Below, piece after piece: positions 1-44,617 of a stretch of DNA of 44,617 nucleotides. Both the position numbers and the translations under genes were made by a program. Within the stretch, counting starts at the first letter, position 1. Each line of letters begins with the position of its first letter. The notes under the pieces are model-generated. The model was given only the letters and a program-made list of their open reading frames with translations. It made no database searches and had not been told where the DNA came from. This stretch comes from a virus, in IMG/VR virus record IMGVR_UViG_3300022074_000096, positions 1 through 44,617 of that record; one strand, 5' to 3'.

Positions 1-30
1 ATCAATCATCTGTTCTTCAATCTTACGCAT
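1..30 (-). CDS. Conserved cyanophage hypothetical protein, N-terminal fragment
   Basis: Only ten codons lie inside the window, reading MRKIEEQMID from an ATG at 30. I remember a family of about 80-aa proteins in T4-like cyanophages that begins with MRxIExQM, so I call this a real gene cut by the window edge. The leader is AC-rich (CACAAACAAACAAAC before the ATG) and has no Shine-Dalgarno sequence. It follows repeat copy A by about 50 nt. Function is unknown. Confidence 0.5.
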   Translation of the reverse strand, partial: MRKIEEQMID

Positions 31-82
31 GTTTGTTTGTTTGTGAAATGAATTGGGATCGGTGGGTGTCCCTATGCTATAA

Positions 83-107
83 GGACACTTTGAAGGTGAG
101 TAACTTT
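83..107 (-). repeat. Intergenic repeat element, copy A
   Basis: First of eight copies. On the transcribed strand it reads AAAGTTACTCACC, then TTCAAAGTGTCC. It lies 15 nt after the TGA of the 75-aa gene. Only in this copy does the following sequence (TTATAGCATAG, then GGGACAC) allow a 6-bp stem between GTGTCC and GGACAC. The next start codon is about 50 nt further on, unlike copies B to E where the start follows directly. Confidence 0.8.
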
Positions 108-122
108 AATAGGTTGACAGAT

Positions 123-350
123 TCAAAGGTCAACACATGCCATTGACATGTAGCAATTCTCGCTGGCATACTTGATAACGCCATCGGAATCTTTTAATCC
201 AATGAAAGAAACTTGACCGTTGAAGCACTTAACATCAACAACCTCATATTGATTGTTGCTATCGTCTGCAACTTTGCATCCTTTAATCTGCTTCAGGATG
301 GACTTTGCTTTGATCGTATCGTCTTGGATCATCGTGGAAGTGTTCATCAT
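123..350 (-). CDS. Small hypothetical protein (75 aa)
   Basis: Unrecognised. The protein is mixed in composition, with three Cys near the middle and C-terminus and no membrane segment. Two adjacent ATGs (350 and 347) follow the sequence GGAGA; the second has better Shine-Dalgarno spacing. The start overlaps the TGA of the 64-aa gene, which suggests translational coupling. Repeat copy A follows the stop. Confidence 0.7.
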   Translation of the reverse strand: MMNTSTMIQDDTIKAKSILKQIKGCKVADDSNNQYEVVDVKCFNGQVSFIGLKDSDGVIKYASENCYMSMACVDL

Positions 351-541
351 TCTCCGTGAAAAGCAAAGTGTGCATCAACAACAAAATCAATCACGTCGTC
401 AGTTGCACTTACGTCGAAACGATCGCAGAACCAATCAACACAATCACCAGCAGGTAACATAGTGTCGAACATGAAGTCCTGAAGTTCCAAGAGTGCAATC
501 TCTTTAGTGTAAAGAGAGGAAAGAGGGTTTGTTTTGTTCAT
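347..541 (-). CDS. Small acidic hypothetical protein (64 aa)
   Basis: Unrecognised acidic protein with many Asp and Phe. Its ATG at 541 comes directly after repeat copy B (AAGTGTCC, TAGTTGT, ATG) and has no Shine-Dalgarno sequence. The stop overlaps the next start as ATGATGA. The tight fit between repeat and next gene supports the start. Confidence 0.7.
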   Translation of the reverse strand: MNKTNPLSSLYTKEIALLELQDFMFDTMLPAGDCVDWFCDRFDVSATDDVIDFVVDAHFAFHGE

Positions 542-548
542 ACAACTA

Positions 549-573
549 GGACACTTTAGAGGTGAGTAACTTT
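549..573 (-). repeat. Intergenic repeat element, copy B
   Basis: Type 1 copy. On the minus strand it runs from the TAA of the 56-aa gene, through AAAGTTACTCACC and TCTAAAGTGTCC, to TAGTTGT and the ATG at 541. Element plus spacer are the whole intergenic region. Confidence 0.85.
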
Positions 574-743
574 TAATCCAACAAATGTGGGTAGTATTCT
601 TTCGCCTCTTCTTTCAATTCATCGTCTGAATACTTACCATAACTTTCGTCCATATAATCATAAGCAAGTTGCATCAATCCATTCATGTCCATGTCATCCA
701 AGATATTTTGGATTAAGTTTTCTTGAAGTTCAGAACGATTCAT
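573..743 (-). CDS. Conserved cyanophage small acidic protein (56 aa)
   Basis: Starts at the ATG at 743 (MNRSELQENL). An in-frame upstream TTG would add 16 residues but would overlap the previous gene. The pattern of a Leu/Ile-rich helix, then AYDYMDESYGKYSDDEL, and a C-terminal EYYPHL matches a small family I remember from T4-like cyanophages. No function is known. The leader TTTTCACAAAAACTAAC resembles the AC-rich leader of the gene at the left edge. The stop TAA runs into repeat copy B. Confidence 0.75.
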   Translation of the reverse strand: MNRSELQENLIQNILDDMDMNGLMQLAYDYMDESYGKYSDDELKEEAKEYYPHLLD

Positions 744-778
744 GTTAGTTTTTGTGAAAAGAGAAATAAAGGACATAA

Positions 779-1045
779 TTAGCAGGCACAAGTAAGTGCG
801 CTATTGTAAAATTGAGGAATGGTGTGAAAGTCAACTACTTCATACCCAAATCCATGAACGCGACTATCAATCTCGCGATTCATTTCTTTGCGGTTGATGT
901 AACGCTTGCTGACGACGACTGGGTTCGGTCCATTGATACCGAAAGTCACAGTCTTGTAGATTAACTTTTCACTAATCGTTCCGTCCCAGTATTTGACAGG
1001 ATAAAAATCAACCTGAATAGTGTGCTCGGGGTGATACAGTTTCAT
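779..1045 (-). CDS. Hypothetical protein (88 aa)
   Basis: Starts at ATG 1045, two nt after the TGA of the 43-aa gene (TGATCATG), which suggests coupling. A TTG two codons upstream is less likely. The N-terminal half is beta-like (IQVDFYPVKYWDG) and the C-terminus ends in CAC. No family recognised. Confidence 0.7.
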   Translation of the reverse strand: MKLYHPEHTIQVDFYPVKYWDGTISEKLIYKTVTFGINGPNPVVVSKRYINRKEMNREIDSRVHGFGYEVVDFHTIPQFYNSALTCAC

Positions 1046-1047
1046 GA

Positions 1048-1179
1048 TCAAAGGTTGTTGATAGAATGTTGGATAGTTTGGTTGCGATCTTTGATAATTT
1101 GTGTCATGTTGCTATCTAACAATTCAATGCCAAGATTAGCACCAAGAATAACAAACAAGGCAAGAAAAAAGATTCGCAT
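1048..1179 (-). CDS. Small single-pass membrane protein (43 aa)
   Basis: Begins MRIFFLALFVILGANLGIEL: one positive residue, then about 17 hydrophobic residues, so a probable N-terminal membrane segment or uncleaved signal. The rest is polar (MTQIIKDRNQTIQHSINNL). It sits between two genes with gaps of 2 nt on each side, as a real operon member would. Function unknown. Confidence 0.6.
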   Translation of the reverse strand: MRIFFLALFVILGANLGIELLDSNMTQIIKDRNQTIQHSINNL

Positions 1180-1181
1180 GA

Positions 1182-1343
1182 TCAGTCGTAGGGAAAGAAT
1201 GAAGAAGTGGTGGATTCTGTTGTGTAAGGAACATTAAACTCTTCACCAAACATTTGGTAGTAAAGTTCACTGAAGATCGCAAAATCATCAGGTGTTTCGT
1301 AGTTCCAAACCTTTAAGATCTCGTTGTAGGTAGTGTCATTCAT
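1182..1343 (-). CDS. Small hypothetical protein (53 aa)
   Basis: Reads MNDTTYNEILKVWNYETPDD and ends FFPYD, with TGA at 1182. The ATG follows repeat copy C directly (TAGTTGT then ATG), exactly as for the genes after copies B, D and E, which is strong support for both the gene and its start. Acidic and aromatic-rich. Unrecognised. Confidence 0.65.
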   Translation of the reverse strand: MNDTTYNEILKVWNYETPDDFAIFSELYYQMFGEEFNVPYTTESTTSSFFPYD

Positions 1344-1350
1344 ACAACTA

Positions 1351-1375
1351 GGACACTTTGGAGGTGAGTAACTTT
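1351..1375 (-). repeat. Intergenic repeat element, copy C
   Basis: Type 1 copy, identical over the core to copies D and E (ACTCACCTCC, AAAGTGTCC). It fills the gap between the TGA of the ligase-like gene (1378) and the ATG of the 53-aa gene (1343). Confidence 0.85.
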
Positions 1376-1377
1376 AA

Positions 1378-2277
1378 TCAGGACCAACTTTTCTGAACGT
1401 TGAAGTTAGCATATGAAAATTCTTCGCGGTCAACTACCTTGAACATGCCATACTTATTTGTGATCACATAACCTTCATGAAACGTTTCATGTCCACAGAT
1501 GGAACATTCAATGTCGTCAGTTGAATGAATAAACAAGAACAAATCTGCTTTGATTGTTGCAACTAGCTTCCACAATCTGACTAGATTGATGTCACAGTCA
1601 GCAAAAACTGAAATTGCAAAATCATCCAATTCAGCACCATTGCGAATCATTGTGTTGATTGCTTTCTTGATCTTTGCTGCTTTCTTGTCATCTACAAATT
1701 CACACAATGTAGACATCTGACGTGCAAAATTGCAGACATCAGCAATATCTTCGCGGTCTTTAGTCAGCAACACTTTAGGTTGCACAAACTTGCAATAGTA
1801 AGTATCAGTAATCCGAAACTTCATCGGGGAAGCAACAGCATCACGCAAATCATTGTCCGCAGTGTAATAAGTATGCGGTGCAATAATGATTTCTTCAGTG
1901 ACTACATCCGGAAACTTGTATGTGATGGTATTTGGTGTGTAAGTGTCACTACCACCGAAACCAATGAAATCACCTTGAATAATTCCTTCAAAGTTGGGAA
2001 GATAATCAAGACAATGATGTAATATATCAGCAACAGATCCGGAATGATTGCAATCAATGTCAGCGTGTGATTCATTGATCTTGATCTTTACTTTGTTGAA
2101 GACAGATTTTGTCCCCACAAACTTGTTACCAGTCGCAGGATTAGTTCCCCAAACAATAGCAGGAGCACCATCCATTTTGGTGCTGATGAAACTATCGGAT
2201 TCAGAAAACCAATCCAGAACAGACAGATCGCCTGTCAGGATAGCATCTTCGGGGTGTTCGAGGTGGGTGTTCTTCAT
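1378..2277 (-). CDS. DUF6267-like protein with nucleotidyltransferase (ligase-like) motifs
   Basis: A 299-aa protein resembling a cyanophage family I remember as DUF6267. Near the N-terminus is TKMDGAPAIVWG with K34-x-D-G37, the KxDG form of motif I in ATP-dependent ligases and capping enzymes. Then come NKFVGTKSVFNK (about 51-62), EGIIQGDFIG (97-106), and near the end HEGYVI (267-272, like motif IV) and K275/K280 (like motif V). C258-x2-C261 could be half of a metal site. It is shorter than the family members I recall. The ligase-like reading is inference; a non-ligase nucleotidyl-binding role is equally possible. The ATG comes directly after repeat copy D. Confidence 0.7.
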   Translation of the reverse strand: MKNTHLEHPEDAILTGDLSVLDWFSESDSFISTKMDGAPAIVWGTNPATGNKFVGTKSVFNKVKIKINESHADIDCNHSGSVADILHHCLDYLPNFEGIIQGDFIGFGGSDTYTPNTITYKFPDVVTEEIIIAPHTYYTADNDLRDAVASPMKFRITDTYYCKFVQPKVLLTKDREDIADVCNFARQMSTLCEFVDDKKAAKIKKAINTMIRNGAELDDFAISVFADCDINLVRLWKLVATIKADLFLFIHSTDDIECSICGHETFHEGYVITNKYGMFKVVDREEFSYANFNVQKSWS

Positions 2278-2284
2278 ACAACTA

Positions 2285-2309
2285 GGACACTTTGGAGGTG
2301 AGTAACTTT
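2285..2309 (-). repeat. Intergenic repeat element, copy D
   Basis: Type 1 copy. It lies between the TAA of the 80-aa gene and the ATG of the ligase-like gene, with the core identical to copies C and E. Confidence 0.85.
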
Positions 2310-2552
2310 TTAATCGCTTAATCCTGAACCACGTTTGAACGCAGGTGGGTAGGGTCTGTCACCCATAACATACTCAACGTAGCGTAATGTATTGGGGTCG
2401 ATGTTACGAATGTCACGCCCTTCGCTTTCTGAATTGTAATACTCCCAAGAACCATATTTTTCAGGCGAATACCAAAAATCTTCCCAATCTTTTGGTGAAT
2501 TTGTGACATCTTTAATCATTAGAAAATCTCCGTGAAGCGTTGAAGTAATCAT
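2310..2552 (-). CDS. Hypothetical protein (80 aa, start uncertain)
   Basis: Rich in Trp, Tyr and Asp (DWEDFWYSPEKYGSWEYY). The ATG at 2552 is 4 nt after the preceding stop. An in-frame ATG at 2519 has a good Shine-Dalgarno (GGAG, 8 nt spacing) and would give 69 aa; that may be the true start. Unrecognised. Followed by repeat copy D. Confidence 0.7.
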   Translation of the reverse strand: MITSTLHGDFLMIKDVTNSPKDWEDFWYSPEKYGSWEYYNSESEGRDIRNIDPNTLRYVEYVMGDRPYPPAFKRGSGLSD

Positions 2553-2556
2553 GGTT

Positions 2557-2817
2557 TCAGTTCAGAATGTAAATGTAATCGATAGAATTTACACACCAAC
2601 CTGTGGCAGATGTAATCTCTTCCACAAGATCATCAGCATCACTTGCTTGCCAAGTTGTTGCTAGAACTTCATCAATAATTTCTTGACGATCTTCGGTGTC
2701 CATTACTTCTTCATCAAAGGAATCAGAATCAAAATCAAAGTCAATCTCAGTTACACGAAATTGCATTGGTTTGTAGATAGAAAGTTTACGAAGTTGGCGA
2801 TTAGTGTCAGCGAACAT
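2557..2817 (-). CDS. Conserved cyanophage acidic protein (86 aa, start uncertain)
   Basis: The stretch MQFRVTEIDFDFDSD, an acidic middle and TGWCVNSIDY at the end match a small protein family I remember from many T4-like cyanophages. ATG 2817 follows the upstream TGA closely (TGATTATG). An internal ATG at 2766 would begin at MQFRVTEI, where I recall homologues starting. Function unknown. Confidence 0.75.
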   Translation of the reverse strand: MFADTNRQLRKLSIYKPMQFRVTEIDFDFDSDSFDEEVMDTEDRQEIIDEVLATTWQASDADDLVEEITSATGWCVNSIDYIYILN

Positions 2818-2819
2818 AA

Positions 2820-3173
2820 TCAAAGATACAGGAAAGAACCGTAAGCATCACAAATGTGAGGATTATCTGCCAACTGAGTGATCAGATAGCGGACATACTT
2901 AGCAGGTGCTTTGTATGATGCTGGTTTGTAACATTCGCCAGTGTTCTTGTCAACGAACATCCAGCAAGAACGTCCTCTCATTCTGTTATCATCATCAGAA
3001 AGATAAGACCAAACTTTGATATATTTACGACCAATCTCCATCTCAAGTTGAGTGTAAACAGAACGACCAGATTCAATGGAACTGACTTTCCATTCATTGT
3101 TCAGCACTTCAATAAGTGCTTCGGTCAGGAATTGTGGTCTAGTTTGTGTAATTGTCATTTTAGTGCTGTTCAT
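2820..3173 (-). CDS. Conserved cyanophage hypothetical protein (117 aa)
   Basis: Contains IGRKYIKVWSYL, a Ser/Cys/Trp stretch, then FVDKNTGECYKPASYKAPAK, a pattern I remember in an about 110-aa cyanophage family that ends GGYLYK or similar (here GSFLYL). No function known. The ATG at 3173 follows repeat copy E directly and has no Shine-Dalgarno. Confidence 0.8.
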   Translation of the reverse strand: MNSTKMTITQTRPQFLTEALIEVLNNEWKVSSIESGRSVYTQLEMEIGRKYIKVWSYLSDDDNRMRGRSCWMFVDKNTGECYKPASYKAPAKYVRYLITQLADNPHICDAYGSFLYL

Positions 3174-3180
3174 ACAACTG

Positions 3181-3205
3181 GGACACTTTGGAGGTGAGTA
3201 ACTTT
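3181..3205 (-). repeat. Intergenic repeat element, copy E
   Basis: Type 1 copy between the TGA of the helicase gene (3207) and the ATG of the 117-aa gene (3173). Its core matches C and D exactly; the spacer before the ATG is CAGTTGT in place of TAGTTGT. Confidence 0.85.
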
Positions 3206-3206
3206 G

Positions 3207-4403
3207 TCATCGACGAATTTCACTGATGGCAGGTTGTCCCTGATTGAACACAACATCAACAACTGCCTGAACTTTTTTGGCAGTACTGATACCAACTGTG
3301 TCGTAGGTAGGAATACAAACAAGACCAAAAGTCTTCTCAGTGCTACCCAAACGAATCACACGACCGATTGACTGACTGATGCCAATATAGTCCATGTTAC
3401 GCATGAAGATAACTGCTTCAAGACCAGACACATTGATACCTTCAGACAAGATACTGTGATGAATAACTACAAATTTCTTGTCAGGATCACGACCCCAAGT
3501 GTTCAACGTGTCGAAGAACTTTTCACGGTCAACCTTCTTGCCGTCAATGATTGCACCAGTCTTGGATGTGATAGTCATCCAAGAATAACCACGTTGATAC
3601 AACTCAGCACAGAAGTCTGATTGTGATAGAAGGTTGATAATCTGCTTAGTTGTACGGGCACAGATCAAAGTTTTATCGATGTTGTTGTCATCAATCGTTT
3701 CAATCAAGTTGTCACAATCATCAGCATACATGACCTTACGACCTTTGATCATAGGCAGTTGCTTGACTACAACTTTGGGTGGAAGAATGTAACCCTGTTC
3801 AACTAACTCAGGTGCAGGAACATTGACCAAGACCTGACCATAAACAGATCCATCATTCATCCCAGGTTTAGAAACAGTAAGAGAATGTTTAGGAGTAGCA
3901 GTGAAGAAGTAGCAACGATCAGCAACAGCAGCAAAGTGTTCTGTAGAAGGGAAAAAGTTTCTTTGCACGCTGTTATGTGCTTCGTCAAAGTAAATCGTAT
4001 TGACTTCAACATCTGCCTCCTGAATACGATGTAAGGAGTGATATGTGGTGAAGATGATAACATTCTCACCAGCAGTCCTTGCTGTATTTACGAACAGATT
4101 GATATTTTCTACATTTGTTGTAGAGAAGTGTGACGTTTCACCACTGTGAACGTGCATCACATGCGTATATGCAGTATCAATTACTTCCAAAAATTCACTG
4201 CACAACTGTTCAGCAAGAAGTATGCGGGGAGCAACAACAACAGTGGTAAGACCACACTTAGATTGTTGAGAATGTGCGGTATCTTGAATCATGCACATTG
4301 TTTTGCCACCACCAGTGGGAACAATCACCTGACCTTTGTTGTAGTTACGCATACGATCAAGGATGCGAATCTGATGCGGACGAAGTGTAATCAATGGGGT
4401 CAC
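3207..4403 (-). CDS. SF2 DEAD/DEAH-type helicase
   Basis: A 398-aa ATP-dependent helicase of the restriction-enzyme/UvsW-like superfamily 2 type. Visible motifs: a Q-like region LRPHQIRIL (7-15), Walker A PTGGGKT (29-35), motif II DEAH (140-143), motif III TATP (168-171), and motif VI QSIGRVIRLG near the C-terminus. The likely role is branched DNA or RNA remodelling in phage replication or repair; the family does not fix the substrate. The start is GTG at 4403. A strong stem-loop and repeat copy F lie upstream. It is shorter than T4 UvsW and I see no additional domain, so I do not assign that symbol. Confidence 0.9.
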   Translation of the reverse strand: MTPLITLRPHQIRILDRMRNYNKGQVIVPTGGGKTMCMIQDTAHSQQSKCGLTTVVVAPRILLAEQLCSEFLEVIDTAYTHVMHVHSGETSHFSTTNVENINLFVNTARTAGENVIIFTTYHSLHRIQEADVEVNTIYFDEAHNSVQRNFFPSTEHFAAVADRCYFFTATPKHSLTVSKPGMNDGSVYGQVLVNVPAPELVEQGYILPPKVVVKQLPMIKGRKVMYADDCDNLIETIDDNNIDKTLICARTTKQIINLLSQSDFCAELYQRGYSWMTITSKTGAIIDGKKVDREKFFDTLNTWGRDPDKKFVVIHHSILSEGINVSGLEAVIFMRNMDYIGISQSIGRVIRLGSTEKTFGLVCIPTYDTVGISTAKKVQAVVDVVFNQGQPAISEIRR

Positions 4404-4430
4404 AGTGGGTTGATACCTAAAGATAATAAT

Positions 4431-4461
4431 AGCACCCTTACAGACGCTTGTAAAGGGTGCT
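4431..4461 (-). terminator. Strong stem-loop upstream of helicase
   Basis: AGCACCCTT(T)ACA pairs with TGTAAGGGTGCT around a 6-nt loop (AGCGTC): 12 bp with one bulged T. The tract after it on the minus strand is ATTATTATCTTT, so it is U-rich but without a pure U run. It may be a terminator, an attenuator or an mRNA-protecting hairpin. It lies between repeat copy F and the helicase GTG. Confidence 0.6.
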
Positions 4462-4478
4462 GACGATGCTTACACTAT

Positions 4479-4505
4479 GGATACACTTCCAAGGTGAGTA
4501 ACTTT
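4479..4505 (-). repeat. Intergenic repeat element, copy F
   Basis: Type 2 copy: AAAGTTACTCACC, then TTGGAAGTGTATCC and ATAGTGTAAGCA. It starts at the TAA of the basic 220-aa gene. Unlike type 1 copies, it is followed by the strong stem-loop at 4431-4461, not by a start codon. Confidence 0.75.
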
Positions 4506-5167
4506 TAGATGCCTGCTTTTACTGCCTTATGTGCAAGTCCCAGAAGTTTTGTGCGTTCTGCACCCTTTGGTGCGCGACCATTCTTCTCAGTGAAGTCCCG
4601 AACTAATTCTGCTTTCTTTAACTTAAGTGCTGCACCTTTTTCTTTGTTTCTAGCAGAATCACGTTCCTTTCTTGTCATTCCACTACCACCGTCAGTTTTC
4701 CAATTACGGCGTGGTGTTGATGACTTTTTAAGTTCTTCTTTCTTCTTAGCTGCTAACAGTTTATCTGCTTGTTTTTCTACATCTTGTGATGCTTTTGCTA
4801 CAGAACTTTTTGCTACCTTATCACTACCACCAGATGCTTTTGCTGCTGCCCGTGCTCTTGCTGCTGCAATTCTACGTTCTTTAGTTTTGTCAGTATATGA
4901 CTTTTTAACTTCAACACTACCACGTTCCTGCTCAGGTTGTTGTTCGCGTGTGCTTCTTTGTCTTTGTGTTCCAATATCTTTACGATCCTTATATGGCGCT
5001 GCTGGTGCCATTTTACCACCACCAACTGCCTTCATTCTGCGGCGTTCAGGTTCACTTTTTCTTCTATCAGCACCCACACGTCCACCTTCACCAGTCTTGC
5101 TAATCTGTGAACGATCCATGACATCTTTGTCATAGACTTCAGTAATAAACTGAATGTACGTCTTCAT
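4505..5167 (-). CDS. Highly basic, low-complexity protein (220 aa), possible virion protein
   Basis: I choose the ATG at 5167 (MKTYIQFITEVYDKDVM) because a terminator lies between it and the preceding gene; reading upstream would cross that hairpin. The opening MKTxxxFxxE resembles the leader of several cyanophage virion proteins I remember, followed by TGEGGRVGADRRKSEPERR. The rest is Lys/Arg/Ala-rich and probably disordered or helical (residues about 60-200), which suggests nucleic-acid contact. No catalytic motif is visible. A GGAG lies about 15 nt upstream inside the terminator stem. Confidence 0.7.
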   Translation of the reverse strand: MKTYIQFITEVYDKDVMDRSQISKTGEGGRVGADRRKSEPERRRMKAVGGGKMAPAAPYKDRKDIGTQRQRSTREQQPEQERGSVEVKKSYTDKTKERRIAAARARAAAKASGGSDKVAKSSVAKASQDVEKQADKLLAAKKKEELKKSSTPRRNWKTDGGSGMTRKERDSARNKEKGAALKLKKAELVRDFTEKNGRAPKGAERTKLLGLAHKAVKAGI

Positions 5168-5176
5168 TCTATCTGC

Positions 5177-5210
5177 AAAAAATCTCCTACTATTTAGAAT
5201 AGCAGGAGAT
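5177..5210 (-). terminator. Rho-independent terminator
   Basis: Stem ATCTCCTGCTATT / AATAGTAGGAGAT (13 pairs, one G-U) with loop CTA, followed on the minus strand by six T. It lies just after the stop of the 73-aa gene (5221). This is the best intrinsic terminator in the left half. Confidence 0.85.
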
Positions 5211-5220
5211 TGATATAATA

Positions 5221-5442
5221 TCATTCTTCTTCTTGTTCCTTTTCTTTTTCCTTAGTCACTTTAGGTCCAACTTGCACACGTCCAGTCTCATAAAACCATG
5301 CAACACGTTCCCTTCGTGCTTGCATCAACATATCATATTGTTGCTGTTGATCCTTTGTCAAGCGAAAATCTTGATCTTTCCAAGTCTTACGCAGTTCTGC
5401 AAGGTGTGCAAGCACGTTGACAGTTTCAGTAGGAAAATTCAT
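5221..5442 (-). CDS. Charged hypothetical protein (73 aa)
   Basis: ATG at 5442 (MNFPTETVNVLAHL) follows the preceding TGA by one base. A TTG four codons upstream would overlap that gene. It is helical and charged, with a Gln run (DQQQQYDMLMQARRER) and a Lys/Glu-rich tail. Unrecognised. A terminator follows. Confidence 0.7.
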   Translation of the reverse strand: MNFPTETVNVLAHLAELRKTWKDQDFRLTKDQQQQYDMLMQARRERVAWFYETGRVQVGPKVTKEKEKEQEEE

Positions 5443-5443
5443 T

Positions 5444-5581
5444 TCAGTAGTCAATGTTGGAGTTTAGATAATCGTTGATGTTAAGTTTTTCTGGGTCTTG
5501 AATAAGATCTTCAAGATCTTCTTCCATGTAGTCAAAGTTTACAAGTTCTTCAACTTGTTGTTCTGTCAGGTAGTTGTCCAT
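5444..5581 (-). CDS. Small acidic protein (45 aa)
   Basis: Reads MDNYLTEQQVEELVNFDYME, then a Leu/Asp/Glu stretch and QDPEKLNINDYL. It is strongly acidic and helical. It lies between repeat copy G and the 73-aa gene, with a one-base gap to the latter. I remember similar small proteins in cyanophages, with unknown function. Confidence 0.65.
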   Translation of the reverse strand: MDNYLTEQQVEELVNFDYMEEDLEDLIQDPEKLNINDYLNSNIDY

Positions 5582-5600
5582 AGTGTGGTGCTTACGTTAC

Positions 5601-5628
5601 TGATACACTTTAGAGGTGAGTAATATTT
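5601..5628 (-). repeat. Intergenic repeat element, copy G
   Basis: Type 2 and the most diverged copy: AAATATTACTCACC, then TCTAAAGTGTATCA and GTAACGTAAGCAC. It begins at the TAA of the 48-aa gene and ends about 20 nt before the ATG of the 45-aa gene. Confidence 0.7.
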
Positions 5629-5773
5629 AACTTACGTGAGTTTCAAAGTCTTTGCAACCATTTTTCTTCATTAGTTCTTCCCAAAAAACTGCATCTTCAA
5701 TCTTGAAGAATGTTGCCTTCTGTGTTGCAAATCCTTTCTTTTTCGGTTGTTGGTAGATAACTTGGTACTTCAT
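5627..5773 (-). CDS. Conserved cyanophage small basic protein (48 aa)
   Basis: Reads MKYQVIYQQPKKKGFATQ, then KATFFKIEDAVFWEELM. I remember this as a small conserved cyanophage protein (MKYQV...KKGFATQKATF). The ATG at 5773 lies inside the end of the overlapping 78-aa frame. No function known; the stop merges with repeat copy G. Confidence 0.75.
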   Translation of the reverse strand: MKYQVIYQQPKKKGFATQKATFFKIEDAVFWEELMKKNGCKDFETHVS

Positions 5774-5933
5774 TCCAGTGACGAATTACTCCGCCGATAA
5801 TAAAACAATTAGTAATAAGATAAGATACAAATATAATACTGCGTATGAGAACCACATAGTTATCATATGGTTCTGTTTTATCATCGCTAAAACTTCCTAA
5901 TGAATACTTCCATATCTTCAAGAGTTCCCGCAT
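5697..5933 (-). CDS. Small membrane protein (78 aa), possibly extended at its C-terminus
   Basis: ATG 5933 gives a polar N-terminus with the phrase SLGSFSDDKTEPYDNYVV, then a hydrophobic segment (SIIFVSYLITNCFIIGGVI) and HW. I remember cyanophage membrane proteins with this layout that end shortly after HW. Here the frame continues for about 25 residues and overlaps the 48-aa gene by 77 nt. A lost stop codon, or simply a longer form, could explain this. It also overlaps the end of the upstream gene by 47 nt. Confidence 0.55.
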   Translation of the reverse strand: MRELLKIWKYSLGSFSDDKTEPYDNYVVLIRSIIFVSYLITNCFIIGGVIRHWNEVPSYLPTTEKERICNTEGNILQD

Positions 5934-6159
5934 TTTTATTCTTTCTAGTTTTAACGTATTCTAACTCGTCCCAACACCATTTTTGACACACAAGCAAGCA
6001 ATGTGTTTTTTCGTGAATAGGACAATGTTTTATATTTTCATCATTCTTACACTTTACACTAAGTTCAATACTGATATATTCTGGACAGGTAAAATATACC
6101 CAACCTTCATGTTCTTTCCATGCAACATAATCATTTACCTGTGGAACATAGTGAATCAT
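5887..6159 (-). CDS. Conserved cyanophage hypothetical protein (90 aa)
   Basis: Contains VNDYVAWKEHEGWVYFTCPEY and CPIHEKTHCLLVC, with five Cys and several His that could bind a metal. I remember relatives in cyanophages built around DYVxW...HEGWVYF...YITIEI. The start overlaps the end of the 103-aa gene. No function is known. Confidence 0.75.
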   Translation of the reverse strand: MIHYVPQVNDYVAWKEHEGWVYFTCPEYISIELSVKCKNDENIKHCPIHEKTHCLLVCQKWCWDELEYVKTRKNKNAGTLEDMEVFIRKF

Positions 6160-6467
6160 AGAAACGCCGCTTCTAATGGATTTAGATTTAACTGCATTGC
6201 AGTATAGGGGCGAGTATCACTAATGTCTACCACATTTCCTACCTTATTGAAGTTGATGGGGGCGTGGTAAGTCTTCTTACTGCTTCCATTCTTTCCTGTC
6301 GTTTTAACAAATCCCCATACACATTTAGGTGCAACATTAGTATAGGAGAAAGCACCATCATTGACAATGCAAATGCGTAAAACATTACGTCGAAACGATT
6401 CAACTTCATAATGATAACCTTTAGGTGGTTGATGTGGAAAATCAGGGGGCAGTTGTAACTGGTTCAT
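6156..6467 (-). CDS. Conserved cyanophage hypothetical protein (103 aa)
   Basis: I choose ATG 6467 (MNQLQLPPDFPHQPPKGYHY); the longer frame would overlap the upstream gene by 83 nt. The Pro-rich start, RRNVLRICIVN, YHAPIN, and the C-terminal PYTAMQLNLNPLEAAF match a conserved T4-like cyanophage family I remember. No function is known. It overlaps the upstream gene by 26 nt. Confidence 0.8.
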   Translation of the reverse strand: MNQLQLPPDFPHQPPKGYHYEVESFRRNVLRICIVNDGAFSYTNVAPKCVWGFVKTTGKNGSSKKTYHAPINFNKVGNVVDISDTRPYTAMQLNLNPLEAAFL

Positions 6468-6672
6468 CGTCAACACAAATAGATTCGTAATCTGGATACA
6501 TTGTAGTGACAATATACATCGCAAGTGCTGATGTAGGTGCCGTTACATAAACCTCCACATTGTATATGTGAAACTCACCCGGCGTTTCTTGCATAGAAAG
6601 TTCTAACTCAACACGCCAAACATTACCTTTTTTGATGTGCTCTTTCCATCCAACAGTCATGTCAGGTTTCAT
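6442..6672 (-). CDS. Conserved cyanophage hypothetical protein (76 aa)
   Basis: A beta-rich protein: WRVELELSMQE, HIYNVEVYVTAPTSALAMYI, MYPDYESICVDDEPV. I remember cyanophage relatives with the MYPDY...VDDEPV ending. The start overlaps the upstream TGA as ATGA, so it is probably coupled. Function unknown. Confidence 0.75.
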   Translation of the reverse strand: MKPDMTVGWKEHIKKGNVWRVELELSMQETPGEFHIYNVEVYVTAPTSALAMYIVTTMYPDYESICVDDEPVTTAP

Positions 6673-6908
6673 GTAGTAAACTCCTCCACAATCTCGGATT
6701 GATGGTCATTAGCTAACTGAAATGTTGGTGCTTTCATAATGTTTTCACGCAGGCGATTGTAATACTTTTCATTGAATCCATCATCTTCATCAACAATTAG
6801 ATCAAAACATTCATCATCATGTTCTGCAACAACATTCCAGATTCCTCCATACTCAGATGTAGGAAATGGAACAAAATGATCAACAATGTAGAAAAATTTG
6901 GGTGCCAT
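6669..6908 (-). CDS. Conserved cyanophage hypothetical protein (79 aa)
   Basis: Begins MAPKFFYIVDHFVPFPTSEY and contains ECFDLIVDEDD; it ends VEEFTT. This matches a well-conserved small cyanophage family I remember. AAGGAG lies 16 nt upstream of ATG 6908, rather far for a Shine-Dalgarno. The 61 nt before it, down to the 38-aa gene, hold no convincing gene. Confidence 0.8.
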   Translation of the reverse strand: MAPKFFYIVDHFVPFPTSEYGGIWNVVAEHDDECFDLIVDEDDGFNEKYYNRLRENIMKAPTFQLANDHQSEIVEEFTT

Positions 6909-6969
6909 CGGTTTCAGTAAATTACTCCTTAATTTTAGTGTAAATGTTGTTGCTGGTCAAGTAGTTATG

Positions 6970-7086
6970 TCAGGAACAGAAAAACTCCAGCATGTAATAA
7001 TCAACAGTCACTTCAAGTTTTGCTGCTTCCTTTTCGACCTCTTCCCAAAACTCATCTGCAGTTTCTTCGATTTCTTTCTGTGTCAT
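6970..7086 (-). CDS. Small conserved protein (38 aa)
   Basis: Reads MTQKEIEETADEFWEEVEKE, then AAKLEVTVDYYMLEF. It is acidic and mostly helical. I remember a near-identical small protein in cyanophages. The start overlaps the preceding TGA as ATGA. No function is known. Confidence 0.7.
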   Translation of the reverse strand: MTQKEIEETADEFWEEVEKEAAKLEVTVDYYMLEFFCS

Positions 7087-7265
7087 TTTGGTTTGTTGAT
7101 GAAACGGTCAAATCTGGACATTTGATAACCTTCACGCAACGCTTGGTTGATGATGTTATCGTATGAATGTGAATGCAGTGGTATATGTCGATGCAAAAGA
7201 AAGTCTTCACAATCTTCTGCTAGTGCCTCCTTTTGTTCGTGGGTAATTTTCTCCAAGTCTAACAT
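7083..7265 (-). CDS. Small hypothetical protein (60 aa)
   Basis: ATG 7265 (MLDLEKITHEQKEALAEDCE) follows the stop of the 93-aa gene by 7 nt, with GGAG about 12 nt upstream. His-rich middle (LLHRHIPLHSHSYD), which may bind metal. Unrecognised. Confidence 0.65.
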   Translation of the reverse strand: MLDLEKITHEQKEALAEDCEDFLLHRHIPLHSHSYDNIINQALREGYQMSRFDRFINKPK

Positions 7266-7272
7266 AGTTCGT

Positions 7273-7554
7273 TTAGATCTCCATATATGCCCAACGATCA
7301 ATGTTGGATTTGTAATATGTATTGATAATATCTGTTGCCACTATACAACACTCAGTATCCCTAAGTCCATACAAATCAAAACCACTGGCACAAGCAAACT
7401 CATAGAAGCGTTTTTGCGCATAACGGGGGCTAGTTGTTGTCTGTAAGATTTCAAGAAGGGTGGAATTGATCTCATCGATAACAAAGTCAGGAGTGCTTCT
7501 GTAGCACTCCCATTCTTTACGATTGACTGTAAGTTGTTCGCGTTCAATAATCAT
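7273..7554 (-). CDS. Hypothetical protein (93 aa)
   Basis: Helical protein with a Cys/Phe-rich segment (FYEFACASGFDLYGL) and two adjacent Cys (DTECCIVATDI). The start overlaps the upstream TGA (ATGA). No family recognised. Confidence 0.7.
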   Translation of the reverse strand: MIIEREQLTVNRKEWECYRSTPDFVIDEINSTLLEILQTTTSPRYAQKRFYEFACASGFDLYGLRDTECCIVATDIINTYYKSNIDRWAYMEI

Positions 7555-7922
7555 GCTGCAAGTGCTCCAGAAGGAATTTCAACGATTTCAGGATCGTTAT
7601 CGTTAAACTCGTTCATATTATAGCAAGTCCAACCTGCGCTGGTAAAAATATATGCGTACTCTTCATTACGAAGTTTGTCCAGATACTCTTTCTTCGTCAT
7701 CAAACTAGGAGGACAATCTGTCCCATAATACTCAGGTTTGTGGTCATCATTCCAACATGTAGACATGTCGCCACCATCAATCAGATCGGATACTTTATCC
7801 TTGCTGTTGAAATGTGTGGTCAAAATACGACCCAACCAGGAAGGATAACCATCCCAGTGATGATAAACAGACAGGACAGAATTGTCTTGAAGTTGAATAC
7901 CGATGCGGGAACGTGTTGCCAT
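7551..7922 (-). CDS. Conserved marine-phage protein (123 aa), MATRSRIG family
   Basis: Begins MATRSRIGIQLQDNSVLSVY and continues HHWDGYPSWLGRIL, with LIDGGDMSTCW in the middle. I remember this as a very widespread protein in T4-like cyanophages and other marine phages; its function is unknown to me. The HHWDGYP segment could be a metal or substrate site. The ATG lies about 25 nt downstream of repeat copy H. Confidence 0.85.
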   Translation of the reverse strand: MATRSRIGIQLQDNSVLSVYHHWDGYPSWLGRILTTHFNSKDKVSDLIDGGDMSTCWNDDHKPEYYGTDCPPSLMTKKEYLDKLRNEEYAYIFTSAGWTCYNMNEFNDNDPEIVEIPSGALAA

Positions 7923-7946
7923 GCTGGTTGTGTGCTTACACTATGA

Positions 7947-7971
7947 GGACACTTTAGAGGTGAGTAACTTT
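7947..7971 (-). repeat. Intergenic repeat element, copy H
   Basis: Type 2 and the rightmost copy: AAAGTTACTCACC, TCTAAAGTGTCC, TCATAGTGTAAGCAC. It starts at the TAA of the 58-aa gene (7971). I saw no further copy from 8 kb to the end of the window. Confidence 0.85.
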
Positions 7972-8147
7972 TAAGACTGCACTTCTGGTTTATCTAATGC
8001 AAACATCATGTCGGTAACACTTTCCCTAAACTCCATAGCAACTTGAGATAACTCAGATGCTGGAAGATTTGTTTGCACAAGATTACCTTCAACCATAATG
8101 TTAAAGGTTCCGTCTTGATTCAAAATGACAGTGAATTGATTAAGCAT
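7971..8147 (-). CDS. Small hypothetical protein (58 aa)
   Basis: ATG 8147 (MLNQFTVILNQDGTFNIMVE) lies one base after the preceding TGA (TGATATG). A beta-like N-terminal half is followed by a helix (MEFRESVTDMMFAL). Unrecognised. The stop joins repeat copy H. Confidence 0.65.
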   Translation of the reverse strand: MLNQFTVILNQDGTFNIMVEGNLVQTNLPASELSQVAMEFRESVTDMMFALDKPEVQS

Positions 8148-8148
8148 A

Positions 8149-8388
8149 TCAAATAGGAAGTTTAGCGACTGATTTACCCTTACTGTGTTTTGCAATAAAG
8201 TTCATTGCAGATTTACGATTACGACAAATTTTAAGTTGTTTACCTTGATGAATGATCATTAGTTTTGTATCACTGTCGCCCATAGGAATGGCAGCATACA
8301 TGAGTGGGTCAGAGTATTTTCCCACAGTGAATCCCGTTTCTACTGATTTGGGTTCAAGAATAGAACTATTGGTAGATTGAAACTTCAT
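8149..8388 (-). CDS. Small basic hypothetical protein (79 aa)
   Basis: Central strands (KLMIIHQGKQLKICR) and a basic C-terminus (NRKSAMNFIAKHSKGKS). The basic tail may contact nucleic acid, but I recognise no family. The start overlaps the upstream TGA as ATGA. Confidence 0.65.
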   Translation of the reverse strand: MKFQSTNSSILEPKSVETGFTVGKYSDPLMYAAIPMGDSDTKLMIIHQGKQLKICRNRKSAMNFIAKHSKGKSVAKLPI

Positions 8389-9002
8389 CGAATAAACTTG
8401 TGAGTAACATCTGCTTTTTCAAGATCTGATTCCCGGAATTTCACATATGCACTATGATGAAAATCATTCAAAGAGTTCCATTTGTCCTTAAGATTAAATG
8501 CAACTGCTTGTAACCGATTAGCAGGAAGAGAACGAAGATAATTTAGATCAAGAATACGCACCCATTCAACAACCATACTCTTTCCAACATATTTTACATA
8601 TGCAACATAATCATATCTTTCATTCATAATCTTGCCAGGTTTGATACCTTTGGCAGCGTATTCACCCAAACATTCAAGGATTTCAGATAAATTATATCCC
8701 ATATTTTGGAATACTTTTAGATCCTTATTCATCTGGTTCACTTGTTTCCAGAATTTTGGATGATCTCTTTTACCACCAGGAAGAACACAAGATTCAGTGT
8801 GATTCAATACGGAGATAAAATCTACGAAAAGTGAGTCACTGCTTGTATATTGAACATCAACGGTGCCTAGATCTGTGATGATGTCTACATCCAGATGGTT
8901 CACAACATTGTTCTTGATTGGTGTGATGTCCTCCCGTAAGTTGGAACGAACATAGTTTTCGGAGTGTTTAACTCGGCGTTCAGTGTAAGAAGAAGTACGC
9001 AT
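8385..9002 (-). CDS. Hypothetical protein (205 aa), gene between methyltransferase and small ORFs
   Basis: The N-terminal half contains HLDVDIITDLGTVDVQY followed by FVDFISV; this alternation of acidic residues with strands vaguely recalls PD-(D/E)xK nucleases, but the lysine is replaced by Gln and I cannot assign it. The C-terminal half is helical (VAFNLKDKWNSLNDF). Located directly downstream of the methyltransferase gene (gap 2 nt), so a linked role in DNA modification is possible but unproven. Confidence 0.7.
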   Translation of the reverse strand: MRTSSYTERRVKHSENYVRSNLREDITPIKNNVVNHLDVDIITDLGTVDVQYTSSDSLFVDFISVLNHTESCVLPGGKRDHPKFWKQVNQMNKDLKVFQNMGYNLSEILECLGEYAAKGIKPGKIMNERYDYVAYVKYVGKSMVVEWVRILDLNYLRSLPANRLQAVAFNLKDKWNSLNDFHHSAYVKFRESDLEKADVTHKFIR

Positions 9003-9004
9003 GA

Positions 9005-9724
9005 TTAAAAAAGTGATTCAAGTGGTCCAGGTGAATTGCCATCAGCAACTCCATTCCATGTCTGTTCTATTTTTTCTTCTCCCATCCCAGTGACCCAGGA
9101 CTCTGCCAGTGTAGCATACTTTTCGTCCAAATCACACCCGATGAAATTTCTTTTTGTTCCTTTACATGCCATTGCAGTTGTACCAGAACCCATGCAAGGG
9201 TCAAGAACTGTATCACCAGGATTTGTAGACGCTTTAATAATTCTAGCAAGCAACTTGATCGGTTTGGGTGTTGGATGATGCTTTACTGACTTTTCGATTG
9301 ATTCACGCCAAACGGAAGAAGAACAATGTTCATTGAATGTTGCTTTTGATTTTCTTGCAAAGACACAACATTCTAACGAAGACAACCAAAACTTATCACC
9401 ATGAACTGGTGCAGGATTAGTCTTCTCCCAAATACACAAACGTGTAGAAAGTCCTGCCTTTGCATATTCACTGCGAAGTTGACTTACTTGTTCTGTAGAA
9501 CAGAACACATAGATGCTACCAGATGTGACACGAATAGTTTCATCAATAAAAGATTGCAAATCAAATGTTAAAACATCTGCCTTACCTTTATTGTACTCAC
9601 GAATACCGCATTCATAATTGTTAACAACATCATATGGAATATCAGTCAATGTCATTGTGACACTATTATCTTCCAATCCTTCCATGAAGGTGATGCAATC
9701 AACATTGTGAAATTCTAGAGTCAT
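9005..9724 (-). CDS. Site-specific DNA methyltransferase (beta-class, N6-A/N4-C type)
   Basis: A 239-aa amino-methyltransferase. The catalytic motif IV appears first as TDIPY (27-31) and the AdoMet-binding motif I comes late as LDPCMGSGTT (about residue 175), an order typical of the beta class. HPTPKPIKLL, just before motif I, is also typical. The Pro of the usual DPPY is Ile here. No cognate endonuclease is adjacent, so it is probably a solitary phage methyltransferase used to evade host restriction or mark phage DNA. A TATAAT box with extended TGG lies just upstream. Confidence 0.9.
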   Translation of the reverse strand: MTLEFHNVDCITFMEGLEDNSVTMTLTDIPYDVVNNYECGIREYNKGKADVLTFDLQSFIDETIRVTSGSIYVFCSTEQVSQLRSEYAKAGLSTRLCIWEKTNPAPVHGDKFWLSSLECCVFARKSKATFNEHCSSSVWRESIEKSVKHHPTPKPIKLLARIIKASTNPGDTVLDPCMGSGTTAMACKGTKRNFIGCDLDEKYATLAESWVTGMGEEKIEQTWNGVADGNSPGPLESLF

Positions 9725-9738
9725 ATCTTTTTTCTTTT

Positions 9739-9747
9739 ATTATACCA
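9739..9747 (-). promoter_or_regulatory. Possible extended -10 promoter for the methyltransferase
   Basis: On the minus strand TGGTATAAT, a TGn extended -10 with perfect TATAAT, ends 15 nt before the methyltransferase ATG. It overlaps the stop of the 71-aa gene (GTA TAA). There is no good -35 at 17 nt. The leader would be only about 7 nt, with purine-rich AGAAAAAAG serving as ribosome site. Confidence 0.4.
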
Positions 9748-9955
9748 CATCTGGAATAGGTGTATATTCAAATCCATAATCAGGATCATTTTTAGATTTC
9801 TTTCTTACTTTTTTCAAGGCTTTAAGTTCTTCCTTGATCATTTGATAAGCATCCTCAGCATTGATTCTGCCTCCAAGTTCCATGGCACAGACAACTTCAA
9901 CACGGGTGCCAAAGTGCTTCAGTGCTTCTTCAAAACAATTTAATTCTTCGTACAT
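9740..9955 (-). CDS. Conserved cyanophage small protein (71 aa)
   Basis: Begins MYEELNCFEEALKHFGTRVE and contains AEDAYQMIKEELKALKKVRK. This helical protein matches a small conserved cyanophage family I remember. Function unknown. It starts 9 nt after the TGA of the 52-aa gene. Confidence 0.8.
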   Translation of the reverse strand: MYEELNCFEEALKHFGTRVEVVCAMELGGRINAEDAYQMIKEELKALKKVRKKSKNDPDYGFEYTPIPDVV

Positions 9956-9964
9956 AGCATGACC

Positions 9965-10123
9965 TCATTGATACATTCGATGACATAACATCTCTATTTT
10001 TTCTTTTAGTTTCTTATGTTTTACCCCTGGAAAATCGATTTGCTCACCTCTAGCAATAGTATAATTAGTGGCACAAGATAAAACATAATTAAGATACTTA
10101 AGTTCCTGGGATGTGAAATTCAT
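9965..10123 (-). CDS. Small hypothetical protein (52 aa)
   Basis: Reads MNFTSQELKYLNYVLSCATN, then an ARGEQIDF segment and a basic helix (KHKKLKEKIEMLCHRM). ATG 10123 overlaps the end of the 70-aa gene by 4 nt; TGA at 9965. The fit between two genes supports it. Unrecognised. Confidence 0.65.
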   Translation of the reverse strand: MNFTSQELKYLNYVLSCATNYTIARGEQIDFPGVKHKKLKEKIEMLCHRMYQ

Positions 10124-10332
10124 TTGAAACCTTTTGATTTCTTTTTCTTATCTAGCACTTCAATATGAGAAAGGAACATCTTTTTGTTCCACCATATCTC
10201 CCTTGCCATCATGTAATCTTCCACGACTATAGATTCACCATTTTTTGATACCACACGGTAATGATGTCGATCATAATCATCATAAGATGATTGCTCAAAA
10301 TATCGAGGATCATTGGGTCTAATCAGTTCCAT
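10120..10332 (-). CDS. Conserved cyanophage hypothetical protein (70 aa)
   Basis: ATG 10332 begins MELIRPNDPRYFEQSSYDDY and continues HHYRVVSKNGESIVVEDYMM; HIEVLDK is near the end. I remember relatives in cyanophages with RPNDPxYxxxSSxDDYDxHxYRVV. An upstream in-frame TTG at 10362 would overlap the GT25 stop. Function unknown. Confidence 0.75.
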   Translation of the reverse strand: MELIRPNDPRYFEQSSYDDYDRHHYRVVSKNGESIVVEDYMMAREIWWNKKMFLSHIEVLDKKKKSKGFK

Positions 10333-10358
10333 GTCAATTAAAGTTATGTATGTTGTCG

Positions 10359-11189
10359 TCAATCTTCATTTGTTTCCCAATACCTTGCATTTTTGAATCG
10401 CATAAACCAATCAAAGTCTAAGTTTGGACCATTCTTTTTCCACCAATTATACACAAAATCAGAACTATGAATTTGACCATTCTTTCGGTCTTCTTCTATG
10501 AATTTAGGATAAAAAGTTGACTTAAAGTTTATATTTTCAACAAACAAAGGTATTGTGTATTCAAACGGTCTTGCACCAACATATAACATATTCTCAATGC
10601 AAGGAAAAACCTCACTATGGTCAAGAAGATCTGTATTTAATACATTTTCTTCCGGAATATGATTAGCGACTAATCTTTCTGCATATCCACGGGTCATCAT
10701 ATATGCTCCCGCAGACCAATTATACCATGTTCTTCTACGAAAGCGAAGATCCTTCTCATCTAAAGCAATTTCGGCATCATCAGTTTTGATTAGAGATAGT
10801 TGAATGACTTGCCATCCAGGTTCCTTCTCATTAACCTTTTCCATGATATCATCCCATGTGAAATTCCAAAAATGACACGTATTCAAATTCATGTCATCTT
10901 CAAAAAATACAGCAGTAGGACTATCAGATGTTTGCAACCAATACTTAATAGCATACATATGCGAAAGCATCGTAGCAATCACACCAGAATCAAATTGCCC
11001 ATGAAAGTGATCAAAACGATGTCTAATATCTACTGTTTCACAAAAATCTACGTTTCTACCATCAAATGCAATAAATTTGGTGTAATCCTTTACACCAAAA
11101 GACTCTAACTGATTTTCCATTACCTCCTGTCTTAGTTTAGAATCTTCAAGTGTAATGTAATAAACAGGAGGAAAATTATCTAACTTCAT
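10359..11189 (-). CDS. GT25-family glycosyltransferase
   Basis: A 276-aa protein with the GT25 (LPS galactosyltransferase/procollagen glycosyltransferase) opening PPVYYITLEDSKLRQEVM followed by FGV and AFDGR. The acidic metal/nucleotide-sugar motif AVFFEDDMNL lies near residue 98, and SAGAYMMTRGYAERL after it is also typical of the family. Members transfer a hexose to glycan or protein. In a phage it may modify virion proteins, DNA or host envelope glycan; the acceptor is unknown. It lies in the accessory block, not among the fibre genes. Confidence 0.85.
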   Translation of the reverse strand: MKLDNFPPVYYITLEDSKLRQEVMENQLESFGVKDYTKFIAFDGRNVDFCETVDIRHRFDHFHGQFDSGVIATMLSHMYAIKYWLQTSDSPTAVFFEDDMNLNTCHFWNFTWDDIMEKVNEKEPGWQVIQLSLIKTDDAEIALDEKDLRFRRRTWYNWSAGAYMMTRGYAERLVANHIPEENVLNTDLLDHSEVFPCIENMLYVGARPFEYTIPLFVENINFKSTFYPKFIEEDRKNGQIHSSDFVYNWWKKNGPNLDFDWFMRFKNARYWETNED

Positions 11190-11191
11190 TC

Positions 11192-11389
11192 TTAATGCCA
11201 GCGCAAACTGTTAAGATATTTTAGCACATCTTGTCGTACATCCATCAGTTCATGATAACAACGTTGATTGTGAGCACACTGTCGCAAAGATGGATCTGGT
11301 TTAAGAACTGACTCTACAAATAGATCCAACCCTCGATTCCATTTGTCTTGTTTACTTTCATTGTCATTAATTGTGTTTTGGTCGTGCAT
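11192..11389 (-). CDS. Small hypothetical protein (65 aa)
   Basis: ATG 11389 (MHDQNTINDNESKQDKWNRG), then a helix and CAHNQRCYHELMDVRQDV, with two Cys and three His. The longer in-frame extension would overlap the upstream gene by 83 nt, so I prefer this start (23-nt overlap). Unrecognised. Confidence 0.65.
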   Translation of the reverse strand: MHDQNTINDNESKQDKWNRGLDLFVESVLKPDPSLRQCAHNQRCYHELMDVRQDVLKYLNSLRWH

Positions 11390-11540
11390 GAAAATTACAT
11401 CCTTTTGTAGAATCTTTAACAGTTTCGATAAGTTCAATCCTTTGTTCAAGATTAAATATATCTTTTCGTTTTTGAATACGTGAAATTATATCACGGGCAT
11501 CGTTACAACTTAATTCAGTGCTTAACAGAAGTTCTAGCAT
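11367..11540 (-). CDS. Conserved cyanophage small protein (57 aa)
   Basis: ATG 11540 (MLELLLSTELSCNDARDIIS) and RIELIETVKDST match a small cyanophage family I remember (LLSTxLTCxDA...ELVxTVxDST). The start shares its A with the preceding stop (TAATG). Function unknown. Confidence 0.75.
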   Translation of the reverse strand: MLELLLSTELSCNDARDIISRIQKRKDIFNLEQRIELIETVKDSTKGCNFHARPKHN

Positions 11541-11746
11541 TAAATCCTTTCCCAATGATCGTCTGAAGCTTCACTCATCCAGAAATGATAATTACCATTG
11601 ATGGATGCTAGAAACACCCGACCATCTTTACGTTGCTCAACACGACATGAATGTAACCCGTGCATAAGATTAGCAAATCTATTCTTTGCTTTCTTAGACA
11701 TAGGACGAACGCAAATGAATTCAGTTTTGGTCTTAGTGTTGCTCAT
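11540..11746 (-). CDS. Conserved cyanophage small basic protein (68 aa)
   Basis: ATG 11746 (MSNTKTKTEFICVRPMSKKA) then NRFANLMHGLHSCRVEQ and NGNYHFWMS match a small conserved cyanophage family I remember. Basic, possibly nucleic-acid binding; function unknown. The 60 nt upstream, to the metallopeptidase stop, hold only a weak inverted repeat (AACCC/GGGTT). Confidence 0.75.
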   Translation of the reverse strand: MSNTKTKTEFICVRPMSKKAKNRFANLMHGLHSCRVEQRKDGRVFLASINGNYHFWMSEASDDHWERI

Positions 11747-11806
11747 GATTACTTTAGTATTTAAGAGTTTTCTTATCAACCCTAGCAAAGGTATTCTACA
11801 GGGGTT

Positions 11807-12274
11807 TTAAGATGCTGTCAAGCGATTAGGAAATGGTGTTCCTTTTCCATGGGATTTAGGACCAAGACCCAAATAAGAATGAAGTAACTTTCGTTCCATT
11901 TCTCTTGCTTCCAATTCCCATGGTTGGTCGGAATAGTCCGTATCAGAGTGATCTATGCCCTTCCAGTAGCGATTAGAACCTTTGTCCTTAAGATCACCCT
12001 TGACGTGTTGATAAACGTGCCACAGTTCATGTAGAAGTGTGCTAGTATAGTCATCAACATTCATACGATTGTGTAGTTCAATTTCAAAAGATCTTGGACG
12101 CCAATCACAATCCATTACCGTACACCATCCCAATACACGTTCACGAATTAAACCACGATGATGTACTACAATCTCAAGTTTGTGACGTGGTAGATACTTT
12201 TCAACGAACCAGTTGACTATACTTTCACAGCGTCTTTTGCTATACTTTGATCCAGAGTATTCAAGTAAGAGCAT
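11807..12274 (-). CDS. SprT-like zinc metallopeptidase
   Basis: A 155-aa protein with the zincin motif H82-E-L-W-H86 and a later acidic candidate third ligand in PWELEARE (about 118-125). The layout resembles SprT/SPRTN-type proteases and a metalloprotease-like family in cyanophages. SPRTN acts on DNA-protein crosslinks, but the phage substrate is unknown. ATG 12274 is inside the end of the 32-aa membrane gene (14-nt overlap); the frame also allows TTG 12283. Confidence 0.8.
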   Translation of the reverse strand: MLLLEYSGSKYSKRRCESIVNWFVEKYLPRHKLEIVVHHRGLIRERVLGWCTVMDCDWRPRSFEIELHNRMNVDDYTSTLLHELWHVYQHVKGDLKDKGSNRYWKGIDHSDTDYSDQPWELEAREMERKLLHSYLGLGPKSHGKGTPFPNRLTAS

Positions 12275-12359
12275 TGATAGCAAGCGAAGTTACACGGGTC
12301 CCCCAGTTCATCAACCAGAAGAACGAAGCAATGAAAATCAGTTTTTGTGTGGCAGTCAT
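12261..12359 (-). CDS. Tiny membrane peptide (32 aa)
   Basis: Reads MTATQKLIFIASFFWLMNWG, then TRVTSLAINALT: a single hydrophobic helix with almost no soluble part. AGGGGGA lies directly before the ATG at 12359. It is the first gene after the nested terminator at 12.4 kb and overlaps the metallopeptidase gene. It could be a small envelope peptide; the function is unknown and the gene may be spurious. Confidence 0.5.
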   Translation of the reverse strand: MTATQKLIFIASFFWLMNWGTRVTSLAINALT

Positions 12360-12373
12360 TCCCCCTGCGTGTC

Positions 12374-12424
12374 TGTCCACCTATAGTAAAACCCCACAGG
12401 GTGATCCTGCAGGGTTAGTGGACA
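12374..12424 (-). terminator. Nested terminator hairpin at the end of the fibre region
   Basis: Inner stem AACCCTGCAGG / CCTGTGGGGTT (11 pairs including two G-U; 12390-12400 with 12406-12416) followed by TTTT. An outer stem TGTCCAC / GTGGACA (12418-12424 with 12374-12380) encloses it. The 5' flank AAGTGTCC is shared with the intergenic repeat family. The terminator lies 22 nt after the stop of the 438-aa glycine-rich gene. Confidence 0.8.
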
Positions 12425-12445
12425 CTTGTTAAAACGGCACAAATA

Positions 12446-13762
12446 TCAATACATTAGTTGCTGTCCGTCCGTCTCTATAGTTATATTGGATGGACTAACT
12501 GTTCCACCCAATGGGGCTGCATATTGATCACTTTTGTCAACATATTGAGTTGGGAATTCTCTTTTATTGGCTGGAACTGCTGTACCTGGACCAACATATC
12601 CATATACAATTCTTACAGCACCATGCCCACCTCGACCAGCATTAGAATTTGAATGACCTCCAGCACCACCACCACCACAAAAACCACCATCACCAGCAAA
12701 TTGAGGATATGATGGATTGTTATTAACAATCATAGGGTAAACTGGTCCAGTTGGCGGTTGAGCACCCCAGTGACCAGGGGCGGGACCAGGACCACTAAAT
12801 GTTGAAGGAATATTTGCAATAGGTGTAGATGTGGGACGAGAAGAATAACCGTTTAATCCAGTATTATGTGCTGTTGATCCACCTTGCCCCCATATAGAAT
12901 ACCAATGGGGTTGATGTGCCCCTGGTGCGTTAGTTACACCCCCAGAAGTTCCTTCGCCATATAGTCCTACGCCACCGCCACCGCCACCACCTTCACCACC
13001 ATTGAAGCTTTGTCCACCACCACCGGCGCCACCGGCACCAGATTGTCCAGCAACAGGAGAGGGATTGCTACCAGGTGCAGAAGGATGACCTGGGACATTA
13101 TAACCATTAGAGGGTCCAGCATGACCACCAGTTCCAGAATATCCACCAGCACCACCGCCACCCATTCTAGTGCCAGTGTTTGAGTGAGAACCACTGCCAG
13201 CGTTTCCACCGCCAGTTGTATTACCTCCACCACCAGGACCACCTTGCCCTTGAGGAATATTCCATGCAGAAGGTCCTGGTGCTGGATATCCACCACCACC
13301 ACCAGTAGCAGTGGCATAAGTTACGCCACCTACCCTAATATATGATGGATAACCAGGATATGCAGTAGAATTAGGATAATTATTTGGGTTAGATCCACCA
13401 CCACCAACATAAATCGCGACAGTATCTCCTGGGGAAACAGGTATGTTATTTTTATATGATAATCCTCCTCCAGAACCACTTGCACCATCATGCGCCTGTT
13501 CCCCAGAACCACCACCACCGACACAAACTACTGAAATGTAGTCAATGTCATGTGCATTTGGAACAGTCCAAGTCCATGGAGATTGCGTATTCCATGCAGT
13601 AGCATGGAATAATCTTTCACCCGCAAACCCCTGACTATCGGCACCAGGTACTGCTGATGGAGCACCAAAAACACTTTTAGATGATACATAAGGGATGGTT
13701 TTTCCCTCAACTACAGTTTTTTCCCCTCTTGATCTTGGATACTGTGAACTAGATCTGTGCAT
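12446..13762 (-). CDS. Glycine-rich fibre/adhesin-like protein (438 aa)
   Basis: After a Ser/Arg-rich leader (residues 1-60) comes WTVPNAHDIDYISVVCVGGG, the usual entry strand of phage glycine-rich domains, then about 280 residues of Gly runs with Asn, Pro and Tyr. The end is GHGAVRIVYG plus an 80-residue tail. Such domains in T4-like phage adhesins (e.g. gp38 of Salmonella phage S16) fold as packed polyglycine-II helices that display variable receptor-binding loops. It probably sits at a fibre tip. Shine-Dalgarno TGGAG precedes ATG. Last gene before the nested terminator. Confidence 0.75.
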   Translation of the reverse strand: MHRSSSQYPRSRGEKTVVEGKTIPYVSSKSVFGAPSAVPGADSQGFAGERLFHATAWNTQSPWTWTVPNAHDIDYISVVCVGGGGSGEQAHDGASGSGGGLSYKNNIPVSPGDTVAIYVGGGGSNPNNYPNSTAYPGYPSYIRVGGVTYATATGGGGGYPAPGPSAWNIPQGQGGPGGGGNTTGGGNAGSGSHSNTGTRMGGGGAGGYSGTGGHAGPSNGYNVPGHPSAPGSNPSPVAGQSGAGGAGGGGQSFNGGEGGGGGGGVGLYGEGTSGGVTNAPGAHQPHWYSIWGQGGSTAHNTGLNGYSSRPTSTPIANIPSTFSGPGPAPGHWGAQPPTGPVYPMIVNNNPSYPQFAGDGGFCGGGGAGGHSNSNAGRGGHGAVRIVYGYVGPGTAVPANKREFPTQYVDKSDQYAAPLGGTVSPSNITIETDGQQLMY

Positions 13763-13773
13763 TTTTTACTCCA

Positions 13774-14181
13774 TTAAATGTCAGTATCACCAATAATTTG
13801 AATATTCATCTGTGTTCCTGTTGCGATTCCACCAGCAGACGATGCAGATGGATGAACTACGTCTACAGCAATCTGATCTCCAGAAGTCAAAACTAATGGA
13901 TAATTATATTCAAAGAAATATGTTTCGTTTGGGTTTATATCAACTCTTGATACTCTATGATCTGCACTTGCAGAAGAAGCAGTGACTCCGTTTGGAGCAA
14001 TGTATATGGAACATCCAGCAGTGTTGATGCCACTTGAATTGTGAGTTACTATACTACGAACATAAGTGGTTCCAGCAACACCAGCAGCAGTTACAGTATT
14101 GCCTGCAGTAAAAATACCGACTGGTGAAGTAAGTCCAGTAATATTTTTGACATCTAATAGTTTAGTTCTTTGAAGTCCCAT
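13774..14181 (-). CDS. Small structural beta-protein (135 aa)
   Basis: The pattern GTTYVRSIVTHNSS, then SIYIAPNG, then YPLVLTSGDQIAVDV is like the jelly-roll accessory proteins of phage fibres. The 109-aa protein at 31914 has the same layout (GDKIKAIS near the end), so the two may be distant relatives. A perfect late promoter TATAAATA (14201-14208) precedes it. Virion location is inferred from promoter and neighbours. Confidence 0.65.
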   Translation of the reverse strand: MGLQRTKLLDVKNITGLTSPVGIFTAGNTVTAAGVAGTTYVRSIVTHNSSGINTAGCSIYIAPNGVTASSASADHRVSRVDINPNETYFFEYNYPLVLTSGDQIAVDVVHPSASSAGGIATGTQMNIQIIGDTDI

Positions 14182-14200
14182 TGGTATATACTTTTAAAAT

Positions 14201-14208
14201 TATTTATA
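14201..14208 (-). promoter_or_regulatory. T4-type late promoter
   Basis: Minus-strand TATAAATA, the exact T4 late consensus, 20 nt upstream of ATG 14181 and directly after the TGA at 14209. Confidence 0.75.
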
Positions 14209-14436
14209 TCAAGAAAACAATGCTGCATCAAGTTCATTAAATGATCCACGATCTTCATTGATACCAACGCCAGCAGTGGAAACAGAACCATCAGCCATCA
14301 AGTATTGTAATGATGTACCACCAGTTTTAACAATTGAACCATTCACTGTAATACCAGCGGAAGATAATCCATTTGGAAAATCTACTGACGTTGTAGTATC
14401 ACTACTAACAATTGTATCTGTTCTGACTCTAGACAT
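14209..14436 (-). CDS. Small fibre-associated protein (75 aa) with MSRVR leader
   Basis: Begins MSRVRTDTI, then TTSVDFPNGLSSAGITVNG, and ends with EDRGSFNELDAALF. The opening resembles those at 16403-17158 and 42352-43950, so it may be a shared virion-docking leader followed by a short body. A late promoter lies upstream at 14456-14463. Confidence 0.7.
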   Translation of the reverse strand: MSRVRTDTIVSSDTTTSVDFPNGLSSAGITVNGSIVKTGGTSLQYLMADGSVSTAGVGINEDRGSFNELDAALFS

Positions 14437-14455
14437 TTTTCAAATGCTTTTTAGA

Positions 14456-14463
14456 TATTTATC
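14456..14463 (-). promoter_or_regulatory. T4-type late promoter
   Basis: Minus-strand GATAAATA, 20 nt upstream of ATG 14436, one mismatch from TATAAATA and the same form as those at 17179, 25223 and 39109. Confidence 0.7.
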
Positions 14464-14476
14464 AATAAAATATCAA

Positions 14477-14638
14477 CTACCATTTATCTAAAGGACAGTG
14501 AAATGCACTAACTTTACACTTAACCTTTAAGAAACAACCACAGACATCACATCTATGAAAACTTTGTGGTAGATAATGTTTGCATTGTTTGCATATATCA
14601 AATCTTTTCTGTGCATCTTTTTGCTCAAGAAATCTCAT
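14477..14638 (-). CDS. Zinc-ribbon-like protein (53 aa)
   Basis: ATG 14638 (MRFLEQKDAQKRFDICKQC) overlaps the 184-aa gene by 14 nt, with GAGGAAGGTG upstream. Two knuckles C-x2-C and C-x2-C are followed by two further Cys and the phrase CPLDKW. I remember this small Cys-rich type (DICKxC...CGCF...CPxxKW) in many T4-like cyanophages, often near fibre genes. It probably binds one or two zinc ions; function unknown. Confidence 0.8.
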   Translation of the reverse strand: MRFLEQKDAQKRFDICKQCKHYLPQSFHRCDVCGCFLKVKCKVSAFHCPLDKW

Positions 14639-15179
14639 AATCTGGAGCACCTTCCTCAACATCAGGACCACTATCCGGAACAACCCAATATCCTAATTGT
14701 TCAACCCATTGTGGTTGTGATGCTGTGTCAGTTGGCATAGGAATTGGTGCCTCCCAAGATAAGTTTTCAGTATTCCATGACCAAGATTCATATGGTTGTA
14801 CAGTTTTTCCTACTGTAAAACTAAAAGACTTTTTGTATATGTTTTGATTATAATTATACCAGTTATCTATTCTGTAATTGTAAGTCGGAGTAAAAATAAT
14901 ATTCCTGAATGCTAATGGTTTTTGATCGGTAGCGACATATACGTCATTACCTTTAGGGAATATTTCTTCAATCACAAGTTCATCTGATTGTTCTGGATAT
15001 TTCACATCGTAAATACTATATCCAAATACCAATCGTTCAATTGGAACCATTGCATCTCTACCCAAAATTCTAAAATCAATTATTGCTTGTCCTCCCTGAT
15101 ACAAAGTATCAGTGACTTCAGTAGAAAATTGTATTTCTTTAGTTTCGGTATCAAAACTTAAATGTAATTTTGTTTGCAT
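14625..15179 (-). CDS. Fibre-linked protein with PIPMP module (184 aa)
   Basis: The N-terminal two thirds are beta-rich (FSTEVTDTLYQGG, LVFGYSIYDVKYP). The C-terminus has WSWNTENLSWEAPIPMPTD, which is also found as WTVNETTTEWDSPIPMPETP in the 136-aa gene at 41909. Both genes lie directly downstream of a glycine-rich fibre gene. They may be fibre-assembly chaperones or fibre-attached subunits; this is inference from context. AGGA precedes the ATG by 7 nt. Confidence 0.65.
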   Translation of the reverse strand: MQTKLHLSFDTETKEIQFSTEVTDTLYQGGQAIIDFRILGRDAMVPIERLVFGYSIYDVKYPEQSDELVIEEIFPKGNDVYVATDQKPLAFRNIIFTPTYNYRIDNWYNYNQNIYKKSFSFTVGKTVQPYESWSWNTENLSWEAPIPMPTDTASQPQWVEQLGYWVVPDSGPDVEEGAPDYEIS

Positions 15180-15187
15180 GTTATATC

Positions 15188-16390
15188 CTAAGCTCTATAT
15201 CTTATCATTATAATACCACTTCCACCTTTACCACCAATAACGGCGGTACTTCCACTACCATGCATACCGGCACCGCCACCAGAACCTGTGTTCGCTCCAG
15301 CATTTCCACCAGGGCGATTTCCTGACTGACCATGACCTGCAGGTTGTCCACTATTTATTGTACCTGTTCCACCTGAACAATAAGATGATGGAAAAGCCTG
15401 ATTACTGGCAGCACCGCCTCCACCGCCAAGGCCACCATTACTGTAATAATTTCCAGGTTGAGGTTGTGTGCTGGTGTTGCAGTATGCATCAGCACCACCC
15501 CCCGCTGCCCAGTAATAATTATTCCCATCAAAATTAAATTGTCTACCAATGCCACCATTAGCACCAGCGATATACCCACCAGTAGGAGTTCCTGCATTAA
15601 ATCCACTATTTCCAGCACCACCTCCACCTCCACCTCTACATGGACAACAACCTGGTGATCCAGTTCCTCCACTATAACCACTGTAATTATTTTCCCTGGT
15701 TATAGGCATATTTACACCACCTAAAGGCACTGTAACTGAAGGTGTTGGTGCTTGATGAGTCCAGAAACTGGCACTGGCGGGTGCAGGATATGATCTTCCA
15801 CCACCATTAGCTACTCCCTGATTTAAGCTTCCCGTACCTGGATGACTATAAGCCATTCCAGTTCCACCACCAATTGCTTCTATCCTGCCGGTAGGTCCTG
15901 GTTGAGATGTTGTATGTTGAAAATATGATGGTTCAGCATCACTTGCAGTAGAGTGAGTCCATCCTACATATCCGTTAGCACCATCGCCAACATAAACTGT
16001 ATATGATCCTGGTTTCATACCATCAGGAAAACGATACATTGTTACAGCACCGCCACCTCCTCCACCACCAAGAACTGCACCGCCACCTCCTCCACCGACC
16101 ATGAAGATTTCAAAGTAACCACCAGCTGGTGGATTAGTGAGACCTGGTGATCCATGTGGACCTTGTACAGTAAAAGTAGCAGAACCCGTATTGAAAAACT
16201 TATGAAATTTATATTGAACCCCATCAACAGGAGCAGTATTTATCGTGCCGCCCGTGCATACAAATGGATCGTTTGTTGATGCACCACCACCACTACCTTG
16301 ATTAAAATTACCTACACCTCCACCACCCACACCGGCAGTTAATCCAAGAATTGGTCTTTCTTTTTTCCAATTTTCATAAAAGTTATTCAT
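15188..16390 (-). CDS. Glycine-rich fibre/adhesin-like protein (400 aa)
   Basis: A short leader (MNNFYENWKKERPILGLTAG), then the entry strand YFEIFMVGGGGGGAV, and about 270 residues of Gly-rich sequence with Asn, Ser, Pro, Tyr and aromatic insertions. It ends GGSGIIMIRYRA, the terminal strand shared with the proteins at 42352 and 43984. A CCPCRG pair-of-Cys insertion sits near residue 250. Probably a polyglycine-II adhesin domain. GGAGGGAAGT gives a strong Shine-Dalgarno. Confidence 0.75.
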   Translation of the reverse strand: MNNFYENWKKERPILGLTAGVGGGGVGNFNQGSGGGASTNDPFVCTGGTINTAPVDGVQYKFHKFFNTGSATFTVQGPHGSPGLTNPPAGGYFEIFMVGGGGGGAVLGGGGGGGAVTMYRFPDGMKPGSYTVYVGDGANGYVGWTHSTASDAEPSYFQHTTSQPGPTGRIEAIGGGTGMAYSHPGTGSLNQGVANGGGRSYPAPASASFWTHQAPTPSVTVPLGGVNMPITRENNYSGYSGGTGSPGCCPCRGGGGGGAGNSGFNAGTPTGGYIAGANGGIGRQFNFDGNNYYWAAGGGADAYCNTSTQPQPGNYYSNGGLGGGGGAASNQAFPSSYCSGGTGTINSGQPAGHGQSGNRPGGNAGANTGSGGGAGMHGSGSTAVIGGKGGSGIIMIRYRA

Positions 16391-16402
16391 ACTTCCCTCC
16401 TA

Positions 16403-17158
16403 TCAACATTTTGTTTGATTGCCAAAAACGGTCCAACCAGCACCAGTATCAAACATTGTAAAAGTGTAAATATCAAATTTATTGCTACCCGAACCATCAC
16501 TTGGCGCAGAACCACCAACCCAATTTACAGTTTGTGTTACACCATCAATATTAACAACATTTATGTAAGATGAAGATCCAGTTGAACACCATATTACAGT
16601 TGCGGTGATTACATCGCCATTAATTGTTTGAGTTGATAGTGCGGTAGTGCCATCATATCTAAAGTTAATAGAGAATGCACTGTTAGCATTACTTGTTGAA
16701 TTATAAAGAAGAACATTCCCATTCTTTAGATCAATATTTAAATTTCCTGAAGTAGCACTTGCAACCAATGCGGAAGATTGTTTCAGGAGTGATCCATGAG
16801 ATTGTGGTGTTCCAGCAGTAGCAAAATAAACATCACCTTTGAAGGTTGAACCAGCACTGACAAGTGTATTTAATGTAGTATGTCCAGTGGTGCTGACTCC
16901 AGCAATTCCTGTTCCAGATAGTGCAGAACCATCGCCATGAAATGATGTTGCAGTAACAATACCCGTAGCAATAATACCACTTCTTGCGGTAATAAGACCT
17001 ACAGAATCAATGTTAGTTACATCATCATAAGTTAAAGTTCCTGCGATAGAAACATTTCCAGAAAAAGTTGATACTCCAGCAACAACGATACCAGCATCAA
17101 ATCTTGGTGCCCCAGATCCTTCCCTATCCGAAAATCTATCTGCCCTAACTCTAGACAT
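16403..17158 (-). CDS. Tail-fibre protein with MSRVR leader and fibre repeats (251 aa)
   Basis: Opens MSRVRADRFSDREGSGAP, then fibre repeats such as GIVTATSFHGDGSALSG and TYDDVTNIDSVGLITAR, which recur in the 887-aa fibre gene. The C-terminal 120 residues form a beta-rich domain ending FDTGAGWTVFGNQTKC. The repeat type is common in cyanophage fibres I remember. Late promoter GATAAATA at 17179 drives it. It overlaps nothing and leads into the 400-aa glycine-rich gene. Confidence 0.75.
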   Translation of the reverse strand: MSRVRADRFSDREGSGAPRFDAGIVVAGVSTFSGNVSIAGTLTYDDVTNIDSVGLITARSGIIATGIVTATSFHGDGSALSGTGIAGVSTTGHTTLNTLVSAGSTFKGDVYFATAGTPQSHGSLLKQSSALVASATSGNLNIDLKNGNVLLYNSTSNANSAFSINFRYDGTTALSTQTINGDVITATVIWCSTGSSSYINVVNIDGVTQTVNWVGGSAPSDGSGSNKFDIYTFTMFDTGAGWTVFGNQTKC

Positions 17159-17178
17159 TTTATGAATACATTTTTAGT

Positions 17179-17186
17179 TATTTATC
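17179..17186 (-). promoter_or_regulatory. T4-type late promoter
   Basis: Minus-strand GATAAATA overlapping the TGA of the 665-aa gene, 20 nt upstream of ATG 17158. Confidence 0.7.
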
Positions 17187-19182
17187 AAGTATCAAAGAAG
17201 AACATCTGCCATAATCTACAGTTTTTCTTTAGATATCCAAAATATCCTGATGATGAGTGAACACAACTTGCATCAAATATAACAAGACGATTATAAACAT
17301 TACCCATAACATCAACAGGTTCAAAATGTGTTCCATCTAAATGTGGACTGGCAAGCATTTCAGGAACATCTCCCCAGTCAGCATCATGTCCTGGTTGATA
17401 ATAACTTCTTGCTCTAGTTTTCTTATGTGCATACAATGATGTACCACAACTATATGGTGCATCTGGTGTAAGATATAACATTCCTCCCCATTGTTGAGAA
17501 TCACAATGCCACACTTGTGGTTGACCTCCCCAACAGTATTGGAATCTACCATTCATCCCATGTTCTTCCCATTTAGTAATTTTTTTACCCATGATTTCTT
17601 CAAATCTTTCTTTCATTCCTGGGAACAGAAATTGCTCATGAGTTCTATTACCAATGTATCCACGACCAATACCACCAATCTCAAACTCTCTTGTTAATGC
17701 ATATTCACGGACTTGATCTGGATTTTTATAAAAATTATCTACAACCCATACCGTTTTTTGTGGATTTTCATTAAAATCATAAAACTGTTCTTCTTTCTTA
17801 TATGGTTCATCTTCATGCCAACTTTCGTGAATGTAAGCATTCATTTCTTTCTGCTTGAATTCACCATCACCATCAATTCTTTTTGGCCAATATAACTTTG
17901 TATTCTCCACTGGGAAGAATTCAAAATACTTTGGCATCAATTCATTACTAAGCGCATGACTTTCTGCCCAATGTTCACAGTTATCATACAAATGTTTCTC
18001 TGGATAGATCAAGAACATCTTTAATCTATCATCAAACTTACTAAGATAATGTGTTCCAAGATATGTTTCTGGTCTTACAAAATGATCATAATATTGTGCA
18101 AGTTCATATTTACCAAGTTGTACTTTGTCTGATAGACTATTATATTCAAGTGGAATGTCAAACATCATCAACAAGTTTGAAGTCTTACCCCAGAAGACAT
18201 GATCTCTTGGATGAAATAATAAATGTGGATATGTCGCTGCAACAAATAATTTACCAGAAATTGGACCATTGTTCTTTATGAAAAAATCATAAAACAACAT
18301 CATTGTCTCATTGGTATATTTTTGATCTGTTCTCATCTTGATACTAAATTCAGTATCACATTCTTTGATGCCACCCAAAGAACTTACTATCTGCAAGTTT
18401 TTATTGCATGTTCCAGATGTTATAAGCGGTTTTTGATTGTAGATAACCTTTACTCTAGAATTTTCATAGTAAAAGTTTTCTCCTTTCCAAGTTGATACAA
18501 TAATATTATTGACAAATGGTAATTGTAAATAATCTCTTACTACAGATTCAGTAATACCATCAATAGGACCTTGTAAAACAATATCATGTTTAATGTAATC
18601 TGAGTTCACGTTATAATCTAACTCAATATTATGTTTTTCGCAGTTTTTTATAATTTCATCTCGATGAAAATCATTCATATTATTAAGGTGATTTTCATAA
18701 AGATATTTTAATCCACTTCTATATTCTTCTACCTTACCCCAATTCCATGCACCTGCTACTTTTTCATAAATCAATCCCCATTTTCCAGGATACTTTGTGG
18801 GCATTCTGAATGCTGGATTATCAAAATTACATACTGTAAGTGCTTGTTTGCATAGTTGATATGAGTCATCAAATACACTATTCCAATTCTGAAAATTTGC
18901 TAGAAGATAATAAGCCTCAGGTCTCTTAGGTAGGAGTGATAATGCATGTTTATAGCAACCTTTCACATGTTCTAATCGGTTTCCTTGTTGATCAAAACAA
19001 GAACCAACATGAAGTAAACATTCATATGCAAGATCTAAGTCATCACCAGATCTATCTGCTGCTCTTACAAAGAATGATGTTGCAGCTGCAGTTTGTCCTT
19101 CTTTGTAATATGCTACTGCTAGATTAAAACACTTTTCTGGATTAGATGGATCTCTAATGTATTCATAAAGAAGATCATTCAT
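17185..19182 (-). CDS. TPR - WavE-like glycosyltransferase - 2OG oxygenase-like fusion (665 aa)
   Basis: Three parts are visible. Residues 1-120 hold TPR-like helices (FNLAVAYYKEGQTAAATSFF, YKHALSLLPKRPEAYYLLA). Residues about 197-425 match the WavE/LPS-synthesis type (DIVLQGPID, NNIIVSTWKG, NKNLQIVSSLGGIKE, FSIKMRTDQ). Residues 477-665 resemble a 2OG-Fe(II) oxygenase with H559-C-D561, H642 and R656 as candidate iron and 2OG ligands. The first two parts suggest glycan transfer, the last hydroxylation; which substrate is unknown. GGAGGA precedes the ATG. The start overlaps the end of the GH130-like gene by 8 nt. Confidence 0.75.
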   Translation of the reverse strand: MNDLLYEYIRDPSNPEKCFNLAVAYYKEGQTAAATSFFVRAADRSGDDLDLAYECLLHVGSCFDQQGNRLEHVKGCYKHALSLLPKRPEAYYLLANFQNWNSVFDDSYQLCKQALTVCNFDNPAFRMPTKYPGKWGLIYEKVAGAWNWGKVEEYRSGLKYLYENHLNNMNDFHRDEIIKNCEKHNIELDYNVNSDYIKHDIVLQGPIDGITESVVRDYLQLPFVNNIIVSTWKGENFYYENSRVKVIYNQKPLITSGTCNKNLQIVSSLGGIKECDTEFSIKMRTDQKYTNETMMLFYDFFIKNNGPISGKLFVAATYPHLLFHPRDHVFWGKTSNLLMMFDIPLEYNSLSDKVQLGKYELAQYYDHFVRPETYLGTHYLSKFDDRLKMFLIYPEKHLYDNCEHWAESHALSNELMPKYFEFFPVENTKLYWPKRIDGDGEFKQKEMNAYIHESWHEDEPYKKEEQFYDFNENPQKTVWVVDNFYKNPDQVREYALTREFEIGGIGRGYIGNRTHEQFLFPGMKERFEEIMGKKITKWEEHGMNGRFQYCWGGQPQVWHCDSQQWGGMLYLTPDAPYSCGTSLYAHKKTRARSYYQPGHDADWGDVPEMLASPHLDGTHFEPVDVMGNVYNRLVIFDASCVHSSSGYFGYLKKNCRLWQMFFFDT

Positions 19183-20152
19183 TTATAAATTCCTCCAAAG
19201 CACTATCTGAAATTTTTGCAATGTATGCAGCATTATCTTGAAAACCAAATGTGATTAAGTAATCATTATTATGTTTTGCCATACCGCATGAAAATTCAAT
19301 ATGACCATCCATAAAGTCAAATACCTTTGATCTTTTTATGACATTCCAATCTTTATCCCAATAAGTGAATTGGTGTCTATAAGTGGCATTTTTTCTTCCA
19401 GCATCACTAAAAAATAAATCAGTAATATGATGTAGTGCTAGATATCCATCTTTATATGGAATGACCTGTGATCCACCACGAAGAGCATATCCAAGTGTTT
19501 GGTCAAAATCTTTAAGAGCAATGGTCTCACAAGTTTTTTCATTTATATCATATTTCACAACCTCAACTGGATTAGACCATTTTACATAGTGAAAAGGTTG
19601 ATCAATAATTGGCATCCAATTCTTCTCGCAATATGAATCATCTCCATTAGGGGCAGGTATTCTATGCCTACTGACTTCTTTTACAAAATCTTCACCAAAC
19701 ATAAGTTCAGATAATTCCATTCTACCCTGACCATCCGTAGTTGTATCTCTACGGACTCCTGACAGATATAACTTACCATGCCATTTTATAATTCTGGCAT
19801 CCTCCAAACCAATAAATGTCCATATTGGTTCGACATCATGTTCTGATGTATCTACTTTGAATATTTTTTCTATATCTAAATCTTCTGAAATATTACAAAA
19901 GAAATTTGTAGTCCTTAATGTAACATCGTTTTCAGGATTTAGATATAATAGCGGACCCCAATGATGTTCATAATTTTGTAATTCTGAATGATATAACGTA
20001 TATTGACAATGACGAATGTTGACTAAAATTTTATCTCCATCAACATATATTGTTGGATTAAAAAGCCCAGTTCCATTGGTTGACTGGGCGGGTATGATTA
20101 ATGGTTTTATTATTCCTCCATTATTAAGACAAAAATTCGCAAAATTTCTCAT
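19175..20152 (-). CDS. GH130-like five-bladed beta-propeller protein (325 aa)
   Basis: ATG 20152 (MRNFANFCLN); an in-frame TTG at 20161 is also possible. NPTIYVDGDKILVNIR, then GLEDARIIKWHGKLYLSGV and RMELSEL, then KNWMPI are typical of the GH130 mannoside-phosphorylase/GH32-43-68 beta-propeller superfamily (GxEDxRI...WxGKxYL). Conserved acids that act as catalysts in the family may be E/D in GLEDARI; I cannot verify activity. It is coupled to the glycosyltransferase fusion gene, so together they may form a glycan-handling unit. Confidence 0.7.
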   Translation of the reverse strand: MRNFANFCLNNGGIIKPLIIPAQSTNGTGLFNPTIYVDGDKILVNIRHCQYTLYHSELQNYEHHWGPLLYLNPENDVTLRTTNFFCNISEDLDIEKIFKVDTSEHDVEPIWTFIGLEDARIIKWHGKLYLSGVRRDTTTDGQGRMELSELMFGEDFVKEVSRHRIPAPNGDDSYCEKNWMPIIDQPFHYVKWSNPVEVVKYDINEKTCETIALKDFDQTLGYALRGGSQVIPYKDGYLALHHITDLFFSDAGRKNATYRHQFTYWDKDWNVIKRSKVFDFMDGHIEFSCGMAKHNNDYLITFGFQDNAAYIAKISDSALEEFINE

Positions 20153-20187
20153 ATAAATCAATCAATCATAATGTATGTAGGTCCGTT

Positions 20188-23100
20188 TTATGCCTGCGAT
20201 TCTGCCCAAGAGATTCTAGATGCAACCTGGAATGCTGACGTTTTATCGATTTGTGCCGTGTTAATAACGGAAGCAGCAATTGTAATAATATCAGGACCAT
20301 TCGGGAATACACCATCACCACCAAGAATTGAGTTACCTAAATCAGTCAAGGTGCTAAGATCAAATGCGTTTGAAGCCGTCAAGCGTCTTCCGTTTGCATC
20401 TTCAGAACCACCTGATGCTCGGAATTGATAGATCAAAGTTCCTTCTTCAATTGTATCTCCGGCATCATGTGCAATATACTGTGAAAGTGAAGGCGTTCCT
20501 ACATTGTCATAAGCCAAATTACTCAGAGAACCATTCAATACAACACTGATGTTAGCATCATGAGAAACTGAAATACCAAGTTCTTGCATCTTTAATTGCA
20601 TTCGGTTGATAATATCTCTTTCTCCCAACTCACCGATCAAATTATTATCAGCAGAAGGTGCAAGGCGAATACTAATTAACGGAATTCTTGAAGTAAGATC
20701 AACACCAGAAGCACCCACTGTTGGGGCACCAATGTTTACAGTGGTTCCACCAGAAACACTGGGATATGCCCCCGGTGCAGAATAACCAGTGCTTATTAAA
20801 ATGTAGACAAAGAAGCTACTTCCACTATATCCAGTAAATGCAACTGCCTCACCATTCAATGATCCATCCTCAGTGTATAGAGGAACACCAGTTTGGAACT
20901 TAGATGCGTCACTAGATGCAAATGGCAATCTTACATAATAATTGTAATATCTCCATCCAATTCTTTGAGAATATAAAGAAGAATTATTATTTGTATCAGC
21001 AGTATCTGCGTCACCGTTGGTAAAGGTTAGTGTTTTTCCTGATGCAGTGAAAAGGTAACTATCATCATCATCAAATCCACCATCCATAATAACAGAAGTA
21101 CCCCAGTGGAATAGGGAAGGAACATAGGTTGGGATACCTTTGTTTAGAACTTCATATCTTGCAGGAACGTTACCAGATCTCATATATGCTTCATTCAATT
21201 TATTGTTATGAATAAATTCGTGAGTATATTTAACGTGACCATAGGTGTCTTTAAATCCAAAGCGAATCTTACCTGCACCATACCAGGAGTAATCCATGTA
21301 TGCCATCTGAATCTTATTGATATCTAAGACATATCCAGAGGGACCAGATCCATCTGCTTTATCAATATTCCAATTGGATTGCTTCACTCTGGTGTCAACT
21401 GTCTTAGTAACAATGACACCAGCATTAGATGTTCCCCTATAAGAAGGTTGCATGTGTATTAATGTGTTAGATTCAATACTTGTCACCTTGTATGTTTGAC
21501 CACGAATAACAAGTCTATCTTCATTCTTCAATTGATCTACAAATCTTGTATTTAACCCAGTGATGGTATTTGAATTATTTTCGACCGTAACTGTTCCTGC
21601 TAACTGTGCAACAGAAGATCTTCTTACACAGAAAAGATCTTTTCCATCATATTCAAAGAAGAATCCATTTTGGAAATCAAATAATCCTGCACGAATTGCA
21701 GCATTTTTGTAACCAGAAATAACATAATCAATAAATCCACTTGGCGGAGATTGAGTTACAGAAGCACCACCAGTATAATTGAATGTAAAGTCAGTTGCTG
21801 AAGTGACTTTGTAGGATCCATTATATCCATTAGATGTATCTACATGACTTACTGCATTTGTAGCAATGGCAGTAACATTGTGTGCGGAAGTATTTGTAGA
21901 AGTTCCAACATCAACAACATAAGTATTAGTTGTTTTGGATATAATTGGCAGTCTTGCTCCACCACCGGCAGGGTCAGTAGATCTTGGATATGGGTGATCA
22001 TCTCCATAAGAGTTCAATGCACACCTAAGAGTGAATGAACCTTCAGTAAAGAACACTTCTTCGCCTACTTGGAATCCATGTCCATTTTGCGTGATTGTAA
22101 ACATGCCAGTGACTGGATCATAAGATGCTCCAGATGGTGTATGTTGTGATATTTCTTCAGCACCTGTAATCAATACAGTATCACCAGCGGAAAGACCGTG
22201 TGGATATTCAGTTGTCATTGTTATGGCAGAACCACTACCTGTTGCAAGTTGAATAGGTCTTGCTGGGTTAAAGTTAATCGCCATCGAGATCTGAATACCC
22301 TTACCTGACTGATAACGGAAATACTTTCTGGTTTGACGAACAATGGTAGAATCTGGTGATTTTCCTGCGGTAATTTCTACACCACCATCGAATGGTCTAT
22401 GTAAGAAAGTGCCATCTGCACGGACATTGACTGATGTATCTACATAGTGATTTACCGAAGTAAATGCTGTACCAACAGCACTATCAAGAGCAAGTGTAGT
22501 ATCACCTACAATTGATGTAATTAGTCTAGACTCATAATTATTAACAGCAGTTCCAATGGAAACAACATTAAAACTATCACCAATTTTATATGTTGATGTA
22601 AATCTTGTATCAGATCCACTGACGACGGAACTACCCTCCGCAATACTAACTAATCCTGGTGCAGCAACTCTTCCATTAATTGAAAATACTTGAAGATTAT
22701 AACTACCAGCACCTGATGGAACGCCAGTAATTTCATTACTTCCACCAATGGCATTGGTATATGTCGATGCCATCTGAATATGAACATCATCAATAACAAT
22801 TGCATAATATACCTGAGCGTTGTTGAGTCCAGGAACTGCAGCACCATTCGTAAGATTAAAGGTTACTTTTTGTCCATTTTGAAGACCATGACCGCCTGTA
22901 ATTTTTAGGTAATATAATGATTCATATAAAATAACATCACTATTGGTAAATTCTAAAGTTCTGGGTGGAATTTGTGTTCCAGCAGATATGGATAAAGATG
23001 TAGCACCAACTGAAGTAACATTATAATAATTATCAACAACTCCCGCAACTTGATCTGTTTCTATTTTTATAGGTGCAGTTCCAGCATTTACAAATTTAAG

Positions 23101-25194
23101 TTGTCCTCCAGCGATGCCATCTCTTAATCCTATTCGATTATTATCTAAACTAATCGCTCTTACTGTATTGACACCTACCGGATTTTGCCACACGGCATTA
23201 TTCAGATTAACAATTACTGCATTAACAATATTTTGCACAACTTGTGCGTGTGTATAAACATTGCCGGACGGAGCGCTTACCCAAAGAGAATATTGCAAGT
23301 CATATGGTATTAAGACTTCTATTTCCCAATGTGCGTTGTTTGCACCTTGATCGGGGAAAGTCAGGTATCTTGAACTTGCAAAAGTTCCACGATTTTGCCA
23401 AGAAATAGTATTTGGTTGTCCAGCAGTGTATAAAGCATCCCATTGACTATTCCTTAAGTTAATCTGATAGTTAGCATAGCAAGTATAGCTGGTGGTGTAA
23501 TAATCGTATTGAGAAACGTTATAACTATATTCCCATCCGCCACCGGCACTAAGGAAACTGGACTGGCTGTTGTAATAATCTCTATAAGAATATGGATATG
23601 ATCTAGCTGCATGATTATAATAATACCTATTATCTACTCTTTGAAGTCTTTTAATATCTTGGGTAGGAGTTTCTCTAGCTTCTTGTGGTAAATATTGATC
23701 CACCTTAATAATAAATGGTTCAGCAGCACCTGCTGTGTATGGAGTATTCTGTGACCACCAAAAATTTGTGCCCGCAAGTGATGACTTACCCTGCCCACCA
23801 ACATTGGTAAAAGTTCCACTTAAGTTTACAGCTTCGCCAGTAAGAAGATTATCTCTCGTCACTAAAGGATTAAATCTTCCACTCAAACTACCACGATATC
23901 GACCTTGATAACTACCACCTCCAGTTTGAACATTCCAATATGCATATCTTTGATAATCATATTGACCATATCTGATGTACTGATAGTGAGTAGCACCATG
24001 AAAAGTGAATTGTTGTCTATATGTGTTACTATATAATGCGTATTGATTAGTAGTGTTGGTGGTTATTAAGACACCATCTCGACCAGCAGCTGTTAATGCT
24101 GAGTGAATTGTTGTAACTGCTGATTTAACACCTTCATAAACAATATTAATTGTTTTATCATCTTGTGGTACAACAGTTCCTGTGGGTGTACTTGGTAATG
24201 CTCCACCAGACTCTGCATAAACTGTTAATCTTTGTCCTGAGTATAAATTGTGATTTTCTATGTAAATAGAGTTTGGACTTTGAGTATCACCTACTCCAAC
24301 AGTTTGAATGCCAGCATATCCATCAGCCTGAGTTGCCGTTGTATTTGATATCGTAAATTCTTTTTTACCTACAGTGTTTCTAATATAAACACTAGTGTTA
24401 GCACTAAGTCCATGTTTATAATCAGTTTTAATACTCAAATTTGAATTTGAGGCATTATCGGTTGCAATTCCTTCTTCTGGGTTGAATACAATATCAGATC
24501 CAGAAAAGAATGAACCTGGAATGACAGTTGCATATGCTGTCTTTACATTTCCGGTTGCAGATTGAATTGCAGATGCTCTATAAAGAAACTCTGTATTTTG
24601 TGGTGTAGCAACTACAACATATTTGCCATTTGCCGTTCTTGATGATGCACCTTGAACTTCAATAGGATCACCTATACCCAAGTCATGAGCAATCTGAGTC
24701 TTAACGGTGACTACATCACTGTTCTGAACAGTATTAATTTCTCTAATATCGCCAATAGATACACCAGATCCCCGTGTATACACTGAAGGAATATTATCTA
24801 CTAACTCAATTGTTTCCCATTTTGTTGGTTGTAGTCCATACTCAAAATCAGTATCAATTAGGTTCTGGGGATTTGATACTCTGAATTTGTGAACTGGATC
24901 AATTAATGATTCACCGGCATCAATTTTTGTATCACCACCATCATCAGCAAGAATTTGGAGTTCATCACTATCGCTCATTGCGGTAGTATTATACTCCAAC
25001 GTAATGGTGGTTTTATCTGTAAAAGTATCATAATATACAGTAGCACCAGCCGATGGATCTGCGAAATTATAAATGATTACACCATCAGTTGTATTGGTGA
25101 TAAGAATTAATTTTCTTACAGAATAGTTACCACCAATCTTGATAGTCTGTGCGGAAGCATCAAATTCGTAATTATAAACAAGTTTCTTTGCCAT
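20188..25194 (-). CDS. Large virion structural protein (1668 aa)
   Basis: Begins MAKKLVYNYEFDASAQTIKI. It is a beta-rich mosaic with repeated modules around HGLSAGD/HGLQNGQ/HDLGIGD (phrases that describe 'hole' turns with V/I-x-V strands), at about residues 170, 260, 780 and 1000. Tyr-rich stretches occur near 400-620. No enzyme motif is visible. A large baseplate or fibre protein is likely from length, composition, late promoter at 25223 and neighbours; cyanophages have very long proteins here. The ATG is inside TTATAAATGG. Confidence 0.7.
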   Translation of the reverse strand: MAKKLVYNYEFDASAQTIKIGGNYSVRKLILITNTTDGVIIYNFADPSAGATVYYDTFTDKTTITLEYNTTAMSDSDELQILADDGGDTKIDAGESLIDPVHKFRVSNPQNLIDTDFEYGLQPTKWETIELVDNIPSVYTRGSGVSIGDIREINTVQNSDVVTVKTQIAHDLGIGDPIEVQGASSRTANGKYVVVATPQNTEFLYRASAIQSATGNVKTAYATVIPGSFFSGSDIVFNPEEGIATDNASNSNLSIKTDYKHGLSANTSVYIRNTVGKKEFTISNTTATQADGYAGIQTVGVGDTQSPNSIYIENHNLYSGQRLTVYAESGGALPSTPTGTVVPQDDKTINIVYEGVKSAVTTIHSALTAAGRDGVLITTNTTNQYALYSNTYRQQFTFHGATHYQYIRYGQYDYQRYAYWNVQTGGGSYQGRYRGSLSGRFNPLVTRDNLLTGEAVNLSGTFTNVGGQGKSSLAGTNFWWSQNTPYTAGAAEPFIIKVDQYLPQEARETPTQDIKRLQRVDNRYYYNHAARSYPYSYRDYYNSQSSFLSAGGGWEYSYNVSQYDYYTTSYTCYANYQINLRNSQWDALYTAGQPNTISWQNRGTFASSRYLTFPDQGANNAHWEIEVLIPYDLQYSLWVSAPSGNVYTHAQVVQNIVNAVIVNLNNAVWQNPVGVNTVRAISLDNNRIGLRDGIAGGQLKFVNAGTAPIKIETDQVAGVVDNYYNVTSVGATSLSISAGTQIPPRTLEFTNSDVILYESLYYLKITGGHGLQNGQKVTFNLTNGAAVPGLNNAQVYYAIVIDDVHIQMASTYTNAIGGSNEITGVPSGAGSYNLQVFSINGRVAAPGLVSIAEGSSVVSGSDTRFTSTYKIGDSFNVVSIGTAVNNYESRLITSIVGDTTLALDSAVGTAFTSVNHYVDTSVNVRADGTFLHRPFDGGVEITAGKSPDSTIVRQTRKYFRYQSGKGIQISMAINFNPARPIQLATGSGSAITMTTEYPHGLSAGDTVLITGAEEISQHTPSGASYDPVTGMFTITQNGHGFQVGEEVFFTEGSFTLRCALNSYGDDHPYPRSTDPAGGGARLPIISKTTNTYVVDVGTSTNTSAHNVTAIATNAVSHVDTSNGYNGSYKVTSATDFTFNYTGGASVTQSPPSGFIDYVISGYKNAAIRAGLFDFQNGFFFEYDGKDLFCVRRSSVAQLAGTVTVENNSNTITGLNTRFVDQLKNEDRLVIRGQTYKVTSIESNTLIHMQPSYRGTSNAGVIVTKTVDTRVKQSNWNIDKADGSGPSGYVLDINKIQMAYMDYSWYGAGKIRFGFKDTYGHVKYTHEFIHNNKLNEAYMRSGNVPARYEVLNKGIPTYVPSLFHWGTSVIMDGGFDDDDSYLFTASGKTLTFTNGDADTADTNNNSSLYSQRIGWRYYNYYVRLPFASSDASKFQTGVPLYTEDGSLNGEAVAFTGYSGSSFFVYILISTGYSAPGAYPSVSGGTTVNIGAPTVGASGVDLTSRIPLISIRLAPSADNNLIGELGERDIINRMQLKMQELGISVSHDANISVVLNGSLSNLAYDNVGTPSLSQYIAHDAGDTIEEGTLIYQFRASGGSEDANGRRLTASNAFDLSTLTDLGNSILGGDGVFPNGPDIITIAASVINTAQIDKTSAFQVASRISWAESQA

Positions 25195-25222
25195 TTATAA
25201 AAACCAGAACACAATTTTTTAT

Positions 25223-25230
25223 TATTTATC
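25223..25230 (-). promoter_or_regulatory. T4-type late promoter
   Basis: Minus-strand GATAAATA, 28 nt upstream of ATG 25194 and just after the stop of the collagen-like gene. Confidence 0.7.
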
Positions 25231-25233
25231 GGA

Positions 25234-28200
25234 TTACAATGCAGCAGCAAGTGCAACTGTAAGTGCCAAACTGGTTCCTCCGCCACCACCACCACCTTGT
25301 CCTGCTACACCTTGAACACCCTGTGCAGCAATATCAGATGCATCAGCACCTTGAGCACCCTGAGAACCTGCAAGACCAGGGGCACCAGTATTTCCAGTTG
25401 TACCAGTTGCTCCTTGGAAACCAGAACCAATTGCTCCTTGGAAACCAGTATTTCCAAATCCACCTTGCGTTCCATCTAAACCTTGTGGTCCAACAGTTCC
25501 TTGTGCAGCAATATCAGATGCGTCAGTACCTTGAGAACCTGTCTCACCTTGAAGACCAACACCTGTAAGTCCTTGAAGACCTTGAGTACCACCCATAATT
25601 GTGATTCCAAGATCGTCGCCATTTGCCCATACCCAAGATTGGGAGGTTGAGTAACTATTATCTATATGATATCCAGCGTAATAGCGAACATTATATCTTC
25701 TTCCACCAGTAGCATTACCAGTGCTAATTAAATGGAATCTATCATATCCAAGTGAGTGACTGATAACTAGTTGACCATTTGTGATACCGGAATTGTGGGT
25801 TACTGTATTTCCATTCGAGTCAGTGTTACTAATAATGAATGAAAATGTACCCGTGGTATAGTTATTGGCGTTCACAAATTGTACGTTTCCAGTTGAAGCA
25901 GTAAAACTATTAGATGTTGAGTAATTCCAAATGTTACCATTTAATGAAGCAGAACCCTTAAGCCCCTGAACACCTGAAGGTCCTTGAAGACCTTGTGCAT
26001 TACCTGCCTGACCCTGTGTTCCAGCACCAGTTTGTCCTTGGATTGATGTTCCTTGAGAACCTGTTGTTCCTTGTGCATTACCGGCTTGACCTTGAGAACC
26101 ACTTGTTCCAAGTGTTCCTTGAACACCTTGACCACCAAGACCAGCAGCACCCTGAAGACCTTGTGCATTACCTGCTGCACCCTGGGCAGCAGTTGCACCC
26201 TGAGAACCTGTAGCACCTTGCAGTTGATTACCAAGAAGAGTCTTAACAATAATGTATTGATTGCCACCCATTCCTGAGTGCTGGGTGCAGTAATAATAAA
26301 GAGTGCTTGGTGCATCTACTGGGACAATAAATTCAACTTGTGCGCCACTTTGTCCTGGAGTTCCAACGACTGTGACACCAGAAGTATATTGACTTCCACC
26401 ACCATGAGTTCCATTCTGAGTAGTAGAGAATCTAAGTGGATGATTATTATTGGTGCTATGTGATTGATTAAAGACGTATTTCTGACCTCTTAAGAGATGA
26501 ATAGTTTGATGAGCACTATCAAGGAAGAATTTGTTTCCACCACTATTGGCAACAGTTACAGCAAACTCTTTTACAGTAACATGTGTTCCAGTTGGACCTT
26601 GAGTACCTAAGCTACCAGAAGCACCTTGGGCATTACCTGCTTGACCTTGAGAACCACCAGAACCTGATTGTCCTTGAACACCCGTACCACCACTATTACC
26701 TTGTGTTCCCTGAGCATTACCTGCTTGTCCTTGGATCGCAAGACCTCTTGTTCCTTGTAAACCTGTAAATCCTTGGGAACCAGAAGTACCGGACGTTCCC
26801 TGTGCATTACCCGCTTGTCCTTGAATAGCAAGACCTTGACTACCTTTAGTTCCCTGAGCACCAGAACTGCCTGTAGTTCCTTGTGCGTTACCAGCTTGAC
26901 CTTGAATTGAAGTTCCTTGAGATCCAGAACTTCCTTTCAAACCTTGAACACCAGAACTACCTGTAGTGCCTTGGGCATTACCTGCTTGACCTTGAATTGC
27001 AGTGCCCTGAAGACCTCTAGATCCTTGAATACCAGTAGATCCAGTTAAACCTTGAGCATTACCTGCTTGACCTTGAATTGCAAGACCTTGACTACCTCTA
27101 GATCCTTGAACACCAGAACTACCTGTAGTGCCTTGGGCATTACCTGCTTGACCTTGAATTGAAGTTCCTTGAGAACCAGTACTTCCTTTGAATCCTTGAA
27201 TACCAGTAGAACCAGTAGTTCCTTGAGCGTTACCTGCTTGTCCCTGAATGCCAAGAAGACCTCTAGATCCTTGAATACCAGTAGATCCAATTAAACCTTG
27301 TGCATTACCTGCCTGACCTTGGATTGCAGTTCCTTGAAGACCTCTGGTTCCTTGAAGACCTTGAATACCTGTCGTACCTTGAGCATTACCTGCCTGACCT
27401 TGGATTGCAGTTCCTTGACTACCTCTAGATCCTTGAACACCACTAGACCCAGTTAAACCTTGGGCGTTACCAGCTTGTCCCTGGATTGCAGTTCCTTGGG
27501 AACCTTTGACACCTTGAGAACCAGTAGATCCAGTTAAACCTTGGGCGTTACCAGCTTGTCCCTGAATTGCAAATCCCTGAATACCTCTTAGACCCTGAGT
27601 TCCCGTGCTACCAATAGTTCCTTGTGCATTACCTGCTTGTCCTTGAATACCAAATGTTCCTTGCGAACCTTTAAGACCTTGAAGTCCGGTGCCACCAGTA
27701 GTTCCTTGAGCGTTACCTGCTTGTCCTTGAATTGCAGCGCCTTGAAGACCTTGAAGACCTTGTAGACCTTGAAGACCTTGAGCATTACCAGCTTGACCTT
27801 GGATTGATGTTCCTTGAAGACCTCTAGTTCCTTGTAATCCTTGACTACCAGTTAAACCTTGGGCGTTACCAGCTTGTCCCTGGATTGCAGTTCCTTGGGA
27901 ACCTTTAAGACCTTGAAGACCCTGAAGACCTTGAGCATTACCCGCTTGACCTTGGATTGATGTTCCTTGAAGACCTCTGGTTCCTTGAAGACCTTGTACA
28001 CCGGCAGTACCCTGTGCAGCAGTAGATGTAATTGTAAGTTGTTTTGCAGTATATCCACTACCAACTGAATTGTGGGTTGTAAGTACAATTCCTGTTCCAG
28101 CAACAATTTTAAGTGCTTCTTCACCATCTGCTTTCAGAGTTGGTTGTCCGTCGATATACCATGGATTGAAGGTAGATCCAAGGTCAACAAAAACTTCTCC

Positions 28201-31200
28201 ACCACCGTTATCGGTGACGTTAAATCCACTATTATTATCAAATATAATAGTATTGACGTTATCAACATCAGGATTTGCTGCAGATCCACCCTGCCCTTGA
28301 AGATTTTTGACAGTTAGAGCAGCACCTCCACCACCTTCAAAGAATACTTCTGCAGTTCCTGTTCCAGAATTAAATGTTGCAGTAGATACTCCAGCACCCT
28401 TCAGAACAAGGGAAGAAGCATTTCCTAGGAAACTGCCTGCTGTAGATAATCCAATTGTATTAGATCCAGCAGTACCCTGAAGACCTTGGGCATTACCTGC
28501 TTGACCTTGGATTGCAGTTCCTTGAAGACCCTGAAGACCTTGTGTTCCTTGAGCATTACCGGCTTGTCCTTGAATTGAAAGACCTTGTGTTCCTTGTAAT
28601 CCTTGAAGACCCTGCAGACCTTGTGTTCCTTGAGCACTTCCTGCTTGTCCTTGAATTGAAAGACCTTGTGTTCCCTGGGAACCTTTAAGACCTTGAAGTC
28701 CTGTACCACCAGTAGTACCTTGGGATTCACCAGCTTGTCCTTGAATACCAAATGTTCCTTGTGAACCCTTAAGTCCTTGAAGTCCTGTACCACCAGTAGT
28801 ACCTTGGGATTCGCCAGCTTGTCCTTGAATGCCAAATGTTCCTTGTGAACCCTTAAGTCCTTGAAGTCCTGTGCCACCGGTAGCACCTTGAGCGTTACCC
28901 GCTTGTCCCTGGATTGCAAGACCTTGACTACCTTTAGATCCCTGAACACCAGTAGATCCAGTTAAACCTTGGGCGTTACCTGCCTGTCCCTGAATACCAA
29001 ATGTTCCTTGTGAACCCTTAAGTCCTTGAAGTCCTGTACCACCAGTAGTACCTTGAGATTCACCAGCCTGTCCTTGCAGACCTTGGATAGAAACACCTTG
29101 AGTTCCTTGAAGACCCTGAAGACCCTGCAGACCTTGGGCATTACCTGCTTGTCCTTGGATTGCAGTTCCTTGAGAACCTTTAAGACCTTGTAAACCTTGT
29201 AAACCTTGCGCATTACCTGCCTGACCTTGGATTGCAAATCCTTGGATACCTCTTAGACCCTGCAATCCTTGAAGACCCTGAAGTCCTTGTGCGCTACCTG
29301 CTTGTCCTTGGATTGAAGTTCCCTGTGAACCCTGAATACCTTTTAGTCCTTGAAGACCCTGAAGACCTTGTGCGTTACCTGCTTGTCCTTGAATTGAAGT
29401 ACCTTGAAGTCCTTGTAATCCTTGAAGACCCTGAAGACCTTGAGCATTACCCGCTTGACCTTGGATTGCAAATCCTTGGATACCTCTTAGACCCTGCAAT
29501 CCTTGAAGACCTTGCAGACCTTGTGCATTGCCTGCTTGTCCTTGAATTGAAGTACCTTGAAGACCCTGCAATCCTTGAAGACCCTGAAGTCCTTGTGCGT
29601 TACCAGCTTGACCTTGGATTGATGTTCCTTGGGTTCCTTGAGTACCTTTTAGACCTTGCAGACCCTGAAGACCTTGGGCATTTCCTGCTTGTCCTTGGAT
29701 ACTTGTTCCCTGTAAACCTTGAAGACCCTGCAATCCTTGAAGACCCTGAAGTCCTTGAGCATTACCTGCCTGACCTTGAATTGCTACACCTTGTAGACCT
29801 TGTAGACCCTGAAGTCCTTGTGCATTACCTGCTTGTCCTTGGATTGATGTTCCTTGAAGACCTTGCAGACCCTGTAATCCTTGGAGACCTTGCAGACCTT
29901 GCAGACCTTGGGCATTACCAGCTTGACCTTGGATTGCAGTTCCTTGAAGACCTTGCAGACCCTGAAGACCTTGAGCATTACCAGCTTGTCCTTGGATTGA
30001 TGTTCCTTGAAGACCTTGTAGACCTTGAGTACCTTTTAGACCTTGCAGACCCTGAAGACCTTGAGCATTACCTGCCTGTCCTTGGATTGAAGTACCTTGA
30101 AGACCCTGCAATCCTTGAAGACCTTGGGCATTACCTGCCTGACCTTGGATTGATGTTCCTTGAAGACCTTGAAGACCTTGTGTTCCTCTAAGACCCTGCA
30201 GACCTTGAAGACCTTGTGCATTACCAGCTTGACCTTGGATTGCAGTTCCTTGAAGACCCTGAAGACCCTGAAGACCTTGTGCATTTCCAGCAAATCCTTG
30301 GATTGCTACACCTTGATGTCCTTGTAATCCTTGAAGACCCTGAAGACCTTGTGTTCCTCTAAGACCCTGCAGACCTTGTAGACCTTGAGCACCCTGCAGA
30401 CCTTGCAGACCCTGCAGACCTTGTGCATTTCCAGCAAATCCTTGGATTGCTACACCTTGATGTCCTTGTAATCCTTGAAGACCTTGTAAACCTTGGGTTC
30501 CTTGGATACTTACACCCTGAAGTCCTTGTAAACCTTGAAGACCCTGAAGACCTTGTGTTCCTCTAAGACCTTGGGTTCCTTGGATACTCGTTCCTTGTAA
30601 ACCCTGAAGACCTTGAAGTCCTTGTAAACCTTGAATACCTCTGATACCTTGAACGCCAATATCTCCTTTATCACCAGTTCTAGCAAATGTTATAATTATA
30701 TCTTCACTACTACTGAAGGAATTAGCTGACCCAGATACCTTCGTACATGGAACTTGGAAATATCCGGATACTTCATTAATAGCACCATCAATCGTAAAGA
30801 TTGCATAATCACTAGCATCTAATCTATTTGATATTCTAAAGTGACCTTTAATAGTAGATGAGGAATCATCAATGGTTCTCAAATATTGTTGAATGTCTAA
30901 ATTATTTGTATCTCGATCATCAATATACATTGATGATGCTGAACTGAGAGAACTATTATTAAATTTTAAAAATCCACCACCAGGATCAGTGAGGGAAGTA
31001 TTTGTATTGAAAGAATAATTAAATGTTGCACCACCAAAGTTTCCATCATTACCTTTAACACCTTGAAGACCTTGTGTTCCAGTTTCTCCTTGAATGCCTC
31101 TAAGACCTTGAAGTCCTTGAGCACCCTGCAGACCCTGTAAACCTTGAGCACCCTGCAGACCTTGAAGACCTTGAGCACCCTGCAGACCCTGTGTTCCTCT

Positions 31201-31905
31201 AAGACCTTGAAGTCCTTGTAAACCCTGAAGACCCTGTAAACCTTGGGTTCCTTGGATACTCGTTCCTTGAAGACCTTGTAAACCTTGAAGACCCTGTGCT
31301 CCAGTTTGTCCTTGTACTCCAGTTTGTCCTTGGGCACCTTGAAGTCCTTGTAAACCCTGAAGACCCTGTGCTCCAGTTTGTCCTTGGGCACCAGTTTGTC
31401 CTTGGGCACCTTGAAGTCCTTGTAAACCTTGAAGACCCTGTAAACCTTGAGTTCCTTGGGCACCAGTTTGTCCTTGTGATCCGGTTTCGCCTTGAAGTCC
31501 TTGTAAACCCTGAAGTCCTTGTAATCCTTGAAGACCCTGTAAACCTTGGGTTCCTTGAATACTTACACCCTGAAGACCCTGTAAACCTTGGGTTCCTTGA
31601 ATACTTACACCCTGAAGTCCTTGTAAGCCTTGAGTTCCTTGAATACTTACACCTTGAAGTCCTTGTAAACCTTGGGTTCCTTGAACACTTAAACCTTGTA
31701 ATCCTTGTAATCCCTGAAGACCTTGAAGACCCTGTAATCCTTGCAGACCCTGAAGACCTTGAATACCTGCTGCAAATGGTTCGGTCCATACAACACCATC
31801 AGTTCCACCTTTTGAAACTAAAATGGAAGAAGCAGTACCTACTTGGTTATTGGAGTCAAATAACGGACCATTGACTCTAGTTGGTTTCTTACCGATATGT
31901 GCCAT
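25234..31905 (-). CDS. Giant collagen-like fibre protein with embedded cupredoxin-like domain (2223 aa)
   Basis: Residues 1-47 are a leader; about 50-285, 410-1145, 1297-1770, 1894-1985 and after 2105 are Gly-X-Y repeats, mainly GLQ and with GTSIQGQAGNAQ units. Globular islands occur at about 289-409, 1146-1296, 1773-1893 and 1986-2105. The island at 1773-1893 has H1822 (NHPLRF), C1873, H1876 and M1879 (YYYCTQHSGM), i.e. the His-Cys-His-Met set and C-x2-H-x2-M spacing of amicyanin-type copper proteins. Collagen repeats in phage fibres form triple helices. The C-terminus is GGGGGGGTSLALTVALAAAL. GAGGT precedes the ATG. Confidence 0.85.
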   Translation of the reverse strand: MAHIGKKPTRVNGPLFDSNNQVGTASSILVSKGGTDGVVWTEPFAAGIQGLQGLQGLQGLQGLQGLQGLQGLSVQGTQGLQGLQGVSIQGTQGLQGLQGVSIQGTQGLQGLQGVSIQGTQGLQGLQGLQGLQGLQGLQGETGSQGQTGAQGTQGLQGLQGLQGLQGAQGQTGAQGQTGAQGLQGLQGLQGAQGQTGVQGQTGAQGLQGLQGLQGTSIQGTQGLQGLQGLQGLQGLRGTQGLQGAQGLQGLQGAQGLQGLQGAQGLQGLRGIQGETGTQGLQGVKGNDGNFGGATFNYSFNTNTSLTDPGGGFLKFNNSSLSSASSMYIDDRDTNNLDIQQYLRTIDDSSSTIKGHFRISNRLDASDYAIFTIDGAINEVSGYFQVPCTKVSGSANSFSSSEDIIITFARTGDKGDIGVQGIRGIQGLQGLQGLQGLQGTSIQGTQGLRGTQGLQGLQGLQGLQGVSIQGTQGLQGLQGLQGHQGVAIQGFAGNAQGLQGLQGLQGAQGLQGLQGLRGTQGLQGLQGLQGHQGVAIQGFAGNAQGLQGLQGLQGTAIQGQAGNAQGLQGLQGLRGTQGLQGLQGTSIQGQAGNAQGLQGLQGLQGTSIQGQAGNAQGLQGLQGLKGTQGLQGLQGTSIQGQAGNAQGLQGLQGLQGTAIQGQAGNAQGLQGLQGLQGLQGLQGLQGTSIQGQAGNAQGLQGLQGLQGVAIQGQAGNAQGLQGLQGLQGLQGLQGTSIQGQAGNAQGLQGLQGLKGTQGTQGTSIQGQAGNAQGLQGLQGLQGLQGTSIQGQAGNAQGLQGLQGLQGLRGIQGFAIQGQAGNAQGLQGLQGLQGLQGTSIQGQAGNAQGLQGLQGLKGIQGSQGTSIQGQAGSAQGLQGLQGLQGLRGIQGFAIQGQAGNAQGLQGLQGLKGSQGTAIQGQAGNAQGLQGLQGLQGTQGVSIQGLQGQAGESQGTTGGTGLQGLKGSQGTFGIQGQAGNAQGLTGSTGVQGSKGSQGLAIQGQAGNAQGATGGTGLQGLKGSQGTFGIQGQAGESQGTTGGTGLQGLKGSQGTFGIQGQAGESQGTTGGTGLQGLKGSQGTQGLSIQGQAGSAQGTQGLQGLQGLQGTQGLSIQGQAGNAQGTQGLQGLQGTAIQGQAGNAQGLQGTAGSNTIGLSTAGSFLGNASSLVLKGAGVSTATFNSGTGTAEVFFEGGGGAALTVKNLQGQGGSAANPDVDNVNTIIFDNNSGFNVTDNGGGEVFVDLGSTFNPWYIDGQPTLKADGEEALKIVAGTGIVLTTHNSVGSGYTAKQLTITSTAAQGTAGVQGLQGTRGLQGTSIQGQAGNAQGLQGLQGLKGSQGTAIQGQAGNAQGLTGSQGLQGTRGLQGTSIQGQAGNAQGLQGLQGLQGLQGAAIQGQAGNAQGTTGGTGLQGLKGSQGTFGIQGQAGNAQGTIGSTGTQGLRGIQGFAIQGQAGNAQGLTGSTGSQGVKGSQGTAIQGQAGNAQGLTGSSGVQGSRGSQGTAIQGQAGNAQGTTGIQGLQGTRGLQGTAIQGQAGNAQGLIGSTGIQGSRGLLGIQGQAGNAQGTTGSTGIQGFKGSTGSQGTSIQGQAGNAQGTTGSSGVQGSRGSQGLAIQGQAGNAQGLTGSTGIQGSRGLQGTAIQGQAGNAQGTTGSSGVQGLKGSSGSQGTSIQGQAGNAQGTTGSSGAQGTKGSQGLAIQGQAGNAQGTSGTSGSQGFTGLQGTRGLAIQGQAGNAQGTQGNSGGTGVQGQSGSGGSQGQAGNAQGASGSLGTQGPTGTHVTVKEFAVTVANSGGNKFFLDSAHQTIHLLRGQKYVFNQSHSTNNNHPLRFSTTQNGTHGGGSQYTSGVTVVGTPGQSGAQVEFIVPVDAPSTLYYYCTQHSGMGGNQYIIVKTLLGNQLQGATGSQGATAAQGAAGNAQGLQGAAGLGGQGVQGTLGTSGSQGQAGNAQGTTGSQGTSIQGQTGAGTQGQAGNAQGLQGPSGVQGLKGSASLNGNIWNYSTSNSFTASTGNVQFVNANNYTTGTFSFIISNTDSNGNTVTHNSGITNGQLVISHSLGYDRFHLISTGNATGGRRYNVRYYAGYHIDNSYSTSQSWVWANGDDLGITIMGGTQGLQGLTGVGLQGETGSQGTDASDIAAQGTVGPQGLDGTQGGFGNTGFQGAIGSGFQGATGTTGNTGAPGLAGSQGAQGADASDIAAQGVQGVAGQGGGGGGGTSLALTVALAAAL
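28480..30655 (-). repeat. DNA-level repeats encoding Gly-X-Y tract
   Basis: The central collagen tract is built of 9-nt units (GGTCTTCAA variants) grouped into units of about 75-100 nt that carry ATTCAAGGACAAGCAGG (IQGQAG). Adjacent units differ by a few synonymous changes, as expected for expansion by recombination or slippage. Other shorter tracts lie at 26600-28010 and 31050-31765. Confidence 0.8.
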
Positions 31906-31913
31906 TAGTTACC

Positions 31914-32243
31914 TCAGGTCTGCTCTAAAACACTAAGAATCACATCCACAGAATTTGATGTGTTTGATATTGCTTTTATCTTGTCACCTGTCTCTAAAAT
32001 AATTTTTCCGGTATCTGCTAACGTAAAAGAAGATCCATCATATAAAGCTACATTCCTAATCATATAAACGTCATTTCCAGTGGATTTATCCACAAGAATA
32101 TCAGCATAAACGGTCCCAGTTCCAAGTCTATTTGCTAACGCAACACCAATTACAATCGTCGTAGTTGCACTTGGAACGGTATAAATGTCAACTGTTGATG
32201 TACTTACAGATGCTTTTGTGTAACTTTTAAACGTATTTGCCAT
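31914..32243 (-). CDS. Small structural beta-protein (109 aa)
   Basis: Begins MANTFKSYTKASVSTSTVDI, then VPSATTTIVIGVALANR and ETGDKIKAISNTS. Layout and length resemble small tail or head accessory proteins of cyanophages. It lies between the beta-helix-like fibre and the collagen-like protein. AGGATAACAC gives a Shine-Dalgarno. The protein at 13774 looks similar in plan. Confidence 0.7.
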   Translation of the reverse strand: MANTFKSYTKASVSTSTVDIYTVPSATTTIVIGVALANRLGTGTVYADILVDKSTGNDVYMIRNVALYDGSSFTLADTGKIILETGDKIKAISNTSNSVDVILSVLEQT

Positions 32244-32246
32244 GTG

Positions 32247-35200
32247 TTATCCTAGTGCGATTGCAAGTGCTGTTGCGTCACCAGAAGCTGTGTCAAGAAC
32301 ACTGATTCCATTTACTTGTATAGCTGTATTGCTATTTATAGCACCAGTCGCTGTCAAGGATTGCAATGTTCCAACGGAAGTTAGTGATGATTGTGTGACA
32401 CCTGCGCCAAGGGTTGTGCTTGATAATACATCGACCCCATTTATTTTATAAGACTTTGTTGCTGCTAGATCTACATGTTCTGAGAACGTCCAAGAATCAG
32501 TAGAATCTAACCATCTTATTGTTTTATTTCCCTGCCCAGATTCAAGAGTTATACCACCACCATTTGCTGCAGCATCATTAGATGCACCAGAACCAAGAAC
32601 AACATTTTTATCTTCTACCGTAACTGTGGTAGAATTAACAATAGTTTCTGTTCCATCAACTTGGAGATCACCTTTAATAAGAACCTTACCGGTATTATCT
32701 CCAACTGCTGCTGGATCAATAACAATTTCAGCAGGACCAGTAATTGTACTGACGCCAATTCCAATGCCATTTGGTCCAGTATTAAGTTCTGAGGAAGTAA
32801 CAATTCCAGATACTGTTAAATTGCCAGTAGCATTCAGGTTTCCAGTGACATTAGTTTCATTTGATCCTGCAGGATTAATGGTAATATCGCCACTTGAAGA
32901 TGATAATGTTCCAGATGCTAACTGAAGGTCTCCAATTTCTGCACTTGTTGGTGTGATTACAGTTTGATTAGATCCACCATCAGTAACTGTTAATTGTCCG
33001 GTAGTTTCAAGGTTGTAAGTTGTAGCAGCAAAAGAAACATTACCAGTCTCTTGCTGAACAACAAACGCATCACCAACTCTAAAGTCTCCAGACTGATCAA
33101 TACTTACATAAGAAACTTGACCATTGTTTGTTTCAACAACTTCGTTTGCTTGAACTGTTAAAGTTGCATCGTTGCTGAAATCTTTTCCAGATCCAACATG
33201 GTTGAAGTTAGTAGCAAAGAGTCTAAGTTTTACTCCAATACCGTCAGCAACAACACCTTGAGTTCCATATTCAACAGCACAACCAACTGAACGCATTTCT
33301 GCGCCAAATCTTGTGTAATCTGCTAAGGCGATTGCACTAGCAATACCAGTTTGCGTTGTTCCGTTGGATTGGAAGAATCTTACATCTTGTGTTGTTCCAG
33401 ATCCTACAGCAAATGTTCCTGAACCTTTTCCACCAATTTCGGCATATGGTGTGCTATATGATGTAATTGTGCCGACAGCAACAACACTACCACCCTCAAA
33501 TAATTTGACTACATCATTAACTGAAGGAACTACACTTGGATTGGTAAACTTAAGTCTGGTAGTTGCAGTTCCCGCAATACCAACCGATCCAGAAGTTCCA
33601 ACAATTGCTTGTGATGCAAAATAGTGGAAGCAGTTTAGATACTCAGAACGAGCACCATTGGTTAAGATAATACCTTTTTGATTTGGGGTGAAGAAAGTTA
33701 CTTCATTGAAAAGCATTCCTGCTTCTAATGAATTTGCAGTAACTTTAGAACCATCAACTAATGCACCACGTCCTGCTTGATATGAAGTTGGTGGATTGTT
33801 TGCAGTATCAAATCCGTATGGATCAGAAGCAGATAAAACGGAACCTCTGTTGAGGACAGTAATTCTTTGAATATATGGACTTCTAGTAGTAATTGCAATG
33901 CCGGTTGCATACGAGAATGCATATCCAGTATCTGCAGATGAATTATAAAAAGAATCTTTTACAGTAAAATCTTCAAGTGTTGATGCGTTATTCAGTAAGA
34001 AAACATTGTTTGTTTTCGTTGCATCTGTTGGTTTAATTATTGTCGCTCTTAATCCAGCACCTTTAATAGTTACACCAGCAGGAACTGTTAGTGGACAGGT
34101 TTCTTCAAAAGTACCTGCAGAAACATTAATTATGTCGTGATCTGTCGCAACGGTTAAAGCTTTTGCAATCGTGAGGAATGGTTTGTTAATGTTGTCACCA
34201 TCATTACTATCACTTCCTGTTTCTGCAACATAGAAAGTATTACCAAGAACATTTAAATCAATATCTACGGCACCACTAATGTTTAATGATGATGCTGTAA
34301 GAATACCACTTACATTTACGTTTTGTGCCTCAAGTCCTGTGTTATGTAAGGAACTAGATCCAATATCATATCCACCACTATGAATAGTAGTAACACCTGC
34401 AACGGTAAGACCAGTAGAATGTAATAGTGATTCTCCTACATTAAATCCTGTGGTAGTTATTGTTGCTGCACTACCAACTTTAATCTGATCATTGGGACCA
34501 TCAAATACTATAGAACTAGTGCCAACCGTAAGGATGCCAGTAACTCTAGCATCACCTTGAACAACTAAATCTTCCGTAAATGTTGTTGCTGCACCAATCT
34601 TTGCAGTGGTTGTGGATGTAACTCCACTGACAAGAACACCATCATTAGTGGTTTCTATCTTTTTAGAATTATCATAATAAAGTTCTGATGCACCATCGAC
34701 GCTGAATTTTGCGTAAGTTTCACTTCCAGATGGATTTTGAATACTAACTGACTCGGAACCCCGTAAATTAAGATTTCCGGCACCTTGATCTATAATAAAT
34801 GATCCTGTTCCATCGCTAAAGATTTGAAGATCATCAGTGTTTCCAAGTATTAATTTATCATTATTACCAAGTTTTACATCACTTTGGAATGTAGTAATTC
34901 CTGATACTTGGAGTGAAGAAAATGTTGCAAGTCCTGCAGGTGGTTTTACACCTTTTGCGCCAATATATCTGTATCCAACAATGTAGATATTACTTGATGT
35001 AACTCCCGATGGAACTTGAGTTCCATTGAAATTTAGAACGCCTGAAGAGTAATCAAAGAACCAAGTATCATTAGATCCTGAACCAGATGCAGATAATAGA
35101 ACACCACCAGAATTAGGGTCTCCTTTATATACTTTGATGATATAATCAGATCCAAAAGAAGTATCGATCCAATCACCTAATATTCCACTTGAAGTATTAT

Positions 35201-35510
35201 TATAAGTTTCGTATGCAATAAAACTTCTATTTCCAGAGACTGTATTATCTACAGTCATTCTATGTCCAGAAGTTCCAGACAGATATACCCTTACATAATC
35301 CGAACTTGAACCTGGAGGTGTTGCAGGTATAAATGAACTATCCGCCCAAATAATAGATGACGGTATAGCTAATGGTGATGGTATAGATTCAGCAAACGGT
35401 GCCTTTTTAGTTCCAGATAAAGAACTGTCCTCCGCAATACCAGTCTTGGATGCTACATATCCAATCTTCTTTAACAGATAGTCTAGTTTTTGTTCTTGTG
35501 ATGCTGCCAC
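32247..35510 (-). CDS. Tail-fibre protein with pectin-lyase-like region (1087 aa)
   Basis: Residues 1-40 are a polar leader (MAASQEQKLDYLLKKIGY). Residues about 190-420 have fibre strands (GITTFQSDVKLGNNDKLILG). At about 430-470 lies GNTFYVAETGSDSNDGD then PFLTIAKAL and DHDIINVSAGTF, the standard opening of pectin-lyase-like right-handed beta-helices, with a helix continuing to about 640. The C-terminal 250 residues return to fibre strands. Right-handed beta-helices in phage tailspikes can bind or cut polysaccharide, but no catalytic residues are identified. The start is GTG with GAGGTAATTAACA before it. Confidence 0.75.
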   Translation of the reverse strand: MAASQEQKLDYLLKKIGYVASKTGIAEDSSLSGTKKAPFAESIPSPLAIPSSIIWADSSFIPATPPGSSSDYVRVYLSGTSGHRMTVDNTVSGNRSFIAYETYNNTSSGILGDWIDTSFGSDYIIKVYKGDPNSGGVLLSASGSGSNDTWFFDYSSGVLNFNGTQVPSGVTSSNIYIVGYRYIGAKGVKPPAGLATFSSLQVSGITTFQSDVKLGNNDKLILGNTDDLQIFSDGTGSFIIDQGAGNLNLRGSESVSIQNPSGSETYAKFSVDGASELYYDNSKKIETTNDGVLVSGVTSTTTAKIGAATTFTEDLVVQGDARVTGILTVGTSSIVFDGPNDQIKVGSAATITTTGFNVGESLLHSTGLTVAGVTTIHSGGYDIGSSSLHNTGLEAQNVNVSGILTASSLNISGAVDIDLNVLGNTFYVAETGSDSNDGDNINKPFLTIAKALTVATDHDIINVSAGTFEETCPLTVPAGVTIKGAGLRATIIKPTDATKTNNVFLLNNASTLEDFTVKDSFYNSSADTGYAFSYATGIAITTRSPYIQRITVLNRGSVLSASDPYGFDTANNPPTSYQAGRGALVDGSKVTANSLEAGMLFNEVTFFTPNQKGIILTNGARSEYLNCFHYFASQAIVGTSGSVGIAGTATTRLKFTNPSVVPSVNDVVKLFEGGSVVAVGTITSYSTPYAEIGGKGSGTFAVGSGTTQDVRFFQSNGTTQTGIASAIALADYTRFGAEMRSVGCAVEYGTQGVVADGIGVKLRLFATNFNHVGSGKDFSNDATLTVQANEVVETNNGQVSYVSIDQSGDFRVGDAFVVQQETGNVSFAATTYNLETTGQLTVTDGGSNQTVITPTSAEIGDLQLASGTLSSSSGDITINPAGSNETNVTGNLNATGNLTVSGIVTSSELNTGPNGIGIGVSTITGPAEIVIDPAAVGDNTGKVLIKGDLQVDGTETIVNSTTVTVEDKNVVLGSGASNDAAANGGGITLESGQGNKTIRWLDSTDSWTFSEHVDLAATKSYKINGVDVLSSTTLGAGVTQSSLTSVGTLQSLTATGAINSNTAIQVNGISVLDTASGDATALAIALG

Positions 35511-35527
35511 TGTTAATTACCTCTATA

Positions 35528-38191
35528 TTAAGTTGCGGAGAATGACATTGCTGTAATTGATTGACCTGAAGTCAATTTCCACCTTATTAATATACGATTA
35601 TTTGAATCATTAGATGATGATTCTGTTCCAAATACACAAGTAAATGTGCCACCATTATTATCCATCACACCACCAGAAGAACATCCCGGTTCTGCTGATG
35701 TTGGTAGACCAGATCCCCGATATGCTTGGAACATATCTGCCCACCCATTCGTTCCGGATAATGATGTAGTCCATGCTGAATTGTCAGGCATACAAACAAA
35801 ACATCCAGTAGTTGATCCAGTGTATGAGATACTAAATTCAGATACATTAGATCTTATCAATTCAATCTGGAAGTATTGTGTTCCAGATCTGCCAGAAGAA
35901 TAATCAGGTCCAACAGGAAGATAATTAGAATAATTTGTCTGATCGTGACGAAGAACGCCACCTCTAATGACAGACTCATACGTTGCAACACTTGAAGAAG
36001 CAGTCCATGATGTAAAGATAGGTGTTGGATTATCACCTGCAGAACCAGCGTTAACTCTGGTAGCATTACCAGAACCAGTTCCAAGGGAAGAAATTAGTAT
36101 ATTATCTTCATCTATTTGACTGGTTGTTGCTGTGGTTCCCATAATATTTACATTAGTCGAAAAACTAACTCTTTGGTTATTATGAGAACCATACGGCGTA
36201 ACAGCATCAAATCTGGAAAAATGATTTGAAGTTATAGTGTTATGTATATTATTTGGTGTATGGGTCATTAATGTAGTAACACCGGTTCCAACACCAAAGT
36301 TTCTTACCGGAGGATTAGCACCACCAGCAAAGTCACTATAAAGTTTGTGTCCAGGATTAGAGAAACCAGTTGTTGCACCGTCAGAATTTAAAAGTTTATA
36401 GTTTGAGTAACTATACATGTCACCACTTGCATTCTCAACAGTTGCGACATAAGTGAAATTATTATTTGTTGATTCTGTATAATGTGGAATCCCAGAAGAG
36501 TATGCAACAGTATGACCACTAGAAGCTGGTGTATTTACTGAACTGTAACTTATAACTGGTGCTCCAACTGTACTTGGATCTTCATACCAGAAGACTTCAT
36601 CTGAAGTTGCTGATCCATGCGTGAAAAATGCCTTATTATATCCATCTGGTGATGGTGCATTTATCATTCTGACATCATAAACTTGATAGAAATTAGAAGT
36701 AATTCCAAGATTCCTGGTTGATTCGGATGCATCTTTATTATCTTTAACTTGAAGAGCATCTGATGTTCCATTATTTACGTTAGAATCAAATGATATTGTT
36801 CCAACACCAACAGCATTAACAAATCCAATTGCTTGTCCGGCATCACCTGGACCTACATCATTAATATATTCAGTTGTTATTGTACTATCAGTATTTCTTG
36901 TATATGCATTTCCTGCTGATGGTGCTGCTCCACCAGTATTATTTGTAGGCGTAAATCCTTGGCATAAATGACCAGAACCAACAGTGCCTGTTAATGTTGT
37001 TGTTACACTATTAAGTGTATCTGGAGCGATCGGAACTAGTTTTCCTAATATAAAATTAAGTTCATTAATAGAATCTTTTGTATGATCTGTATTGTTTATT
37101 GCAAATGCTCCCGATTTAAATCCACCAGATGGTGTACCAATGACTTGATTTCCTTCAAATGATGTTGCCGTAACAATACCAGACACATCAATACCAGAAT
37201 CAAAATCTACATTATTACTGAATGTAGAAGCACCAGAAACATTAACACCACCAGAAAGAACATCTAATCCAATTCTGGCAGTTGCAAGACCAACAGAATC
37301 TACATTAGTTACATCTTCATATGTTAAAGTCCCCGCAATAGAAACGTTACCAGATACTGAAAGGTTAGTTAAAGTTCCAACCGAAGTAATATTTGGTTGA
37401 GCAGCAGTTGTAACTGTTCCAGCAGTAGTTGCTGTATCAGCGTTACCTGTTACATTACCAGTTACATTACCATCAATATCACCAATAAATTTTGTTGCTG
37501 TGATAATACCAGTTGCAACTGCTCCTGAAGTATTCGCTTGAAGTCTTACAACACCATTTTCGTCTTTAAGTGATGTTGCATCAATGCCAGTTAATTGAGA
37601 TCCATCACCACGAAATGATGTTGCCGTAACAATACCAGTTGCAACTGCTCCTGAAGTATTTGCTTGAACTCTTACAGTTCCGTTTGAATCTTTAAGCGAT
37701 GTTGCATCAATACCAGTTAACTGTGATCCATCACCTCTAAAAGAAGCAGCTGTGATAATACCAGTTACGTTTAAACCGGCATTGATGTTTACATTAGATG
37801 CAAATGTAGCAATTCCAGTTATGTTAATGCTACTTATATTGATGTCATTAGTAAAGGATAGATTTCCTGATCCATCTGTTACTAAAATATTATTAGCAGA
37901 CCCATCAACAGCAGGAAAAGTAAATGTTGTAATTCCTGCTAATGCACCAGGTGCTCTTAAGGTTAGGAAAGCAGAACCATTATCAGTTCCCTCTACTAAA
38001 TTGATACCACTTCCAGTGGTTCCAGTTTCTCTTGTCCAATATCTGTGCGATCCAAAAAATTTATTGCCGTCTGTCGTAGAGTTTAGACCGACATAAAATT
38101 CATTGGTGTCTAAAGTAAACGCTGGTTCCCCTGGTCCAAGTGCGGGTAAGTTAGCGAAATTACCTCTTTTAAATCGAATAGGGACTGGCAT
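35528..38191 (-). CDS. Tail-fibre protein with GIVTATSF repeats (887 aa)
   Basis: Begins MPVPIRFKRGNFANLPALGP, a leader like those of phage receptor-binding fibres (PGEPAFTLDTNEFYVG). Residues about 170-300 contain repeats with GIVTATSFRGDGSQLTG, IDATSLKD and SGAVATGI. The C-terminal half (about 370-887) is a large beta-rich domain with Ser, Asn and His (HYTESTNNNFTYVATVENAS). Probably a long tail fibre. AAAGGTAAAAG precedes the ATG. Confidence 0.8.
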   Translation of the reverse strand: MPVPIRFKRGNFANLPALGPGEPAFTLDTNEFYVGLNSTTDGNKFFGSHRYWTRETGTTGSGINLVEGTDNGSAFLTLRAPGALAGITTFTFPAVDGSANNILVTDGSGNLSFTNDINISSINITGIATFASNVNINAGLNVTGIITAASFRGDGSQLTGIDATSLKDSNGTVRVQANTSGAVATGIVTATSFRGDGSQLTGIDATSLKDENGVVRLQANTSGAVATGIITATKFIGDIDGNVTGNVTGNADTATTAGTVTTAAQPNITSVGTLTNLSVSGNVSIAGTLTYEDVTNVDSVGLATARIGLDVLSGGVNVSGASTFSNNVDFDSGIDVSGIVTATSFEGNQVIGTPSGGFKSGAFAINNTDHTKDSINELNFILGKLVPIAPDTLNSVTTTLTGTVGSGHLCQGFTPTNNTGGAAPSAGNAYTRNTDSTITTEYINDVGPGDAGQAIGFVNAVGVGTISFDSNVNNGTSDALQVKDNKDASESTRNLGITSNFYQVYDVRMINAPSPDGYNKAFFTHGSATSDEVFWYEDPSTVGAPVISYSSVNTPASSGHTVAYSSGIPHYTESTNNNFTYVATVENASGDMYSYSNYKLLNSDGATTGFSNPGHKLYSDFAGGANPPVRNFGVGTGVTTLMTHTPNNIHNTITSNHFSRFDAVTPYGSHNNQRVSFSTNVNIMGTTATTSQIDEDNILISSLGTGSGNATRVNAGSAGDNPTPIFTSWTASSSVATYESVIRGGVLRHDQTNYSNYLPVGPDYSSGRSGTQYFQIELIRSNVSEFSISYTGSTTGCFVCMPDNSAWTTSLSGTNGWADMFQAYRGSGLPTSAEPGCSSGGVMDNNGGTFTCVFGTESSSNDSNNRILIRWKLTSGQSITAMSFSAT

Positions 38192-38224
38192 CTTTTACCT
38201 TTCAGGAAACTTTATCTCACTGGC

Positions 38225-38455
38225 TTAGAAAACACCACCATCAATAGTATTATTTGTAATATTATTTATCTTTATCTCTTCAACAACTCTTTGATTAAAT
38301 GCATTTGAAGAATCTGTTATTATTCCTAAAGTCGCATCAACATAAACTAAATCAAATTTTCCTGTAGAATCATTATATCTTATCATTGTTTTATTTCTTC
38401 GACCTCCAACGTCACCAAAATCAACATCTTTAAATCCATCCAAAGAAAGTGCCAT
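38225..38455 (-). CDS. Small structural protein ending DGGVF (76 aa)
   Basis: MALSLDGFKDVDFGDVGGRR, then FDLVYVDATLGI, and the C-terminus TNNTIDGGVF. The neighbouring 97-aa protein shares YDSSTNKFVL and the end DGGVF, so the two are probably distant duplicates. The start overlaps that gene's stop by one base (TAATG). Likely a baseplate or fibre accessory; function unknown. Confidence 0.7.
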   Translation of the reverse strand: MALSLDGFKDVDFGDVGGRRNKTMIRYNDSTGKFDLVYVDATLGIITDSSNAFNQRVVEEIKINNITNNTIDGGVF

Positions 38456-38748
38456 TAGAAAACACCTCCATCCACTTCTGTTAAAAGTGTATCAAGGTTT
38501 ATTTCAGTTTCAAGTGTGCGAACAAAATCATCTGGAAGATCATTATCTGATACAGCTTCAGTAAGAATAGAATCACTCGTTTCTAAAACAAATTTATTGG
38601 TTGAACTATCGTAAGCAACAATCTTACCATCTTGTACAGAGTTTAAAACACCAAATTTAGTATCTAATGCATCACGCATATTAGATATTTGTGTTGGTGA
38701 TGATATTGACTTTGCTGGTGTAGAACTTTTTCTAACTACAAATGCCAT
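38455..38748 (-). CDS. Small structural protein ending DGGVF (97 aa)
   Basis: MAFVVRKSSTPAKSISSPTQ, ISNMRDALDTKFGVL, then YDSSTNKFVLETSDSIL; C-terminus TEVDGGVF. I remember similar small proteins next to fibres in cyanophages. It is one nucleotide apart from the 113-aa gene's stop. Confidence 0.7.
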   Translation of the reverse strand: MAFVVRKSSTPAKSISSPTQISNMRDALDTKFGVLNSVQDGKIVAYDSSTNKFVLETSDSILTEAVSDNDLPDDFVRTLETEINLDTLLTEVDGGVF

Positions 38749-38749
38749 T

Positions 38750-39091
38750 TTAGCTTGCCGTGGTAATACCTGGGCTTACGAATGCCATTCCTTCTATAAG
38801 TCTTGTGACTGTTCCAATACCAGAAACTAGTTTAACATCATAAACATATCTTCCGGGTTCAATTGACGATGTTGTAGTTCCATTCATTGAAATTTTAACT
38901 TCACCAATAGAACTTGTAATCCCAACAGTAAACGGGAAAGAAGATGATGCACTACTATGTTTCTTTAACTGCGAATATGCAGTATATCCGGTTAAATCAG
39001 TTGCAGAACTATCAGATTCTTGAGATAAGAAGGATTCTGAAAAGTCAGCACCCTGCAGGATAGTAATATTGATAGAAGGTCTGACAGACAT
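38750..39091 (-). CDS. Small baseplate-like protein (113 aa)
   Basis: INITILQGADFSESFLSQ, YTAYSQLKKHSSASSSFPF and PGRYVYDVKLVSG have the strand layout of the BppU-type N-terminal domain found in phage baseplate proteins (Q-G-x-D at the start, Y-x-Y-D near the end). A late promoter at 39109 drives it. Assignment is moderate. Confidence 0.65.
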   Translation of the reverse strand: MSVRPSINITILQGADFSESFLSQESDSSATDLTGYTAYSQLKKHSSASSSFPFTVGITSSIGEVKISMNGTTTSSIEPGRYVYDVKLVSGIGTVTRLIEGMAFVSPGITTAS

Positions 39092-39108
39092 ATCCCTAGG
39101 TTTTTAGT

Positions 39109-39116
39109 TATTTATC
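39109..39116 (-). promoter_or_regulatory. T4-type late promoter
   Basis: Minus-strand GATAAATA, 18 nt upstream of ATG 39091, overlapping the stop of the S74 fibre gene. Confidence 0.7.
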
Positions 39117-39780
39117 CTATTTTAAGACCAATATCTTCAATCATCGTTCTTAAAATTTCGTTGTCTGCTTTTAATGCTTTTACAGATTCAATTAGAACAC
39201 CAATCAATCCATTATAATTAACTTGTTTTGGATTGGTATTTGCAACTAATTCTGGGAATACAGATTCAACTTCCTGTGCAATTACTCCCATTGAATCCAT
39301 TTGGGGGGATTCAACCCAAGTAAACTCAACACCCCGTATTAATTCAATTTTCTCAAGAGCATCTTTTATTGTAACAATATTTGTTTTTAAAGACTGATCC
39401 GAAGTTGTATTAAAATCTTGTGCTGATACAGTTCCAGCAACTTGTAAAGCTGATGTTGGATTTGTTGTTCCAATTCCAACAGAACCTAATGTATGAATTC
39501 CCGCACTTGTTTTTATGAAATGCGGAACTCCTGAAGTAACTGTTACAATACCAACAGAAATTTGTGATACATTGATACCTGGTCCGAAGTTTATTGTTCC
39601 TGCGGTTCCTACAGTTGAACCATCATCTTCAATAATTACTCCAGAACCAGATCCAACAACACCAGTTAAACCAGAACCATCGCCAATAAAATTAGCAGCG
39701 GTTACAATGCCACTGACTTGCAAACCAAGACCTGTTAAAGTACCAAGTGGATTTATTAGTTGTGCCCTTGTCTGAGACAT
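39112..39780 (-). CDS. Tail-fibre protein with S74 intramolecular chaperone tip (222 aa)
   Basis: ATG 39780 (MSQTRAQLINPLGTLTGLGL). A longer frame would run through a late promoter and candidate terminator, so I reject it. Residues 24-42 hold a fibre repeat (GIVTAANFIGDGSGLTG). From residue 127, TSDQSLKTNI gives the Ser127/Lys132 pair of peptidase S74 autoproteolysis, followed by MGVIAQEVESVFPELV, the standard S74 core. The domain trimerises the fibre and cuts itself off. TATAAATA lies upstream at 39798. Confidence 0.85.
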   Translation of the reverse strand: MSQTRAQLINPLGTLTGLGLQVSGIVTAANFIGDGSGLTGVVGSGSGVIIEDDGSTVGTAGTINFGPGINVSQISVGIVTVTSGVPHFIKTSAGIHTLGSVGIGTTNPTSALQVAGTVSAQDFNTTSDQSLKTNIVTIKDALEKIELIRGVEFTWVESPQMDSMGVIAQEVESVFPELVANTNPKQVNYNGLIGVLIESVKALKADNEILRTMIEDIGLKIG

Positions 39781-39797
39781 TATACACGCTTTTTGAA

Positions 39798-39805
39798 TAT
39801 TTATA
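39798..39805 (-). promoter_or_regulatory. T4-type late promoter
   Basis: Minus-strand TATAAATA, the exact consensus, 18 nt before ATG 39780, directly after the candidate terminator 39807-39831. Confidence 0.75.
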
Positions 39806-39806
39806 A

Positions 39807-39831
39807 GAAAACCGAGCAGTAATTTACTCAG
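39807..39831 (-). terminator. Weak terminator after the oxygenase genes
   Basis: Stem CTGAG / CTCGG (5 pairs, one G-U) with a ten-base loop, followed by TTTTC. Short, but it lies exactly between the oxygenase operon and a late promoter. Confidence 0.4.
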
Positions 39832-39839
39832 TCTTATAT

Positions 39840-40490
39840 TTAATAATTCATTCTTTGGTTTAGATGAGGACAAATCAAATTGTAAGAAACTGTGATTCTT
39901 TCCGAATCGGTTTTCTTTTCTTCTACAAAATGATGCAATGATGCTGGGAAAAATAGCATCTCTCCTTCTTTTGGAAAATGTTTATATCCTAATGCTGGGA
40001 AATGTGTTGGTTCGCCATCTGGATCTTGCACATATATAATGGATGAAAAATCTCCAGCATGATTATGCAGAGGATTATCATCACCATTATAAGTAAAGTT
40101 CATCCAAATGTCATATCCATCATAATGACCCTCCGCTTCTCTCATAAAAGTTGAGCGACTATAACCACCTTTACTTCCATCTGGATGAATTTTTTCTGGT
40201 TGGTTTGTAGTCTTCAAATATAATTCTGATAAATGAATTACATATCCAAGAAAAAATGAATTATCAACATATTTTTTAGGAATTCCTGTTTGATAAGTAT
40301 TGTGATTAGTTCCTACATTTATATGATTTAAAAGTGCTGCATAAGGATCATCCTTAATTTTTCTACATGGTTCAATCCAAGATTTTACTTCATCAAAGAT
40401 TTTATCAGGAAGTTTAACCTTCATGATTAAATTAGGAGTTTCCCCAATTAAAGTAACATTGTCAAAAATTTCTTCAATAGTTTTCATCAT
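39840..40490 (-). CDS. 2OG-Fe(II) oxygenase-like protein (216 aa)
   Basis: The core reads GYDIWMNFTYNGDDNPLHNH, then GDFSSIIYVQD and MLFFPASLHHFVEE, ERITVSYN. This HxH-type site (H-N-H) with distal His and Arg matches a 2OG-Fe(II) oxygenase family (TIGR02466 type) that I remember as common in cyanophages. The substrate is unknown. Two ATGs (40490 and 40487) are possible; the former overlaps the previous stop. Confidence 0.8.
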   Translation of the reverse strand: MMKTIEEIFDNVTLIGETPNLIMKVKLPDKIFDEVKSWIEPCRKIKDDPYAALLNHINVGTNHNTYQTGIPKKYVDNSFFLGYVIHLSELYLKTTNQPEKIHPDGSKGGYSRSTFMREAEGHYDGYDIWMNFTYNGDDNPLHNHAGDFSSIIYVQDPDGEPTHFPALGYKHFPKEGEMLFFPASLHHFVEEKKTDSERITVSYNLICPHLNQRMNY

Positions 40491-41212
40491 TCCCTCGCCA
40501 TATCATTTGCACATTGAGCACGCTGACCATCAGCGAGCACATAATGAAAGAATACTTGATGATAGTAAGTATCATCTTTTTGTCCAAGTTTTCGGATAAA
40601 ATGATTTCCAGTGTCTTTTGAAACCAATGGATCACGCCAGTGTGGACGCTCACAACCTTTGTAAATCATTCCATCGCCAGGTTCTAAACAAACAGAACGA
40701 TTTTCTCCTGATTTTACAACCTCTGTTTTTTTCTTATCACTATAAGTATCTGGAGTTTTTATCCATAAAGGCCAACATTCTTTAAGATTAGTGCTAATGT
40801 GAACACTCACAGATATTTCACAAGCAGGTCTATCAGCATGAAGTGCCAATCCTTGTCCAGCAAAATAAAAACGATCGTAGTAATAAGTATTGTATAACTT
40901 TCTACCAATTGCTTTTTCTAATTTTAGTCTAATACCAGAATGAATATGTAAATATTGTGGACGTGTATAACAAGCAAGTGATCCTTCTACCTGCCCTTCA
41001 AGATCTGTAAAAGTAAATTGATCGTCTCTTTTACCCCAATAATTAATTTGTCCTCTCATTTCTGGAACAGGAACAAATAATTCTTTAGGATCCCACAAAT
41101 CTTTTATGACAAGATATCCATCTCTATCAAATTGTTCATTCTTTGTCCAAGAAGTTCCACTGTTAATTTTCTCTTGAAACTGAATTTCATTAAGGTTCAT
41201 TTGTTCTGCCAT
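40487..41212 (-). CDS. 2OG-Fe(II) oxygenase-like protein (241 aa)
   Basis: Candidate iron ligands H125-A-D127 and H191 (LALHADRP, CERPHWRDP) with a nearby arginine. EPGDGMIYKGCERPHWRDP is typical of cyanophage 2OG oxygenases I remember. Two Cys lie close to the distal His. Substrate unknown. GAGGT precedes the ATG at 41212; the gap to the previous gene is 8 nt. Confidence 0.8.
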   Translation of the reverse strand: MAEQMNLNEIQFQEKINSGTSWTKNEQFDRDGYLVIKDLWDPKELFVPVPEMRGQINYWGKRDDQFTFTDLEGQVEGSLACYTRPQYLHIHSGIRLKLEKAIGRKLYNTYYYDRFYFAGQGLALHADRPACEISVSVHISTNLKECWPLWIKTPDTYSDKKKTEVVKSGENRSVCLEPGDGMIYKGCERPHWRDPLVSKDTGNHFIRKLGQKDDTYYHQVFFHYVLADGQRAQCANDMARE

Positions 41213-41220
41213 AATTTACC

Positions 41221-41841
41221 TCACTTCCAACGAGGACCAACAGTCCACCCAACGATAGACTTACGGAGACCAGACTTAACAGGAAGAACACGATGTTGAG
41301 TGCGAGAATCAAAAAGAATTATACAACCACGCTTTCTGGGGGCAAAGTATGACTTACCTGCCTCATCAAGCAATTGAAGATTACCACCTTCATAATCATC
41401 AGGATCAGAAAGTTGAAGTACGAATGAAAGTTTACGAACTAGTTCGGTATTCTCGTTAACAAAGTCCTGTGCTCTGCCTTCCATCCTATTGCCAACACTT
41501 GCTGGTTTATAATGACAGGCAAGACCAGAATCATTATGCCAACCATAAAATTGTCCGGGCCCATACTGTGTGTATTGCATAGACTCGCCATCAATACAGT
41601 GGAGATCATACAAAAAGTTTTCACGATTTGCACGTTCAATATAATGCCACATGAATCCACCCAACCAATGAGAGGATGGAACCCATGCATTTTTTGAATC
41701 GCGCTTATCTTTATTCAATGAATCACCCATAAGACGAGAATCTCCCATCTGATCATCAAACTTTTCAGTTAAATCTTTCTCTAAAATGTCTACAACATCC
41801 TCAGGGATGTCGGAATAATACCAAACACTTTGAAATGCCAA
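41221..41841 (-). CDS. 2OG-Fe(II) oxygenase, PKHD/P4H type (206 aa)
   Basis: H102-N-D104 in QFYGWHNDSG, distal H183 in RTQHRVLPV and R193 in GLRKSIVGW make the full HxD...H...R site of prolyl-4-hydroxylase-like (PiuC-type) oxygenases. DYEGGNLQLL and GCIILFDSRTQHR are characteristic. The start is TTG at 41841 with AGGAG 8 nt upstream; the nearer ATG at 41848 is in another frame. A sigma70-like promoter lies just upstream. Probable protein or small-molecule hydroxylase; substrate unknown. Confidence 0.9.
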   Translation of the reverse strand: MAFQSVWYYSDIPEDVVDILEKDLTEKFDDQMGDSRLMGDSLNKDKRDSKNAWVPSSHWLGGFMWHYIERANRENFLYDLHCIDGESMQYTQYGPGQFYGWHNDSGLACHYKPASVGNRMEGRAQDFVNENTELVRKLSFVLQLSDPDDYEGGNLQLLDEAGKSYFAPRKRGCIILFDSRTQHRVLPVKSGLRKSIVGWTVGPRWK

Positions 41842-41868
41842 TTTTCATTCTCCTAGTATTCAAAATCA

Positions 41869-41897
41869 ATTATAGTTTAAGTAATTTGTAAAGTCAA
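41869..41897 (-). promoter_or_regulatory. Host-type sigma70 promoter for the oxygenase operon
   Basis: On the minus strand TTGACT (41892-41897), a 17-nt spacer and TATAAT (41869-41874), a near-perfect bacterial promoter about 28 nt from the TTG start. No late promoter box is visible in this gap. Confidence 0.75.
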
Positions 41898-41908
41898 CTA
41901 AATTATTC

Positions 41909-42319
41909 TTATTCTGCAGGTGTCGTATCCTTAAATACCCATCCTGTTGTATTATCTGCTTGGTATGCTTCTTCATCCCATTCATAATATCCATCTTTTC
42001 CTGAAGGAGTTTCTGGCATAGGAATTGGAGAATCCCATTCAGTAGTGGTTTCGTTTACAGTCCAAGATGGGTGTGGTTGTGGTAGAAGAAATACATTTCT
42101 GCTTGGATCATAAGTAAATCCTTTTCCTGCATATCTTGCTCTTTGAGTTCCATTATATGAGGTTTGTTTCCAATTAGTGCTTTCACCAAATAATCCCTTC
42201 AAGTATTCAATACCAATTGATTCATCTTCATTTCCATTTGAATCTAAAACATCTGAATTTGCAACAACAATAACTCGTGTCACAACATTATTTGAATCTA
42301 ATTCTGCAAAATGTGCCAT
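41909..42319 (-). CDS. Conserved cyanophage fibre-linked protein with PIPMP module (136 aa)
   Basis: MAHFAELDSNNVVTRVIVV, YAGKGFTYDPSRNVFLLPQP and HPSWTVNETTTEWDSPIPMP match a widespread cyanophage family I remember (MAHFAxLDxNNVV...NYAGxGYTYD...PSWxLNE). It lies directly after a glycine-rich fibre gene, like its C-terminal relative at 14625. Function unknown; a fibre-associated or chaperone role is possible. Confidence 0.8.
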   Translation of the reverse strand: MAHFAELDSNNVVTRVIVVANSDVLDSNGNEDESIGIEYLKGLFGESTNWKQTSYNGTQRARYAGKGFTYDPSRNVFLLPQPHPSWTVNETTTEWDSPIPMPETPSGKDGYYEWDEEAYQADNTTGWVFKDTTPAE

Positions 42320-42344
42320 GGTTAATTAATAATCCTCTCTTTGA

Positions 42345-42356
42345 TATTTATTTATG
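42345..42356 (-). promoter_or_regulatory. T4-type late promoter
   Basis: Overlapping CATAAATA and AATAAATA on the minus strand (CATAAATAAATA), about 26-30 nt from ATG 42319. Confidence 0.6.
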
Positions 42357-43950
42357 AAAGTAAATCAACAGGAACTGCGTATCTAATTATAGCAATACCT
42401 GAACCACCAGAACCACCATGATTTCCACCGGCACCGCCGCCACCGCCGCCACCCGTCAACTGTGCGCCATGTTGGCCATAACTTGTAGGATATGGACCAC
42501 CTTGGGGACTTGGAGCCGTATCACCACCAGGAGGAGTAGGATAATTTGGATATTGTTGATTTTGTGGACCAGTACCTTCACCGCCGCCACCGGTGCCACC
42601 TAATCCTCGATATGAATATGAGTAATTGGGAGTGCTTCCACCACCACCACCGCCACCAAAGGATCCATCAAAACGGAGTATGGCATCAAATGGCATAACA
42701 TTTTCTGGTATTCCTCCTGGTGCCATGAAAAATGGCATTGGGAATTCTGGAACAGAAAGTCCTGGTCCTCCATTACCGGAATAAAATTTTGTCGATGGAT
42801 ATGATGGAGATTGTGGGTAAGTATGTTCCGTATATGCTCTTTGTCCAGCACCACCAGCACCGCCACCGCCGCCAGCGGCAATACCATTATTGGGAATAAA
42901 GTTAGGAGTTGTATTTCTAGCATTTCCTCCACCAGGATACCCTTGTCCTGGTTGTCCAGCACCACCCACTGAAACTGGTGGAGTGCTATTAGTAGTATTA
43001 TATTGAGAGTATGCACCGCCACCAGATCCACCATTTTGACCTTTTCCCCAATGATTTCCAAATGGCGCAGGGTTTGTTGATGGCATTGTTGGGTTGCCAC
43101 TACCACCAGTACCACCACCAATTGCTCTAAAATGAACCGTGCCAGGCGAAGATGCTGGAGTTAAAACAGTATCTTCTCCTGGATTGTTATAAGGATTTGG
43201 ACTATATTTTGCGCCACCAGCACCAACAGTCATTGTATAAGTTCCGGCAGATAAACCAAGCGCTGTTGGTCCAGTTCTTTTAATAACACCACCACCACCG
43301 CCGCCGCCACCAGAACGGTATGAGGTGTTATAAAAACCACCAGCTCCGCCGCCACCGACCATCATCATAACCATGTCAGAGGAATTAGAAGATGCCGAAC
43401 CTAAAGTAAAATTAGATGTTCCTGTAAATAAGTGATACCTATAATATCCTGTAGGAGAAGATCCACTTGTCTGATCAAATTGATAATTTCCACCAGTCAG
43501 AGTGAATGGAGCTACTTTTGTTTTAAAATTATATGAACTTGTTCCTGCATAGAACGATGAATTAAATGTATCTGCAATACCAACTGACGGAAGGGTTACG
43601 AAGTAAGTGGTATTGATATTTAAATTGTTCGTAGGATCAACAATTAACTCTTTATCGTTAATAATTGCTCTCGTAGATATACCACAAGTAAATGATTCAA
43701 AAATGGTTCCGGTTGCAGTTCCGGATCTAATATGGATAGTTCCAACACCAGAGAACATAATCTCTTGGTCAAAAGTAAATACTATATTTATTCCTAATTC
43801 AGAATCTTCAGACAATGCTAGTGGCGAAAAACCTACGATTTTAGGAGCAAATTTTAATTGAGATCCATCACCAGTAACTCCATTCGGAAATGATACTGGA
43901 CCATCCGCATTAGCATTTGTTATTTGATCAACTCTTAGTTTTGATGACAT
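42352..43950 (-). CDS. Glycine-rich fibre/adhesin-like protein with SKLRVDQI leader (532 aa)
   Basis: Opens MSSKLRVDQITNANADGPVS, then FPNGVTGDGSQL. Residues 40-145 hold an Ig-like domain (KIVGFSPLALSEDSELGINI, FTFDQEIMFSG, NTTYFVTLP), of the SwmA/Big type. From residue about 150 comes the entry strand and the glycine-rich region with loops rich in Pro, Asn and Tyr; it ends GGSGIAIIRYAV. AAGGGAA is the ribosome site. Followed by the PIPMP gene at 41909. Confidence 0.8.
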   Translation of the reverse strand: MSSKLRVDQITNANADGPVSFPNGVTGDGSQLKFAPKIVGFSPLALSEDSELGINIVFTFDQEIMFSGVGTIHIRSGTATGTIFESFTCGISTRAIINDKELIVDPTNNLNINTTYFVTLPSVGIADTFNSSFYAGTSSYNFKTKVAPFTLTGGNYQFDQTSGSSPTGYYRYHLFTGTSNFTLGSASSNSSDMVMMMVGGGGAGGFYNTSYRSGGGGGGGGVIKRTGPTALGLSAGTYTMTVGAGGAKYSPNPYNNPGEDTVLTPASSPGTVHFRAIGGGTGGSGNPTMPSTNPAPFGNHWGKGQNGGSGGGAYSQYNTTNSTPPVSVGGAGQPGQGYPGGGNARNTTPNFIPNNGIAAGGGGGAGGAGQRAYTEHTYPQSPSYPSTKFYSGNGGPGLSVPEFPMPFFMAPGGIPENVMPFDAILRFDGSFGGGGGGGSTPNYSYSYRGLGGTGGGGEGTGPQNQQYPNYPTPPGGDTAPSPQGGPYPTSYGQHGAQLTGGGGGGGAGGNHGGSGGSGIAIIRYAVPVDLLS

Positions 43951-43972
43951 TTCCCTTCTTTTGTCGTTTAGT

Positions 43973-43980
43973 TATTTAGT
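43973..43980 (-). promoter_or_regulatory. Variant late promoter
   Basis: Minus-strand ACTAAATA at the standard position before ATG 43950. One mismatch more than the other late boxes. Confidence 0.4.
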
Positions 43981-43983
43981 AAA

Positions 43984-44617
43984 TTAAACTGGATATCTTA
44001 ATATGGCAATACCAGATCCACCTCTTCCTGATCTGTAACTCGGTGCGGGTCCACAACTTCCACCTCCCCCACCACCAGTGAAACGAGCACCATCTGCTGC
44101 ATAATTTTCTGGACCAGGATAGATATTCGTAACATTTGGACGTGTTGGCCAGGATGGATTGTATACTGGAGGACCAAAAGGACTAATTGGTGTGTATATT
44201 CTATATCCATGTCCACCACCACCACGACCACCTCTCCCAGCAGTCATATAAGTCTCATGAGCTGGATGGGATGGATTTGGTTGTCTTGCAGATCCACCAC
44301 CGCCGCCACCGCCATAATATCCTTGTGGACCAATTCCCATTAGTTGACCGTTATCAGCATTATTCAAAACCTGAGTTGACCATTCCGTCCACTGAGTTCC
44401 TGGTAATGGTAAAATATTTGGATTCAAATAAGGACCCCAATGATCAAAACCAAATTCTGGCACTGCTATTCCATCCCCACCCGAACCAGATTTTGTTCCT
44501 GGATAACTGGGGTTAGGCGGATTGGGATAAGGACTCCATGTTTGTCCTGGTTGTCCTGCACCACCACCACCGCCAGAAGTTTGTCTGCCTCTATCAGGTC
44601 CATTATTGCCAGGACCA
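43984..44617 (-). CDS. Glycine-rich fibre/adhesin-like protein, C-terminal part
   Basis: The frame is open to the window end, so the start lies outside. The sequence is rich in Gly, Asn, Pro and Tyr: TSGGGGGAGQPGQTWSPY, SGSGGDGIAVPEFG, QGYYGGGGGGGSARQPN. It ends GRGGSGIAILRYPV, the same final strand as the other glycine-rich proteins. At least 210 residues. Fourth member of the polyglycine-type adhesin set and adjacent to the third. Confidence 0.75.
   Translation of the reverse strand, partial: GPGNNGPDRGRQTSGGGGGAGQPGQTWSPYPNPPNPSYPGTKSGSGGDGIAVPEFGFDHWGPYLNPNILPLPGTQWTEWSTQVLNNADNGQLMGIGPQGYYGGGGGGGSARQPNPSHPAHETYMTAGRGGRGGGGHGYRIYTPISPFGPPVYNPSWPTRPNVTNIYPGPENYAADGARFTGGGGGGSCGPAPSYRSGRGGSGIAILRYPV

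What the first reader, a model, noticed from the sequence alone, without database searches (positions are those of the whole stretch)
83..7971. Family of eight intergenic ~25-nt elements tiling the gene-to-gene junctions of the left block
Cores at 83-107, 549-573, 1351-1375, 2285-2309, 3181-3205, 4479-4505, 5601-5628 and 7947-7971, all in the same orientation. In each the element begins at or next to the stop codon of one gene and ends near the start of the next; in copies B to E the gap is only element plus about 7 nt. Cores C, D and E are identical although the flanking genes are unrelated. None was seen from 8 to 44.6 kb. This behaviour matches what is known of mobile early-promoter/stem-loop cassettes in T4-type coliphages, but the sequence here is different. 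It could be a promoter, a processing or translation signal, or a recombination site that lets accessory genes be swapped.
Basis: partly seen in the sequence, partly recalled or inferred. Interest (0 to 1): 0.85.

Follow-up and report, generated by a model that had tools for sequence, protein, structure and literature searches.

The report
Phage-specific promoter tags between cyanophage genes
Short repeated DNA tags sit between the small genes of this ocean virus of cyanobacteria; they look like on-switches in which one half is the same in many related viruses while the other half is a 'password' private to each virus, which points to an unknown virus-made control protein and to gene swapping at the tags.

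Summary
Eight copies of a 43-nt element, all on the coding (-) strand, sit at gene-to-gene junctions in 0.07-7.98 kb, and none lies elsewhere in the window. Shuffled sequence gives none. The family is common in uncultured cyanomyoviruses: 1138 distinct copies in 280 loci, against 1 hit in a reversed-sequence control. It occurs in only a few isolates (S-SM2, SynMITS9220M01, S-B43).

The element is bipartite. The right half (AAAGTGTCCCTATAGTRTRAGCA) is shared by all these phages. The left 10-nt word (TTACTCACCT here, GGGGGGTCGC in S-SM2, about 20 others) is nearly identical among all copies of one phage but differs between phages (mean distance 0.6 within loci, 5.0 between).

The right end, TATANTGTAAGCA, also ends ordinary TTGACA-N17 sigma-70 promoters elsewhere. 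The word lies 12 bp upstream of that -10, like the MotA box of T4 middle promoters. Genes are shuffled more often at element junctions than at neighbouring ones.

Best reading: phage-activated promoter cassettes whose -35 is replaced by a phage-private activator box. The activator was not found. No transcript data exist. In about half the copies the start codon lies upstream of the predicted RNA start.

The parts
69..111 (-). Element A, 43-nt. Word TTACTCACCT at 94-103, -10-like TATAGC at 76-81. Next gene (MRKIEEQMID...) starts near 53 and runs off the window.
535..577 (-). Element B. Word at 560-569. ATG at fixed position 28 (541-539) opens ORF 347-541.
1337..1379 (-). Element C. Word at 1362-1371. 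ATG at fixed position 28 opens ORF 1182-1343.
2271..2313 (-). Element D. Word at 2296-2305. ATG at fixed position 28 opens ORF 1378-2277 (DUF6267, phrog_455).
3167..3209 (-). Element E. Word at 3192-3201. ATG at fixed position 28 opens ORF 2820-3173 (DUF7717); a second in-frame ATG follows 15 nt later.
4467..4509 (-). Element F. Word at 4492-4501, leadered type (GTAAGCA). Followed by a hairpin, then the helicase ORF 3207-4403.
5589..5631 (-). Element G. Word at 5614-5623, leadered type. Next start ATG near 5580 (MDNYLTEQQ...).
7933..7975 (-). Element H. Word at 7958-7967, leadered type. Next gene ORF 7551-7922 (MATRSRIGIQLQDN...).

Best explanation
The elements are phage-activated promoters, one per gene or small operon, in the hyperplastic small-gene block of T4-like cyanophages. 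Numbering starts at the first T of TTACTC. Positions 22-29 (TATAGTRT, with TAGT almost invariant) are the sigma-70 -10 region, and RNA is predicted to start near the conserved CA at 33-34. Positions 0-9 take the place of the -35 element: they are a box for a phage-encoded activator that recruits host RNA polymerase, as MotA does in T4 middle transcription. The box sequence is private to each phage because it co-evolves with that activator. Copies travel with the gene downstream of them and give homologous seams at which genes are exchanged between phages. Imported copies with a foreign word are rare and are presumably converted to the resident word or lost. Shown: anatomy, strand, genome-wide uniformity and between-genome diversity of the word, sharing of the -10/start module with sigma-70 promoters, shuffling statistics. 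Inferred: transcription initiation, existence and identity of the activator, timing (early or middle), word conversion.
For: 1) In all 224 loci with two or more copies, every copy lies on one strand; an upstream same-strand ORF ends within 60 nt in 541 of 564 copies and a downstream ORF follows in 556 of 564. 2) The word differs by 0.60 of 10 nt within loci and 5.0 between; the right half by 1.99 of 18 within and 3.39 between. Only 21 of 968 copies deviate from their locus's word by 4 or more of 8 nt. This is what recognition by one factor per genome predicts. 3) One word precedes many unrelated gene families, and one gene family carries many different words (148 downstream clusters). 4) A search for TTGM-N19-TATANTGTAAGCA, i.e. 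a 17-bp spacer, returns 97 distinct sites, 50 of them with full TTGACA; with a 21-bp spacer TTGACA is not among the five commonest of 63. So TATANTGTAAGCA is a sigma-70 -10/start module in this register. 5) At orthologous genes the -10/start module is joined either to a word or to a sigma-70 -35: S-SRM01 has TTGCAG-N17-TATACT-GTAAGCATCAACAC before its DUF6267 gene, and L637 has TTGACA-N17-TATAGT-GTAAGCA before a relative of the gene after element H. 6) The word-to-TATAGT spacing is 12 bp; MotA box to -10 is 12 +/- 1 bp (PMC2988021). 7) ATGs not fused to the element begin at 42 or later (mode 45-48), and the zone 31-41 is nearly empty, as expected if RNA starts near 34. 8) No standard sigma-70 promoter was called at any copy in the window.
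Against: In 494 of 1054 copies the ATG at position 28 opens the downstream ORF, 6 nt before the predicted start of RNA. About half of these have a second in-frame ATG at 40-58, but genes such as DUF6267 mostly do not, so they would need read-through RNA. In the TTACTCACCT group the -10 is often AGTAGT or, in copies B-E here, AGTTGT/TTGTAT, a poor match to TATAAT. The strong conservation of AAAGTGTCC in the spacer is unexplained by a MotA-type model. No activator gene was found by word/protein covariation. No transcript data were available.
Confidence: 0.66

Rival explanations
1. RNA-level leader element: the element is transcribed from upstream, and a phage RNA-binding protein or nuclease (RegA-like or a processing enzyme) recognises the private word to control or free the next start codon.
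For: ATG at exactly position 28 in 47% of copies, in frame in 245 of 256. For the same gene (DUF6267) the start lies at 28 in most phages and at 43 in others. Cyanomyoviruses encode RegA.
Against: The conserved unit continues to position 34 when the start codon is farther away, and its right end is that of TTGACA-N17 sigma-70 promoters. No pairing or covariation between word and right half. No copy of the word or its complement elsewhere in the S-SM2 genome that could act as a guide. No Rfam match. Pairing of TTACTCACCT with 16S rRNA, a remembered coincidence, is ruled out by the unrelated words of other phages.
Confidence: 0.16
2. Operator or 'stoperator' array: sites at which a phage repressor or termination factor binds to silence or stop transcription at every junction, as in Cluster A mycobacteriophages.
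For: Asymmetric, one orientation, many copies at short intergenic gaps, lineage-specific sequence.
Against: The part shared by all phages resembles a -10/start region, which a stoperator does not need. These are T4-like phages with no known lysogeny (own knowledge). Copies are confined to one block, not spread over the genome.
Confidence: 0.08
3. Recombination or integration site used to swap accessory genes, with no role in expression.
For: More neighbour shuffling at element junctions than at other junctions of the same block: 0.20 versus 0.35 same upstream neighbour, bootstrap difference 0.07-0.20. Foreign-word copies in otherwise uniform loci.
Against: A bare recombination site need not keep a fixed strand relative to genes, a -10/start module, or an empty zone for start codons. 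Shuffling is equally explained by homology between copies.
Confidence: 0.05
4. Ordinary host sigma-70 early promoters duplicated with their genes; the word has no trans factor and is uniform only through gene conversion.
For: The -10/start module is shared with sigma-70 promoters.
Against: Conversion should homogenise the adjacent right half as much, yet the right half varies more within a genome than the word does (0.11 versus 0.06 differences per nt) and much less between genomes. No -35 match.
Confidence: 0.05

Closest known systems
T4 middle promoters (MotA box plus sigma-70 -10, sigma appropriation)
   Same: A phage box takes the place of the -35 and lies 12 bp upstream of a sigma-70-like -10; many copies per genome.
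   Different: Box is not TGCTT-like and is private to each phage; spacer AAAGTGTCC is strongly conserved; cyanomyoviruses are reported to lack motA and asiA (PMC2984593).
PeSLs (promoter-early stem-loop cassettes) of T4-type coliphages
   Same: Short intergenic regulatory cassettes in hyperplastic regions where genes are shuffled.
   Different: No stem-loop terminator in the unit, no sigma-70 -35, and a phage-private word. The two primary PeSL papers could not be read here; the comparison rests on PMC4503421 and memory.
SAS/ESAS of Cluster K mycobacteriophages
   Same: Repeats at gene starts, one orientation, non-structural region, and a subcluster-specific consensus (ESAS) read as differing DNA-binding specificity (PMC3203893).
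   Different: Unrelated sequence; SAS holds a Shine-Dalgarno AGGAG, this element does not; ESAS are inverted repeats, this is not.
Class I/II intergenic repeats of halovirus HF2
   Same: Intergenic repeats shown to carry promoters (PMC8707807).
   Different: Archaeal promoter machinery; sequence conserved across the genus rather than private to each virus.
Stoperators of Cluster A mycobacteriophages
   Same: Asymmetric sites, one orientation, lineage-specific word.
   Different: Repressor and termination sites spread over the genome; no conserved -10/start module.

Membership tests
T4 middle promoter | sigma-70 -10 element | tested here: inconclusive
   TATAGT at 22-27 in many phages, AGTAGT in the TTACTCACCT group; TAGT 24-27 almost invariant. 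The module also ends TTGACA-N17 promoters.
T4 middle promoter | phage box 12 +/- 1 bp upstream of the -10, replacing the -35 | tested here: met
   Word 0-9, 12-bp gap, 22-27; spacing in T4 from PMC2988021.
T4 middle promoter | MotA box consensus (TGCTT core) | tested here: not met
   About 20 different words, none TGCTT-like.
T4 middle promoter | motA and asiA in the phage | not tested
   Reported absent from cyanomyoviruses (PMC2984593); not searched by profile here. No such annotation in S-SM2 or SynMITS9220M01.
PeSL | strong sigma-70 early promoter with -35 | tested here: not met
   No sigma-70 call at any copy in 1-9000.
PeSL | stem-loop terminator within the cassette | tested here: not met
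   No covariation within the element; a terminator-like hairpin adjoins only copy F.
PeSL | seam of gene shuffling | tested here: met
   correlation only.
SAS (Cluster K) | GGGATAGGAGCCC with Shine-Dalgarno next to the start codon | tested here: not met
   No AGGAG between word and ATG in the consensus.
Stoperator | bound by a phage repressor that stops elongation | not testable with these tools
   Needs binding or transcript data.
Structured RNA family (Rfam) | match to a curated covariance model | tested here: not met
   No match in 1-14000.

The most novel reading that the evidence does not exclude
Many T4-like cyanophage lineages each use a private promoter 'password' read by a fast-diversifying, still unknown phage transcription activator. 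This would be a MotA-independent middle-transcription system in which box and activator co-evolve, so that newly acquired genes are expressed only after their box is changed to the resident word.
Probability: 0.5. Interest if true: 0.86.

Novelty: new variant of a known kind. Interest (0 to 1): 0.72.

Why it matters
How cyanomyoviruses, among the most abundant ocean viruses, control early and middle genes without MotA/AsiA is described as unclear (PMC2984593). A catalogue of over a thousand intergenic promoter-like elements with a constant half and a phage-private half gives direct targets for 5'-end mapping, for fishing out the factor with word-specific DNA baits, and for testing whether promoter 'passwords' limit which genes phages can exchange. 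The words also give a simple tag for assigning genome fragments to phage lineages.

Tried and rejected
Complementarity of GTTACTCACC to 16S rRNA (noticed from memory): dropped, because other phages use unrelated words at the same place. Hairpin or cruciform: rejected, word and right half do not covary (MI at most 0.13); the apparent GGGACGC/GCGTCCC stem exists only in the GGGGGGACGC group. A guide RNA encoded elsewhere: no copy of the 9-nt word or its complement outside the block in S-SM2. T7-like single-subunit RNA polymerase promoter (partial likeness to T3/T7 promoters): dropped, because the variable word is too far upstream of any plausible start; not tested further. Search for the cognate factor by word/protein covariation inside the block and between SynMITS9220M01, S-SM2 and four large contigs: nothing convincing; the top-ranked clusters were methyltransferase mixtures, epimerases or wrong-frame ORFs. 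A bacterial home: one exact hit in GTDB genomes, in a Flavobacteriales MAG contig, not pursued. Doron et al. 2016 and the two primary PeSL papers are not held.
Full report
What is there. The window is a linear IMG/VR virus record of 44,617 bases. Its genes point to a T4-like cyanophage: the megablast hits of the left block are nearly all Synechococcus or Prochlorococcus myoviruses, mostly through the helicase, and its neighbourhood matches the small-gene region between tail-fibre and baseplate genes of S-SM2 and SynMITS9220M01. A 43-column matrix built from relatives finds exactly these eight in the window, while shuffled windows never scored above zero, and a repeat finder gives the same eight.

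How common it is. S-SM2 proved to carry a second version at the same junctions (AAAGGGGGGTCGCCTAAAGCGTCCCTATAGT), and a scan with the shared right half found many more versions. A matrix for the right half alone gave 1482 hits at score 14 against 1 in reversed sequence. After removal of duplicates there are 1138 copies in 280 loci; some loci come from the same contig, so loci are not all independent phages. Among isolates, only S-SM2, SynMITS9220M01 and, with one or two copies, S-B43 and its relatives were found, besides single-cell amplified viruses.

Anatomy. Numbering from the first T of TTACTC: -8 to -3 A/T-rich, often with the stop codon of the upstream gene; 0-9 the word; 12-21 AAAGTGTCCC; 22-29 TATAGTRT or AGTAGTRT; 30-34 RA(g)CA. 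C7, A12-A14, G17, T24, T27 and T29 are nearly invariant in all phages. The 10-nt word has mean distance 0.60 within a locus and 5.0 between loci; the 18-nt right half 1.99 and 3.39. The part that differs most between phages is therefore the most uniform within a phage. Only 21 of 968 copies in loci with three or more copies deviate strongly. All 224 loci with two or more copies have them on one strand. In S-SM2 all 12 words lie in 42.7-58.5 kb of 190.8 kb and neither the word nor its complement occurs elsewhere. In a 222.6-kb contig 15 copies lie in 45.5-60.9 kb.

Why a promoter. The right end TATANTGTAAGCA was searched in IMG/VR behind TTGM at a 17-bp spacer. Of 97 distinct sites, 50 had the full TTGACA, whereas at a 21-bp spacer TTGACA was not among the five commonest hexamers of 63 sites. 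That search was not limited to cyanophages. At orthologous genes the same module is found with a -35 in place of the word: S-SRM01 before its DUF6267 gene (TTGCAG-N17-TATACT-GTAAGCATCAACAC) and L637 before a relative of the gene after element H (TTGACA-N17-TATAGT-GTAAGCA). So positions 22-34 behave as a sigma-70 -10 and start region, and the word sits where the -35 would be. The 12-bp gap from word to -10 equals the MotA-box spacing of T4 middle promoters (PMC2988021). Start codons that are not fused to the element begin at 42 or later and almost never in 31-41.

The unresolved point. In 494 of 1054 copies an ATG at position 28 opens the downstream ORF, and in an earlier subset 245 of 256 were in frame with the longest ORF. 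RNA starting near 34 would lack this codon. A second in-frame ATG at 40-58 exists in 259 of the 494, but DUF6267, whose N-terminus (MKNTHLEHPED) is conserved also in phages without the element, starts at 28 in most copies. Either such genes are translated from read-through RNA, or RNA starts earlier than predicted, or the element also acts at the RNA level. This is why the promoter reading is put at 0.66 and the RNA reading at 0.16.

Cassette behaviour. Within the element block, two occurrences of the same downstream gene share their upstream neighbour in 20% of comparisons at element junctions and 35% at other junctions (bootstrap 95% interval of the difference 0.07-0.20); in the other direction the values are 30% and 37%. 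The element thus tends to stay with its downstream gene. Loci with one foreign word (for example L040: six TAGGATCG copies and one TACTCACC copy; L113: six CTGGGGCC and one TACTCACC) look like recent imports, though their gene-level origin was not always clear. One gene family carries many different words, and one word precedes many families.

What was not found. No protein family whose variation follows the word was identified, either in the block or between SynMITS9220M01, S-SM2 and four large contigs. Reviews state that cyanomyoviruses lack motA and asiA and that their early and middle control is unclear (PMC2984593). No paper describing this element was found, but the library does not hold the main Syn9 transcriptome and PeSL papers, so prior description cannot be excluded.

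Verdict. The interpretation as promoter cassettes is the best supported, with a new twist: a constant sigma-70-like half and a phage-private recognition word. By architecture it works like a T4 middle promoter but is not a member of that class, because the box sequence fails and no MotA is known. It resembles SAS/ESAS and PeSLs in genomic behaviour only.

Noticed in passing
window 4431-4456 (-): A hairpin (AGCACCCTTTACA...TGTAAGGGTGCT) lies between element F and the helicase gene. SynMITS9220M01 (L125, after the element at 16419) and S-SM2 (after the element at record 51.93 kb) have a hairpin at the same junction.
   Followed up: partly
L484 (S-SKS1) 6186, 6781, 6943-6964, 7183-7204, 8397: S-SKS1 lacks this element but has its own junction repeat, TAAGTAACACTTACTCA...CACTAACTAACACTTTTTT before ATG, beginning with the stop codon. 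It may be a different solution to the same need.
   Followed up: no
window 25234-31905 (-): A 2223-aa ORF with dense short repeats (many copies of TTGAAGACC on the + strand), probably a collagen-like G-X-Y structural protein.
   Followed up: no
window 9005-9724 (-) and 10359-11189 (-): Phage DNA methyltransferase (phrog_67) and glucosyltransferase (phrog_2835) just beyond the element block.
   Followed up: partly
L273 1370, L016, L453, L115 (cluster c46): A ~200-aa cyanophage protein whose C-terminus looks like an AbrB/MazE DNA-binding domain by eye. It did not follow the word but could be a regulator.
   Followed up: partly
L530 311-331 (-), CAJQPE010000082.1: The only exact hit in GTDB genomes is in a Flavobacteriales MAG contig. 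Phage contamination or chance; not resolved.
   Followed up: no
Viral-contig loci L531-L650: GTAAGCA directly after the -10 is frequent in TTGACA-N17-TATANT promoters of diverse viral contigs, perhaps a preferred start region.
   Followed up: partly
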